Assembly (NCBI RefSeq): GCF_014237455.1
Contig: NZ_JABZFL010000008.1
Coordinates: 1-42,883 of the forward strand
Length of the DNA: 42,883 nt
Origin: Desulfobacula sp.
Lineage (GTDB): Bacteria > Desulfobacterota > Desulfobacteria > Desulfobacterales > Desulfobacteraceae
Direction: 5' to 3'
The notes below the pieces were generated by a model. It saw only the letters and a program-made list of their open reading frames with translations, did not search any database and was not told the origin of the DNA. Position numbers and translations under genes: made by a program. Within the stretch, counting starts at the first letter, position 1. Each line of letters begins with the position of its first letter. This document shows positions 1 through 42,883 of this stretch, one piece after another.

Positions 1-1109
1 CATCTCCATTCGCCATTTTTTATTTTATCGAACAAGTCTTTTCCACCAATCAAACCATGTTTAATTACTTCTGCCATTCCAAAAGAGAATTCTTCAGCAG
101 ATAAACTTTGGAGTGTAGCGATATCTGCAATAACCGCTTTAGGTTGTTTAAATGCACCAATCAAATTTTTACCTTGCGAAAGATTGATACCGGACTTCCC
201 GCCAATACTTGTATCCGCCATAGACAAGAGGCTTGTCGGGCATTGAACAAAATCCACGCCACGCATATAAATTGCTGCGACAAAACCTGCTAATCCGCTA
301 ATAGCTGAACCGCCGAGTGCGATAATAGTTGTACTACGATCAAATCCTTTTTTAACTAACTCTTCGCAAATGGATTCCACGGTGGTCAATGTTTTATATT
401 TTTGACCGGGATTGACTGAAATGATTGTATCAGTATGACCTAAACTTTTTGAATATAGTTTCCCTACATTGCTGTCAGTTATAACGGCAATCGGTCCTTT
501 AATGCCTGCTAATTGTGGGACGAATGGTAAAATACCACCGCCTACAATGTAATCATAATGTATGTCGGATGCTGTGATAGACAGCCGTAAATCTGGATTT
601 GCTCTAATTATACCAACCAAATTAGTAGTCACTTCATCGGGCGTCTTTGCTGATGTCCTCATCTGTGGGAACTTCCCATAACCCTCTTCACGTTGCTTTA
701 ACAGTTCTACAACCTGCTGCATGGGATTAGATGTTTCAAGTAAAGGGCGTTTTGCATGCTTGTCTTTTGATATACGATCGAAAATTTCTTCAGGTGTTGC
801 AGCTAAACAAAATACTTGTCCTTTAAGGTTCAAAATAGCTGCATTATCGGGATCTAACATCATCCTTCCTCCTGTCGAAATAACCAAACCTTCTTTGCCA
901 CTTAATTCTTTTGCCAGTTCAGATTCCATTTTTCGAAAAACAGCTTCACCTTTTTGTCGAAAAATATCTGCAACAGGCATTCCAGCTCGTTGGATAATTA
1001 GTTCATCTGTATCAACAAACTTATAGCCCAAATGTTTAGCAAGCAGTTTGCCAATAGTGGTTTTTCCAGTTGCCATGAATCCTGTTAGTATAATATTTGG
1101 TTCAATCAT
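1..1109 (-). CDS. aroKB: Fused shikimate kinase / 3-dehydroquinate synthase (partial, runs off the left edge)
   Basis: The reading frame is open from an ATG at 1109 to the window edge (369 codons plus two bases). Residues 1-170 look like shikimate kinase: Walker A GFMATGKTT at 10-18, DTD at 33-35, an STGG motif at 78-81 and RPLL at 121-124. From about residue 180 it becomes a 3-dehydroquinate synthase-like domain, with a PTSLLSMADTSIGGKSGIN segment (290-309), GKNLIGAF (313-320) and AEVIKHG (346-352) holding the expected metal/substrate Glu and Lys. The two activities are separate steps of the shikimate pathway in the cytoplasm; fused forms are known. An oddity is the NAD-binding loop, usually GGGxxGDxAGF, which reads GGSAISGLAGF (266-276), so the Asp is missing. 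An AAGGA ribosome-binding site lies about 12 bases upstream of the start. The C-terminus is outside the window. The fusion call is firm; full synthase activity is less certain. Confidence 0.85.
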   Translation of the reverse strand, partial: MIEPNIILTGFMATGKTTIGKLLAKHLGYKFVDTDELIIQRAGMPVADIFRQKGEAVFRKMESELAKELSGKEGLVISTGGRMMLDPDNAAILNLKGQVFCLAATPEEIFDRISKDKHAKRPLLETSNPMQQVVELLKQREEGYGKFPQMRTSAKTPDEVTTNLVGIIRANPDLRLSITASDIHYDYIVGGGILPFVPQLAGIKGPIAVITDSNVGKLYSKSLGHTDTIISVNPGQKYKTLTTVESICEELVKKGFDRSTTIIALGGSAISGLAGFVAAIYMRGVDFVQCPTSLLSMADTSIGGKSGINLSQGKNLIGAFKQPKAVIADIATLQSLSAEEFSFGMAEVIKHGLIGGKDLFDKIKNGEWR

Positions 1110-1422
1110 TGTTTTACTATTCCTTCAAAGCCCAATAATTTGGGTTGGACAAAAATATTTTTCAAATAATATTCTGTCTAAATAATGAACATTTATCAAT
1201 AATTTTATAAAAGCATATCCATGCTAAATTAGAGATATTTAGTTAAATATACCAGGGGTAATGTAGAGTCAAATAAAGAAATATTGTTGGATCTGATTTA
1301 GGAAGAGTGAATTTGACGAACACTAATCTAGAACAATCAAATTTTATGATATTAACTTACATTCGCAGCACTCATACCAAACAAAAATTATGGACCCCCA
1401 TATATGGTATATACGTCAAGTT
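1110..1422. other. AT-rich intergenic region between aroKB and the hyf-like operon
   Basis: This is about 310 bases with no convincing coding sequence. It holds the upstream region of aroKB (transcribed leftwards) and the downstream end of the hyf-like operon. A small inverted repeat, CCCAA-TAAT-TTGGG, lies just upstream of aroKB near 1132-1145. A weak sigma-70-like arrangement (TAGACA, 17-base spacer, TATTTT, minus strand, about 1150-1180) is possible but unproven. No clear terminator with a T-tract is visible after the operon. Confidence 0.4.
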
Positions 1423-2166
1423 TTATTTAAAAAATGTCAACAATGCATGGAGATTCGTCAGAGGATGTGGAGGGCAACCGGGTATAAACAGATCCACCGG
1501 CAAAATGGTGTCCAGACCTTCAGTTATTTCAGGGCTTCCGGTAAAAGGACCACCTGTTATGGTGCAGCTTCCCACAGCAATGACAACTTTGGGTTCAGCA
1601 ATTGCTTCGTATGTCGTCAATAATGCCGTTTTCATATTTCTGGATACAGGTCCTGTCACAACAATGCCATCGGCATGTCGGGGGGATGCAACAAAATTGA
1701 TACCAAATCGTGCCAGGTCAAAAAATGGGGTTGCCAAAACGTTTAAATCAGCTTCGCAGGCATTACAGCCGGCTGCTGATACCTGCCTGAGCTGTAAAGA
1801 CCGGCCGAATAGTTTTTTAAAGTGCTGTTTTGAATGTTCGGCAAGAGAGGGAAGATCACCATCGGTCAACAGGTGTTCTTTTTTGGAAGTGGAAATTTCA
1901 AAATCATCTGTAAAAATAACAAAGGCCCCTTTGGAAATTCGTTCACATGTTCCGCAGAATACACACCGGCCCATATCAATTTTTTTTAAGTCAATATCAA
2001 TGGCATCCTGTGGGCATGCCTTTGCACACGCTTCTACTATATCAGATGAAACATCTTTTTGGATAATTGGTTTCCCTCGATAACGAGCAAATACAGCAGG
2101 TTTTTCTTTAGGGTAGCCACATGTTCTGCAACCCTGTTCAAATCTATTTTTAAGTGTGTTGAGCAT
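1423..2166 (-). CDS. hyfI: Hyf/Ehr-type complex small subunit: ferredoxin domain fused to NuoB-like subunit
   Basis: This 247-residue protein has two parts. Residues 1-80 are ferredoxin-like: C51-P together with C68xxC71xxC74 can hold one [4Fe-4S] cluster. The first motif of a normal two-cluster ferredoxin is reduced to C47 and C51, and the last Cys of the second motif is replaced by S78; an extra C13xxC16 pair is present. Residues about 125-247 are NuoB/HycG-like with C134xxC137, C201 and C231-PP, the expected four ligands of the proximal (N2-like) cluster. In E. coli Hyf and Hyc systems the ferredoxin is a separate protein (HyfH/HycF) and HycG begins with the NuoB domain, so this looks like a HyfH-HyfI fusion. 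It is the last gene of the six-gene operon and would pass electrons between a soluble donor or acceptor and the large subunit on the cytoplasmic side. Confidence 0.88.
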   Translation of the reverse strand: MLNTLKNRFEQGCRTCGYPKEKPAVFARYRGKPIIQKDVSSDIVEACAKACPQDAIDIDLKKIDMGRCVFCGTCERISKGAFVIFTDDFEISTSKKEHLLTDGDLPSLAEHSKQHFKKLFGRSLQLRQVSAAGCNACEADLNVLATPFFDLARFGINFVASPRHADGIVVTGPVSRNMKTALLTTYEAIAEPKVVIAVGSCTITGGPFTGSPEITEGLDTILPVDLFIPGCPPHPLTNLHALLTFFK

Positions 2167-2201
2167 TTAAAACTCTCTTTATAATTTTCTATATTTTATG
2201 A

Positions 2202-3710
2202 TCAAAGATCAAATCCACAATAAGAAAGATTAAAACTTTTGTTATTCAAAGGAAAATCCGATATGCCTGTATCCCGCAAAGACATTGCAAGACCGTTCCA
2301 GTTATGAAAAGAAGGATCCTTGACTTTGTACCGAAGTATTTTCCCCCTATTATCTGTCAAAATTGCATGGGATACTTCCCCTCGCCATGCCTCATTAACG
2401 GTTACCACAAAAGAAGACGGCGGCAGGTTAAAATTGCTGTCATCCACACACTGTGTTTCAACCGGTGAATAAATCAAGGATTGAATGATATGAATTGATT
2501 GCAGTATTTCGTCATATCTAACTCTTGCGCGGTCATATACATCGCCTGTGGGTTTTTTATTTTCAGGAATATCTATCTGACTATAATGTTCAGTAGGAAA
2601 GCTGCGCCTAACATCATAGGGAATGCCGCTTGCACGCCCTGCCGGTCCTACCAGGCCTAATTTTTCAGCATCGTATGTACTTACGATACCGCAGTCTTCG
2701 AAACGGGCCCTTACAGTTGAAGCGGAAAAAAGAAGGTCAAGAACATGTTCCACCTGGGGTTTTAATTCTTTGAGCCGTTCAGCAAGGGTTTCTCGAATAT
2801 CATCGGCCAGTGAAAACCGGACTCCTCCGGGTCGTACCAATCCTTTTCCAAACCTGTTCCCACAGAGAAGAAGTGCAAGGTTTAAAAAATCTCCCCTGAT
2901 ACGTCCAAAATAATTGGCTGGCGGCAAAAAAGCCACATCACCACTTAACGCTCCAAGATCACCAATATGATTGGCAAGCCGTTCCAGTTCCAAAGCTATG
3001 GATCTGATCATTTGAGCACCCTTATCCGGTGTTACCGATGTGAGTGCCTCAACCGCCTGTGCCATACACAGGCTGTGGCCAATGGTGGTATCCCCTGCAA
3101 TATTTTCAGCAAGAATGGGTAACCTTTTTGCTTGAACGTTTAAAAAAAGATTTTCTATGGCCCTGTGCTGATATCCTAGCTGTATTTCCAGGTGAAGTAC
3201 GCGTTCACCAATGCAGTTAAACCTGAAATGACCGGGTTCTATAACGCCGGCATGAACAGGTCCTACAGCAACTTCATGAATCTCATCACCGTCTACCTGG
3301 TAATAATTATAATTACCGGGAATATCTTCTTTATAATCGTTACCGAAAACATCTGGAACATCACGGCAGTTAGCGTGATACCTGACCATCTTCAGCCAGG
3401 GATGACCCTCGGGCCGCATACCGAATTGTTCAGCAATTTCCCTTTCAAACATGTGAAAAGGCTCACATGCTTTACTTAAAGCAGGATAAGAATCCGGAGC
3501 ATCACAGCCGGCAACAAAAAGTTTATCGGTTCTCAATACTGCCATGAATTTAATGTCATTGTCATCCTCATAGGCAAAAAACTGAACGACCTTTCCACCA
3601 TCTTCCACAACGAGAAGAGCTGTCTTGCTGAACTCATCAAAGGAAAGATGAGGGATTTTTTCCCGTGCTATTTTCTCACCATTTGAAATTTCTAAAAAAG
3701 CGTTAGTCAT
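2202..3710 (-). CDS. hyfG: Hyf/Ehr-type large subunit (NuoC-NuoD fusion) lacking NiFe ligands
   Basis: This 502-residue protein is a NuoC-like domain (about 1-120) fused to a NuoD/HycE-like large subunit (about 140-502). The conserved stretch GPVHAGVIEPGHFRF (150-164) marks the family. In true hydrogenases the first metal motif is RxCGxC; here the matching segment, NIAGDTTIGHS (203-213), has Ala205 and Thr208 where the cysteines should be. The second motif (DPCxxC) is replaced by the final residues SFNLSYCGFDL (492-502). The protein therefore cannot bind a NiFe centre in the usual way and fits the 'energy-converting hydrogenase related' (Ehr) class, whose substrate is unknown. The start is clear: GGAGGA lies 8 bases upstream, and the ATG overlaps the stop of the preceding gene by 4 bases (translational coupling). 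The homology call is firm; the symbol indicates family only. Confidence 0.9.
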   Translation of the reverse strand: MTNAFLEISNGEKIAREKIPHLSFDEFSKTALLVVEDGGKVVQFFAYEDDNDIKFMAVLRTDKLFVAGCDAPDSYPALSKACEPFHMFEREIAEQFGMRPEGHPWLKMVRYHANCRDVPDVFGNDYKEDIPGNYNYYQVDGDEIHEVAVGPVHAGVIEPGHFRFNCIGERVLHLEIQLGYQHRAIENLFLNVQAKRLPILAENIAGDTTIGHSLCMAQAVEALTSVTPDKGAQMIRSIALELERLANHIGDLGALSGDVAFLPPANYFGRIRGDFLNLALLLCGNRFGKGLVRPGGVRFSLADDIRETLAERLKELKPQVEHVLDLLFSASTVRARFEDCGIVSTYDAEKLGLVGPAGRASGIPYDVRRSFPTEHYSQIDIPENKKPTGDVYDRARVRYDEILQSIHIIQSLIYSPVETQCVDDSNFNLPPSSFVVTVNEAWRGEVSHAILTDNRGKILRYKVKDPSFHNWNGLAMSLRDTGISDFPLNNKSFNLSYCGFDL

Positions 3711-5146
3711 TTAAGTCCTCCGCCCAGGGCAGTCACTGCATCAATAATTGTTTGATATAATGTATCCGGCATATAAAAGCATAATACCAGAGATGTTAAG
3801 AGCAATATATATTGTGGCCAGACCATACTATCTCTTTCTTTTAAACCCATTGTTTTCTTTGAATCGCCTTTATTGAAATCATCGAAGGAAATTTTCATTA
3901 CCTGGTTGGCAAAACCGGCAAAAATGACACAAAGGGTAACAATAAAAATACCAGCTGCCACATAATGACCGGTTCTGAATGCACCGACAATAATAAACAG
4001 TTCTCCGATAAAAATTCCAAAAGGAGGAAATCCTGAAATACCGACAAAACCACCAAAAAAAGCAACAAAAGTTTTGGGCATGCGCTTTACCATATCCCCT
4101 GTGTTTTCAATAAACCTGTTCCCATACCCCAGCAAAATATTTCCTGATGACAAAAACAAAGAAGATTTGATCAGGCTGTGGTGAATCATGCATATGATGG
4201 CGCCATAGACACCAATACCGCCGATGCCAGTTCCAAAGGCAATGATTCCCATGTTCTCTATACTTGAATAAGCCAGCATTCTTTTATATTCGTTTTGTTT
4301 GAGAATAAATGTGGCAGCCGCCAGAATAGACATCAGACCAAAAACAATAAGAATCGTTCCGGAAAAATCATTGAGTCCTGCTGCATGCATAATTTTATTG
4401 GTCTTAAAAATACCCAGATATGCACAGTTTAAGAGCACCCCGGATAATAATGCAGAGGCTGGGCTTGGGGCTTCGCTATGGGCGTCCGGAAGCCAGGTGT
4501 GCATGGGGGCTAAGCCCATCTTTGTCCCATATCCCACCAGTATGAAGATGAATCCAGCTTTGAGCCACATGGGATCAAGCTGTCCTGCAACCATTGTAAG
4601 CGCTGAAAAAGAGAGCGGTGCATCAACGTTACCAATGTCCATTGCCAGAGTAATAAATACTGACCCTAAGAGTGCCATTGCAATGCCAACCGAGCATATG
4701 AGCACATATTTCCAGGTGGCTTCAAGGGATGCGGATGTTCTGTGGGTATAAATCAGCGGTGCACTGGCAAGGGTTGTGGCTTCAATAGCAATCCACATTA
4801 CCATGATATGATCGGATAGTGTTACCATTGTCATGGTGGATAAAAACAGGATCATGGATCCTGTAAAAATATTTTCTTTTTGTATATCACTTTCTTTCAG
4901 ATAGGCAACCGTATAGATGGAAATCAAAAAAAACAGCAATGAAATTACTAAAAGCGATAATAACCCTTCTGGTGTCACGGCAAAATAATTTTCAAAAATT
5001 GCTTCCGGTCTATTTTTCCAGAGAAGGAGTGAAAGAAAAAGATGGATGGCTCCAGTGCCTACTAAAAGTTGACGGCTGATCGCTTTTGGAAGGAAAAAAG
5101 CAATGATACCGGTTATAAAAGGCGTCAGAAAAATAATTTCTACCAT
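3707..5146 (-). CDS. hyfF: Hyf-type antiporter-like membrane subunit (NuoN/NuoM-like)
   Basis: This 479-residue polytopic membrane protein belongs to the Mrp/complex I antiporter-like family. The core proton-channel region is recognisable: MWIAIEATTLASAPLI (about 117-132) carries the conserved Glu, and the later segments GTKMGLAPMHTWLPDAHSEA and AYSSIENMGIIAFG are signature stretches of NuoL/M/N-like subunits. It would translocate H+ or Na+ across the cytoplasmic membrane, coupled to redox at the peripheral arm. It is slightly shorter than E. coli HyfF. It sits between the HyfE-like and large-subunit genes, with a 10-base gap before it and a 4-base overlap after it, so co-expression is expected. 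Which of the HyfF or HyfD roles it fills cannot be settled by eye. Confidence 0.85.
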   Translation of the reverse strand: MVEIIFLTPFITGIIAFFLPKAISRQLLVGTGAIHLFLSLLLWKNRPEAIFENYFAVTPEGLLSLLVISLLFFLISIYTVAYLKESDIQKENIFTGSMILFLSTMTMVTLSDHIMVMWIAIEATTLASAPLIYTHRTSASLEATWKYVLICSVGIAMALLGSVFITLAMDIGNVDAPLSFSALTMVAGQLDPMWLKAGFIFILVGYGTKMGLAPMHTWLPDAHSEAPSPASALLSGVLLNCAYLGIFKTNKIMHAAGLNDFSGTILIVFGLMSILAAATFILKQNEYKRMLAYSSIENMGIIAFGTGIGGIGVYGAIICMIHHSLIKSSLFLSSGNILLGYGNRFIENTGDMVKRMPKTFVAFFGGFVGISGFPPFGIFIGELFIIVGAFRTGHYVAAGIFIVTLCVIFAGFANQVMKISFDDFNKGDSKKTMGLKERDSMVWPQYILLLTSLVLCFYMPDTLYQTIIDAVTALGGGLK

Positions 5147-5156
5147 GAAATAATAC

Positions 5157-5801
5157 CTATTCCTTTAAAGTTCTTAAGTGAGCCGTATCAACGTCATCAA
5201 ACGTTCGTTTGATATTTTGAAGTATAATGGCCATTATCATAACCCCGGCAAGCACATCCAGCAAAATTCCGAATTCAACAATATGGCGGGCTCGAATAGA
5301 AATGGTTGTTCCCACGAGATAAATACCATTTTCCATCATGATGTAACCCAATACCATGGCAATGGCATTTCTTCTTGCCATTAAAAGAAACATTCCTGCA
5401 ACCAGAAGCGCTATGGCGGTAGGAAATAAAAGCTTATAGTCACTGATGGACGGGATATTCAACTGCCTGCTGATATAAGTTGCAGCAACGATCAATCCAA
5501 GGCCGCAAAGCATGGAAGCATGATATCCAACAATGGGTTCTACTTCTCTTTTAATGGCCACCTTTTTTATGGCTATGAAAATACTCATTGGAATAATAAT
5601 GCCTCGGATTAATAATGTTCCAAAGGTGAAAAAGATTCCACCGGTATTCATATCGTGACCAATAAAAAAAGGAACCATAGAGACGACTATTCCTTGAAAC
5701 GCAAGTACTTTTATAAGCCCGGGCAGTCGGCTGGACCCAAAAGAAAATAAAACAGATAGCAGTACAAGTGACAAGATTGTATCAACCGGATGTAGTATCA
5801 T
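5157..5801 (-). CDS. hyfE: Hyf-type membrane subunit (HyfE-like, NuoK-related)
   Basis: This 214-residue, highly hydrophobic protein has about six membrane segments. Length and position match HyfE (about 216 residues in E. coli). The C-terminal half, around MLLARRNAIAMVLGYIMMENGIYLVG, resembles NuoK/MnhC, including a Glu within a membrane helix, a residue type used in the proton path. Its start codon overlaps the stop of the HyfC-like gene (TAATG), indicating translational coupling. It is likely part of the membrane ion-translocating arm of the complex. No sign of truncation was seen. Confidence 0.83.
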   Translation of the reverse strand: MILHPVDTILSLVLLSVLFSFGSSRLPGLIKVLAFQGIVVSMVPFFIGHDMNTGGIFFTFGTLLIRGIIIPMSIFIAIKKVAIKREVEPIVGYHASMLCGLGLIVAATYISRQLNIPSISDYKLLFPTAIALLVAGMFLLMARRNAIAMVLGYIMMENGIYLVGTTISIRARHIVEFGILLDVLAGVMIMAIILQNIKRTFDDVDTAHLRTLKE

Positions 5802-6718
5802 TAGATAAACTCCAAAGTGATGATGGTTGCAAAAAAAGCTAAGGCAAATGATGTCAGGACAAATTGCGGCACTTTATCCATTCTGTAGCGGGCGATGACG
5901 GATTCCGTAACGCCGACAGTCACATATACGATGATAAGTCCTATAATAAATACAAAATATCCAATGGCAGAAAATCCGAAATCAAAGGGTAAAATCAGCC
6001 TTGAAACTATGGTTGAATAGAAAAAAAGCTTACAGAATGACCCCAGTTCTATGAGTCCAAAATCAGGACCGCTGTGATCTAAAACCATGACTTCATGAAT
6101 CATAGTCAGCTCCAGATGTGTGGCAGGATCATCAACAGGAACCCTTGAATTTTCCGTCAATAGAATAATGAAAAGGGAAATCACTATAAATAGTAAAGGG
6201 GCACCGGCCAAATTCCATAGCACAATGGTATTGTCCCCTGTGAAATAAGCCGATAGCTGCAACTGCCCGGTCAACCGATAGAAAAAAATTAAAATCATGA
6301 ACATGGCCGCTTCACAGATAATCGGAAAATAAGCTTCTCTTGCAGCCCCCATGCCTTCAAAAGGAGACGCTGTATCCATGGCTGCTGCAATCGTAAAGAA
6401 CCGGCCAAGTCCCATTAAATATAAAATTAAAATAACATCTCCATTAAAGGAAAAAATCGGGTTGTGTCCTGCAATGGGCAAAAACATGAGCACAGTGATG
6501 GCAGAAGCAAATGAAATAATGGGTCCTAGTTTAAAAACAACGGTAGTACTGGTACTATAAACAGATCCCTTCTTAAAAAGCTTGATCAGAGTGTAATAAT
6601 TAATCAGCAGGGGTGAGCCGATTCTTCCTCCGAAAAAAGCCTTTACTTTAAACATAATGGCTGAAAAAAAAGGCGCTGTTAAAATTGCAAGAAGCCAAAG
6701 AATAATGGATTCAATCAT
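5801..6718 (-). CDS. hyfC: Hyf-type membrane anchor subunit (NuoH/HycD-like)
   Basis: This 305-residue membrane protein of the NuoH/HyfC/HycD family connects the peripheral redox arm to the ion-pumping subunits. Recognisable family stretches are KAFFGGRIGSPLLINYYTLIKLFKKG (about 27-52, a cytoplasmic loop facing the peripheral arm), the segment with ASPFEGMGAAREAYF, and ENSRVPVDDPATHLELTMIHE in the C-terminal half, rich in the acidic residues typical of this loop. Length matches E. coli HyfC (about 315). A GGGAAAA stretch lies upstream of the ATG. It follows the HyfB-like gene after a 22-base gap and overlaps the HyfE-like gene by one base. Confidence 0.9.
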   Translation of the reverse strand: MIESIILWLLAILTAPFFSAIMFKVKAFFGGRIGSPLLINYYTLIKLFKKGSVYSTSTTVVFKLGPIISFASAITVLMFLPIAGHNPIFSFNGDVILILYLMGLGRFFTIAAAMDTASPFEGMGAAREAYFPIICEAAMFMILIFFYRLTGQLQLSAYFTGDNTIVLWNLAGAPLLFIVISLFIILLTENSRVPVDDPATHLELTMIHEVMVLDHSGPDFGLIELGSFCKLFFYSTIVSRLILPFDFGFSAIGYFVFIIGLIIVYVTVGVTESVIARYRMDKVPQFVLTSFALAFFATIITLEFI

Positions 6719-6740
6719 AAAATTTTCCCATTTATTTATT

Positions 6741-8699
6741 TTATATAAAAAACAACAACAATATTATAGCCAGTAAAATATAACCAATATAAAGATGAAT
6801 ATCACCATGCTGAATCCATCTTAATTTATCGAAGAGAAACAACACCGGATTAACAATGACCCCTTTCATATTAAATTCTGCAATATCATTTACATGGCTT
6901 TTGTAATATGTCTTTAAAGGAAACCGTCCTTTAATTTTTGGATGATTTTCTTCTAATGGTGCAGCAGGCCTGAAAAAATCAAGAATAAAAGACGCATATG
7001 AAGACCCGGTATACTGCATTTTAACAGTCGGCTGTGTAAAACCACATCCCCAGGTTCCGGACTTTGTAATGGTTTTGCCCCTGTAAAAGAACCATCGAAT
7101 TGCAATGACAAACAAACAAGAAACAAGAAAAATAACTGCTGCCAGTGTGATATTTGCCGTCATCTGCTCAAACGGCTCAAGGGAAACATGGCCGTATCCC
7201 AGCCCCAGGGCGGATACGGCTTTAAGCGGCAGGTGAATAATCATCTTTGGAAACAACCCTATCAAAACGCAGGCAATTGCAAGAATCGACATGGATAAAA
7301 GCATGGTTGAACCTTTTTCATCTACATTAACCGCTGCTTTTGTCCTGGGTTCACCTTGAAAGGCAACACCGATTACCTTTGTAAAGCATGCCAGTGCCAA
7401 CCCACCAATCACAGCAAGACCGACAATTGCAAAACAACTCATAACAAAGGCTGAAGTATCAAGAGAAACCCCTTTAAATCCACCAATATATATAAAAAAT
7501 TCCCCTACAAATCCATTAAAGGGCGGAAGTCCACAAATGGCAAGAGAACCGATAATAACAGCACCTCCAGTAATTTTCATATTTTTTAATAATCCACCCA
7601 GAGCATCAATAGAGCGGGTTCCGGTTTTATGAAGAACCATTCCAGCTCCCATAAACAGAAGTGACTTGAAAATGGAATGGTTAAGAATGTGAAGAAATCC
7701 GCCTGTAAATCCAAGAACCGCCATCAGCTGATTCCCGGATGAAACACCAATCATCCCAATGCCTAATCCGATTAAAATAATACCAATATTTTCAACACTG
7801 GAATAGGCCAGTAACCGTTTGAAATCTTGTTGTCCCAATGCATAGACAATCCCAAGGATACCTGAAATAACGCCGGCAACAAGAACAATATTCCCGAAAA
7901 GAGGCGTATGAAAGTTCAAAAGTGTATAGATTTTTACAATACCATAGATACCGGTTTTAATCATAACACCGGACATGACAGCGGAAATATGACTGGGAGC
8001 CGCAGGATGGGCATGGGGCAACCAGACATGAAAGGGGAATACACCTGCTTTAGAACCAAAACCAATAAAAGAAAAAATAAATACCAAAATTTTTGCAGCT
8101 TGGGGAATGGAATCCACAGCTCCAAATCCAAAACTGCCGGTATAACCGTAAATAATCCCAAATGCTGCAAATATGAACATGGCTCCTACATGGGAAAAAA
8201 TAAAATAGAGGTACCCTGCTTTTCTGTTTTCAGAAGATTCATAATTGTAAATGACCAGAAAGAAAGATGACAAAGACATGATTTCCCAGGAAAGCATGAA
8301 TGTAATGATATTTGCTGCGGTTACAACCAAAGCCATGGAGGCAATCAAAATACTGAAGAAAAAATAGTGGACAGCCGTTCTCACGGCGTCTACTGACTGA
8401 TCCATGTAATGAAAACTGTAGATAGCGGCAAGGAGGCAAACAGCAAAAATGGCCACTAGAAAAAATGCGGGAAGTCCATCAATTTGAAAGGCCAGTGAAA
8501 GAATATTCAGATATTTAAAAGACACTGCCTCACTGCCGGAGTGCAAAAGTTTCGTTACAGCATCCATTAATCCCAAAAAACAACCGGCACTTAACGAAAA
8601 AACCGCAACAATTTTCATTAATTTAAATTGCCGTGCTAAAACAAGGGATAAAAAGCCTCCTACTAGAATTATCAGTATTGATACAAAAAATTGATTCAT
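6741..8699 (-). CDS. hyfB: Hyf-type large antiporter-like membrane subunit (NuoL-like)
   Basis: This 652-residue polytopic protein is the first gene of the operon and matches HyfB (about 670 residues). The antiporter-like core is clear: LSWEIMSLSSFFLVIYNYE with its conserved Glu, GFGSKAGVFPFHVWLPHAHPAAPSHISAVMSG, and AYSSVENIGIILIGLGIGM. A further C-terminal stretch has additional membrane helices; GTWGCGFTQPTVKMQYTGSSYA resembles the C-terminal region of HyfB/HycC proteins. It would be one of two ion-translocating channels in this complex, with the HyfF-like protein. AGGAG lies 5 bases upstream of the ATG, supporting the start. Confidence 0.9.
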   Translation of the reverse strand: MNQFFVSILIILVGGFLSLVLARQFKLMKIVAVFSLSAGCFLGLMDAVTKLLHSGSEAVSFKYLNILSLAFQIDGLPAFFLVAIFAVCLLAAIYSFHYMDQSVDAVRTAVHYFFFSILIASMALVVTAANIITFMLSWEIMSLSSFFLVIYNYESSENRKAGYLYFIFSHVGAMFIFAAFGIIYGYTGSFGFGAVDSIPQAAKILVFIFSFIGFGSKAGVFPFHVWLPHAHPAAPSHISAVMSGVMIKTGIYGIVKIYTLLNFHTPLFGNIVLVAGVISGILGIVYALGQQDFKRLLAYSSVENIGIILIGLGIGMIGVSSGNQLMAVLGFTGGFLHILNHSIFKSLLFMGAGMVLHKTGTRSIDALGGLLKNMKITGGAVIIGSLAICGLPPFNGFVGEFFIYIGGFKGVSLDTSAFVMSCFAIVGLAVIGGLALACFTKVIGVAFQGEPRTKAAVNVDEKGSTMLLSMSILAIACVLIGLFPKMIIHLPLKAVSALGLGYGHVSLEPFEQMTANITLAAVIFLVSCLFVIAIRWFFYRGKTITKSGTWGCGFTQPTVKMQYTGSSYASFILDFFRPAAPLEENHPKIKGRFPLKTYYKSHVNDIAEFNMKGVIVNPVLFLFDKLRWIQHGDIHLYIGYILLAIILLLFFI

Positions 8700-8803
8700 A
8701 AACTCCTCATTCTTTGTTTATTTCCATATTTTTTTTGCGGGTAAAGTCTGTTTTTACTAAAAATTTATTTTTTGTCAAGAAAATATTTCTGGTGAGAATA
8801 TTC

Positions 8804-10096
8804 TTAGTGGCGGGAAATGATGGGCCGACCTTCAGCATCAATATCAATACCGATGGTATCACCGGTTTTAAACCCAAGGCGTAAAAATTCCTTGACTACC
8901 TCATCGTGCCGGTCTATGCGCCAGTAGGCTGACCAGAGGGGATTTCGGACGGTGTCAATACCATATGCATCATGGCTGCACAGGTTGATTCTGAATTTGT
9001 CCTTTGCAATCAATGTATCAGCTTCAGCCAGAAAAATATCAATTTTATAAAGATTATTGTGCAACGCTTTTGACAGCGTTTCCTGAAACTCGGGAAACTC
9101 TTCCAGGTAGTGACTGGCAATCTGGTAAAGCTCGCTGGAATCCTGTATGGAAAACCCCAAAACGGCAAACCGCTGGTGCCGTAAAGCAAATGAGTCAAGT
9201 TCCGTTTCATATGCCTTTATGGTGGATATGATATCGTTGATATCAAGCTTTGGGCCTTTGCCTTTCTTAAGTAGATCCTCGCACTGACTGATGATATTGA
9301 TATAAAAGGCCTTGTTATTCATTACATAAACCGGCCTTTCCCTGTAATTTCTGCGTTTTCGTATGCGCCTGATGCCATCGAGCTTGATGGACCGCTCACT
9401 TTCTTTCTCTTCCAGCATCTCAATACTTGAAATATCCTTGGCCTGCACAACATGGATATCTCCTTCAGTTGCGATAATATACTCGATCTCGCATCTGAAT
9501 CCCAAGGTTTTTTGTATATCTATTGAAAGTTTCAACAGCCTTCGGTCATGGGGTACATTGGTGATGTAAGGTTCGCTTTGAACCTTGCGCGTGCGGTCCC
9601 TGCAATACCCGAATTCCCAATGATTACCAATCATTTTTGCCATGACGCTGGACCCGTTGACAAACGGCATGACAATGACACCCATTCCATTCATATCGAT
9701 TTGGGGTGCGTGGTTGAACATCTGCTGCCGCTGGATGGATAGCCGCTTCGATGTCTCAGCTATTTTGATCATTCGGTTCCGCGCATATTTGATTCCACCA
9801 ATATCCGCATAGGTTTCAAGAGAATCAAAGGTGCCGCCTTTATACTCTGATTCCAGGGGGTGAGCACTTCTTGCGATGACTTTATAACTTTCACGATGTT
9901 TATCCAAAAATAAATCAAGCTGTGTAAAATCTTTGCTGTTGAATTGATCCGCCGGAACATAAATAAAATCAGGGACATTAAATCCATTTTTCCGAAGTTT
10001 TTCCAGCAGTCTTGCTTTTTCGGGTATCTTGTTTTTCATGTTTGACATTGACTTTTTTAGCAGATTTAAATAATTTGACAAAACTCGACCGATCAT
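8804..10096 (-). CDS. PPDK/PEP-synthase N-terminal (ATP-grasp)-like protein of unknown role
   Basis: This 430-residue soluble protein resembles, in its first ~240 residues, the ATP-binding N-terminal domain of phosphoenolpyruvate synthase and pyruvate phosphate dikinase. VIARSAHPLESEYKGGTFDS corresponds to the 'RSSA...AGQ..T' region, GVIVMPFVNGSS to the ATP-grasp strand, and HVVQAKDIS to the terminal 'QSRPIT' motif. There is no phosphohistidine or TIM-barrel PEP/pyruvate domain, so it is not a full synthase. The C-terminal 190 residues were not recognised. It lies upstream of the hyf-like operon on the same strand, separated by 104 bases, and may or may not be co-transcribed. No convincing ribosome-binding site was seen before the first ATG; a start at the internal Met-Ser-Asn-Met is an alternative. 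Confidence 0.6.
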   Translation of the reverse strand: MIGRVLSNYLNLLKKSMSNMKNKIPEKARLLEKLRKNGFNVPDFIYVPADQFNSKDFTQLDLFLDKHRESYKVIARSAHPLESEYKGGTFDSLETYADIGGIKYARNRMIKIAETSKRLSIQRQQMFNHAPQIDMNGMGVIVMPFVNGSSVMAKMIGNHWEFGYCRDRTRKVQSEPYITNVPHDRRLLKLSIDIQKTLGFRCEIEYIIATEGDIHVVQAKDISSIEMLEEKESERSIKLDGIRRIRKRRNYRERPVYVMNNKAFYINIISQCEDLLKKGKGPKLDINDIISTIKAYETELDSFALRHQRFAVLGFSIQDSSELYQIASHYLEEFPEFQETLSKALHNNLYKIDIFLAEADTLIAKDKFRINLCSHDAYGIDTVRNPLWSAYWRIDRHDEVVKEFLRLGFKTGDTIGIDIDAEGRPIISRH

Positions 10097-10185
10097 TTCG
10101 GTTGGTTGCTAATAGCTTTTATTTTTAGGTAACATATATCAATGCCAAAGGCAATACTTACAGCAGCTATAAGGTTCCTCAAGAG

Positions 10186-10614
10186 ATGAAACAAGCATAT
10201 CAGAAGTTAGATGTCCCTAAAAAAAATTCTGTAGAAATGCCTTCTAAAGTTCTTTTAGTGGATGATGAAAAAGAATTCGTGCTGACTTTATCAGAGCGTT
10301 TGCAAATACGGGATATGGGGACTGCAGTTGTATATGATGGCAAATCAGCTCTGGATCTGGTTCACAATGATGCCCCGGAGGTGATGATCATTGATCTGAA
10401 GATGCCTGCGATTGATGGCATGGAAGTTCTAAAACAAGTAAAACAGACATGGCCTGAGATAGAAGTAATCGTACTGACCGGCCATGGATCAGAACAAGAC
10501 AAAAAAAAATGTATGGACCTTGGTGCCTTTACATATATGCAGAAACCAGTTGATATTAATTTATTAAGTAAGTTCTTGAAAAAGGCAATAGAGAAAATTA
10601 GGACAAATCAATAA
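10186..10614 (+). CDS. Receiver-only response regulator
   Basis: This protein of up to 142 residues has a single CheY-like receiver domain and no output domain. VLLVDDEKEF gives the acidic pair, MIIDLKMPAIDGME holds the phospho-acceptor Asp, IVLTGHG the conserved Thr, and FTYMQKPVDI the conserved Lys. It probably relays phosphate to another protein or acts by protein contact. It is the first gene of the plus-strand sensory module, followed by two kinases and a second receiver. Translation may instead start at the Met at 10237, just before the domain; neither site has a strong ribosome-binding site. Confidence 0.85.
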   Translation: MKQAYQKLDVPKKNSVEMPSKVLLVDDEKEFVLTLSERLQIRDMGTAVVYDGKSALDLVHNDAPEVMIIDLKMPAIDGMEVLKQVKQTWPEIEVIVLTGHGSEQDKKKCMDLGAFTYMQKPVDINLLSKFLKKAIEKIRTNQ

Positions 10615-10647
10615 ATGGTGATATGAAACGCATTCCTTAATGCAGTA

Positions 10648-12048
10648 GTGAAAATTATGAGGCGATTACAAAAATTCAAACCCGCATTCTGGGATCATCG
10701 GGATGTTGCCGGTAGCCATCCGCACACTGGATTTAATTTTGCACGAAAGTGGAAATTAATTGTGCTGTTTACATCTTTTATGGCTCTCTTACCCCTTTTT
10801 ATCATGACGATCGTGGACTTTAATCTCACACGCAGGACTATTGAAGATGAGGTGAAAAACAGCATGTCAAAAATCCTGACCTCTGCTGCAGCTTATATCT
10901 CTTTTTGCAAAGGTATGAATCAACATGACCTGGATTTTATTGCCCGCTTTGAGTCCGGAGAGAACAACGACATGTTTGTTGTCAATCAAGATGGTATCTT
11001 ACTAACTTCATCCTTTTACTATGGCAAATCCGGCACCTCCAGTCAATTTAACAGCAGCATGTTTAAAGGCAAAGCCGGAATTGAAGAAAACATAACGCCG
11101 GATGGAAGGTCCATCATTACAGGATATACCAGGGTACCGAATTCCTCTTTAGTACTCGTACTGGTTAAAAGTAAAAAAATGCTTGCCAACCTGTGGCTTA
11201 AACCCAGGCTCAAGCTGATCGGATATCTGATTGTCAGCATAATTTTGATTTTATTATCCATAATGGGTATGGCAACCTATCTTGTGGGTCGTATACATTC
11301 AGCAGATCAAAAAAGAATTAAAGCCCTTCACCATGCTGGTTATACAAACAAGCTTGCATCCATAGGCCGCCTGGCATCAGGTGTCGCCCATGAAATCAAT
11401 AACCCTCTGGCCATTATTAACCAGAAAACAGGGTTGATTGTGGATTTGTTTACATTGAGAGAAGAGTTTTCTTCGGATAAGCGGCTGGTTCCCCTTACCA
11501 ACGATGTGCTTGATGCGGTAAAGCGGTGCGGCAACATAACCCGGCGGCTGTTAGATTTTGCCCGGCACATGGAACCCAGTATCGAAACAGTGAACATTGA
11601 GAAGGTTATCGAACAAGTCCTTGCTTTTCATAGAAAAGAAGCCAAACACCGATGCATCACCATATCCGTCGACAACCCGGACTCCATCCCGGGATTTAAA
11701 TGTGACAGAGGCAGCCTGCAACAGATTTTTTTAAATCTGGTTAGCAATGCCTTTGCCGCAATGGAAAATAATGGACGGCTGGATATCGGTATCAATTTTA
11801 AAAAAAAGAACGTAATTATAACGGTTGCTGATAATGGATGCGGTATTTCTGACGATGATATTAATAATGTTTTTGAACCTTTTTATTCTTCTAAAGATAA
11901 GCATTGGGGTACAGGTCTTGGCCTGTCGATTACCTACGGACTGGTTAAAGAAATCGGTGGTGATATCATGGTAAAAAGTAGTCTGGGTAAAGGCACCCTT
12001 TTTACTCTGACACTGCCCATAACGGCAGAGGCGGATAATGGGAAATAA
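10648..12048 (+). CDS. Membrane sensor histidine kinase
   Basis: This 466-residue kinase has a membrane segment at about 31-56, an extracytoplasmic region of about 130 residues, a second membrane segment at about 190-212, then a HisKA dimerisation domain with the phospho-acceptor His in [15 protein letters not shown], and a full HATPase domain (N box in LNLVSNAFAAM, G1 box DNGCGIS, GTGLGLS). The sensor region does not carry an extended cytoplasmic PAS domain. The start shown is a GTG; an ATG at 10657 is equally possible. It lies 33 bases after a receiver gene and overlaps the next kinase-like gene by 11 bases, so these three probably form one transcript and a shared phosphorelay. The ligand cannot be read from the sequence. 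Confidence 0.88.
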   Translation: MKIMRRLQKFKPAFWDHRDVAGSHPHTGFNFARKWKLIVLFTSFMALLPLFIMTIVDFNLTRRTIEDEVKNSMSKILTSAAAYISFCKGMNQHDLDFIARFESGENNDMFVVNQDGILLTSSFYYGKSGTSSQFNSSMFKGKAGIEENITPDGRSIITGYTRVPNSSLVLVLVKSKKMLANLWLKPRLKLIGYLIVSIILILLSIMGMATYLVGRIHSADQKRIKALHHAGYTNKLASIGRLASGVAHEINNPLAIINQKTGLIVDLFTLREEFSSDKRLVPLTNDVLDAVKRCGNITRRLLDFARHMEPSIETVNIEKVIEQVLAFHRKEAKHRCITISVDNPDSIPGFKCDRGSLQQIFLNLVSNAFAAMENNGRLDIGINFKKKNVIITVADNGCGISDDDINNVFEPFYSSKDKHWGTGLGLSITYGLVKEIGGDIMVKSSLGKGTLFTLTLPITAEADNGK

Positions 12049-12715
12049 TAAAGAGGTGCTAAGCAGGGGTGGTATGCAGTTTTTCAGCAAGATGTCTGCC
12101 TCTGCAACCCATGAAATTAAAAACACTCTGGCCATTATCAATGAGAGTGCGGGGCTGCTGGAAGATCTGTCCATGATGGGTGAAAAAGGAAAACCCCTTT
12201 CTCCTGAACGAGTTAATGATATTTCACAGAGAGTAATCAGGCAGGTGCAGCGGGCAAATTTTGTATTAAAAAAAATGAATCAATTTTCCCACAGTGTTGA
12301 TAGGAAAACCCAAATTGCAGATCTTGAAGAAACAGTCTGTTTTGTACTGGATTTGGCATCCAGGCTCATTGAAATGCAGGGAGTTGTCATCAAGGTAACC
12401 TCCCCATTATCACGCATAATGGTTGAAACAAACCTTTTTTATCTGGAAAATATGATCTGGAAAGCCATTGAAACAGCCTGTTTTGCAGCCAAAGAAAAAA
12501 AACAAGTGGTGATTTCATTTGGAACTGACGTTGCCGTACCCTCAATCTGGTTTTCAATGGACCTAGTTAAAGACAACTTAATGGATGATCTGTTTGGATC
12601 AAAAGAAGACTGTGCCTTGATTGCACACCTAAATATTTCCATTAAAAAAAATAAAGCGAATTACAGTTTTGGCCTTTTATGGCCAAAACGATTTAACCCT
12701 ATTACACCAAATTAA
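12038..12715 (+). CDS. Histidine-kinase-like protein with degenerate ATPase domain
   Basis: This 225-residue protein has no membrane segment. A DHp-like helix with a phospho-acceptor His25 (ATHEIKNTLAIINESAG) is intact and close to those of neighbouring kinases. The C-terminal part occupies the place of an HATPase domain but lacks recognisable N, G1, F and G2 boxes; LENMIWKAIETACFAA is in the N-box position without the Asn. It overlaps the upstream kinase by 11 bases, so it is translationally coupled. It probably cannot autophosphorylate and may act as a phosphotransfer protein, a dimerisation partner or a phosphatase of the flanking receivers. The family relationship is clear; the role is inference. 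Confidence 0.75.
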   Translation: MGNNKEVLSRGGMQFFSKMSASATHEIKNTLAIINESAGLLEDLSMMGEKGKPLSPERVNDISQRVIRQVQRANFVLKKMNQFSHSVDRKTQIADLEETVCFVLDLASRLIEMQGVVIKVTSPLSRIMVETNLFYLENMIWKAIETACFAAKEKKQVVISFGTDVAVPSIWFSMDLVKDNLMDDLFGSKEDCALIAHLNISIKKNKANYSFGLLWPKRFNPITPN

Positions 12716-12751
12716 TTTGGCTAAAGCATGAACGGTATAAGGAGAAAGATA

Positions 12752-13180
12752 ATGTCGGAAAAAGTATTACTTGTGGATGATGAAAAAGAGTTTCTGGAGA
12801 TCATGTCCGAGCGGATGACAGCCCGTGGTATGGAGGTCACCACTGTCGAATCAGCTGACCAGGCCCTGACTATCTTAGGAAAAAAAACATTTGATGCCAT
12901 TGTTATGGATTTTCAGATGCCGGGGATGGACGGTATGGAAGCATTGAAAGCGATTAAAAATTTAAAACCTGAACTGCAGATTATTCTGCTCACCGGTTAT
13001 GCCACTGTTGAAAAGACAGTTGAAGCCATGAAAGTCGGTGCTACGGATTTTCTTGAAAAACCGGCAGATCTTGAAGCCCTGTCAGAAAAAATCAAAAATG
13101 CAAAAACTGAAAAAATGCTCATTGTTGAAAAACAAATGGAGGAAAAGATCAAAAATATTCTCCAGCGGCATGGCGGATGA
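12752..13180 (+). CDS. Receiver-only response regulator
   Basis: This 142-residue CheY-like receiver has no output domain. The acidic pair is in VLLVDDEKEF, the phospho-acceptor Asp in IVMDFQMPGMDGM, the Thr in ILLTGYAT and the Lys in FLEKPAD. A longer frame opens at 12728, but AAGGAG sits 7 bases before the ATG at 12752 and within that extension, so the shorter form is preferred. A charged helical tail of about 25 residues follows the domain. It is the last gene of the receiver-kinase-kinase-receiver set and is followed by a strong hairpin (13192-13237). Confidence 0.88.
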   Translation: MSEKVLLVDDEKEFLEIMSERMTARGMEVTTVESADQALTILGKKTFDAIVMDFQMPGMDGMEALKAIKNLKPELQIILLTGYATVEKTVEAMKVGATDFLEKPADLEALSEKIKNAKTEKMLIVEKQMEEKIKNILQRHGG

Positions 13181-13191
13181 CCCTCATTAAA

Positions 13192-13237
13192 GTCATTATC
13201 CCATTTATTTAACTCTGGATTCAAATGGGATAATGAC
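13192..13237. terminator. Strong hairpin after the kinase/receiver set
   Basis: A perfect 15-base inverted repeat (GTCATTATCCCATTT, 13192-13206, with its complement at 13223-13237) encloses a 16-base loop, 11 bases after the receiver stop. It is probably a terminator or mRNA-end hairpin separating the kinase set from the transporter gene. It lacks a tidy T-tract on the plus strand, so termination is inferred. Confidence 0.6.
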
Positions 13238-13311
13238 GTGATGTTTGATGTATCTCCTATTGTTTTGTTAAAATCCGTCTAATTATTAATATTCATTTTT
13301 CCCAACCTTTT

Positions 13312-13345
13312 CTTGACAAAAAGTAATTTCTTATCTTATTTAAAA
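13312..13345 (+). promoter_or_regulatory. Possible sigma-70-like promoter of the first SLC13 transporter
   Basis: A perfect TTGACA hexamer follows TTTTC near 13313, and a weak TTATTT/TATTTA -10 candidate lies 17-18 bases downstream. It is about 80 bases before the transporter start. No -24/-12 type promoter was found in this gap. The -10 match is poor, so confidence is low. Confidence 0.35.
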
Positions 13346-13416
13346 CAAAATTGAAAATTAAAGGGTCGATATAACCCTAGGAAAACTTATATTAACTTTA
13401 GGAGAATATTATTAAC

Positions 13417-14889
13417 ATGACTACTAAAACTGAAGCCGTAGCAGGCTCTTCTTTTGATTGGAAACGGATAGTCTTTCTATTAATTGGTGTTACACTTTTT
13501 TTTGTTGTTAACTTTTCCCCACCATGGCCGGATGCCATTGATCCTGCCGGCAAACACTTTGTGTTGAGCCAGCAGGCAAAAGGTGCCCTTGCTGTATTTC
13601 TTCTGGGGGGTACATGGTGGGTCTTTGAGGTAGTTCCCATTGGTGTTACCAGCCTTTTTATGGGAATTTTACAGGCAGTCTTTCTTATCCGGCCTGCCAA
13701 AACTGCTTTCCAGCAGATGTTTGATCCTTCGGTGGTCTTTATCTTTGCGTCCCTTGTGATCGGGATCGTGTTTACCAAAACAGGTTTGACACGGCGGCTT
13801 GCGTACAAGATGCTTGTCATTGTAGGTGAAAAAACCAGTATGATATATCTTGGGTGTTTTGTGGTCACCGCTGCCTTGACCCACATCATGGCCCATACAG
13901 CAGTTGCTGCAACTATGTTCCCCCTTCTCATCACCGTCTATGGCCTCTATACTGATGACACAGAGACACCCACCAGATTTGGTAAAGGGCTGTTCATTGG
14001 AATGGCTTATGTTGCAGGTGCTGGAAGTATCGTTACCCTGCTGGGTGCAGCCCGGGGAGCGGTCGCATTGGGTTTTTATAAAGAATTAGTCGGCACTGAC
14101 ATCACTTTTTTTCAACTGGCCTTTTACATGTTCCCCATTGGATGGCTCATGACCTTTGCTTTATGGGGATTTTTTATGATCTTTTTCAAACCTGAGCAGA
14201 GAACGATTCCGGGCTTAAGAAAAAAAGCAAAAAAACTCAGTAAAGCCATGGGACCCATTACTAAAAATGAAATTATTGCTGCTTCAATCATTTTTACCTG
14301 TATCTTCCTGATGTCTATCAGGCCTTATGTGGCAATATTAAAACCCATTGACAAGTCAGCCATTATCCTGACATCTACGGTTTTGTTTTTTGTAATAAAA
14401 ATTCTGGACATTAAAGACCTTGAATCTATTCCATGGAACATTATCTTATTGTTTGGCGGGGCCATGAGTATTGGTTTCTGCCTTTGGGAAACAGGCGCTG
14501 CAGAATGGATTGCCATCAACTGGCTGAGCATGTTCAAAGATTCCAACTGGTTTATCTTTGTAATGAGCATGTCATTTCTTGTTATGATGTTAACCAATTT
14601 TATTATGAATGTTGCAGCCATTGCCATCGTCCTGCCTGTCGCATTGGTTATTGGACCTTATCTGGGTGTAGGACCGGATGTGATCACATTTTCAGCCCTT
14701 GTGGTTGCAGGCATGCCCTTCCTGCTTTTGGTTGGTGCGGCGCCCAATGCCATTGCCTATGATTCAAAGCAATTCACCACTGGTGAATTTTTTGGCTATG
14801 GTATCCCGGCCAGCATTATGTTGATGGTAATAACCGCTCTTGCCGTTTATGTTATCTGGCCTCTCATGGGTATGAAGATCATGCTATAA
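13417..14889 (+). CDS. SLC13/DASS-like anion permease
   Basis: This 490-residue protein has about 11-12 membrane segments. The order, length and motif positions match the divalent anion/sodium symporter (DASS/SLC13) family, whose members take up dicarboxylates, citrate or sulfate. DPSVVFIFASLVIG matches the family segment before the first re-entrant hairpin. The two signature 'SNT' sites are changed: the first reads AHTAVAATMFP and the second MNVAAIAIVLP, so the substrate may differ from that of the usual carboxylate carriers. An AGGAG stretch lies about 12 bases before the ATG. A two-CBS-domain protein gene follows after 24 bases, and a kinase/receiver set precedes it. In a sulfate reducer, sulfate and organic acids are both plausible substrates; the sequence does not decide. 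Confidence 0.82.
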   Translation: MTTKTEAVAGSSFDWKRIVFLLIGVTLFFVVNFSPPWPDAIDPAGKHFVLSQQAKGALAVFLLGGTWWVFEVVPIGVTSLFMGILQAVFLIRPAKTAFQQMFDPSVVFIFASLVIGIVFTKTGLTRRLAYKMLVIVGEKTSMIYLGCFVVTAALTHIMAHTAVAATMFPLLITVYGLYTDDTETPTRFGKGLFIGMAYVAGAGSIVTLLGAARGAVALGFYKELVGTDITFFQLAFYMFPIGWLMTFALWGFFMIFFKPEQRTIPGLRKKAKKLSKAMGPITKNEIIAASIIFTCIFLMSIRPYVAILKPIDKSAIILTSTVLFFVIKILDIKDLESIPWNIILLFGGAMSIGFCLWETGAAEWIAINWLSMFKDSNWFIFVMSMSFLVMMLTNFIMNVAAIAIVLPVALVIGPYLGVGPDVITFSALVVAGMPFLLLVGAAPNAIAYDSKQFTTGEFFGYGIPASIMLMVITALAVYVIWPLMGMKIML

Positions 14890-14913
14890 AAATCAATACG
14901 GAATGGAAAAAAA

Positions 14914-15480
14914 ATGAATGTTAAAAAAGTTAAAGAGGTGATGGTTCCTTTATCAGAATATGCCACTGTAAATGAAGAAGACACTCTTGAGACTGCTGTC
15001 AGAACTCTTCTTGCTTCCCACAAGACAGCTGCTCAACATGAATATAAGCATCGGGCTGTTCTCGTTTTTGATAAGAATGGTGACATTTCAGGGAAAGTAT
15101 CTTCTCTGGATGTTTTACGTGCGCTTGAGCCAAAGTACAGCCAGTTTGGACATTCTGATCACCTTGCCAAGATGGGTTTATCCAGATTTGGACTGAGTGA
15201 TGATTTTATTCATTCTCTGGTGAAAAATTACAATCTTTGGGATGAAAGCTGCGATACCCTTGTGGTAAAGGCAAAAAGACGAAAAATAAAAGACATAATG
15301 TATTCCCCGCAGGAAGGCGAATATGTCAAGGACGATGTTCTTATTCCCGAGGCAATTCACCAGTTTATCCTGGGCCACCACCAGTCTTTGCTGGTACTGA
15401 ACAAGCAGGATAAGGTGATCGGCATATTAAGACTTACAGATATTTTTACCCTCATTTGTGACCTGATGGTAAAAAAATAA
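14914..15480 (+). CDS. Two-CBS-domain protein, partner of the first SLC13 permease
   Basis: This 188-residue soluble protein has two CBS motifs: one at the N-terminus (VKEVMVPLSEYATVNEEDTLETAV ... HRAVLVFDKNGDISGKVSSLDVLRAL) and one at the C-terminus (IKDIMYSPQEGEYVKDD ... HHQSLLVLNKQDKVIGILRLTDIF), separated by about 60 residues. CBS pairs usually bind adenosine nucleotides and gate transporters or enzymes. It is clearly paralogous to the protein at 18474-19052; both begin with MVPLSEYATV and share EPKYxQF and GHHQSLLV stretches. Close linkage to an SLC13 permease in both modules suggests the pair regulates, or is regulated with, transport. A GGAA stretch precedes the start. Confidence 0.87.
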   Translation: MNVKKVKEVMVPLSEYATVNEEDTLETAVRTLLASHKTAAQHEYKHRAVLVFDKNGDISGKVSSLDVLRALEPKYSQFGHSDHLAKMGLSRFGLSDDFIHSLVKNYNLWDESCDTLVVKAKRRKIKDIMYSPQEGEYVKDDVLIPEAIHQFILGHHQSLLVLNKQDKVIGILRLTDIFTLICDLMVKK

Positions 15481-15484
15481 TCGA

Positions 15485-15550
15485 CCCCTGCCGGGATTAG
15501 TAAAAAACCATCTAATCCTGGCGGGTAACTTATTTACACTTCATTTTTTT
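15485..15550. terminator. Bidirectional terminator between convergent modules
   Basis: An imperfect stem (CCCTGCCGGGATTAG at 15486-15500 against CTAATCCTGGCGGG at 15512-15525, one bulge and one G-T pair) with an 11-base A-rich loop is followed by T-rich sequence including a run of seven T near 15544-15550. It lies in the 80-base gap between the convergent CBS gene and the NtrC-type gene. Confidence 0.72.
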
Positions 15551-15560
15551 GCCGACCCTG

Positions 15561-16985
15561 CTAATTTGAAACTTCTGTTTTGAGTTTAATACCATATTTA
15601 TCGATTTTGGCATGAAGTGTCGGTCTTGAGACACTTAATAATTTTGCAGCCTGGGAACGGTTTCCATTCGTTATTTTCAGAGCTTCGGCAACAACAATAC
15701 TTGAAACTATGTCTATAAAATCATCAAATCGATAATTTTCAGATGGATTGGATAATAATTGCCGGACCCAGCCTTCAATATCCTTTAATTCAATCTCTTC
15801 ACTGGATTTATTTTTTTCTTTTTTGTTGATTACCTGTTCCAGGTCTGCTGTAGAAATTGGAGCGCCTCTGTTAAAAATAAGGACTTTTTGAATCAGGTTT
15901 GACAATTCTCTTATGTTTCCAGGCCAGTCATAACGATTTAACCGCGTTAAAGCTTCTTTTTGAATACTCGGATTGTCAACCTTTAATTCATTGGAAAATT
16001 TACCCATATAATATGAAATCAAACTATTGATATCTTCTCGCCTGTCTCTCAATGGGGGAAGTTCTATGGCAACCACTTTTAAACGAAAATATAAATCTTC
16101 CCGGAATTTTTTATTCTTGATAGCCTGTTCCAGTTTTTTATTTGTCGCAGCAATAATTCGAACATCGACAGGAATGGTTTCTTCACCTCCCAGCCTTTCA
16201 ATACTTTTTTCCTGTAACAACCTTAAAATTTTGCCCTGTATATTTAAAGGCATATCCCCGATTTCATCCAAAAAAACTGTACCACCGTTTGCCTGCTCAA
16301 TTTTCCCGATATGTCGCTGGGAAGCTCCGGTAAATGCGCCTTTTTCATAACCGAACAATTCACTCTCAAGAAGATTTTCAGGTATGGCCACACAATTAAT
16401 AATTAAAAAGGCCTTATCCGAACGAATACCATGCTGATAGATTGCTCTTGCTACTAATTCTTTTCCAGTCCCTGATTCTCCCAGTATTAAAACGGTTGCA
16501 TCGGTTTGAGAGACCCGGCCTATTGATTTGTATACATCCTGCATGAGTTTACTTTGACCGATAATCACATCCCCGGATTCTTTATCAGGAGCGGCATCCA
16601 CTTCAACCGGCGATCTCATGAAATATCCGGCCTCTATTGCCTGCTCGATTAAATTAAGCATATCCGGCACATCAAATGGTTTGAGGACATAATCATACGC
16701 CCCTATTTTGGTAGCTTCTATGGCAATTTGGGTTGTACCATAAGCGGTTATAATAATGACCGGCAGTTTTGAATCGATTTTTTTGATTCGCTTGAATGTT
16801 TCCATCCCGTTTATTCCGGGTAATCGCAAATCCAGAATAACCAGATCCAAAACATTCTGTTTAACAATTTCAATACCGGCTTCACCGGAAGCAGCACTGA
16901 TGACCGCATACTTTTCCTCTTTTAAAAGCTTGCAAAAACTTTTTCTTAATTGGTCATCATCATCAATTACTAAAACAGTATCCAT
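15561..16985 (-). CDS. NtrC-family sigma-54-dependent response regulator
   Basis: This 474-residue activator has the classical three parts. The receiver (1-120) has acidic residues D8-D10, phospho-acceptor Asp52, Thr80 and Lys102. The AAA+ domain (about 140-380) has Walker A GESGTGKE (169-176), the sigma-54-contacting GAFTGA loop (216-221) and Walker B GGTVFLDE (234-241). A Fis-type helix-turn-helix lies at the C-terminus (NGNRSQAAKLLSVSRPTLHAKI). It is the last gene of the minus-strand module; its start lies just after the stop of the histidine kinase gene upstream (HK stop at 16987), so that kinase is the likely partner. AAGGA lies 9 bases before the ATG. It is the only sigma-54 activator in the window and the obvious local candidate to act at the -24/-12 promoters found near 25045, 25507, 33989 and 41576; that link is inference. 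Confidence 0.95.
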   Translation of the reverse strand: MDTVLVIDDDDQLRKSFCKLLKEEKYAVISAASGEAGIEIVKQNVLDLVILDLRLPGINGMETFKRIKKIDSKLPVIIITAYGTTQIAIEATKIGAYDYVLKPFDVPDMLNLIEQAIEAGYFMRSPVEVDAAPDKESGDVIIGQSKLMQDVYKSIGRVSQTDATVLILGESGTGKELVARAIYQHGIRSDKAFLIINCVAIPENLLESELFGYEKGAFTGASQRHIGKIEQANGGTVFLDEIGDMPLNIQGKILRLLQEKSIERLGGEETIPVDVRIIAATNKKLEQAIKNKKFREDLYFRLKVVAIELPPLRDRREDINSLISYYMGKFSNELKVDNPSIQKEALTRLNRYDWPGNIRELSNLIQKVLIFNRGAPISTADLEQVINKKEKNKSSEEIELKDIEGWVRQLLSNPSENYRFDDFIDIVSSIVVAEALKITNGNRSQAAKLLSVSRPTLHAKIDKYGIKLKTEVSN

Positions 16986-16986
16986 G

Positions 16987-18465
16987 CTATGAATCCTTTA
17001 TGGGAAGCGTAATAACAAAAGATGATCCCTGGCCTTCCTCACTGGACACATCCAACCACCCTCCATGTTCATTTATAATATTAAATGCGATACTCAATCC
17101 AAGGCCTGTTCCTTCCTCTTTGGTGGTAAAAAAAGGATTAAATATCTGTTCTTTGATTTCTTGAGGAATTCCTGGACCATCATCTATTATCCTGATCACA
17201 TCTACTTTTTTTAACGGCTCCACATGACTTTCTTCTTCATGGATAATGATCAAGCCGCTCTTATCCATTGCTTCACAGGCATTGATAATGATATTAACAA
17301 TCACCTCCTTGAGCTGTTCCGGATCTATGAAGGTATCGCTAAGAGGACGGTGCCGGATTAACCTTGTGGTCACATGATACGATTCTAATCGCTGTTCCAG
17401 AAGATGAAGGGCGTTGTCCACAACAATTGACGGGCTCATCCTTTTTATATTCAACTTGGGCGGGCGGGCAAATTCCAGAAAATTTTCAACAATTTTATTA
17501 ATCTGCTTTATTTCACCGGAGATAACATTGAAGTCTTCTTTCTGATACTTTGTAAAATCACATGACCGGTTCAATGAAAAGAGTCTCATTTTTACAGAGG
17601 TTAATGGATTGCGGATACTATGCGATGTTCCAGCAGCCAGTTTGCCTAACAACGCCATTTTTTCAGATTGCATCAGGGTTTCCCGGCTTCGCTTCAATTC
17701 CTGGTGAGTCTGTTCTGCATTTTCAATCAACCCATGGACACTTTGTTTTAAAGCAGCAACCTCATTTGTCGGGGATTTTGAGTTCCCCAGTCTGTCTGCC
17801 TCTGCCGCCAGTTTTCGAATGGGTCCCAATATATGGCGGGCAAAAATATAATTAATCAAAAGACTCAGTACAACAACTGTAATAATTGCCATAAGGGCAA
17901 CATATCTGAGATGATTGGATTCTATCCTGCTTGTTTTGATTGCGTCTGCAATCTTTTTTTTATGAAACGATTTAAACTGTTCGCATAACTCCATAATTTT
18001 AAAAAAATCTTGTCTTATATCCTTATGCAGGACAAATCCTTTATCATATTCACCTGCTTTATAAAGCTCGATGACTTGATCTTTGATCGTAACATAATAC
18101 TTATACTTGGATTCAATCTGGTCAACGGCATTTTTTTCCCATGGTTCTTCCACAAGGGACTTCACTGTTATAAAATATTCATCGAAAAGCAGCCGGTACC
18201 TGCTCAGCTGATCAATCCAGGCAGGGTCGTGGTCCAGCAAATAATACGATACAAGCCCTTTCTGGTTGACAAGGGATGTACCAAGGGCCTCAGCTGATTG
18301 ATAAATGACTATGTTTTTGTCAATAATGTCCTTGAAAATTTTTTCAGTCTTATACGTATACCAGACCATAAGTACCGCCCCAATAACAGTGATGCACAAA
18401 AGAACAGCATTGACCAGGTATACCCTGTTTTTAAGACTCAATTGAAGTATAAATTTATCTGTCAT
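16987..18465 (-). CDS. Membrane sensor histidine kinase, partner of the NtrC-type regulator
   Basis: This 492-residue kinase has a membrane segment at 16-36, an all-helical extracytoplasmic sensor of about 150 residues (resembling the four-helix-bundle sensors of chemoreceptors), a second membrane segment at 188-207, a HAMP-like linker, HisKA with phospho-acceptor His282 (GTSHSIRNPLTSVKM) and a complete HATPase domain (NIIINACEAM at 391-400, DDGPGIP, FFTTKEEGTGLGLS). The DHp motif (HSIRNPL) differs from the HEINNPLAI form of the other kinases in this window, which supports a separate NtrB-like lineage paired with the adjacent activator. The upstream CBS gene ends 8 bases before it. No strong ribosome-binding site is visible, suggesting coupled translation. 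Confidence 0.9.
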   Translation of the reverse strand: MTDKFILQLSLKNRVYLVNAVLLCITVIGAVLMVWYTYKTEKIFKDIIDKNIVIYQSAEALGTSLVNQKGLVSYYLLDHDPAWIDQLSRYRLLFDEYFITVKSLVEEPWEKNAVDQIESKYKYYVTIKDQVIELYKAGEYDKGFVLHKDIRQDFFKIMELCEQFKSFHKKKIADAIKTSRIESNHLRYVALMAIITVVVLSLLINYIFARHILGPIRKLAAEADRLGNSKSPTNEVAALKQSVHGLIENAEQTHQELKRSRETLMQSEKMALLGKLAAGTSHSIRNPLTSVKMRLFSLNRSCDFTKYQKEDFNVISGEIKQINKIVENFLEFARPPKLNIKRMSPSIVVDNALHLLEQRLESYHVTTRLIRHRPLSDTFIDPEQLKEVIVNIIINACEAMDKSGLIIIHEEESHVEPLKKVDVIRIIDDGPGIPQEIKEQIFNPFFTTKEEGTGLGLSIAFNIINEHGGWLDVSSEEGQGSSFVITLPIKDS

Positions 18466-18473
18466 CCCGGAAC

Positions 18474-19052
18474 CTATCGGATTTGATTCATTTTTCTTCC
18501 ATCAATGCAAATTTCTTTGAAAACATCTGTTAACCGTAAAATTCCGACAATATCTTCACCTCTTGTTACCAAAAGAGATTGATGATGCCCCATAATAAGC
18601 TGGTGAATGGCCACTCCCAAATTTGCATCTTCTTTGACATATTCTCCTGCTGTCAGGGTGTGCATGAGCTCTTTTACTTTTTGTTTGCCTGCCTTCCCGC
18701 GTATATCTTTTAACGGCTCATACCATAATTCATATTGTTCTAAAATGCCTTTCATAAATTGCGGGCTGAAACCGAAGTGAGACATGCCTGTCTGAGGAAA
18801 AGCCTTTTCTTTCGTAAACTGCTCGTATTTGGGTTCCAAAGACCGTATCACATCCAGCTGGCTGAGTTTGCCGACAACCTTGTTAGTTTTCTTTTCACAC
18901 ACCAGGATCGCCCGGTGCCTGTATTTATTTCTATCAAATTGTTCCTGGGCCTTTTCAAGTGCATCCAGTGCCTCTGACAACATGGCATCCTCGTGAACGG
19001 TGGCATACTCTGAAAGCGGAACCATTAAATCTTTTACCAGAATAGATTTCAT
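18474..19052 (-). CDS. Two-CBS-domain protein, partner of the second SLC13 permease module
   Basis: This 192-residue soluble protein has two CBS motifs, one N-terminal (VKDLMVPLSEYATVHEDAML ... HRAILVCEKKTNKVVGKLSQLDVIRSL) and one C-terminal (VKELMHTLTAGEYVKEDANL ... HHQSLLVTRGEDIVGILRLTDVF). It is a clear paralogue of the 188-residue protein at 14914-15480. Here it is separated from the SLC13 gene by a hybrid kinase and a receiver and lies directly upstream of the NtrB/NtrC-like pair, so it could pass energy-state information to the kinases as well as to transport. AAGGAGG lies 7 bases before the ATG. Confidence 0.87.
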   Translation of the reverse strand: MKSILVKDLMVPLSEYATVHEDAMLSEALDALEKAQEQFDRNKYRHRAILVCEKKTNKVVGKLSQLDVIRSLEPKYEQFTKEKAFPQTGMSHFGFSPQFMKGILEQYELWYEPLKDIRGKAGKQKVKELMHTLTAGEYVKEDANLGVAIHQLIMGHHQSLLVTRGEDIVGILRLTDVFKEICIDGRKMNQIR

Positions 19053-19086
19053 TTAATATCCTCCTTGCACTAAACCGTATTAAGTT

Positions 19087-19527
19087 TTATACATCTCCGC
19101 TTCTTCTTAAAAGAAACCTGACTTCAGCCTGCCGGATTCGTTCTTCCTGTTCGTCTTTTCGTTTCCTGGCATTTTCCATTTTGACTTTTATATCTTTAAA
19201 ATCAGCAGGCTTCATCAGGTAATCAAACGCACCCAGTTTCATTCCTTCCACTGCTGTTTCCGTTGATCCGTGTCCAGTCAGCAAAATGACTTCAACAATA
19301 GGATGGAGAATTTTTATCTGTCTTAAGGTATCGATCCCATCCATGCCCGGCATCCTGATATCCAGGATGACCACATCAATGGCTACATTTTCTAAAATCT
19401 TCAATGCATCCTTGCCGCTATAGGCAATGAACACTTTTTCACCCTGCCCTTCTAACCGCAGGGAAAACATTTCAACAAAATCTTTTTCATCATCAACTAT
19501 TAAAACTCTTGCAGGTATTTTTATCAT
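19087..19527 (-). CDS. Receiver-only response regulator
   Basis: This 146-residue CheY-like receiver has no output domain. The acidic pair is in VLIVDDEKDF, the phospho-acceptor Asp in VVILDIRMPGMDGID, the Thr in VILLTGHGS and the Lys in FDYLMKPADF; a basic, helical tail of about 30 residues follows. AAGGAG lies about 10 bases before the ATG. It stands between the hybrid kinase and the CBS protein in the minus-strand module and is a probable phosphate acceptor from the nearby kinases. Confidence 0.88.
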   Translation of the reverse strand: MIKIPARVLIVDDEKDFVEMFSLRLEGQGEKVFIAYSGKDALKILENVAIDVVILDIRMPGMDGIDTLRQIKILHPIVEVILLTGHGSTETAVEGMKLGAFDYLMKPADFKDIKVKMENARKRKDEQEERIRQAEVRFLLRRSGDV

Positions 19528-19555
19528 GTGAATTCACTCCTTTCTTTATAGTAGA

Positions 19556-20722
19556 TTATCGAGGTGTGTCATTATCTGTTTGATTTGTGTATTTCGGCAG
19601 ACTGAGTTGGAAACAAGTACACTCTCCCACCGTACTTGAGACATCTATTTTACCATTAAGATTTGAAATAATTTTATGGACCACAAATAACCCCAGGCCA
19701 GTCCCTTCATCAAAGGACTTGGTTGTAAAAAACGGATCAAATATTTTCCCCAAATTTTCTTTGGGTATCCCGATCCCGGTATCTTTAATTTCAAGAATGA
19801 TATCTTCATAAATTTCACGGGTGGACAGAGTAATGGACCCGTTTTCACTCAACGCATGAACAGCATTGCTCAAAAGATTCATCAAAACCTGTTGAATCTG
19901 ATAGGGATCACTCCAGACAATGTTTTTTTTCTTGTCGATTTCCCAATTAATGTTTATCTGTTTATTTTTTATTTCTCTTTTCAGCAGACCAAAAGTTTCA
20001 TACAGCAATGCCTTCAGGTTAACTTCGGAAAATTTCGATTCCGGTTTTTTGACATGCCCCAGAAGTTGATGGGTAATCTTGCGGGCTCGCTTAATACTTT
20101 TTTCAATTTTTTCTATCCCCATCAATAATGCATCTTTCTGGGAGAACATAGACATCTCCGGAGAGCTTACAACCTGTTTCATAAACCCGGCAGATTCGTT
20201 GATAATGGCCAGAGGGTTGTTGATTTCATGGGCAATGCCGGTGGACATGGTGCCAATAGATGCCAACCGTTCCGTATCAATCATTTTTTTTTCCAGCTTT
20301 GCCCGGTATTCAAATTCTTTTTGTTTTTCTTCTTCCAGCCGGGTCATTTCAAACGCCTGTTTGATTTTATTCACCAGATGATCAATTTCCACAGGTTTTG
20401 TCAAATAATCAAATGCACCGGATTTAATTCCTTCAATTCCATCCGAGACGGCAACATTGCCGGTTAAAAGGATTACCTGGATTTTTTCAAACTCCTGCTT
20501 AATGAGTCTTAGCGTATCAATTCCGCTGATCCCGGGCATTTTAACATCCAGAACCACCACATCCATGGGGTTTTGTTTAAGAATACCCAGGCACTCTTCC
20601 CCGCCAGAGGCCTGCACGGGTTTCAGCCCTCTTTTGGCAAGCCTTTTGGCGATTGTCCTCCTGAATCCCTCTTCATCATCCACAATAAGAAGGCGGAGTT
20701 TGTTATCATAGTGTTTGTTCAT
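19556..20722 (-). CDS. Cytoplasmic hybrid: receiver followed by histidine kinase
   Basis: In this 388-residue protein a receiver domain comes first (LRLLIVDDEEGF, phospho-acceptor Asp in VVVLDVKMPGISGID, Lys in FDYLTKPVEID), followed by a helical linker rich in Lys/Glu (about 125-155, likely coiled coil), HisKA with [18 protein letters not shown] and a full HATPase domain (LMNLLSNAVHAL, DTGIGIP, FFTTKSFDEGTGLGLF). It has no membrane segment, so it is switched by phosphorylation of its own receiver or by another protein rather than by an external ligand. The receiver-first order suits a phosphorelay intermediate. It follows the SLC13 gene by 13 bases. The DHp helix is very close to that of the degenerate kinase at 12038. 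Confidence 0.9.
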   Translation of the reverse strand: MNKHYDNKLRLLIVDDEEGFRRTIAKRLAKRGLKPVQASGGEECLGILKQNPMDVVVLDVKMPGISGIDTLRLIKQEFEKIQVILLTGNVAVSDGIEGIKSGAFDYLTKPVEIDHLVNKIKQAFEMTRLEEEKQKEFEYRAKLEKKMIDTERLASIGTMSTGIAHEINNPLAIINESAGFMKQVVSSPEMSMFSQKDALLMGIEKIEKSIKRARKITHQLLGHVKKPESKFSEVNLKALLYETFGLLKREIKNKQININWEIDKKKNIVWSDPYQIQQVLMNLLSNAVHALSENGSITLSTREIYEDIILEIKDTGIGIPKENLGKIFDPFFTTKSFDEGTGLGLFVVHKIISNLNGKIDVSSTVGECTCFQLSLPKYTNQTDNDTPR

Positions 20723-20735
20723 GCAACTATTTCCC

Positions 20736-22316
20736 CTAAATTAAACCCAGTATCTTCCACCATACTGCTGCAACCACTACTAAAACCGTCAACAAAATCG
20801 GCGTGGCAACCAAGCCGACCCTTGTCAGGTCAGATGATTTAAAATACCGGTAACTGTATGAAATGGCATTGGGAGGACAGCCGATAACCAGCAGCATGGC
20901 AAATGATGTGGCCATTCCCAGGCAAAGCGCCAGGACCACTGGATTAACCCCTTCAAGCTGTGCCATGGGGATAACAATGGGAAGGATCAAGGCGGCTGCG
21001 GCAACATTGGCCATGGCATTGGTTACCAGGGCTCCGAAAACACCCACACCAATGAAAAGAACCAGCCAACCTTTTCCCTGGATCAAAGGAAAGAATAAAT
21101 TGGCAAAATAATCTGCTGCTCCTGAATATCCCATGGCAAGCCCCAGTGAAATCCCGCCGCCAAATATAAACAGGGCGGTTCCCCATTCCAGGTTGTCATT
21201 GATATCTCTCCACTTTAATACTTTGAACAATACCAGGGCAGCCACCCCCAGCATGCCGGTTACGGAATAATCAATGCCATGGAGCCCCTTGGTCAGCCAG
21301 AAGGCAAAGGAAAGGCCAATAATGGCCAATGTTTTTTTCTCAAGTATTGTCATGGGACCCAAATCTTCATCAAACTCCGGCAACTTGTATTTTAGGTTTG
21401 GTCTATAAACCATGTATACAATTAATACGGCAATGGGCGTTGTAAGGATGGCCGCGGGCATGGCATACATTATCCACTCAAAAAAGGTAATCTCAATTCC
21501 GGTAAATTCTTTTAAAAAAGCCGCTGATACCATACAGCGCCCCCCTCCGATGAGGCTTCCCATGCCGCCGCAGGAACAGGCAAAGGGCAGGGACAGCATC
21601 ATGAACTTGGCCGTATTGGTGTGGGGTTCAATGCCGGCCGCCCGCATCAGGGGCAGCATGGTAACGATTCCTATGGCACAGGCGGCTGCATCATGCATGA
21701 ACGATGATGAAATCCCAAGCCCTATGGCAATAATAAAGGTAAATCGGGTAATACTGTTCCCGGCTTTTTTGATAATATAATATCCCAGCCGTTTGGTTAT
21801 GCCGGCCTTGTCAAGGGAAATGGCAAAAATAAGGCAGCACATGATAAAAATAACCACCGGGTGCATATAAGGCGCCCATGCATTTTTTACATCGGTAACC
21901 TGCATGACAACCAGGAAGACCCCGATGCAGATTGCGGTTATTTCCAAGGGGATGGGCTCGATTACAAATAATATCACAAGAACCGCAAGAATTGCCAGGA
22001 AGCGTTTTGCCTTTGGCGAAAGCCCGTCAACATAATCTACCCGGACCTTGTCTAAATTTAAATCTTTTGCTTTTTGATCTAAAAATTTTGCAGTAGCTTC
22101 AAGTGACCCCGGGGCCTTTGCCTTTAAAATATATGATTCTGTTTTTATTTCTCCTTCAGGAACAACAGCAAAATGTTCACTCACATTCTGCATGAGTATT
22201 TTGCCTTCATCGCCAGTAATCTTAAATTGTGTTCCTTCCGGCCTTGGCAGCAGGAAGACGATAACACCCACTAACAAAGCAGCACAGAGTTTAAATCCAT
22301 TTGTCTTATAAAACAT
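20736..22316 (-). CDS. SLC13/DASS-like anion permease with an extracytoplasmic insertion
   Basis: This 526-residue protein has about 11-12 membrane segments and matches the DASS/SLC13 family in layout. After the first membrane helix (about 8-24) comes a hydrophilic stretch of about 75 residues (28-103) before the next helix at about 105; by topology it should be outside the cytoplasmic membrane. The two signature sites read SSSFMHDAAACAIG and TNAMANVAAAALILP instead of the usual SNTxTA, again suggesting an altered substrate site. GCPPNAISYSYRYF near the end parallels GAAPNAIAYDSKQF of the other permease in this window. AAGGAG lies 7 bases before the ATG. It is embedded in a minus-strand operon with four kinases or hybrids, three receivers, a CBS protein and an NtrC-type regulator. 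The substrate is unknown. Confidence 0.82.
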   Translation of the reverse strand: MFYKTNGFKLCAALLVGVIVFLLPRPEGTQFKITGDEGKILMQNVSEHFAVVPEGEIKTESYILKAKAPGSLEATAKFLDQKAKDLNLDKVRVDYVDGLSPKAKRFLAILAVLVILFVIEPIPLEITAICIGVFLVVMQVTDVKNAWAPYMHPVVIFIMCCLIFAISLDKAGITKRLGYYIIKKAGNSITRFTFIIAIGLGISSSFMHDAAACAIGIVTMLPLMRAAGIEPHTNTAKFMMLSLPFACSCGGMGSLIGGGRCMVSAAFLKEFTGIEITFFEWIMYAMPAAILTTPIAVLIVYMVYRPNLKYKLPEFDEDLGPMTILEKKTLAIIGLSFAFWLTKGLHGIDYSVTGMLGVAALVLFKVLKWRDINDNLEWGTALFIFGGGISLGLAMGYSGAADYFANLFFPLIQGKGWLVLFIGVGVFGALVTNAMANVAAAALILPIVIPMAQLEGVNPVVLALCLGMATSFAMLLVIGCPPNAISYSYRYFKSSDLTRVGLVATPILLTVLVVVAAVWWKILGLI

Positions 22317-22390
22317 ATTTTCTCCTTAACCGTCAGCTATTGTTCAGCAACCGTTGTAAAATCCATTTATCACTCTATATGAGATCTTTT

Positions 22391-22789
22391 TTATTCTTCA
22401 AATTTGTGCTGATAGGCCTGTTTGATTTTTTCAATCAACTCCGCCAACTCACAGGGTTTGGTCAGATAATCAAATGCGCCTAGGGAGATCCCTTCCATAG
22501 CAGCTTCCTGTGAACCATGCCCTGTCAAAAAAATCACAGGCAGATCAGGTGCCATTTTTTTTATTATTTTTAAAACTTCAATCCCATCCATGTCTTCCAT
22601 TTTCAGATCCAGAACCACCACATCAAATTCATTTTTACGAAGAATTTGTATAGCCTCGGTACCGGAGAAAGCCTTGGTTGCGTGGATAGCCCGCTTTGAC
22701 AGCCTGTTGGCCAGAACATTTACATACCCTTTTTCATCGTCAACAAGCAGGACTTTGATGACAGTTTCGTCTTTACTATTCCGGCTCAT
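22391..22789 (-). CDS. Receiver-only response regulator
   Basis: This 132-residue CheY-like receiver has the acidic pair in VLLVDDEKGY, phospho-acceptor Asp in VVVLDLKMEDMDGIE, Thr in VIFLTGHGS and Lys in FDYLTKPCEL. A frame opening four codons earlier (22801) is possible, but GAGGGG lies about 5 bases before the ATG at 22789, so this start is preferred. It is one of two adjacent receivers directly downstream of the dCache kinase. Confidence 0.86.
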   Translation of the reverse strand: MSRNSKDETVIKVLLVDDEKGYVNVLANRLSKRAIHATKAFSGTEAIQILRKNEFDVVVLDLKMEDMDGIEVLKIIKKMAPDLPVIFLTGHGSQEAAMEGISLGAFDYLTKPCELAELIEKIKQAYQHKFEE

Positions 22790-22805
22790 GACACCCCTCA
22801 TTTGT

Positions 22806-23237
22806 TTAAGCCATCCGGCCTGAAATTTCCTTTATTCGGGCTTCAGTAATTTTTTCTTCATGTATTCTCTTCTTTTCCACAGCCTCATTGACCTTGGTTA
22901 CCAGCACATCAATGTCACAGGGCTTCATCAGGTAATCAAATGCGCCCAGTTTCATCCCGTCAATCGCTGTTTCAACCGTGGCATGACCGGTGAGCATGAT
23001 CACCTCCACAAGTGGAAATTTTTTTTTGATTTCAACCAAAGTTTCTATACCATCCATACCCGGCATTTTCACATCAAGAACCACCACCTCAAGGGATTTA
23101 TTGTTTTCAAGCGCCGCCAATGCCTCTTTTCCACTGTAAACAGCAGACACCTTTAACTCTCTTTTTTCGAGACGCTTGGTAATGGTATCCAGAAATGGTT
23201 TCTCATCATCTACGAGCAATAATTTTGTCTTGTTCAT
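22806..23237 (-). CDS. Receiver-only response regulator
   Basis: This 143-residue CheY-like receiver has the acidic pair in LLLVDDEKPF, phospho-acceptor Asp in VVVLDVKMPGMDGIE, Thr in VIMLTGHAT and Lys in FDYLMKPCDID, with a short charged helical tail. AAGGAG lies 8 bases before the ATG. It starts 11 bases after the dCache kinase stop and is the most likely first phosphate acceptor of that kinase. Its sequence is close to the receiver at 39276-39725, whose kinase is also a dCache paralogue. Confidence 0.88.
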   Translation of the reverse strand: MNKTKLLLVDDEKPFLDTITKRLEKRELKVSAVYSGKEALAALENNKSLEVVVLDVKMPGMDGIETLVEIKKKFPLVEVIMLTGHATVETAIDGMKLGAFDYLMKPCDIDVLVTKVNEAVEKKRIHEEKITEARIKEISGRMA

Positions 23238-23248
23238 GTTTATTCTCC

Positions 23249-24979
23249 TTAAATTTCTGATTCACTGTCATTATCTGTATCTTCAATTATTTCTTCCTGA
23301 AACGGTATCCATATGCGAAATTTGGTTCCAACACCCACCTGGCTGTGGACATCTATTTTACCACCCATTTTTTCAATAATGCCATAGCAGATGGATAGCC
23401 CGAGACCTGTGCCTTTGCCCACGGCTTTTGTGGTAAAAAAAGGATCAAATATCCTGTTAAGATTATTTTTAGGAATGCCGGGCCCGTCATCTTCCATGGA
23501 AATCACCAGTTTATTTTTTTCAATGGTACTGACCTTGGTTTTGATTTTTATTGTTCCCCCGGTTTTTTCCATGACGTCAATGGCATTATTGATTAAATTT
23601 AGAACTACCTGCTGCAATTCAGACGGAGATATCCTGATATAAGGAATTCCCTCATTCAGACTTGTTTCAATGATAACATTGTTATACCGCGCTATTTTGG
23701 CCGTAAGGGAAACCATTTCCATGATGACTTCATTGACCTGGACATCATTTATGGTGGAATCTGTTTTTCTGGCAAAGCTGAGCAGCTTATGGGTGATCTC
23801 TTTGCACCTTTTGCCCTGGGTGTTGATCTGACGCAGCGCCCGGTTGAATTCATCAAGATTCTCACATTCTTTTAAATCCTCTTCTTCAAGAAGATCCCCT
23901 ATCCATCCGGCCTCTTCAACCATTATGGCAACCGGATTGTTTATTTCATGGGCAATGCCTGCAGCAAGTTCACCAATCGTGGCCAGTTTTCCGCTTTCAA
24001 CAACCTGTTCGTTCATGACTTCGCTCTTTTTGTCTGCACTGGAAATAAGCTTTACAATATTTCTGGGAAGAGTGAACGCGACCGAAAGGATGGCAACGCA
24101 TCCGAAAATAAATATGACCAGGGCAAGAAGCTGTGTTTTCCATAAATCACGGAAGGCATCGTTCAAATCCTGACGAAACACCATTAACCAGTCAATATTT
24201 TTAAGTCTTGATGTCACACATAAATATTTATTCCCCAAGGCATCCTGTCTTTTCGCAAAAATCGCTTCATTTTTTTTATAACAATCACTATCCATCATCA
24301 ATGCAATAATTGATTGTTTGAGTCCCACATTCGTTTGGGTTTGCAATTGGCCTTTACTATTAATAAGAAAGGCGATGCCTGTTTTCCCGATATGAATATT
24401 CTCCACCAGGGAATTAAAGGCCCCGAAATTGATGGTCGACCGTAAAGTATAATTAGAACCATTTGATTTAACCTTGACGGCAATAATAAAATGAGGATGC
24501 CCCCTTAAACCGGCAAACACATCACTGATATAAAAAGGTTTCTCACTTGCTTTTATAAACCATTCAGCGTCTGAGTAATCCGCATTTTCAAATCTGAACG
24601 GGCCTTCATACGCAAACTGGATACCGTTTTCATTGACCAGTCCTAAATCTGTAAACACATCTCCATATTCTTTTTTTAATAATTCCAGGTTCTTTTGCAG
24701 GAATATCTTTGGTGATTGTTGTTTGCTGTCAAACTGCCGGGCCAGATATCGGATATTTCCTAGTTTTTCCGACAAAAAGGTATCAATATTCTGAGTGTGT
24801 TTTTGAACTAGTTCTGAAATGTGGGCCTGTATTTTTTCTGTATAGGTCAGGTTAAATCGATAAACAAGAATACCGGTAGTCAATATCATGGGGGTAAAAG
24901 AAACAACCAGTATCAAAACCATTATTTTTCTTGTCAATATATGATAAAATGCTTTCCGATCTATTAAGGATTGTTCCAT
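23249..24979 (-). CDS. dCache-type membrane sensor histidine kinase
   Basis: This 576-residue kinase has a membrane segment at about 18-39, an extracytoplasmic region of about 240 residues, a second membrane segment at about 285-308, HisKA (GELAAGIAHEINNPVAIMVEEAG) and a full HATPase domain (LNLINNAIDVM, DDGPGIP, FFTTKAVGKGTGLGLS). The extracytoplasmic part resembles double-Cache sensors: AEWFIKASEKPFYISDVFAG, HPHFIIAVKV and GKTGIAFLINSKG are typical stretches. Such domains bind small ligands such as organic or amino acids. It is the first gene of the minus-strand module, with a sigma-54-like promoter about 60 bases upstream. The kinase at 39758-41509 is a clear paralogue along its whole length. 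AAAGGA precedes the ATG. Confidence 0.9.
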   Translation of the reverse strand: MEQSLIDRKAFYHILTRKIMVLILVVSFTPMILTTGILVYRFNLTYTEKIQAHISELVQKHTQNIDTFLSEKLGNIRYLARQFDSKQQSPKIFLQKNLELLKKEYGDVFTDLGLVNENGIQFAYEGPFRFENADYSDAEWFIKASEKPFYISDVFAGLRGHPHFIIAVKVKSNGSNYTLRSTINFGAFNSLVENIHIGKTGIAFLINSKGQLQTQTNVGLKQSIIALMMDSDCYKKNEAIFAKRQDALGNKYLCVTSRLKNIDWLMVFRQDLNDAFRDLWKTQLLALVIFIFGCVAILSVAFTLPRNIVKLISSADKKSEVMNEQVVESGKLATIGELAAGIAHEINNPVAIMVEEAGWIGDLLEEEDLKECENLDEFNRALRQINTQGKRCKEITHKLLSFARKTDSTINDVQVNEVIMEMVSLTAKIARYNNVIIETSLNEGIPYIRISPSELQQVVLNLINNAIDVMEKTGGTIKIKTKVSTIEKNKLVISMEDDGPGIPKNNLNRIFDPFFTTKAVGKGTGLGLSICYGIIEKMGGKIDVHSQVGVGTKFRIWIPFQEEIIEDTDNDSESEI

Positions 24980-25036
24980 TGTGCTTTTCCTTTTTACACT
25001 TTTCCTTTCATCCTTCTACTATAACTATATCAAAGA

Positions 25037-25052
25037 TACAAGATACGTGCCA
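25037..25052 (-). promoter_or_regulatory. Sigma-54-like -24/-12 promoter of the dCache kinase operon
   Basis: Read on the minus strand the site is TGGCACGTATCTTGTA. The -24 half is a perfect TGGCACG and the spacing is right, but the -12 half is TTGT rather than TTGC, so this is a near match. It lies about 58 bases before the kinase start at 24979. Confidence 0.55.
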
Positions 25053-25108
25053 GGCAAAAAGCGGAGCCCATACAAGCGATAACCTATTAAAAAAACAAAA
25101 AAAGTGCC

Positions 25109-25157
25109 GTGTAAAAATATCTGACGGCATTGATATATATGTCAGTTATTTTTACAC
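25109..25157. promoter_or_regulatory. Near-perfect 17-base inverted repeat, candidate activator site
   Basis: The left arm GTGTAAAAATATCTGAC (25109-25125) and right arm GTCAGTTATTTTTACAC (25141-25157) pair at 16 of 17 positions around a 15-base centre. Each arm contains the 15-base element GTAAAAA-n-A-n-CTGAC also seen at 25389-25403 and 33846-33860. The dyad lies about 60-105 bases upstream of the left-facing sigma-54-like promoter, a usual distance for NtrC-type activator sites. Confidence 0.6.
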
Positions 25158-25367
25158 CTTGCAAAATAAGCCGACCAATAGTAAATAAATCGGTCTATGG
25201 CCGCTCTGAGTCACAAAACCTTAATAGCAAAAAAATAATAGCATATTCAGGCGTATCATTCACAGCATTTTCCGAAATAGATGTGGGAAAAATTTCGAGC
25301 CGAAATATTGGCATCACGAACAAGGCCATCAAAATAATCTGGTTTTGTTCTTCGAATATTTTCAAAA

Positions 25368-25406
25368 ATCGTTCTTTTTTTACATGCCGTAAAAAAACCT
25401 GACGAT
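25368..25406. promoter_or_regulatory. Candidate upstream activator dyad of the hydrogenase promoter
   Basis: TTTTTTTAC (25375-25383), a 5-base spacer and GTAAAAAAA (25389-25397) form a perfect 9-base dyad. It is extended by ATCGT (25368-25372) and ACGAT (25402-25406). The right half reads GTAAAAAAACCTGAC. Its centre is about 115 bases upstream of the -24 element at 25501. A very similar dyad precedes the trehalose operon (33827-33860). Confidence 0.6.
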
Positions 25407-25499
25407 CATCAAAATAAATGCCACTGCATCATTCCCCTTATTTAATTAAAAACTGTTTTATTTCAATCAGTTATGAATTCGTAAATTTATTATCTTTTT

Positions 25500-25514
25500 T
25501 GGCATATCTTTTGC
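25500..25514 (+). promoter_or_regulatory. Sigma-54 -24/-12 promoter of the hydrogenase operon
   Basis: The site reads TGGCATATCTTTTGC, followed by TTT: GG at 25501-25502 and GC at 25513-25514 with the obligatory 10-base spacing, close to the consensus TGGCAC-N5-TTGC. Transcription would begin near 25526 and leave a leader of about 150 bases. This implies control by an NtrC-type activator. Confidence 0.78.
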
Positions 25515-25676
25515 TTTATTATTTAAATAAATCAAAAAATCTAAACTAAAGGGGACCCCAGCAAAACCATAAATAAAGCATGTATTGAAATGATTTAGAA
25601 ACCATTGCAAAAATTATTTCTTTCTCAATTTTATCAGTACCTAACTTATAACCTAAATTCAGAAAGGATTTTAAAA

Positions 25677-26714
25677 ATGCTGTTTAAAACAATAAAAAAA
25701 CAAGCTTTTTTCGACTTCTATTTTCCGGATTTCCAATGTGTCGGACCTAAAAAAGTCGGAATAAATAACAACGGCAAGCCGATTTATCAATTCCTGCCCT
25801 TTTCCTCTTTTGATGAAATAGACCTTGATTACGAAACAACCGAATATTCAGCCAAGACCTATTTTCTTCCGTATAAAGAGACCCTTTCTTCTTTTGAGTT
25901 TAAAGAGGATGACTGGACCCAGAATATTAAATACAGCACCCGGCCCAGGGTGATTATCGGGCTGCATCCCTGCGATATAAACGGGTTGATTAAGCTTGAT
26001 AAAGTTTTTGAAAAAACCTTATTTCCGGACCCCTATTATATTACAAGACGACAAAATACATTTGTTGTGGGGATTGATTGTAAAAAACCCTGTGACGGTG
26101 GATTTTGTTCTTCGGTGGGTTCAAATACGGTGACCCATGGGTTTGATTTATTCTTAACCGATATCGGGGATCGATATTTCGTGAAAATCGGATCGGACCG
26201 GGCGTTTAATGCACTCCAAAAAATTAAAACCAGTGAAATTACCAAAAATGATAACGAGCTTTATCTTCAAACGAGAAACAAATTTGAGGACGGGTTTGAA
26301 AAAACCGTGCGTGTGGAAAATCTTCCCAACCTGCTCGATATTGAATTTGAATCCGATGTTTGGGGAAAATGGGGGGACAAATGTTTGAGTTGTGGCACCT
26401 GCGCCATGGTTTGCCCCACCTGCTATTGTTACGGCATTACTGAACATATCTCCATGGATTTTAATAAAAGCGATAAAATCAAACAACTTTATTCATGCAA
26501 TCTGAATGATTTTGCGCAAGTTGCCGGAGGGCATAATTTCAGACCCGAACCTGCCACACGCCTCAAATATCGTTATTATCATCAACACCGCGGGTTTGTG
26601 GAATCATTCGGGCAGCCACTGTGTGTGGGTTGTAATCGTTGCGGACGGGCATGCCTTTCCGGCATCAATCCGACCGATGTTATTTCCGATTTACAAAGGG
26701 AGCAAAAACGATGA
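25677..26714 (+). CDS. hydB: Group 3b NiFe hydrogenase beta (iron-sulfur) subunit
   Basis: This 345-residue soluble iron-sulfur subunit is of the sulfhydrogenase beta/anaerobic sulfite reductase A type. Two [4Fe-4S] motifs lie in the last third: [12 protein letters not shown] and [11 protein letters not shown]. The N-terminal part, with [16 protein letters not shown] and [15 protein letters not shown], is typical of this family. It passes electrons between the flavoprotein gamma subunit and the small subunit. A longer frame begins with TTG at 25605, but the ATG at 25677 has AAAGGA 8 bases upstream and the extra residues are not family-like. It is the first gene of a four-gene operon; the next gene overlaps it by 4 bases. 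Confidence 0.9.
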
Positions 26715-27619
26715 AAAAAATTATGGTCCCGTACGACATAAGGCACGAAACGGATATGGTGGAACCACTCGATTTCAATCGGCGCAGCCGACTGAAGGAA
26801 GTGGACAGATGCTTTAAAGCTGAAATAACCAATGTGATCCGCCTCACTGATATGGAAAAACTGTTCCAGATAAGAATGGTAAACGATAAAGACTGGGAAC
26901 GGTTTGTTTTTCTTCCCGGACAATTTGTAATGCTTGAGTTGCCCGGTTACGGTGAAATACCCATCTCATTTTCAAGCTCTCCGTCTATTAGAAGCACCAT
27001 TGAGTTGTGTATCCGAAAAGCCGGGAAAGTGACCCAGGCGCTTCACAAAGCCACTCGTGGTGCCATTGTAGGACTTAGAGGCCCCTTTGGTACTTATTTT
27101 CCCATGGAACGGATGAAAGAAAACAACATTCTTCTCATCGCCGGTGGACTGGGACTGGCGCCTTTGCGAGCACCGATCAGTTTTGTGATTGAAAACCGGG
27201 CCGACTTTAAAGAAGTCAATATCCTGTATGGAGCAAAAGAACCTTCACAGCTTCTTTTTGATTACCAGTATGAAGAATGGCATCGTATTGATGATATTAA
27301 TCTTGAGGTAATTGTGGAACAGCCTGACAAAAAATGGATCGGACCGGTCGGTTTAATCACCAAGCTTTTAGATGATATCAAAGTAGTACCGGACAAAACG
27401 TATGCCATTGTTTGCGGGCCGCCCGTCATGTTTAAATTTGTATGTAAACGGTTAAGCGAGATGGGAGTCCCCATGCAGCGGATGTTTGTATCCCTTGAAC
27501 GCAGGATGCACTGCGGCATTGGGAAATGCTGCCGGTGTAATATCGGTTCCACTTATACCTGTTTAGATGGTCCGGTTTTTGATTTCTGGACGGTCATGAA
27601 TTTAAAAGAAGCCATTTAA
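26711..27619 (+). CDS. hydG: Group 3b NiFe hydrogenase gamma (FAD/NAD(P)) subunit
   Basis: This 302-residue flavoprotein of the ferredoxin-NADP reductase superfamily has an FAD-binding part with [22 protein letters not shown], a nucleotide-binding part with [16 protein letters not shown], a CGPPVM stretch, and a C-terminal [2Fe-2S] motif CGIGKCCRC plus a later Cys (TYTC), as in PyrK and sulfhydrogenase gamma subunits. It links the hydrogenase to NAD(P)H. The start at 26711 is preferred: GGGAG lies upstream and the ATG overlaps the beta subunit stop (ATGA). Whether NADH or NADPH is preferred cannot be read here. Confidence 0.92.
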
Positions 27620-27634
27620 TGAAAGGATATAACC

Positions 27635-28393
27635 ATGAAATATCTGGGCATTGAACCCCAAAAACCAAAAATTGCAGTTTTTGATTTTACTTCCTGTGAG
27701 GGATGCGAACTTCAATTGCTGAACAAAGAAGAAACCCTGGCTGATTTTCTGAATGCGGTCGAGATCATGTCTTTCCGGGAAGCATCCTCTTCAAGTTCAG
27801 ACGATTATGACATCGCCCTGATTGAAGGCGCGGTTTCCCGAAATGATGAAGTGAAGCGGCTTGAAAAAATCCGTAAAAATGCAAAAGTGCTGGTTGCACT
27901 GGGCAGTTGCGCATGCTTTGGCGGCGTAAACCGGTTAAAAAATGAATTTGATTTAAAATCTGCAAATAAGGAAGTATATGGCAATAACCCGAAGGAAACG
28001 ATAAATGTCCGGGCAATAAAGGATATTGTACCGGTGGACATTGAAATTCCCGGATGTCCGGTATCAAAGGCCGAGGTGGAATCCCTCATATGTCATGTAG
28101 TATGGGACAGCCCTTTTCAACTCCCTGTTTACCCGGTGTGCGTTGAATGCAAACAGCGGTTTACAACCTGCCTGTTTGAGAAAGGGCAACTGTGTCTGGG
28201 GCCGATTACCAGAGCTGGCTGCAATGCCCCCTGCCCTGCCGGAGGACAGGGATGCTGGGGATGCCGGGGGCCTGCTGTTGAACCGAATTATGCGTCATTT
28301 TTTACCATTGTCAAAGAAAAAGGATTCAGTGATATTGAACTCAAAGAAAAATTGAATTTTTTCGGTGCATTTCAGGAGGTGACCATATCATGA
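27635..28393 (+). CDS. hydD: Group 3b NiFe hydrogenase small (delta) subunit
   Basis: This 252-residue small subunit has no twin-arginine signal, as expected for a cytoplasmic enzyme. Proximal cluster ligands are C21xxC24 (SCEGCELQLL), a Cys in LVALGSCACFGG and one in EIPGCPVSK. Further clusters are served by the cysteine-rich stretch CVECKQRFTTC, CLGPITRAGC, CPAGGQGCWGC near the C-terminus. It relays electrons from the NiFe site to the beta subunit. AAAGGA precedes the ATG, and the large subunit gene overlaps its stop by 4 bases. Confidence 0.93.
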   Translation: MKYLGIEPQKPKIAVFDFTSCEGCELQLLNKEETLADFLNAVEIMSFREASSSSSDDYDIALIEGAVSRNDEVKRLEKIRKNAKVLVALGSCACFGGVNRLKNEFDLKSANKEVYGNNPKETINVRAIKDIVPVDIEIPGCPVSKAEVESLICHVVWDSPFQLPVYPVCVECKQRFTTCLFEKGQLCLGPITRAGCNAPCPAGGQGCWGCRGPAVEPNYASFFTIVKEKGFSDIELKEKLNFFGAFQEVTIS

Positions 28394-29667
28394 AAATAAA
28401 TCTAAACGTAGACGTCCGCCACCTTACCCGTATTGAGGGTCATGGAAATATTAAAATTCATGTGAAAAACGGCGAAATCAAGGAAGCCAGATGGGATGTC
28501 GTTGAGACACCCCGTTTTTTTGAAGTTATGTTGAAAAATAAACATTACACAACCGCAGGGCTTCTGGCGGCCAGAATATGCGGCATCTGCTCCATCAGTC
28601 ACTGTCTGTGCAGTGTTCGGGCCACTGAGGATGCCTTTAAGGTGACGATCCCGGAAACAGCTGTAAAATTACGACTTCTGGCAAAACACGGTGAAACACT
28701 CCAGAGCCATATACTGCATGTATTGTTCCTGGCTGCACCGGATTTTTTCAACGAACCCAGCGTGATCCCCCTGATTGAAAAAAAACCGGAAGTAATCGCC
28801 ATCGCCACCCGGCTTAAAGGCCTGGCCAACCGGCTGTGCGATACTATTGCCGGACGGACAACACACCCGGTTGCCTTCCAGGTGGGCGGCGTAACGATGA
28901 TGCCGCAAAAAGACCACCTGCTCGGGTTACAAGATGAACTAAAACGATCTCTTGATGATTTACAAATAGTGGCAGACCTGTTTTCCACATTTACACTCCC
29001 TGATTTTACCAGGGAGACGGAATTTGTATCCCTCAAAGGGAAGAAAGAATACCCTTTTATCGGCGGATCATTGATATCCAGTGACGGTGTTGAGCATAAA
29101 GAGCAGGACTATCGGCCCATGACCAATGAATATGTAGACAAAAACAACACATCCAAGTGGTCTAAGCTGTCCCGAGAATCATATGCTGTCGGTGCACTTG
29201 CCCGATTTAACAACAACTCCGAGCTACTTCATCCAAAAGCAGCCGAAGTTGCCGCATATCTTGGCTTAAAACCTGTCTGCCATAATCCGTTTATGAACAA
29301 TGTGGCCCAGCTGGTTGAATGCTTTCATGTGGTCCATGAAATAATCTGCTTGATTGATGAACTGGTTGACTCCGGTCCGGGTGAAACCATGGCGAAAGTG
29401 ACGCCGAAAGCCGGTGAGGGTGTCGGCGCGGTGGAAGCCCCACGCGGAATTTTGTTTCATCACTATAAATATGACAAAACCGGGCGAATAGAAATGGCCA
29501 ATTGCGTAGTACCCACCACACAAAATAATGCAAATATTCACCACGACATAAAAAGCCTTGTCAAAAAATTTGCCATGACAAAGGAGATGACTGACAAAAA
29601 ACTAGAACTTTTATGCTCCATGCTGGTTCGCTCCTATGATCCGTGCGTTTCCTGTTCAGTGCATTAA
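28390..29667 (+). CDS. hydA: Group 3b NiFe hydrogenase large (alpha) subunit, without C-terminal extension
   Basis: This 425-residue catalytic subunit carries all four NiFe ligands: the N-terminal motif RICGICSISH (C64, C67) and the C-terminal motif DPCVSCSVH (C419, C422). The coding sequence stops immediately after His425, so there is no peptide for a maturation protease to remove. Most NiFe hydrogenases carry such an extension after this His or Arg; natural lack of it is known in some other groups. The enzyme would reversibly couple H2 to NAD(P)H in the cytoplasm. No hyp maturation genes or protease gene are in the window. AGGAGG lies upstream of the start. Confidence 0.95.
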   Translation: MKINLNVDVRHLTRIEGHGNIKIHVKNGEIKEARWDVVETPRFFEVMLKNKHYTTAGLLAARICGICSISHCLCSVRATEDAFKVTIPETAVKLRLLAKHGETLQSHILHVLFLAAPDFFNEPSVIPLIEKKPEVIAIATRLKGLANRLCDTIAGRTTHPVAFQVGGVTMMPQKDHLLGLQDELKRSLDDLQIVADLFSTFTLPDFTRETEFVSLKGKKEYPFIGGSLISSDGVEHKEQDYRPMTNEYVDKNNTSKWSKLSRESYAVGALARFNNNSELLHPKAAEVAAYLGLKPVCHNPFMNNVAQLVECFHVVHEIICLIDELVDSGPGETMAKVTPKAGEGVGAVEAPRGILFHHYKYDKTGRIEMANCVVPTTQNNANIHHDIKSLVKKFAMTKEMTDKKLELLCSMLVRSYDPCVSCSVH

Positions 29668-29842
29668 ATTAGGCCTTAAATAGAGCCGGGTGCTGAAGTT
29701 CCGGGAGAAATACGAAAATGCTCTTTAACTCAGGATATAGCGGGGACAATCACTATAAAATTTCTGAAAATGAGAATATTTGTTGGCATTTATTTTTTTT
29801 CCGTGTATAGAGTTAAAAATAATAACAACCAAAAATTAGCGT

Positions 29843-29876
29843 TGGCAAAAGCACGCGACGTCGAATGCTTTTGCCA
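29843..29876. terminator. Perfect 11-base hairpin between hydrogenase operon and cstA
   Basis: TGGCAAAAGCA (29843-29853) and TGCTTTTGCCA (29866-29876) form an 11-base stem; the 12-base loop contains a CGACGTCG palindrome. There is no immediate T-tract. It may end the hydrogenase transcript or act as a regulatory site for cstA, whose start is 54 bases downstream. Confidence 0.45.
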
Positions 29877-29929
29877 TGATTTATAGTAATCTTTATTTTT
29901 TATACAGATAAATATAAGGAGGTTATTAA

Positions 29930-31645
29930 ATGAGTGCACTAGTAATCATGGTTGTTGCGTTTATAGGTTATATCCTGATGTATAACTTATATGGAAAATT
30001 CATCGGGCAAAAAATTTTTAAGTTATCCCAGACGGCAACGGTTCCTTCCGTTGAACTGGAAGATGGTATGGATTATGTTCCCACGAAAAAAGAAGTGATT
30101 TTCGGGCATCATTTTACATCCATTGCCGGAACCGGGCCCATTGTCGGACCTGCTATAGCCATTATCTGGGGATGGGTGCCGGCATTGATATGGGTATTTT
30201 TCGGAAGCATTTTCATGGGAGCGGTTCATGATTTTGGCGCATTGATTATCTCCATGAGAAATCAGGGGAAATCCGTTGCTGATTATACTTCAAAATATGT
30301 CAACGCCCGCACCCGGTTTTTCTTTTTTTTAGTTGTGTTTTTAGAACTCTGGATTGTGATTGCCATCTTTGGTCTGGTTATTGCCGTGGTGTTTTCCATG
30401 TATCCGTCATCGGTATTCCCGGTCTGGTGTGAGGTAGCCATTGCCCTTTACCTTGGACATGCCATTTATAAACAGGGGAAAAATATCTTAACCTGGTCCA
30501 TTATTGCTGTGATTCTAATGTATATCACGGTGTTCATCGGTATTTACATTCCCATTAAAATGCCGGTTGTTGCCGGGATTCCAGCTACGGGTGTATGGAC
30601 AATTATTCTCTTGGCCTATGCCTTTATTGCTTCTACCCTTCCTGTTACAACCCTGCTCCAGCCCCGTGACTTTATCAACTCCCACCAGCTGATGATCATC
30701 ATGGTTCTGTTGATGCTGGGTGTGCTTCTTTCCGCTTTTGGCGGAAATCTTCATATCGTAGCACCGGCAATTCAGACAGCACCTGCAAAGGCACCGCCCA
30801 TGTGGCCCTTCCTGTTTATCACTATTGCCTGCGGCGCCATTTCAGGGTTTCATTCCCTGGTATCCTCAGGAACCTCGGCCAAACAGGTCAGGTATGAGAC
30901 TGATTCTTTATTTGTCGGTTATGGTTCCATGCTCATGGAAGGGGCTCTTGCCACACTGGTAATCATTGCCGTGTCTGCTGGAATCGGTATGGGGTATGTG
31001 ACCAAATCAGGTGAAACCCTGATGGGGGTGGCAGCCTGGACAACCCATTATTCTTCCTGGGCAGCAGCAGCCGGTCTTGGCTCTAAAATAGCGGCTTTTG
31101 TAAACGGATCTGCCAATATGATTGCCTCCACCGGGTTGCCCAACAGCGTGGCTGTGGTTATCATGGGGGTGTTTGTGGCATCTTTTGCTGGAACCACCCT
31201 GGATTCTGCCACTCGTATCCAGCGCTACATTGTTTCTGAGCTTTTCGGCAGTTTAAAAATGAATTTTCTCACCGGCAAATATATAGCTACTTTTATAGCC
31301 GTGGCAACTGCACTGGCACTTGCCTTTGCAACAGGCGCCGGTGGAAAGGGTGCTCTAAAACTCTGGCCCTTGTTTGGTGCGGTCAACCAGACTCTTGCAG
31401 GCCTTGTCTTGATTATTATTACGGTTTACCTGAAAACCAAAGGCGGCATGAAATGGTTAATATCCGGTATTCCAGCCGTATTTATGATGGTTATGACCAT
31501 ATGGGCGCTTGCACTGAATCAGAGCAAGTTCGGTACTGCCGACAATACACTGCTACAAATAGTGAATGGATTAATACTCCTGCTGGCTATCTGGATCGTT
31601 GTTGAAGGTGTCATTAAATTTATGAGCATGAAATCTGACTCCTGA
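29930..31645 (+). CDS. cstA: CstA-family transporter
   Basis: This 571-residue membrane protein of about 15-16 segments has clear CstA features near the N-terminus: GHHFTSIAGTGPIVGPAIAIIWGW, followed by GAVHDFGALIISMRNQGKSVADYTSK. It belongs to the family of the E. coli carbon-starvation protein and the pyruvate transporter YjiY/BtsT but is shorter (about 700 residues in E. coli), a size seen in other bacteria. It probably moves a small carboxylate such as pyruvate, or peptides, across the cytoplasmic membrane. A strong AAGGAGG lies 7 bases before the ATG. It heads a group of four plus-strand genes. No sigma-54-type promoter was found upstream. Confidence 0.9.
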   Translation: MSALVIMVVAFIGYILMYNLYGKFIGQKIFKLSQTATVPSVELEDGMDYVPTKKEVIFGHHFTSIAGTGPIVGPAIAIIWGWVPALIWVFFGSIFMGAVHDFGALIISMRNQGKSVADYTSKYVNARTRFFFFLVVFLELWIVIAIFGLVIAVVFSMYPSSVFPVWCEVAIALYLGHAIYKQGKNILTWSIIAVILMYITVFIGIYIPIKMPVVAGIPATGVWTIILLAYAFIASTLPVTTLLQPRDFINSHQLMIIMVLLMLGVLLSAFGGNLHIVAPAIQTAPAKAPPMWPFLFITIACGAISGFHSLVSSGTSAKQVRYETDSLFVGYGSMLMEGALATLVIIAVSAGIGMGYVTKSGETLMGVAAWTTHYSSWAAAAGLGSKIAAFVNGSANMIASTGLPNSVAVVIMGVFVASFAGTTLDSATRIQRYIVSELFGSLKMNFLTGKYIATFIAVATALALAFATGAGGKGALKLWPLFGAVNQTLAGLVLIIITVYLKTKGGMKWLISGIPAVFMMVMTIWALALNQSKFGTADNTLLQIVNGLILLLAIWIVVEGVIKFMSMKSDS

Positions 31646-31655
31646 TGATAAATAG

Positions 31656-31690
31656 TATAATCCGGGAGAAATGATTTCTCCCGGATTATA
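31656..31690. terminator. Perfect 16-base hairpin after cstA
   Basis: The left arm TATAATCCGGGAGAAA (31656-31671), a 3-base loop (TGA) and a fully complementary right arm (31675-31690) form a very stable stem 10 bases after the cstA stop. No T-tract follows, so it may be an attenuator or mRNA-stabilising hairpin that sets cstA expression apart from the three downstream genes rather than a full terminator. Confidence 0.6.
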
Positions 31691-31702
31691 TGATAATTTG
31701 AA

Positions 31703-32134
31703 ATGCAACCGATACTTAAGAGACAATTTATTATAATCATTTTGCCAGCAGTGGTCCTTTTTCTGGTCTTTGGTCTGGCAAGAGAATTGAATTTTATCAA
31801 GCCCGGGCAGTTTGTCATTCCTTCTGTTCTGCATTCCGTGCTATTTATTTTATCCGCCATTACTGCCATTGCAGGACCCCTTTTTCTTCGAACCCTTTTT
31901 GCCCATTCCATGCGGGAGAAAACCCAGGTTCCGGCCAAAGAATTTTTATCTTTTCAAAAAAAAAATTTATGGCTGTCACTGGTTACGCCGTATTTTGCCT
32001 TTGTAGCTGTTTTATGTGATTTCCCCAGATTTTATGCAGCAGCCATCGTGCTGATGGCCCTGTATGCAGTATATTATTATTTTCCGTCTCAAAAACGAAT
32101 TGATTTTGACCGAAAAATATTCAGGGTAAAATGA
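31703..32134 (+). CDS. Small membrane protein of unknown function
   Basis: This 143-residue protein has four likely membrane segments (about 8-25, 38-62, 88-106 and 110-127) and short charged loops. No family was recognised. It lies between cstA and a small soluble protein, and its stop overlaps the next start by 4 bases, so it is part of the cstA-linked operon and could be a partner of CstA or of the ArsA-like ATPase. The ATG lacks a good ribosome-binding site. Confidence 0.7.
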   Translation: MQPILKRQFIIIILPAVVLFLVFGLARELNFIKPGQFVIPSVLHSVLFILSAITAIAGPLFLRTLFAHSMREKTQVPAKEFLSFQKKNLWLSLVTPYFAFVAVLCDFPRFYAAAIVLMALYAVYYYFPSQKRIDFDRKIFRVK

Positions 32135-32442
32135 TCAGACCAGGAACATATATCCTTGATATCATCGGAAGAATGAAAAAACGCCTTACAGGCATCTGGC
32201 AGGTGGCTGATGAAGTGGCAAGACACAAGGCGGTTGAAACTATTGAGGCGGAACAGGAAGAGCTGGAATATATCTTTGCCGTTCTGGTACAGGGAACATT
32301 CATTGGAATGCCGTCTCCACCCGTACAGATCTGCATGGATCTTCTCCCTTTAATGGAAAAGGATTTGGTGTTGCTTCTTGAAAGGGTGGACACAGCCAAT
32401 GAACCATTATCCAGGCTGTTTTCCGTATTTGATATAGGATAA
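32131..32442 (+). CDS. Small soluble protein of unknown function
   Basis: This 103-residue, mostly helical and charged protein was not recognised. RLTGIWQVADEVARHKAVETIEAEQEELEY looks amphipathic, and the second half is LPLMEKDLVLLLERVDTANEPL. Its start overlaps the upstream membrane protein gene (ATGA) and CAGGG precedes it. It ends 5 bases before the ArsA-like gene. The tight packing supports a real gene that works with the ATPase. Confidence 0.7.
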   Translation: MIRPGTYILDIIGRMKKRLTGIWQVADEVARHKAVETIEAEQEELEYIFAVLVQGTFIGMPSPPVQICMDLLPLMEKDLVLLLERVDTANEPLSRLFSVFDIG

Positions 32443-32447
32443 AAATC

Positions 32448-33386
32448 ATGACTGAACTTCAAACATTATTTTTCTTAGGCAAGGGCGGAACCGGAAAATC
32501 AACGACGTCCGCACTTTTGTCACTGGTTCTTATGGAAAAAGGCAAAAAAATACTTCTGGCCTCTTTTGATGATGCCCACAACCAGTCTGATATTTTTCAG
32601 ACGGATTTTTCCGATAAAGCGTGTACGCTGGGGCCTTGCCTTGAAGTCCTTCAAATTGACCGGGATAAAGAAATCAAGCAGTATTTAAAGAAAACCGCTC
32701 AAAATGTTAAAAACAGTTATGCATATTTGACCGCCTTTAACCTGGACAATTATTTTGATATTTTAAAGTTTTCACCGGGCATGGAGGAATATGCTTTGGT
32801 TACCGCTTTCATGAACCTTCAAACCCGGTATAAGGGATATGATTACCTGATCATTGATATGCCGCCGACAGCCCTGTCATTAAGATTTTTTAATTTGCCT
32901 GCCCTGTCATTGATATGGATTGACCAACTTGAAAAACTGCGAATGGAAATTTATAAGCGAAAAGAAATTATTTCCAAAATTAAATTTGCCGGAAAAGAAT
33001 TTGAACGGGATAAAGTCCTGTCCAGGATCCGGGAAATCAAATCCGACTATCAGGCCCTTAAGGATATTTTTGAAGATCCCCAAAGATCCAAGTTCTTTGT
33101 TGTATTCAATCAGGATGTGCTGTCTGTGGCTGAAACCAGACGTATCCTTGACCAGCTTAATTCCTTGAACATTGAGGTAAAGGAACTGATCTGCAATGAT
33201 CGGATGCAGGAGGAGCCAAAAGAAAAAAATATTGAAAATGAATTTTCACCCATTCCCATCCAGCACATTCCTTACTCACCTTCTTCCTTAATCGGGATGT
33301 CTGCATTGAAATATCATATTTCTTCATTCAATCTGACGTTTGATGAAATTTTTAAAAAGCCTATCATTAAAGCATCAGACATTTAA
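32448..33386 (+). CDS. ArsA/GET3-family ATPase
   Basis: This 312-residue soluble P-loop protein has the deviant Walker A motif FLGKGGTGKSTTSA at about 9-22, a switch-like segment FDDAHNQSDIF and a DYLIIDMPPTALSLRFF segment matching the ArsA/GET3 'DTAPTGHTLRLL' region, with Met-Pro-Pro in place of the usual Ala-Pro. It is the last gene of the cstA group and follows the small protein by 5 bases with AGGATA upstream. In this family the ATPase drives oxyanion pumps or delivers membrane proteins. No arsenite pump or ArsR is nearby, so an arsenic role is unlikely. A role in assembly or insertion of the membrane partners encoded upstream is a reasonable but untested idea. Confidence 0.82.
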   Translation: MTELQTLFFLGKGGTGKSTTSALLSLVLMEKGKKILLASFDDAHNQSDIFQTDFSDKACTLGPCLEVLQIDRDKEIKQYLKKTAQNVKNSYAYLTAFNLDNYFDILKFSPGMEEYALVTAFMNLQTRYKGYDYLIIDMPPTALSLRFFNLPALSLIWIDQLEKLRMEIYKRKEIISKIKFAGKEFERDKVLSRIREIKSDYQALKDIFEDPQRSKFFVVFNQDVLSVAETRRILDQLNSLNIEVKELICNDRMQEEPKEKNIENEFSPIPIQHIPYSPSSLIGMSALKYHISSFNLTFDEIFKKPIIKASDI

Positions 33387-33590
33387 CCGGCTTTTTTCTA
33401 AGGGAAAAAGCCCTTCGGGTTTTGTATGAAAATAAACAATTGGAAAAGTCATCTGATGAATGGACAGACACCAATTAAAATTTTTATTTTGAATGCCAAT
33501 GTTTGGCGCAAATCCAGCTAACCCGTTTAGATGTAAGGCAGGAAACATGAAGGGGACTTTGTCTCTTCGTTGATCTGCTGTATGATTCAT
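33375..33590 (-). CDS. Doubtful small ORF with a strong ribosome-binding site
   Basis: A possible 71-residue protein begins MNHTADQRRDKVPFMF. AAAGGAG within the palindrome AGGAGCTCCT ends directly at its ATG, giving a good ribosome-binding site, but the product matches nothing recognised and its last codons overlap the arsA-like gene tail and the terminator on the other strand. It is the only hint of coding in this gap and may be chance. Confidence 0.25.
   Translation of the reverse strand: MNHTADQRRDKVPFMFPALHLNGLAGFAPNIGIQNKNFNWCLSIHQMTFPIVYFHTKPEGLFPLEKSRLNV
33389..33425 (+). terminator. Terminator-like hairpin after the ArsA-like gene
   Basis: GGCTTTTT (33389-33396) pairs with AAAAAGCC (33405-33412) two bases after the stop. 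An overlapping second hairpin (AAAA-G-CCC, TTC loop, GGG-TTTT) reaches to 33424. Two alternative stems ending in TTTT fit a terminator. Confidence 0.55.
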
Positions 33591-33826
33591 AGGAGCTCCT
33601 TTATTAAAAATTACTGATAGACAAATCCATATAAATTGCCTATACTCATATCATTACTCCTGTTTTGGTTCACCACCACTATCACCGATGGGTGGAATTA
33701 TCATTTCATTTCAATATTTGAAGTTCAAAATTCATGCCAGGGACAGGCATTTAATTTAAAAGACCTGCATAAAGGAATCCACCTGCCATATCTCGAATTG
33801 ATGGAGTACAAACAAAAAAATGTGGG

Positions 33827-33860
33827 GTCATTTTTTTTACATCTTGTAAAAAGATCTGAC
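33827..33860. promoter_or_regulatory. Candidate upstream activator dyad of the trehalose promoter
   Basis: TTTTTTTTAC (33831-33840), the spacer ATCTT and GTAAAAA (33846-33852) form a dyad, flanked by GTCA (33827-33830) and TGAC (33857-33860). The right half reads GTAAAAAGATCTGAC and is followed by ATCATCA, as at the hydrogenase dyad. The centre is about 140 bases upstream of the -24 element at 33983. Confidence 0.55.
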
Positions 33861-33981
33861 ATCATCATAATTTTTAATGGGAATCCTTTGATTGTTCATA
33901 GGATAAAAATACTATTCGCACATAAAACATTAGTCCTTTTGACGGTTCAACATTCCAGGTGCTAATGCTTTTATGCAGTAA

Positions 33982-33996
33982 TGGTATGATAGTTGC
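33982..33996 (+). promoter_or_regulatory. Sigma-54-like -24/-12 promoter of the trehalose operon
   Basis: The site reads TGGTATGATAGTTGC followed by T-rich sequence: GG at 33983-33984 and GC at 33995-33996 with the required 10-base spacing. The -24 half is TGGTA rather than TGGCA. Transcription would begin about 40 bases before the ATG at 34047. Confidence 0.6.
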
Positions 33997-34046
33997 TTTT
34001 TAAATATTCATTCAGATTTTTACTGGATCAGATAAGGATCTTTTTT

Positions 34047-37000
34047 ATGGCAACCAGGAAACAAATACTTAACCCTGAATTGTATGATGCTGTCCTGTTT
34101 GATCTGGACGGTGTGGTTACCAGAACAGCGGATACCCATGCAACTGCATGGAAAAAGCTTTTTGACGAATACTTGAAAAAAAAAAGCGGAACCGATAATT
34201 ATATCCCCTTTAACCTTAAGGAGGACTATATAAGATATGTGGATGGAAAACCTCGCAACAAAGGGATTAAATCTTTTATCGCCTCTCGCAGTATTGATAT
34301 TCCCTATGGTTCTGTCCATGATGCGCCTGATAAAGAAACCGTCTGCGGGCTGGGCAACAGGAAAAACCAGCTTTTTTCTGATTTGCTGAAAAAAGAAGGC
34401 GTGAAGGTTTATAAATCCACAATTGATCTTATTCGTCAGTTAAGAAAAAATAGATTTAAGACAGCCATTGTCAGTTCAAGCAAAAACTGCCGACAAATCC
34501 TTAAGATTGCAAATGTTGAAGCTTTATTTGATGTCAGAGTTGATGGAGTTGTATCTGAAAGCCTTGGTCTTACCGGCAAACCTGAACCGGATACTTTTCT
34601 GGAAGCAGCCAGAAGACTGGATACTGATGTGAATAGATGTGTGGTGGTGGAGGATGCCTTATCCGGTGTGGAAGCCGGGGCAAAAGGTGGTTTTGGAATG
34701 GTTATCGGTATTAACCGTGGAAATCAGGCAAAAAAACTTAAGCAAAAAGGGGCTCACCTGGTAGTTAACGATCTTTCTGAAATTGAGGCAGGAATGGAAA
34801 AAGAGACCGGCTGGGATCTAATATATTTAGGGTTTGACCCTGAAGATGAAGGACGGCGGGAAGCAATGTGCGCCTTGGGAAACGGGTATTTTGTCACCAG
34901 AGGCGCAGCCCCTGAAGCAAAGGCTGATGATGTGCATTATCCGGGCACCTATCTTGCCGGAGGGTATAACCGGCTTAAGACTGAAATCGCCGGTAGAATA
35001 GTTGAGAATGAAGATCTGGTTAATATTCCCAACTGGCTCTGTCTCAATTTCCGTATCCCTGGAGAGGAATGGTTTCAGCTAAAAGATGTAAAAATTCTTT
35101 TTTACAAACAATCCCTGATTATAAAAAAAGGGATACTTAACCGCACCATATGCTTTCGAGATAAAAAAAACAGAGAGACACACATTTGTCAACACGCATT
35201 TGTCCATGGAGATCAGATGCACCGGGCTGCGCTGAAAACCATTATTACGCCCTTGAACTGGGAAGGTAAAATAGAGATCTGTTCTGCTCTGGATGGCAGG
35301 GTGACAAACCAGGGAGTGAAGCGCTATCGGGATTTGAGCAAGCAACATTTTGATCGGGTTGATTCCCGCCACATTGACGAAAAAAGCATGGTGTTAAAAA
35401 TGCGCACCAATCAGTCATGTATTGATATTGCAATGGGTGCAAGAACCAACATCTTTCTTCAAAAGAACCTGGCTGCTATTAAATCTGTTCCAGCTGACAA
35501 ACCCGGTGGATATGTTGCAAAGAATTTTATTGTAGATGTGAGTAAGAGAGATGATCTTACAGTGGAAAAACTGGTCTGTATCTATACATCCCGGGATAAA
35601 GGTATTTCCGAATGCTTATTAGAGGTGGAAAATACTATTGCAAATGATGTTGAAAGTTTTGATAGTTTATTAAAATCCCATGTTACAGCCTGGGAACTTT
35701 TATGGCGCAAATTCGATGTCACTCTTGAACTGGACAATAGTGGTATTGAGCAATATACACAAAAAATTATCAGATTGTATATTTTCCATTTATTACAAAG
35801 CTCTTCTGTACATTCCCTGGACATTGATGTGGGTATGCCGGCCCGTGGCTGGCATGGCGAAGGCTACAGAGGACATATATTCTGGGATGAAATGATTATT
35901 TTCCCATTTTTAAATTACCGGGCTCCTCAAATTACAAAAACCCTGCTCATGTATCGTTACCGACGACTTGAAGAAGCCCGGCGTGCAGCCAGGAAGGCAG
36001 GCTGCAAAGGTGCAATGTATCCATGGCAGAGTGGCAGCAGCGGAAGAGAAGAGACACAGCAGATGCATCTTAATCCTGAATCGGGTAACTGGCTTTTTGA
36101 CTACACTTATCTGCAGCGCCATGTAAACAATGCAATAGTTTATAATATCTGGCAGTATTTTCAAGCTACCTATGATACAGCATTTTTATCTTTTTACGGA
36201 GGTGAAATAATAATCGAAATCGCACGGTTCTGGGCAAGCATTGCAACATATGATCCTGAATTTGATCGATATGAAATCATGGGTGTAATGGGGCCTGATG
36301 AATATCATGACGCTTATCCCGGAGCAGACAAACCAGGCTTGAACAACAATGCCTATACCAATTTGATGGTCATGTTTGTTATGGATCAGGCGCTGAACCT
36401 GCGACATGTTATTTCTGAACAGGACTGGGAATATTTAAAAAAAAAGCTTGAGGTGGAAGATAAAGAACTTGAACAATGGAAAAAAATAAGTCGAAGGATA
36501 AAACTGGTATTCCATGGAGGTGGAATTCTCAGTCAGTTTGAAGGATATGAAAATTTAAAGGAATTTGACTGGGATGGTTATAAAAAAAAATATGGGAATA
36601 TCCGGCGCCTTGACAGGATTCTTGAAAAGGAAGGAGACAGCACCAATAACTATAAACTCTGCAAGCAGGCAGATGTCTTAATGCTTTTATATCTTTTCAG
36701 TGCTGAAACTTTAAGAAAGATGTTTAAACGTCTTAATTATACTTTTGACAAGGAGTTGATCCCCAAAAATATCAACTATTATTTAAACCGAACTACAAAC
36801 GGGTCATCCCTGGCACTGGTCATTCATGCCTGGATTGAAGCACGGCAGGCAAGAGAACGGTCATGGGACTTTTTCAGCCGGGCACTTGAGACGGATATGG
36901 TTGATGACCGAACCGGAAGCACCCGGGAAGGTATTCATCTGGCTGCCATGTCAGGGTGTATTGATATTCTTCAACGGGGCTATGCCGGTCTGGAAATACG

Positions 37001-37214
37001 AAGTGATATACTGATTTTAAATCCTTTACTCCCGAAACCCGTAAACCGCATCTGTTTTCATGTTCGATACAGGAACCACTGGCTTGATCTGGAAATCACT
37101 CAAACAGACGTTAAGGTTAAAAGCCTAACCAGCAGGGCAAGACCCGTCATGATTATGATCAAAGATGAAATAATCAGACTCTATCCGGGCAAGATAGCAT
37201 ATGTGGATATTTAA
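34047..37214 (+). CDS. Fused HAD phosphomutase / GH65 disaccharide phosphorylase
   Basis: This 1055-residue fusion begins with a HAD-superfamily domain of the beta-phosphoglucomutase type (about 10-250): FDLDGVVTRT with Asp19 and Asp21, VSSSKNC as motif II, KPEPDTFLEAA and VVVEDALSGVEAG as motifs III and IV. The rest (about 260-1050) is a glycoside hydrolase family 65 domain, with the general-acid Glu752 in MGPDEYH and RGWHGEGYRGHIFWDE in the substrate-binding region. GH65 enzymes phosphorolyse trehalose, trehalose-6-phosphate, maltose or kojibiose to beta-glucose-1-phosphate, which the HAD domain would convert to glucose-6-phosphate. Next to otsA, trehalose or trehalose-6-phosphate is the likely substrate. 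A longer frame starting with TTG at 33993 begins inside the promoter's -12 element; the ATG at 34047 has AAGGA 9 bases upstream and is preferred. Confidence 0.9.
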   Translation: MATRKQILNPELYDAVLFDLDGVVTRTADTHATAWKKLFDEYLKKKSGTDNYIPFNLKEDYIRYVDGKPRNKGIKSFIASRSIDIPYGSVHDAPDKETVCGLGNRKNQLFSDLLKKEGVKVYKSTIDLIRQLRKNRFKTAIVSSSKNCRQILKIANVEALFDVRVDGVVSESLGLTGKPEPDTFLEAARRLDTDVNRCVVVEDALSGVEAGAKGGFGMVIGINRGNQAKKLKQKGAHLVVNDLSEIEAGMEKETGWDLIYLGFDPEDEGRREAMCALGNGYFVTRGAAPEAKADDVHYPGTYLAGGYNRLKTEIAGRIVENEDLVNIPNWLCLNFRIPGEEWFQLKDVKILFYKQSLIIKKGILNRTICFRDKKNRETHICQHAFVHGDQMHRAALKTIITPLNWEGKIEICSALDGRVTNQGVKRYRDLSKQHFDRVDSRHIDEKSMVLKMRTNQSCIDIAMGARTNIFLQKNLAAIKSVPADKPGGYVAKNFIVDVSKRDDLTVEKLVCIYTSRDKGISECLLEVENTIANDVESFDSLLKSHVTAWELLWRKFDVTLELDNSGIEQYTQKIIRLYIFHLLQSSSVHSLDIDVGMPARGWHGEGYRGHIFWDEMIIFPFLNYRAPQITKTLLMYRYRRLEEARRAARKAGCKGAMYPWQSGSSGREETQQMHLNPESGNWLFDYTYLQRHVNNAIVYNIWQYFQATYDTAFLSFYGGEIIIEIARFWASIATYDPEFDRYEIMGVMGPDEYHDAYPGADKPGLNNNAYTNLMVMFVMDQALNLRHVISEQDWEYLKKKLEVEDKELEQWKKISRRIKLVFHGGGILSQFEGYENLKEFDWDGYKKKYGNIRRLDRILEKEGDSTNNYKLCKQADVLMLLYLFSAETLRKMFKRLNYTFDKELIPKNINYYLNRTTNGSSLALVIHAWIEARQARERSWDFFSRALETDMVDDRTGSTREGIHLAAMSGCIDILQRGYAGLEIRSDILILNPLLPKPVNRICFHVRYRNHWLDLEITQTDVKVKSLTSRARPVMIMIKDEIIRLYPGKIAYVDI

Positions 37215-37255
37215 ACTGTCTTTTTGAAAGCCCATAAAGAGGTAAGGATAAAACA

Positions 37256-38773
37256 ATGGATAAAAAAAATATACAAAAAAGTCGCATTATCATTGTATCC
37301 AACAGGTTGCCGGTTATTTTAAAACTTACTGAAGATGGGAAGACAGAGGTGGAAAAAGGGGCCGGGGGTCTGGTAACAGCAATGGCACCTGTACTGAAGA
37401 ATAGAAACGGCACCTGGATAGGCTGGCCTGGTTATGTACACGAGGCAGGTATTGATGACACCATGTTACCGGCAATACAAACAGCCACTTCCGGATACCG
37501 TGTTAAATCAGTTATGCTTAACTCAGATGAGTTAAAAAATTATTACGAAGGTTTCTCCAATTCAATTTTATGGCCTCTTTTCCATGGTTTTACGGATAAG
37601 TGCATCTTTTTGCCTGAATACTGGGTAAGCTATCAGAATGTGAATAAAAAATTTGCATTAACTGTATGCAAGAATGCAGATGATCCTGATTTTATCTGGG
37701 TCCATGATTATCAGTTAATACTTGTCGGGGCTCAGTTGCGCAAAATGCACAAGAGGAACCGGATGGGATTTTTTTTGCATATCCCGTTTCCTCCCATTGA
37801 TACCTTTATACGATGCCCATGGCGATTTGAACTCCTTTTGGCCATGTTGGAATATGACATCATAGGGTTCCACACTATTCTAAGCAAACGTAATTTTATT
37901 GGATGTATCAAAAAAATAATCCAAGATGCGCAAATTGATGCAAAGAAAGCGTTTGATGAGACGGTAAGTGAATTAAGAATTAACAGCAGAATCGTCCGCA
38001 TCGGGGTCTTTCCCATTAGTATTGATTACAATGAATTTTCTCTCCACGCCTGGGACAACGACGTCTATAAAAGATCAAAGGAAATACGGAAGAATGCCCC
38101 GGGTACTAAAATATTACTGGGTGTTGATCGTCTGGATTATACCAAGGGCATACCTGAAAAGCTAAAAGCATTTAAGCGCTTTTTAACACGCTTTCCAAAG
38201 TTCCATAAAAAAATACATTTCATTCAACTTGTGGTCCCAAGCCGCAGGGAAATAACAGCCTATGCTGATCTGAAACTTAAGATAGAACAACTTGTGGGAG
38301 AGATTAATGGTAAATTCAGTACAGCTGACTGGCTTCCTGTCCAGTATATGTTTCGAAATCTTGGCAGAAACGAACTGATTGCATTGTACCGGGCATGCGA
38401 TATTGGTTTTATTACTCCGTTAAAGGATGGTATGAATCTTGTTGCCAAGGAATATTGTGCCTGCAATATTAATGAAAAAGGAGTGCTGATACTCAGCGAA
38501 TTTGCCGGTGCTGCCCAGCAGTTTTACCAGGATGCAATTTTAGTAAATCCCCATGACATTGAAGGCGCGGCCAAGGCAATTTACAGGGCATTTAATATGC
38601 CTTTGGAAGAAAAAAACCAGCGGATGCGCAATCTGCGGGAGAAGATTAAAAATAAAGATGTCTTCTGGTGGGTCAACTCTTTTTTAAATACCGCCATTGA
38701 AAAGAATTTATCAAATTTCCCACAGGTGGATGAATATTTTCCTGATGAGCCAACCGCGAACTTAGGAATATGA
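37256..38773 (+). CDS. otsA: Trehalose-6-phosphate synthase (GT20)
   Basis: This 505-residue cytoplasmic enzyme makes trehalose-6-phosphate from UDP-glucose (or another NDP-glucose) and glucose-6-phosphate. Family motifs are clear: SNRLPV and GAGGLVTAM at the N-terminus, WVHDYQL, FFLHIPFPP, GVDRLDYTKGIPEKL in the nucleotide-sugar half, and DGMNLVAKEY near the active site. It is slightly longer than E. coli OtsA (474). It follows the HAD-GH65 gene after 41 bases with AAGGA upstream. No otsB phosphatase is present in the window, so the product may be handled by the upstream HAD-GH65 protein. Confidence 0.95.
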   Translation: MDKKNIQKSRIIIVSNRLPVILKLTEDGKTEVEKGAGGLVTAMAPVLKNRNGTWIGWPGYVHEAGIDDTMLPAIQTATSGYRVKSVMLNSDELKNYYEGFSNSILWPLFHGFTDKCIFLPEYWVSYQNVNKKFALTVCKNADDPDFIWVHDYQLILVGAQLRKMHKRNRMGFFLHIPFPPIDTFIRCPWRFELLLAMLEYDIIGFHTILSKRNFIGCIKKIIQDAQIDAKKAFDETVSELRINSRIVRIGVFPISIDYNEFSLHAWDNDVYKRSKEIRKNAPGTKILLGVDRLDYTKGIPEKLKAFKRFLTRFPKFHKKIHFIQLVVPSRREITAYADLKLKIEQLVGEINGKFSTADWLPVQYMFRNLGRNELIALYRACDIGFITPLKDGMNLVAKEYCACNINEKGVLILSEFAGAAQQFYQDAILVNPHDIEGAAKAIYRAFNMPLEEKNQRMRNLREKIKNKDVFWWVNSFLNTAIEKNLSNFPQVDEYFPDEPTANLGI

Positions 38774-38775
38774 TT

Positions 38776-39192
38776 TTACTTTAAGAAAATAGAAATAAAA
38801 TTACGGATCAAAAACATGAACAGCGCTATCCATATTATGATAAACACTATAGCAAATACCCAATTTTTTTTTAGTTGTAACGGTTGATTTTCCGCTTTTT
38901 CCCTTGATTCTTCCATAATTTCTTGTGGAATTAATTTAATTGAGAGCGTTATTAATACAGGAAGAATTAAAAGATCATCCAAATAACCTAAAATCGGAAT
39001 AAAATCCGGAATAAGATCAATTGGACTTAACGCATATCCTAAAGTAAACAAAATAATAATTTTGGGTAATACAGTGGTTTTCGGATGTTGATATGCATAA
39101 TAAATCGCAATAATTTCTTTTTTAAGATTTTTTACTTTTATTTTTAATTTTTCTAATGTTCTCAAATTCAATTCCCGTTTTATGGCAACCAC
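38776..39192 (-). CDS. DUF1232 (YkvA-type) small membrane protein
   Basis: This 138-residue protein contains the short DUF1232 segment LGYALSPIDLIPDFIPILGYLDDLLIL (about 51-77) with its characteristic SPIDLIPD core. A second hydrophobic helix lies at the C-terminus (about 112-133). Function in the family is unknown. It ends 2 bases beyond the otsA stop on the opposite strand, with no room for a terminator. A hairpin terminator (39208-39249) separates it from the receiver gene upstream. Confidence 0.82.
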   Translation of the reverse strand: MVAIKRELNLRTLEKLKIKVKNLKKEIIAIYYAYQHPKTTVLPKIIILFTLGYALSPIDLIPDFIPILGYLDDLLILPVLITLSIKLIPQEIMEESREKAENQPLQLKKNWVFAIVFIIIWIALFMFLIRNFISIFLK

Positions 39193-39207
39193 TCCTCAAA
39201 AGATTAA

Positions 39208-39249
39208 AAACCGGCCGCCCCCTGGCAGAGGGTAGAGGCGGCTCGGTTT
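39208..39249 (-). terminator. Rho-independent terminator of the kinase/receiver pair
   Basis: Read on the minus strand, AAACCGAGCCGCC pairs with GGCGGCCGGTTT (one bulge), with an inner CCCT/AGGG stem, and is followed by a T-rich tail (GGTTTTTAATCTTTT). It lies 27 bases after the receiver stop. Confidence 0.8.
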
Positions 39250-39275
39250 GGGACCCTCATTTCATGCCGTACAAG

Positions 39276-39725
39276 TCAGTCGAACAGCTTGAAGACATCT
39301 GAGGGTGACTCTACAACTTTCTTAAGTTTTTCTTCCAAATCCTTTTTCCAGGCCTCATCTTTTTTTCTCCACGCCCCCTCGATTTTTTCAACGAGTTCAT
39401 CAATTTCACAGGGTTTTGTGAGAAAATCATATGCGCCCAGACGGATTGCTTCTATGGCAGCATCAACTGAACCGTGGCCCGTAAGGAGAAGCGTTTCCGT
39501 AAAAAGACCCAGCTTTTTGATCTCCTTTAAGGTAGTGATACCATTCATCCCCGGCATTTTCAGATCAAGAACAACGACATCAAAATTCTCCTTTTCAAGC
39601 GCCCTTATAGCGCTTTCTCCGTTGTAAACGGCGGTAACTTTATACTGCCTGTTTTGAAGCAGTTTGGCCATGTTGTCACAAAATATTTCTTCATCGTCCA
39701 CAAGTAAAATTTTACTTCCTATCAT
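39276..39725 (-). CDS. Receiver-only response regulator
   Basis: This 149-residue CheY-like receiver has the acidic pair in ILLVDDEEIF, phospho-acceptor Asp in VVVLDLKMPGMNGI, Thr in TLLLTGHGS and Lys in YDFLTKPCEID, followed by a charged helical tail. It starts 32 bases after the dCache kinase stop and is its likely acceptor. A good AGGAGG lies upstream of the ATG. Closest in look to the receivers at 22391 and 22806. Confidence 0.9.
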   Translation of the reverse strand: MIGSKILLVDDEEIFCDNMAKLLQNRQYKVTAVYNGESAIRALEKENFDVVVLDLKMPGMNGITTLKEIKKLGLFTETLLLTGHGSVDAAIEAIRLGAYDFLTKPCEIDELVEKIEGAWRKKDEAWKKDLEEKLKKVVESPSDVFKLFD

Positions 39726-39757
39726 AATTCATCCTCCTATAATGTTATTCGAAACCG

Positions 39758-41509
39758 TTAATGTTTAATGTTGTTTCCATTATATAATCTGCCGCCTCCA
39801 TGCTTCAATAAATCCTCGGGCGGTTTGAATGGAAATGTCAGAGTAAAGAGCGTTCCTTTTTCAACATCACTTTCAACGTCAATGTTACCGCCAAGCTGTT
39901 TCACTATGCTGTAACAGATGGAAAGGCCTAAGCCTGTACCTTGTCCCGGAGATTTTGTGGTGAAAAACGGATCAAAAACTTTTTCAATATCTTCATCTTT
40001 TATTCCATTTCCCGTATCCTTCACAGTAATGACTATTCCGGTTTTGTCCTTTGAAAGACAGGTGGCTATGGTTATCATGCCGTAGCCCTTGTCTTCATGA
40101 GCCGCTATTGCATTATTGATAATATTCAATAATACCTGCTGAAGCTGTGATGGATCCGACATGATAGGCTGAAGTTTACCGTCCAATATGGATTTAAAGC
40201 TTATGCCATCCGATTTGGCTTCCCTCTCCATGAGGTCGATCACTTCTCTTAAGAATACGTTTATGTCCACTGTCTCTATGACGGATTTGGTCCTGCGTGC
40301 GAACTTCATAAGGTTTCTTGTAATATGTTTGCACCGAAGAACCTGTGTGTCTATCTGATTAAGTGATCCTGCAAATTGTTTTTCGAAAATTTCATCTGTT
40401 ATGGGTATTCTTTTTTCCATGTCCTGAAGAAGCTGACGTTCGGTCGTAATAATGGCAAGGGGATTGTTTATCTCATGTGCAACCCCTGCGGAAAGCTCTC
40501 CTATGGATGCCAGTTTTCCGGTCTGCATGAGCTGCCTGTTCATACGTTCTACTTCATCATCTCTTTTTTTAATGACTGAAACCATGTGGCGGGTTATGAA
40601 TACGATGACAATAAAGATAATCAGTGCGCTAAGATGGAGTGATATCAGGGCAGCCCTGTTGGCGTGGCGGACCTCTTCAAAAAGCTCGGCTTCATCAATT
40701 CTCACCACCAGGAGCCATTTTGGATCTCTCAGCCATGTTTCACAGACAATTTTTCTTGTCTGTGAATCTCCGACGCCTGTTTCAAAAAACCTGAACTTTA
40801 CACCATCATGAATTTCACCGTTAAATCCTGATGCCAATGCCATAATCTCTCCGTCTGAACCAGGGCTGGTCTGATAGATCCCTTTTTTGTTTAGAATGTA
40901 TACTTCTCCAGTTTTTCCGATCCTTACATCTTCCACCAAAGAACGAAACCACTCTGTGTTGATCGTGGCTCTCAATATCCAGCGATGTCCATTTTCATTC
41001 TTTATCACTGCCATTATAAAATGGGGTTCTTTCCTGAATCCCATAAACATGTCACTGGTATAGCTTCCCTTTTCCATAACTTCCTCGAACCAGAATGTGT
41101 TGAAATAATTTTTGTCTATAAGGTCATAGGGACCTACATAAGCAGTATGATCCCCGTTTTCATCAATGATGCCGATATCAGTCAGGATCCATGAATCCCG
41201 ATTGATCGTCTTAAAAATATGACTGAGGCGATCCTTTTTTGTCAGGGAAACTATTGAATGCGTTTGAGTGATGAACTCAAGTCTGGTTCTGTTTTCCTTC
41301 AGAAAAAATTCTATGATCTTCCTGTGATACTCAACCCGTGCCTGAAGCATTTTTTCCATCCGTTCCTTGGCAAACCTTGAATAATGAATATTGATTGCCC
41401 ATCCGGCAAGAAGCAGGGGAGAAAGGGAGCAGATCATGGTGAGGAAAGTGAACCTGCGAAAGAGACGGGAATACTGTGTCTTCTTCTTATTTTCAAGGCT
41501 TTGATCCAT
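39758..41509 (-). CDS. dCache-type membrane sensor histidine kinase
   Basis: This 583-residue kinase has a membrane segment at about 20-40, an extracytoplasmic double-Cache-like sensor ([42 protein letters not shown]), a second membrane segment near 290-310, HisKA ([18 protein letters not shown]) and a full HATPase domain ([34 protein letters not shown]). It is a clear paralogue of the kinase at 23249-24979, sharing the order and spacing of these stretches. A longer frame opens at 41584, but AGGAG lies 6 bases before the ATG at 41509, and a sigma-54-like promoter overlaps the longer version, so the shorter start is preferred. Confidence 0.9.
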
Positions 41510-41568
41510 GCTAACTCCTGTATGCACTGTTTTTTGTATCAAATAAATGCTTTTACTTAAATAGAATA

Positions 41569-41583
41569 GCAACAAGTGTACCA
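41569..41583 (-). promoter_or_regulatory. Sigma-54-like -24/-12 promoter of the second dCache kinase operon
   Basis: On the minus strand the site reads TGGTACACTTGTTGC: GG at 41582-41581 and GC at 41570-41569 with 10 bases between, close to the consensus. It lies about 60 bases before the kinase ATG at 41509. A dyad ACCGTA-AAAA-TACGGT (41643-41658) lies about 60-75 bases further upstream and is a possible activator site. Confidence 0.62.
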
Positions 41584-41715
41584 AAGGGGTTTGTTCATCC
41601 GATATTCTGATAACTTACTGAAATTTAAATGGTTGTTCCGATACCGTAAAAATACGGTTTTATACTGAATGTCGTCAGACAGGAGACAGGGGTGGAAATC
41701 ACTATATGACACTCC

Positions 41716-41740
41716 GGGCGGTTTACTTAAAGTACCGCCC
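41716..41740. terminator. Hairpin overlapping the end of the deacetylase-family gene
   Basis: GGGCGGT (41716-41722) pairs with ACCGCCC (41734-41740), with an inner ACTT/AAGT pairing. It covers the stop codon of the minus-strand gene. The T-run (41745-41750) is on the plus-strand side, so its use as a terminator for the minus-strand gene is uncertain. Confidence 0.4.
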
Positions 41741-42883
41741 AGTATTTTTTATGGGTTTTAATGACCTTCTTGAGGCTTGACAGACGGCTGAGGTCGCTTT
41801 TACGGACACGGTCTATTTTATTTTGACTTACCCCCCGCACATTGCAGATTTCTTTCATAACTGCAAGGCCGCATTTCCGGATACCCTCTATACTGTATCC
41901 CCCTTCCATGACAAAGGCCATTTTCCCTCCTGCAGAATGCTCTGCTATCTCAAGAAGAAGTGCGGTTATAAGAGCGTATCCGCCTGGTGTCACTTTCATC
42001 CCTGCCAGGCGGTCATGAATGTAAAGGTCAAAGCCGAAAGAGACGAGAATTATTTCAGGCTCGTACTCTTGTGCAACAGGTCCTGCAATGAAATAAAGCG
42101 CCCTTCCAATATCCCTTGCCCAGCTGCCTTTTTCCAGGGGAATATTGATTGTGAACCCTTCTCCCTTTCCCCTTCCCGTCTCTTCAACCCGCCCCGTCCC
42201 GGGGAAAGAACCGGACTCGTGAATGGAGACAAAAAGGACTTCATCGGTATCATAAAATATTTCCTGTGTACCGTTACCATGGTGGGCATCAATATCGATG
42301 ATCATCACTCTTGAAATTTTATACTTTAACTTCAAATATTTTGCACCCAGGGCTATATTATTAAAAATACAAAACCCCATGCCTTTCGAGGGTCCGGCAT
42401 GATGGCCCGGAGGCCTTATAAATGCAAAGCCCCTGGATGACCTGCCTGACATTATCCCGTCAATCAGAGAGAAGACACCGCCTGCCGCCAGCCTGGCAGT
42501 TGACCATGATTCTTCTGTTGCCTGGGTATCAAAATCAAAGGAGGAAAGGCTTTTTCCGGCAGTTTCCTCCACTTTATCAACATACTCACGTGTGTGTACC
42601 CATGTCAGTTCCTTCTTTTCAGCAAGACGGGGGGCAATCCTGAACCATTTTCTATCCAGGCGTTTATTTTTTAATAAATCCTTTATCGCTTCTATACGCC
42701 TGTAATTTTCAAGATGTGTGACCCCCATGAGATGATTCCGGTATCTCTTATCGATGACAACCGCAACCGGAAGGAAGGGCAGCTTTTGCCCCGGCGCTGT
42801 TCCGGTTCGGCCAAAGGCTTTTGCGAGAATAAGCAGCGCTTCTCCTTCAGGGATACGGCTTCTGTTTTTCAGGAGTACCTTCA
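41727..42883 (-). CDS. Histone deacetylase-family (AcuC-like) hydrolase, partial at right edge
   Basis: The frame is open from the window edge to the stop at 41727-41729 (at least 384 residues). It is a zinc-dependent deacetylase of the HDAC/acetoin-utilisation/acetylpolyamine amidohydrolase superfamily: RPPGHHAGPSKGMGFCIFNN holds the catalytic His pair, IDIDAHHGNGTQ the Asp and His metal ligands, SFGFDLYIHDRLAGM the second metal Asp region, and EGGY the C-terminal loop. An ATG lies at 42728, but the frame upstream encodes IDKRYRNH followed by MGVTHLENYRRIEAI, the usual N-terminal strand and loop of this family, so the real start is further upstream. About 40 further residues before that, up to the edge, belong to another segment or linker and are not recognised. 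Substrate is unknown. Confidence 0.85.
   Translation of the reverse strand, partial: KVLLKNRSRIPEGEALLILAKAFGRTGTAPGQKLPFLPVAVVIDKRYRNHLMGVTHLENYRRIEAIKDLLKNKRLDRKWFRIAPRLAEKKELTWVHTREYVDKVEETAGKSLSSFDFDTQATEESWSTARLAAGGVFSLIDGIMSGRSSRGFAFIRPPGHHAGPSKGMGFCIFNNIALGAKYLKLKYKISRVMIIDIDAHHGNGTQEIFYDTDEVLFVSIHESGSFPGTGRVEETGRGKGEGFTINIPLEKGSWARDIGRALYFIAGPVAQEYEPEIILVSFGFDLYIHDRLAGMKVTPGGYALITALLLEIAEHSAGGKMAFVMEGGYSIEGIRKCGLAVMKEICNVRGVSQNKIDRVRKSDLSRLSSLKKVIKTHKKYWAVL

Follow-up and report, generated by a model that had tools for sequence, protein, structure and literature searches.

The analyzed stretch of the Desulfobacula sp. genome (42,883 bp of contig NZ_JABZFL010000008.1; hereafter, the window) contains three putative operons, each preceded by a shared DNA element and a -24/-12 promoter (Table 1). 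The leftward gene run, from a dCache sensor kinase to an NtrC-type activator, includes a DASS family symporter that is 27% identical to a second one encoded at 13417-14889. With two DASS symporters along with kinases, receivers and CBS proteins in the window, what had been annotated in a first pass as a sensor-kinase module is the DASS sulfate-transporter/two-component/CBS cluster previously described in Desulfobacteraceae, with matching gene content in the pertinent section of that paper (PMC11887813); the DASS family also includes dicarboxylate carriers, as mentioned in a passage of PMC5840216. The four hydrogenase subunits best match the ShyA, ShyB, HydA and HydB models, all below the equivalog cut-offs, and the group 3b label is our own assignment; the OtsA model yields 532 bits (cut-off 565). 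The first-pass annotation placed the kinase module in a common response with the other operons, which stands, but saw no obvious biochemical link among them; the identification of the module as a putative sulfate-transporter cluster would supply that link.

Table 1. Genes, promoters and candidate activator sites in the window
Feature	Position	Strand	Evidence or remark
NtrC-type activator, last gene of run	15561-16985	-	Pfam PF00158 + PF02954
Histidine kinase with 4HB_MCP sensor; in relatives, its gene usually lies directly beside that of the activator	16987-18465	-	Pfam
CBS-domain protein	18474-19052	-	Pfam
Single-domain response regulator	19087-19527	-	Pfam
Receiver-histidine kinase	19556-20722	-	Pfam
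DASS family symporter	20736-22316	-	TIGR00785 above cut-off
Two single-domain response regulators (22391-22801, 22806-23237)	22391-23237	-	
dCache sensor histidine kinase, first gene of run	23249-24979	-	
-24/-12 promoter, sulfate-uptake/two-component operon	25037-25052	-	TGGCACGTATCTTGTA; T replaces C in -12 GC
Candidate activator site A1	25101-25126	+	Core TGTAAAAATATCTGACG at 25110-25126; exact match; PWM 21.3
Candidate activator site A2, full 26-base element	25140-25165	-	Exact match; PWM 35.0
Candidate activator site B, ahead of the hydrogenase operon	25379-25404	+	Exact match; PWM 31.4
-24/-12 promoter, hydrogenase operon	25500-25515	+	TGGCATATCTTTTGCT
Four subunits of a group 3b-like NAD(P)-linked [NiFe] hydrogenase (25677, 26639, 27635, 28390)	25677-29667	+	
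CstA, two small proteins and an ArsA/Get3-type ATPase, following the hydrogenase genes	29930-33386	+	
Candidate activator site C, ahead of the trehalose operon	33836-33861	+	Exact match; PWM 32.5
-24/-12 promoter, trehalose operon	33982-33997	+	TGGTATGATAGTTGCT
HAD-GH65 fusion (34048-37214) and OtsA-type trehalose-6-phosphate synthase (37256-38773)	34048-38773	+	

An exact-match search recovered all four copies of the 15-mer GTAAAAA-n-A-n-CTGAC that had been noticed in the window (25111+, 25141-, 25389+ and 33846+); the complete 3.48 Mb genome contains 7 exact copies and none of the reversed pattern. With up to two mismatches, there are 9 matches in the window compared to a shuffle mean of 1.89 (maximum 6), and across 38 genomes, 54 exact copies against 14 for the reversed pattern. 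Among the 28 loci of relatives with an exact 15-mer (L029-L056), only 5 contain a canonical downstream promoter under a strict pattern, so an exact 15-mer is not by itself specific. Comparison with relatives extends the element beyond the length first described, to 26 bases, TTTnCA-N3-TGTAAAAA-n-A-n-CTGACA, in which the kept blocks are TTTnCA-N3-TGTAAA and, as the third, CTGACA. Of the larger structure originally proposed, the dyad TTTTTTTAC-N5-GTAAAAA is present at 25389 and 33846, whereas general conservation of the ATCATCA tail was not found in relatives.

The three -24/-12 promoters proposed initially are present 87, 95 and 120 bp downstream of sites A2 (E 4e-5 in this genome with model R1), B and C, respectively. 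Site A1, the promoter-proximal member of a pair with A2, lacks the left TTTnCA block and is offset from A2 by 30 bp; pairs with the same spacing were detected in G006, G008, G010 and G012, and a 31-bp pair in G007, for a total of six genomes with sites approximately three helical turns apart. Before the equivalent operon in G002, G009, G011, G015, G022, G047 and G049, a single site was detected and no pair was found. Because the proximal member retains the core without the left-block TTT here (G000) and in G006, G007, G010 and G012, we prefer TGTAAA-N5-CTGACA over TTTACA-N3-TGTAAA as the putative main dimer site; in G008, the proximal member retains a left-block variant. The equivalent promoter ahead of the sulfate-uptake operon in 12 relatives reads TGGCA-n-(G/A)TAT-(C/T)-TTG(TA/AT), with a non-canonical -12 element in 13 of the 15 loci inspected.

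The first-pass annotation named enrichment of the element at sigma-54 promoters and its conservation in related species as tests, and both came out in favor beyond the window. The site combined with a downstream GG-N10-G(C/T) gives four matches in this genome, three of them inside the window, and none for the reversed control; across 58 genomes, the combined pattern gives 29 matches, some of which (e.g., in G004, G021 and G038) may be due to chance, compared to 2 for the reversed control and 2 for an off-register control one base shorter. The element recurs among members of the genus and in further families of the order. Elsewhere in the order, outside this genome, 58 of 70 distinct sites are followed within 200 bp by a strong same-strand -24/-12 promoter, compared to 512 of 11,800 random positions (4.3%), and 46 of the promoters are located 94-99 bp from their site; for the remaining 12 sites, no same-strand promoter above the threshold was found. 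One locus, L003 (C96:213726), for which no promoter was found, was set aside; a weak match at C20:15993 has E 0.125.

The first-pass annotation nominated the product of 15561-16985 as the sole activator in the window, and indeed, no other sigma-54 activator was detected among the 35 ORFs scanned. This protein combines a receiver, a sigma-54 interaction domain with the GAFTGA motif and a Fis-type HTH, whereas the separate receivers of the 15561-24979 operon are single-domain proteins. Its role as the activator is supported by co-occurrence, linkage and the position of the sites. An ortholog is present in 40 of the 42 genomes with strong sites compared to 75 of the 152 genomes without (Fisher p 9e-9, with kinship not modelled), 21 of 66 sites lie within 25 kb of an ortholog, and in 13 genomes (G000, G002, G006, G008, G009, G011, G012, G015, G022, G023, G047, G049 and G056), a site and promoter head a gene run that ends in the ortholog; in G140 and G099, a site lies 81 bp and 276 bp past it, respectively. 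No site at E <= 1e-3 was found in 75 of the 115 ortholog-bearing genomes (under stricter filters; some hold weaker sites). The sequence retrieved around the ortholog in G032, G036, G041, G050, G051 and G054 likewise yielded none, and in G042 and G055, good sites are located elsewhere.

In this genome, five promoters belong to the predicted regulon, those of the sulfate-uptake operon with the activator, the 3b hydrogenase-CstA operon, the trehalose operon, a sensor-kinase/DASS operon on contig C64 and a CBS-universal stress protein (Usp) operon on contig C20; a -24/-12 promoter is found downstream at the three window sites and at both of these additional loci. Sites also precede hydrogenase orthologs at L057/L168, L058/L172, L060 and L061, with none found in front of the hydrogenase genes of L062, L063, L065 and L068, and the trehalose operon in G006 (L168) and G040 (L255). 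Order-wide, 54 of the 67 proteins encoded downstream of sites were scanned against Pfam (the other 13 being 3 duplicated entries, 5 frames that were short or doubtful and 5 opposite-strand genes; sites without a promoter at threshold contributed none), yielding 7 Usp, 7 dCache kinases, 5 CBS proteins, 4 DASS symporters and 2 DsrC; some first genes may be wrong because the ORFs came from a mechanical caller.

One relative, with a 5,589,073-bp chromosome, is presumably D. autotrophicum HRM2. Its site and promoter TGGCACTGCCCTTGCA are followed by genes for a dCache kinase, a receiver-CBS protein, a DASS symporter, two small ORFs, a second receiver-CBS protein and a second DASS symporter. By gene order, the two DASS genes would be HRM2_38270 and HRM2_38300, with one more intervening gene than the locus tags allow. 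One passage of PMC5840216 describes HRM2_38300 as highly expressed at low sulfate, and another has it expressed when sulfate is in excess. The paper lists HRM2_38270, which is probably part of that run, as unchanged at low sulfate. HRM2_38230, likewise listed as high at low sulfate (PMC5840216), is on the other strand, and no site was found for it. In Ds. variabilis, the cluster transporters are reported to be formed constitutively, in the part of PMC11887813 that deals with them.

Promoter linkage, conservation and ortholog co-occurrence thus support the original suggestion of a common activator that ties together H2 turnover, trehalose metabolism and the kinase module. We consider it fairly probable that the elements are enhancer sites of the NtrC-type regulator encoded at 15561-16985, which would govern a five-promoter regulon answering sulfate or energy shortage. 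Under this scheme, the kinase encoded at 16987-18465, and perhaps other kinases of the cluster, would phosphorylate the activator, which would then bind the 26-base element about 87-120 bases upstream of the sigma-54 promoters. By autoregulation, it would switch on its own operon, with the dCache kinase, receivers, DASS sulfate transporter, CBS protein and adjoining kinase, along with the 3b hydrogenase-CstA-ArsA, trehalose, C64 sensor-kinase/DASS and C20 CBS-Usp operons. The signal would be sulfate shortage or the resulting drop in energy charge, and the output, more high-affinity sulfate uptake, a hydrogenase outlet for electrons, and protective and reserve functions.

Most likely, the regulon is a response to limitation of the electron acceptor, sulfate: DASS symporters and dCache kinases recur among the 54 downstream proteins, DsrC appears twice, and sulfate has been proposed, in a section of PMC11887813, as the shared ligand of the cluster Cache kinases. 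Against this, the same activator and regulon might respond to energy or redox stress in general (AMP/ATP, H2 or oxygen), with sulfate uptake one output among several, an unlikely reading although not a negligible one, given the frequency of Usp and CBS proteins among the targets, the 4HB_MCP rather than Cache sensor of the kinase adjoining the activator, and the oxygen-limitation response proposed in PMC11841059 for a Myxococcus regulon whose regulator is NtrC-like and whose targets include CBS and Usp proteins. That a different NtrC-family activator encoded elsewhere binds the sites, the linked gene being a bystander or a cross-talking paralog, seems improbable. Desulfobacteria do hold many such proteins (52 in HRM2 according to a passage of PMC12316311), and no ortholog was detected in 2 of the 42 site-bearing genomes, G037 and G052; however, G037 has a weak site for which no promoter was found, G052 is 85% complete, and both linkage and co-occurrence favor the 15561-16985 ortholog. 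Moreover, the recognition helix starts with SRPT in all 30 readable orthologs (2 of 32 were unreadable; 24 have exactly SRPTLHxKI), whereas SRPT is absent from nine other NtrC-like proteins of the fetched loci. Finally, an origin of the A-rich element by chance or as a structural feature of AT-rich promoters (bent DNA or an IHF-like site) is largely refuted by the joint pattern and the promoters at 58 of 70 sites, as well as by the exact-copy excess in this genome, the narrow promoter spacing and the conserved CTGAC and TG blocks, even though the one-mismatch 15-mer barely exceeds its control in this genome (28 against 18) and many exact 15-mers in relatives lack a canonical promoter.

Enteric NtrC recognizes TGCACC-N5-GGTGCA at glnA, where a pair of sites spaced by about three helical turns precedes a -24/-12 promoter. 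The core TGTAAA-N5-CTGACA has the same 6-5-6 layout but differs in half-site letters, the extra TTTACA block and the targets. The mycobacterial regulator DosR, of the LuxR type, offers an analogy only. There, too, a single response regulator controls both Usp and hydrogenases when respiration is limited (PMC8125079). DosR works without sigma-54 and responds to hypoxia and CO via heme kinases. Closer is NmpRSTU of Myxococcus xanthus (PMC11841059), also a multi-kinase two-component system that ends in an NtrC-like regulator (NmpR), with paired sites upstream of sigma-54 promoters, acceptor-limitation logic, and control over CBS and Usp proteins as well as over its own components; the same kinds of targets are found here (the C20 operon, 7 Usp and 5 CBS proteins of 54, and the activator's own gene run). 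NmpR differs in its site (GCGCA-N5-TGCGC), oxygen signal, heme-binding kinase and oxygen-utilisation regulon, and the main text of PMC11841059 has no match for hydrogenase; because our element is unlike the NmpR site, we do not class the regulon as NmpR. Many NtrC-type two-component regulons are described in the sigma-54 regulome of another sulfate reducer, Desulfovibrio vulgaris; in term searches, the main text of that study gave no match for hydrogenase, trehalose or CstA, nor for universal stress or sulfate transport (PMC4641369). For the DASS cluster itself, Cache-kinase sulfate sensing has been proposed and the response regulators are called WalR type, rather than NtrC type as here; a term search of the main text finds no NtrC and a single mention of sigma54, outside section 14, which mentions neither an activator site nor a link to hydrogenase or trehalose (PMC11887813). 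In the literature searched, we found no report of a sigma-54 activator, site or wider regulon for this cluster.

In marine sediments, a large part of carbon oxidation is due to sulfate reducers of this group, and the published model of their sulfate-uptake regulation is a proposal (PMC11887813). The defined site, the named activator and the small set of targets connect sulfate uptake with H2 turnover and survival functions, and they make its regulation directly testable. We suggest, more tentatively, that the Desulfobacterales might share a single NtrC/sigma-54 regulon for "sulfate starvation", an anaerobic equivalent of the regulons that respond to oxygen limitation. If so, acceptor sensing would directly switch high-affinity sulfate uptake, an H2-discarding bidirectional hydrogenase, DsrC, Usp, CBS proteins and trehalose metabolism, and sulfate respiration in Desulfobacterales would gain a defined transcriptional switch.

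The 15-base sequence GTAAAAA-n-A-n-CTGAC, which the first-pass annotation had placed at four positions in the window, is exact at all four. The genome that contains the window as its contig C106 (3.48 Mb, 97.8% complete) holds seven exact copies versus none of the reversed pattern, and 38 pooled genomes hold 54 versus 14. With one mismatch allowed, the excess in the window's own genome is almost gone (28 versus 18), and a canonical -24/-12 (sigma-54) promoter, defined by a strict pattern, was found at 5 of the 28 relatives' loci that hold the exact 15-mer; the evidence therefore rests on a longer element and its promoter context. When 31 sites, drawn from the window and from relatives and mostly selected because a -24/-12 promoter or a partner site lay close by, are aligned, three conserved blocks emerge at constant distances within a span of 26 bases: TTTnCA, TGTAAAAA-n-A and CTGACA (a second alignment comprised 32 sites). 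The left and middle blocks mirror each other. Taken together, the middle block and the right one give TGTAAA-N5-CTGACA, which has the 6-5-6 layout of classical NtrC sites. Upstream of the predicted operon of putative sulfate-uptake and two-component genes (hereafter, the kinase operon) lies a pair of facing elements at a distance of 30 bases; such a pair recurs in G006, G008, G012, G010 (30 bases) and G007 (31 bases), and in seven further genomes (G002, G009, G011, G015, G022, G047, G049) a single site was found before the operon.

The proposed enrichment of the motif at sigma-54 promoters was borne out. A joint pattern, the element followed 81-141 bases downstream by a -24/-12 sequence, matches four times in the window's own genome (three in the window, one on contig C64) and 29 times in 58 genomes, versus two matches for the reversed control; an off-register control also gave two. 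An order-wide search covered 194 genomes, and the loci fetched around its strong sites were scored with a weight matrix derived from 22 Desulfobacula sites. Within 200 bases, 58 of the 70 distinct sites have a strong promoter on the same strand and 16 have one on the opposite strand; of 11,800 positions drawn at random from these loci, 512 have such a same-strand promoter. The 94-99 base bin of site-promoter distances contains 46 promoters; because the loci were picked by the element and not by the promoter, this spacing serves as an independent test; one reservation is that most of the sites behind the search model have promoters, and a few of those sites come from these same genomes.

A model scan of the window's own genome puts its six best matches, each with E < 0.05, at five promoters (numbered in the table); the seventh match has E 0.08.

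Predicted target operons of the element and associated features
Feature	Position	Content
(1) Putative sulfate-uptake/kinase operon	24979 to 15561	dCache kinase, two receivers, DASS symporter, receiver-kinase, receiver, CBS protein, kinase, activator
Candidate activator gene	15561-16985	NtrC-type protein
Non-canonical -12 promoter of (1)	25037-25052	also at L168, L169, L171, L172, L181, L183, L184, L218, L219, L222, L235, L240
(2) Hydrogenase operon	25677-29667 (hydrogenase)	3b-like hydrogenase, then the CstA-ArsA set
CstA-ArsA set	29930-33386	CstA, two small proteins, ArsA/Get3 ATPase
(3) Trehalose operon		HAD-GH65 fusion, trehalose-phosphate synthase
(4) Contig C64		dCache kinase, receiver, DASS symporter
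(5) Contig C20		CBS and Usp genes after promoter TGGCACGGCAATTGCT, which is oriented opposite to the site at a distance of 96 bases
DASS symporters of the cluster	20736-22316, 13417-14889	27% identical
Complex-I/hydrogenase-4-like genes	1423-8699	Oxidored_q6, 49-kDa, NADHdh, 4L-like, two antiporter-type subunits
430-aa protein	8804-10096	no Pfam match

Conservation in relatives held for part of the loci. Among the named loci, the hydrogenases most similar to that of the window are on Desulfobacula contigs L057 (94%) and L058 (91%); the hydrogenase site is present in L057/L168, L058/L172, L060 and L061 and was not found in L062, L063, L065 and L068, and the trehalose site also occurs in G006 and G040. 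The CstA-ArsA genes are a recurring set, with their own sigma-54 site in G022; one of the small proteins weakly matches the cory-CC-star family. Order-wide, the 54 downstream proteins scanned include 12 that contain receivers, 11 that contain kinase domains, 7 Usp, 5 CBS, 4 DASS and 2 DsrC proteins. Genomes of family f22 carry back-to-back sites between divergent genes, each with its own promoter (L323/L324, L337; for example, Usp-like and Cytidylate_kin2-type genes), and three of these genomes have six strong sites each. Sites before a Usp and a PEP synthase-like protein (G009, L182 5952-9141) and before an ADP-forming acyl-CoA synthetase-like protein (G048, L186 6505-8943) hint at carbon-energy targets.

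The NtrC-type protein, named as a candidate activator from the outset, gains support in this role from genome comparison. Strong sites occur in 42 of the 194 genomes and its ortholog in 115; the ortholog is present in 40 of the 42 site-bearing genomes versus 75 of the 152 others (p 8.8e-9, kinship not modelled) and lies within 25 kb of 21 of 66 sites (own genome excluded). A gene run whose last gene is the ortholog has a site at its head in 13 genomes (G000, G002, G006, G008, G009, G011, G012, G015, G022, G023, G047, G049, G056), in each case with a promoter-like sequence between the site and the first gene; the fetched surroundings of the ortholog yielded no site in G032, G036, G041, G050, G051 and G054. 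The recognition helix starts with SRPT in all 30 readable orthologs (SRPTLHxKI in 24); SRPT is absent from nine further NtrC-like proteins encoded in the loci fetched. In the kinase operon, the receivers encoded by genes of their own consist of a single domain each. The promoter of the activator operon carries a non-canonical -12, TTGTA or TTGAT for TTGCA, at 13 of the 15 loci compared, which may set a low basal activator level; the two canonical exceptions belong to other families (G023, G056).

In gene content, run (1) corresponds to a cluster with two-component and CBS genes that PMC11887813 describes as serving sulfate uptake; that paper proposes sulfate as the ligand of the cluster's Cache kinases. 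The identity of the two DASS symporters equals that given for TOL2_19410 and TOL2_19470 in PMC5840216. In the genome taken to be HRM2, a site and a consensus promoter lie in front of genes for dCache kinase, receiver-CBS, DASS, two small ORFs, receiver-CBS and DASS; by gene order, these DASS genes would be HRM2_38270 and 38300, although the ORFs counted between them exceed by one the number that the tags permit. For HRM2, PMC5840216 reports high expression of 38300 and 38230 at low sulfate and no change for 38270; a different passage has 38300 expressed in excess sulfate. HRM2_38230 would be on the other strand, and no site was found for it. The second symporter of the window (13417-14889) has no site here. 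Its ortholog in the presumed HRM2 genome (67% identity) is near the activator and would be HRM2_40290, for which the HRM2 part of the paper gives high expression at high sulfate. In that genome, a site and then CBS and Usp genes come after the activator gene. The Complex-I/hydrogenase-4-like genes adjoin the sulfate cluster also in G008, and in L061 they have orthologs upstream of the hydrogenase; the 430-aa protein has counterparts close to the cluster in G006 (86%) and in the genome presumed to be HRM2 (58%).

Searches of the largely open-access literature, including the main texts of PMC11887813, PMC5840216, PMC4641369, PMC3333781 and PMC12316311, revealed neither a sigma-54 site nor an activator or regulon reported for this cluster. 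Acceptor limitation explains the target set best and is the probable signal. Caution comes from Ds. variabilis, where the transporters of the cluster are reported to be formed constitutively (PMC11887813). The logic matches that of NmpR of Myxococcus, an NtrC-like regulator for which a role in oxygen limitation is proposed and whose targets include CBS and Usp proteins and the kinases of its own system (PMC11841059), and resembles that of the DosR regulon (PMC8125079). An acceptor-limited cell would raise sulfate uptake, use the reversible hydrogenase as an electron outlet and deploy energy-sensing CBS and Usp proteins along with trehalose.
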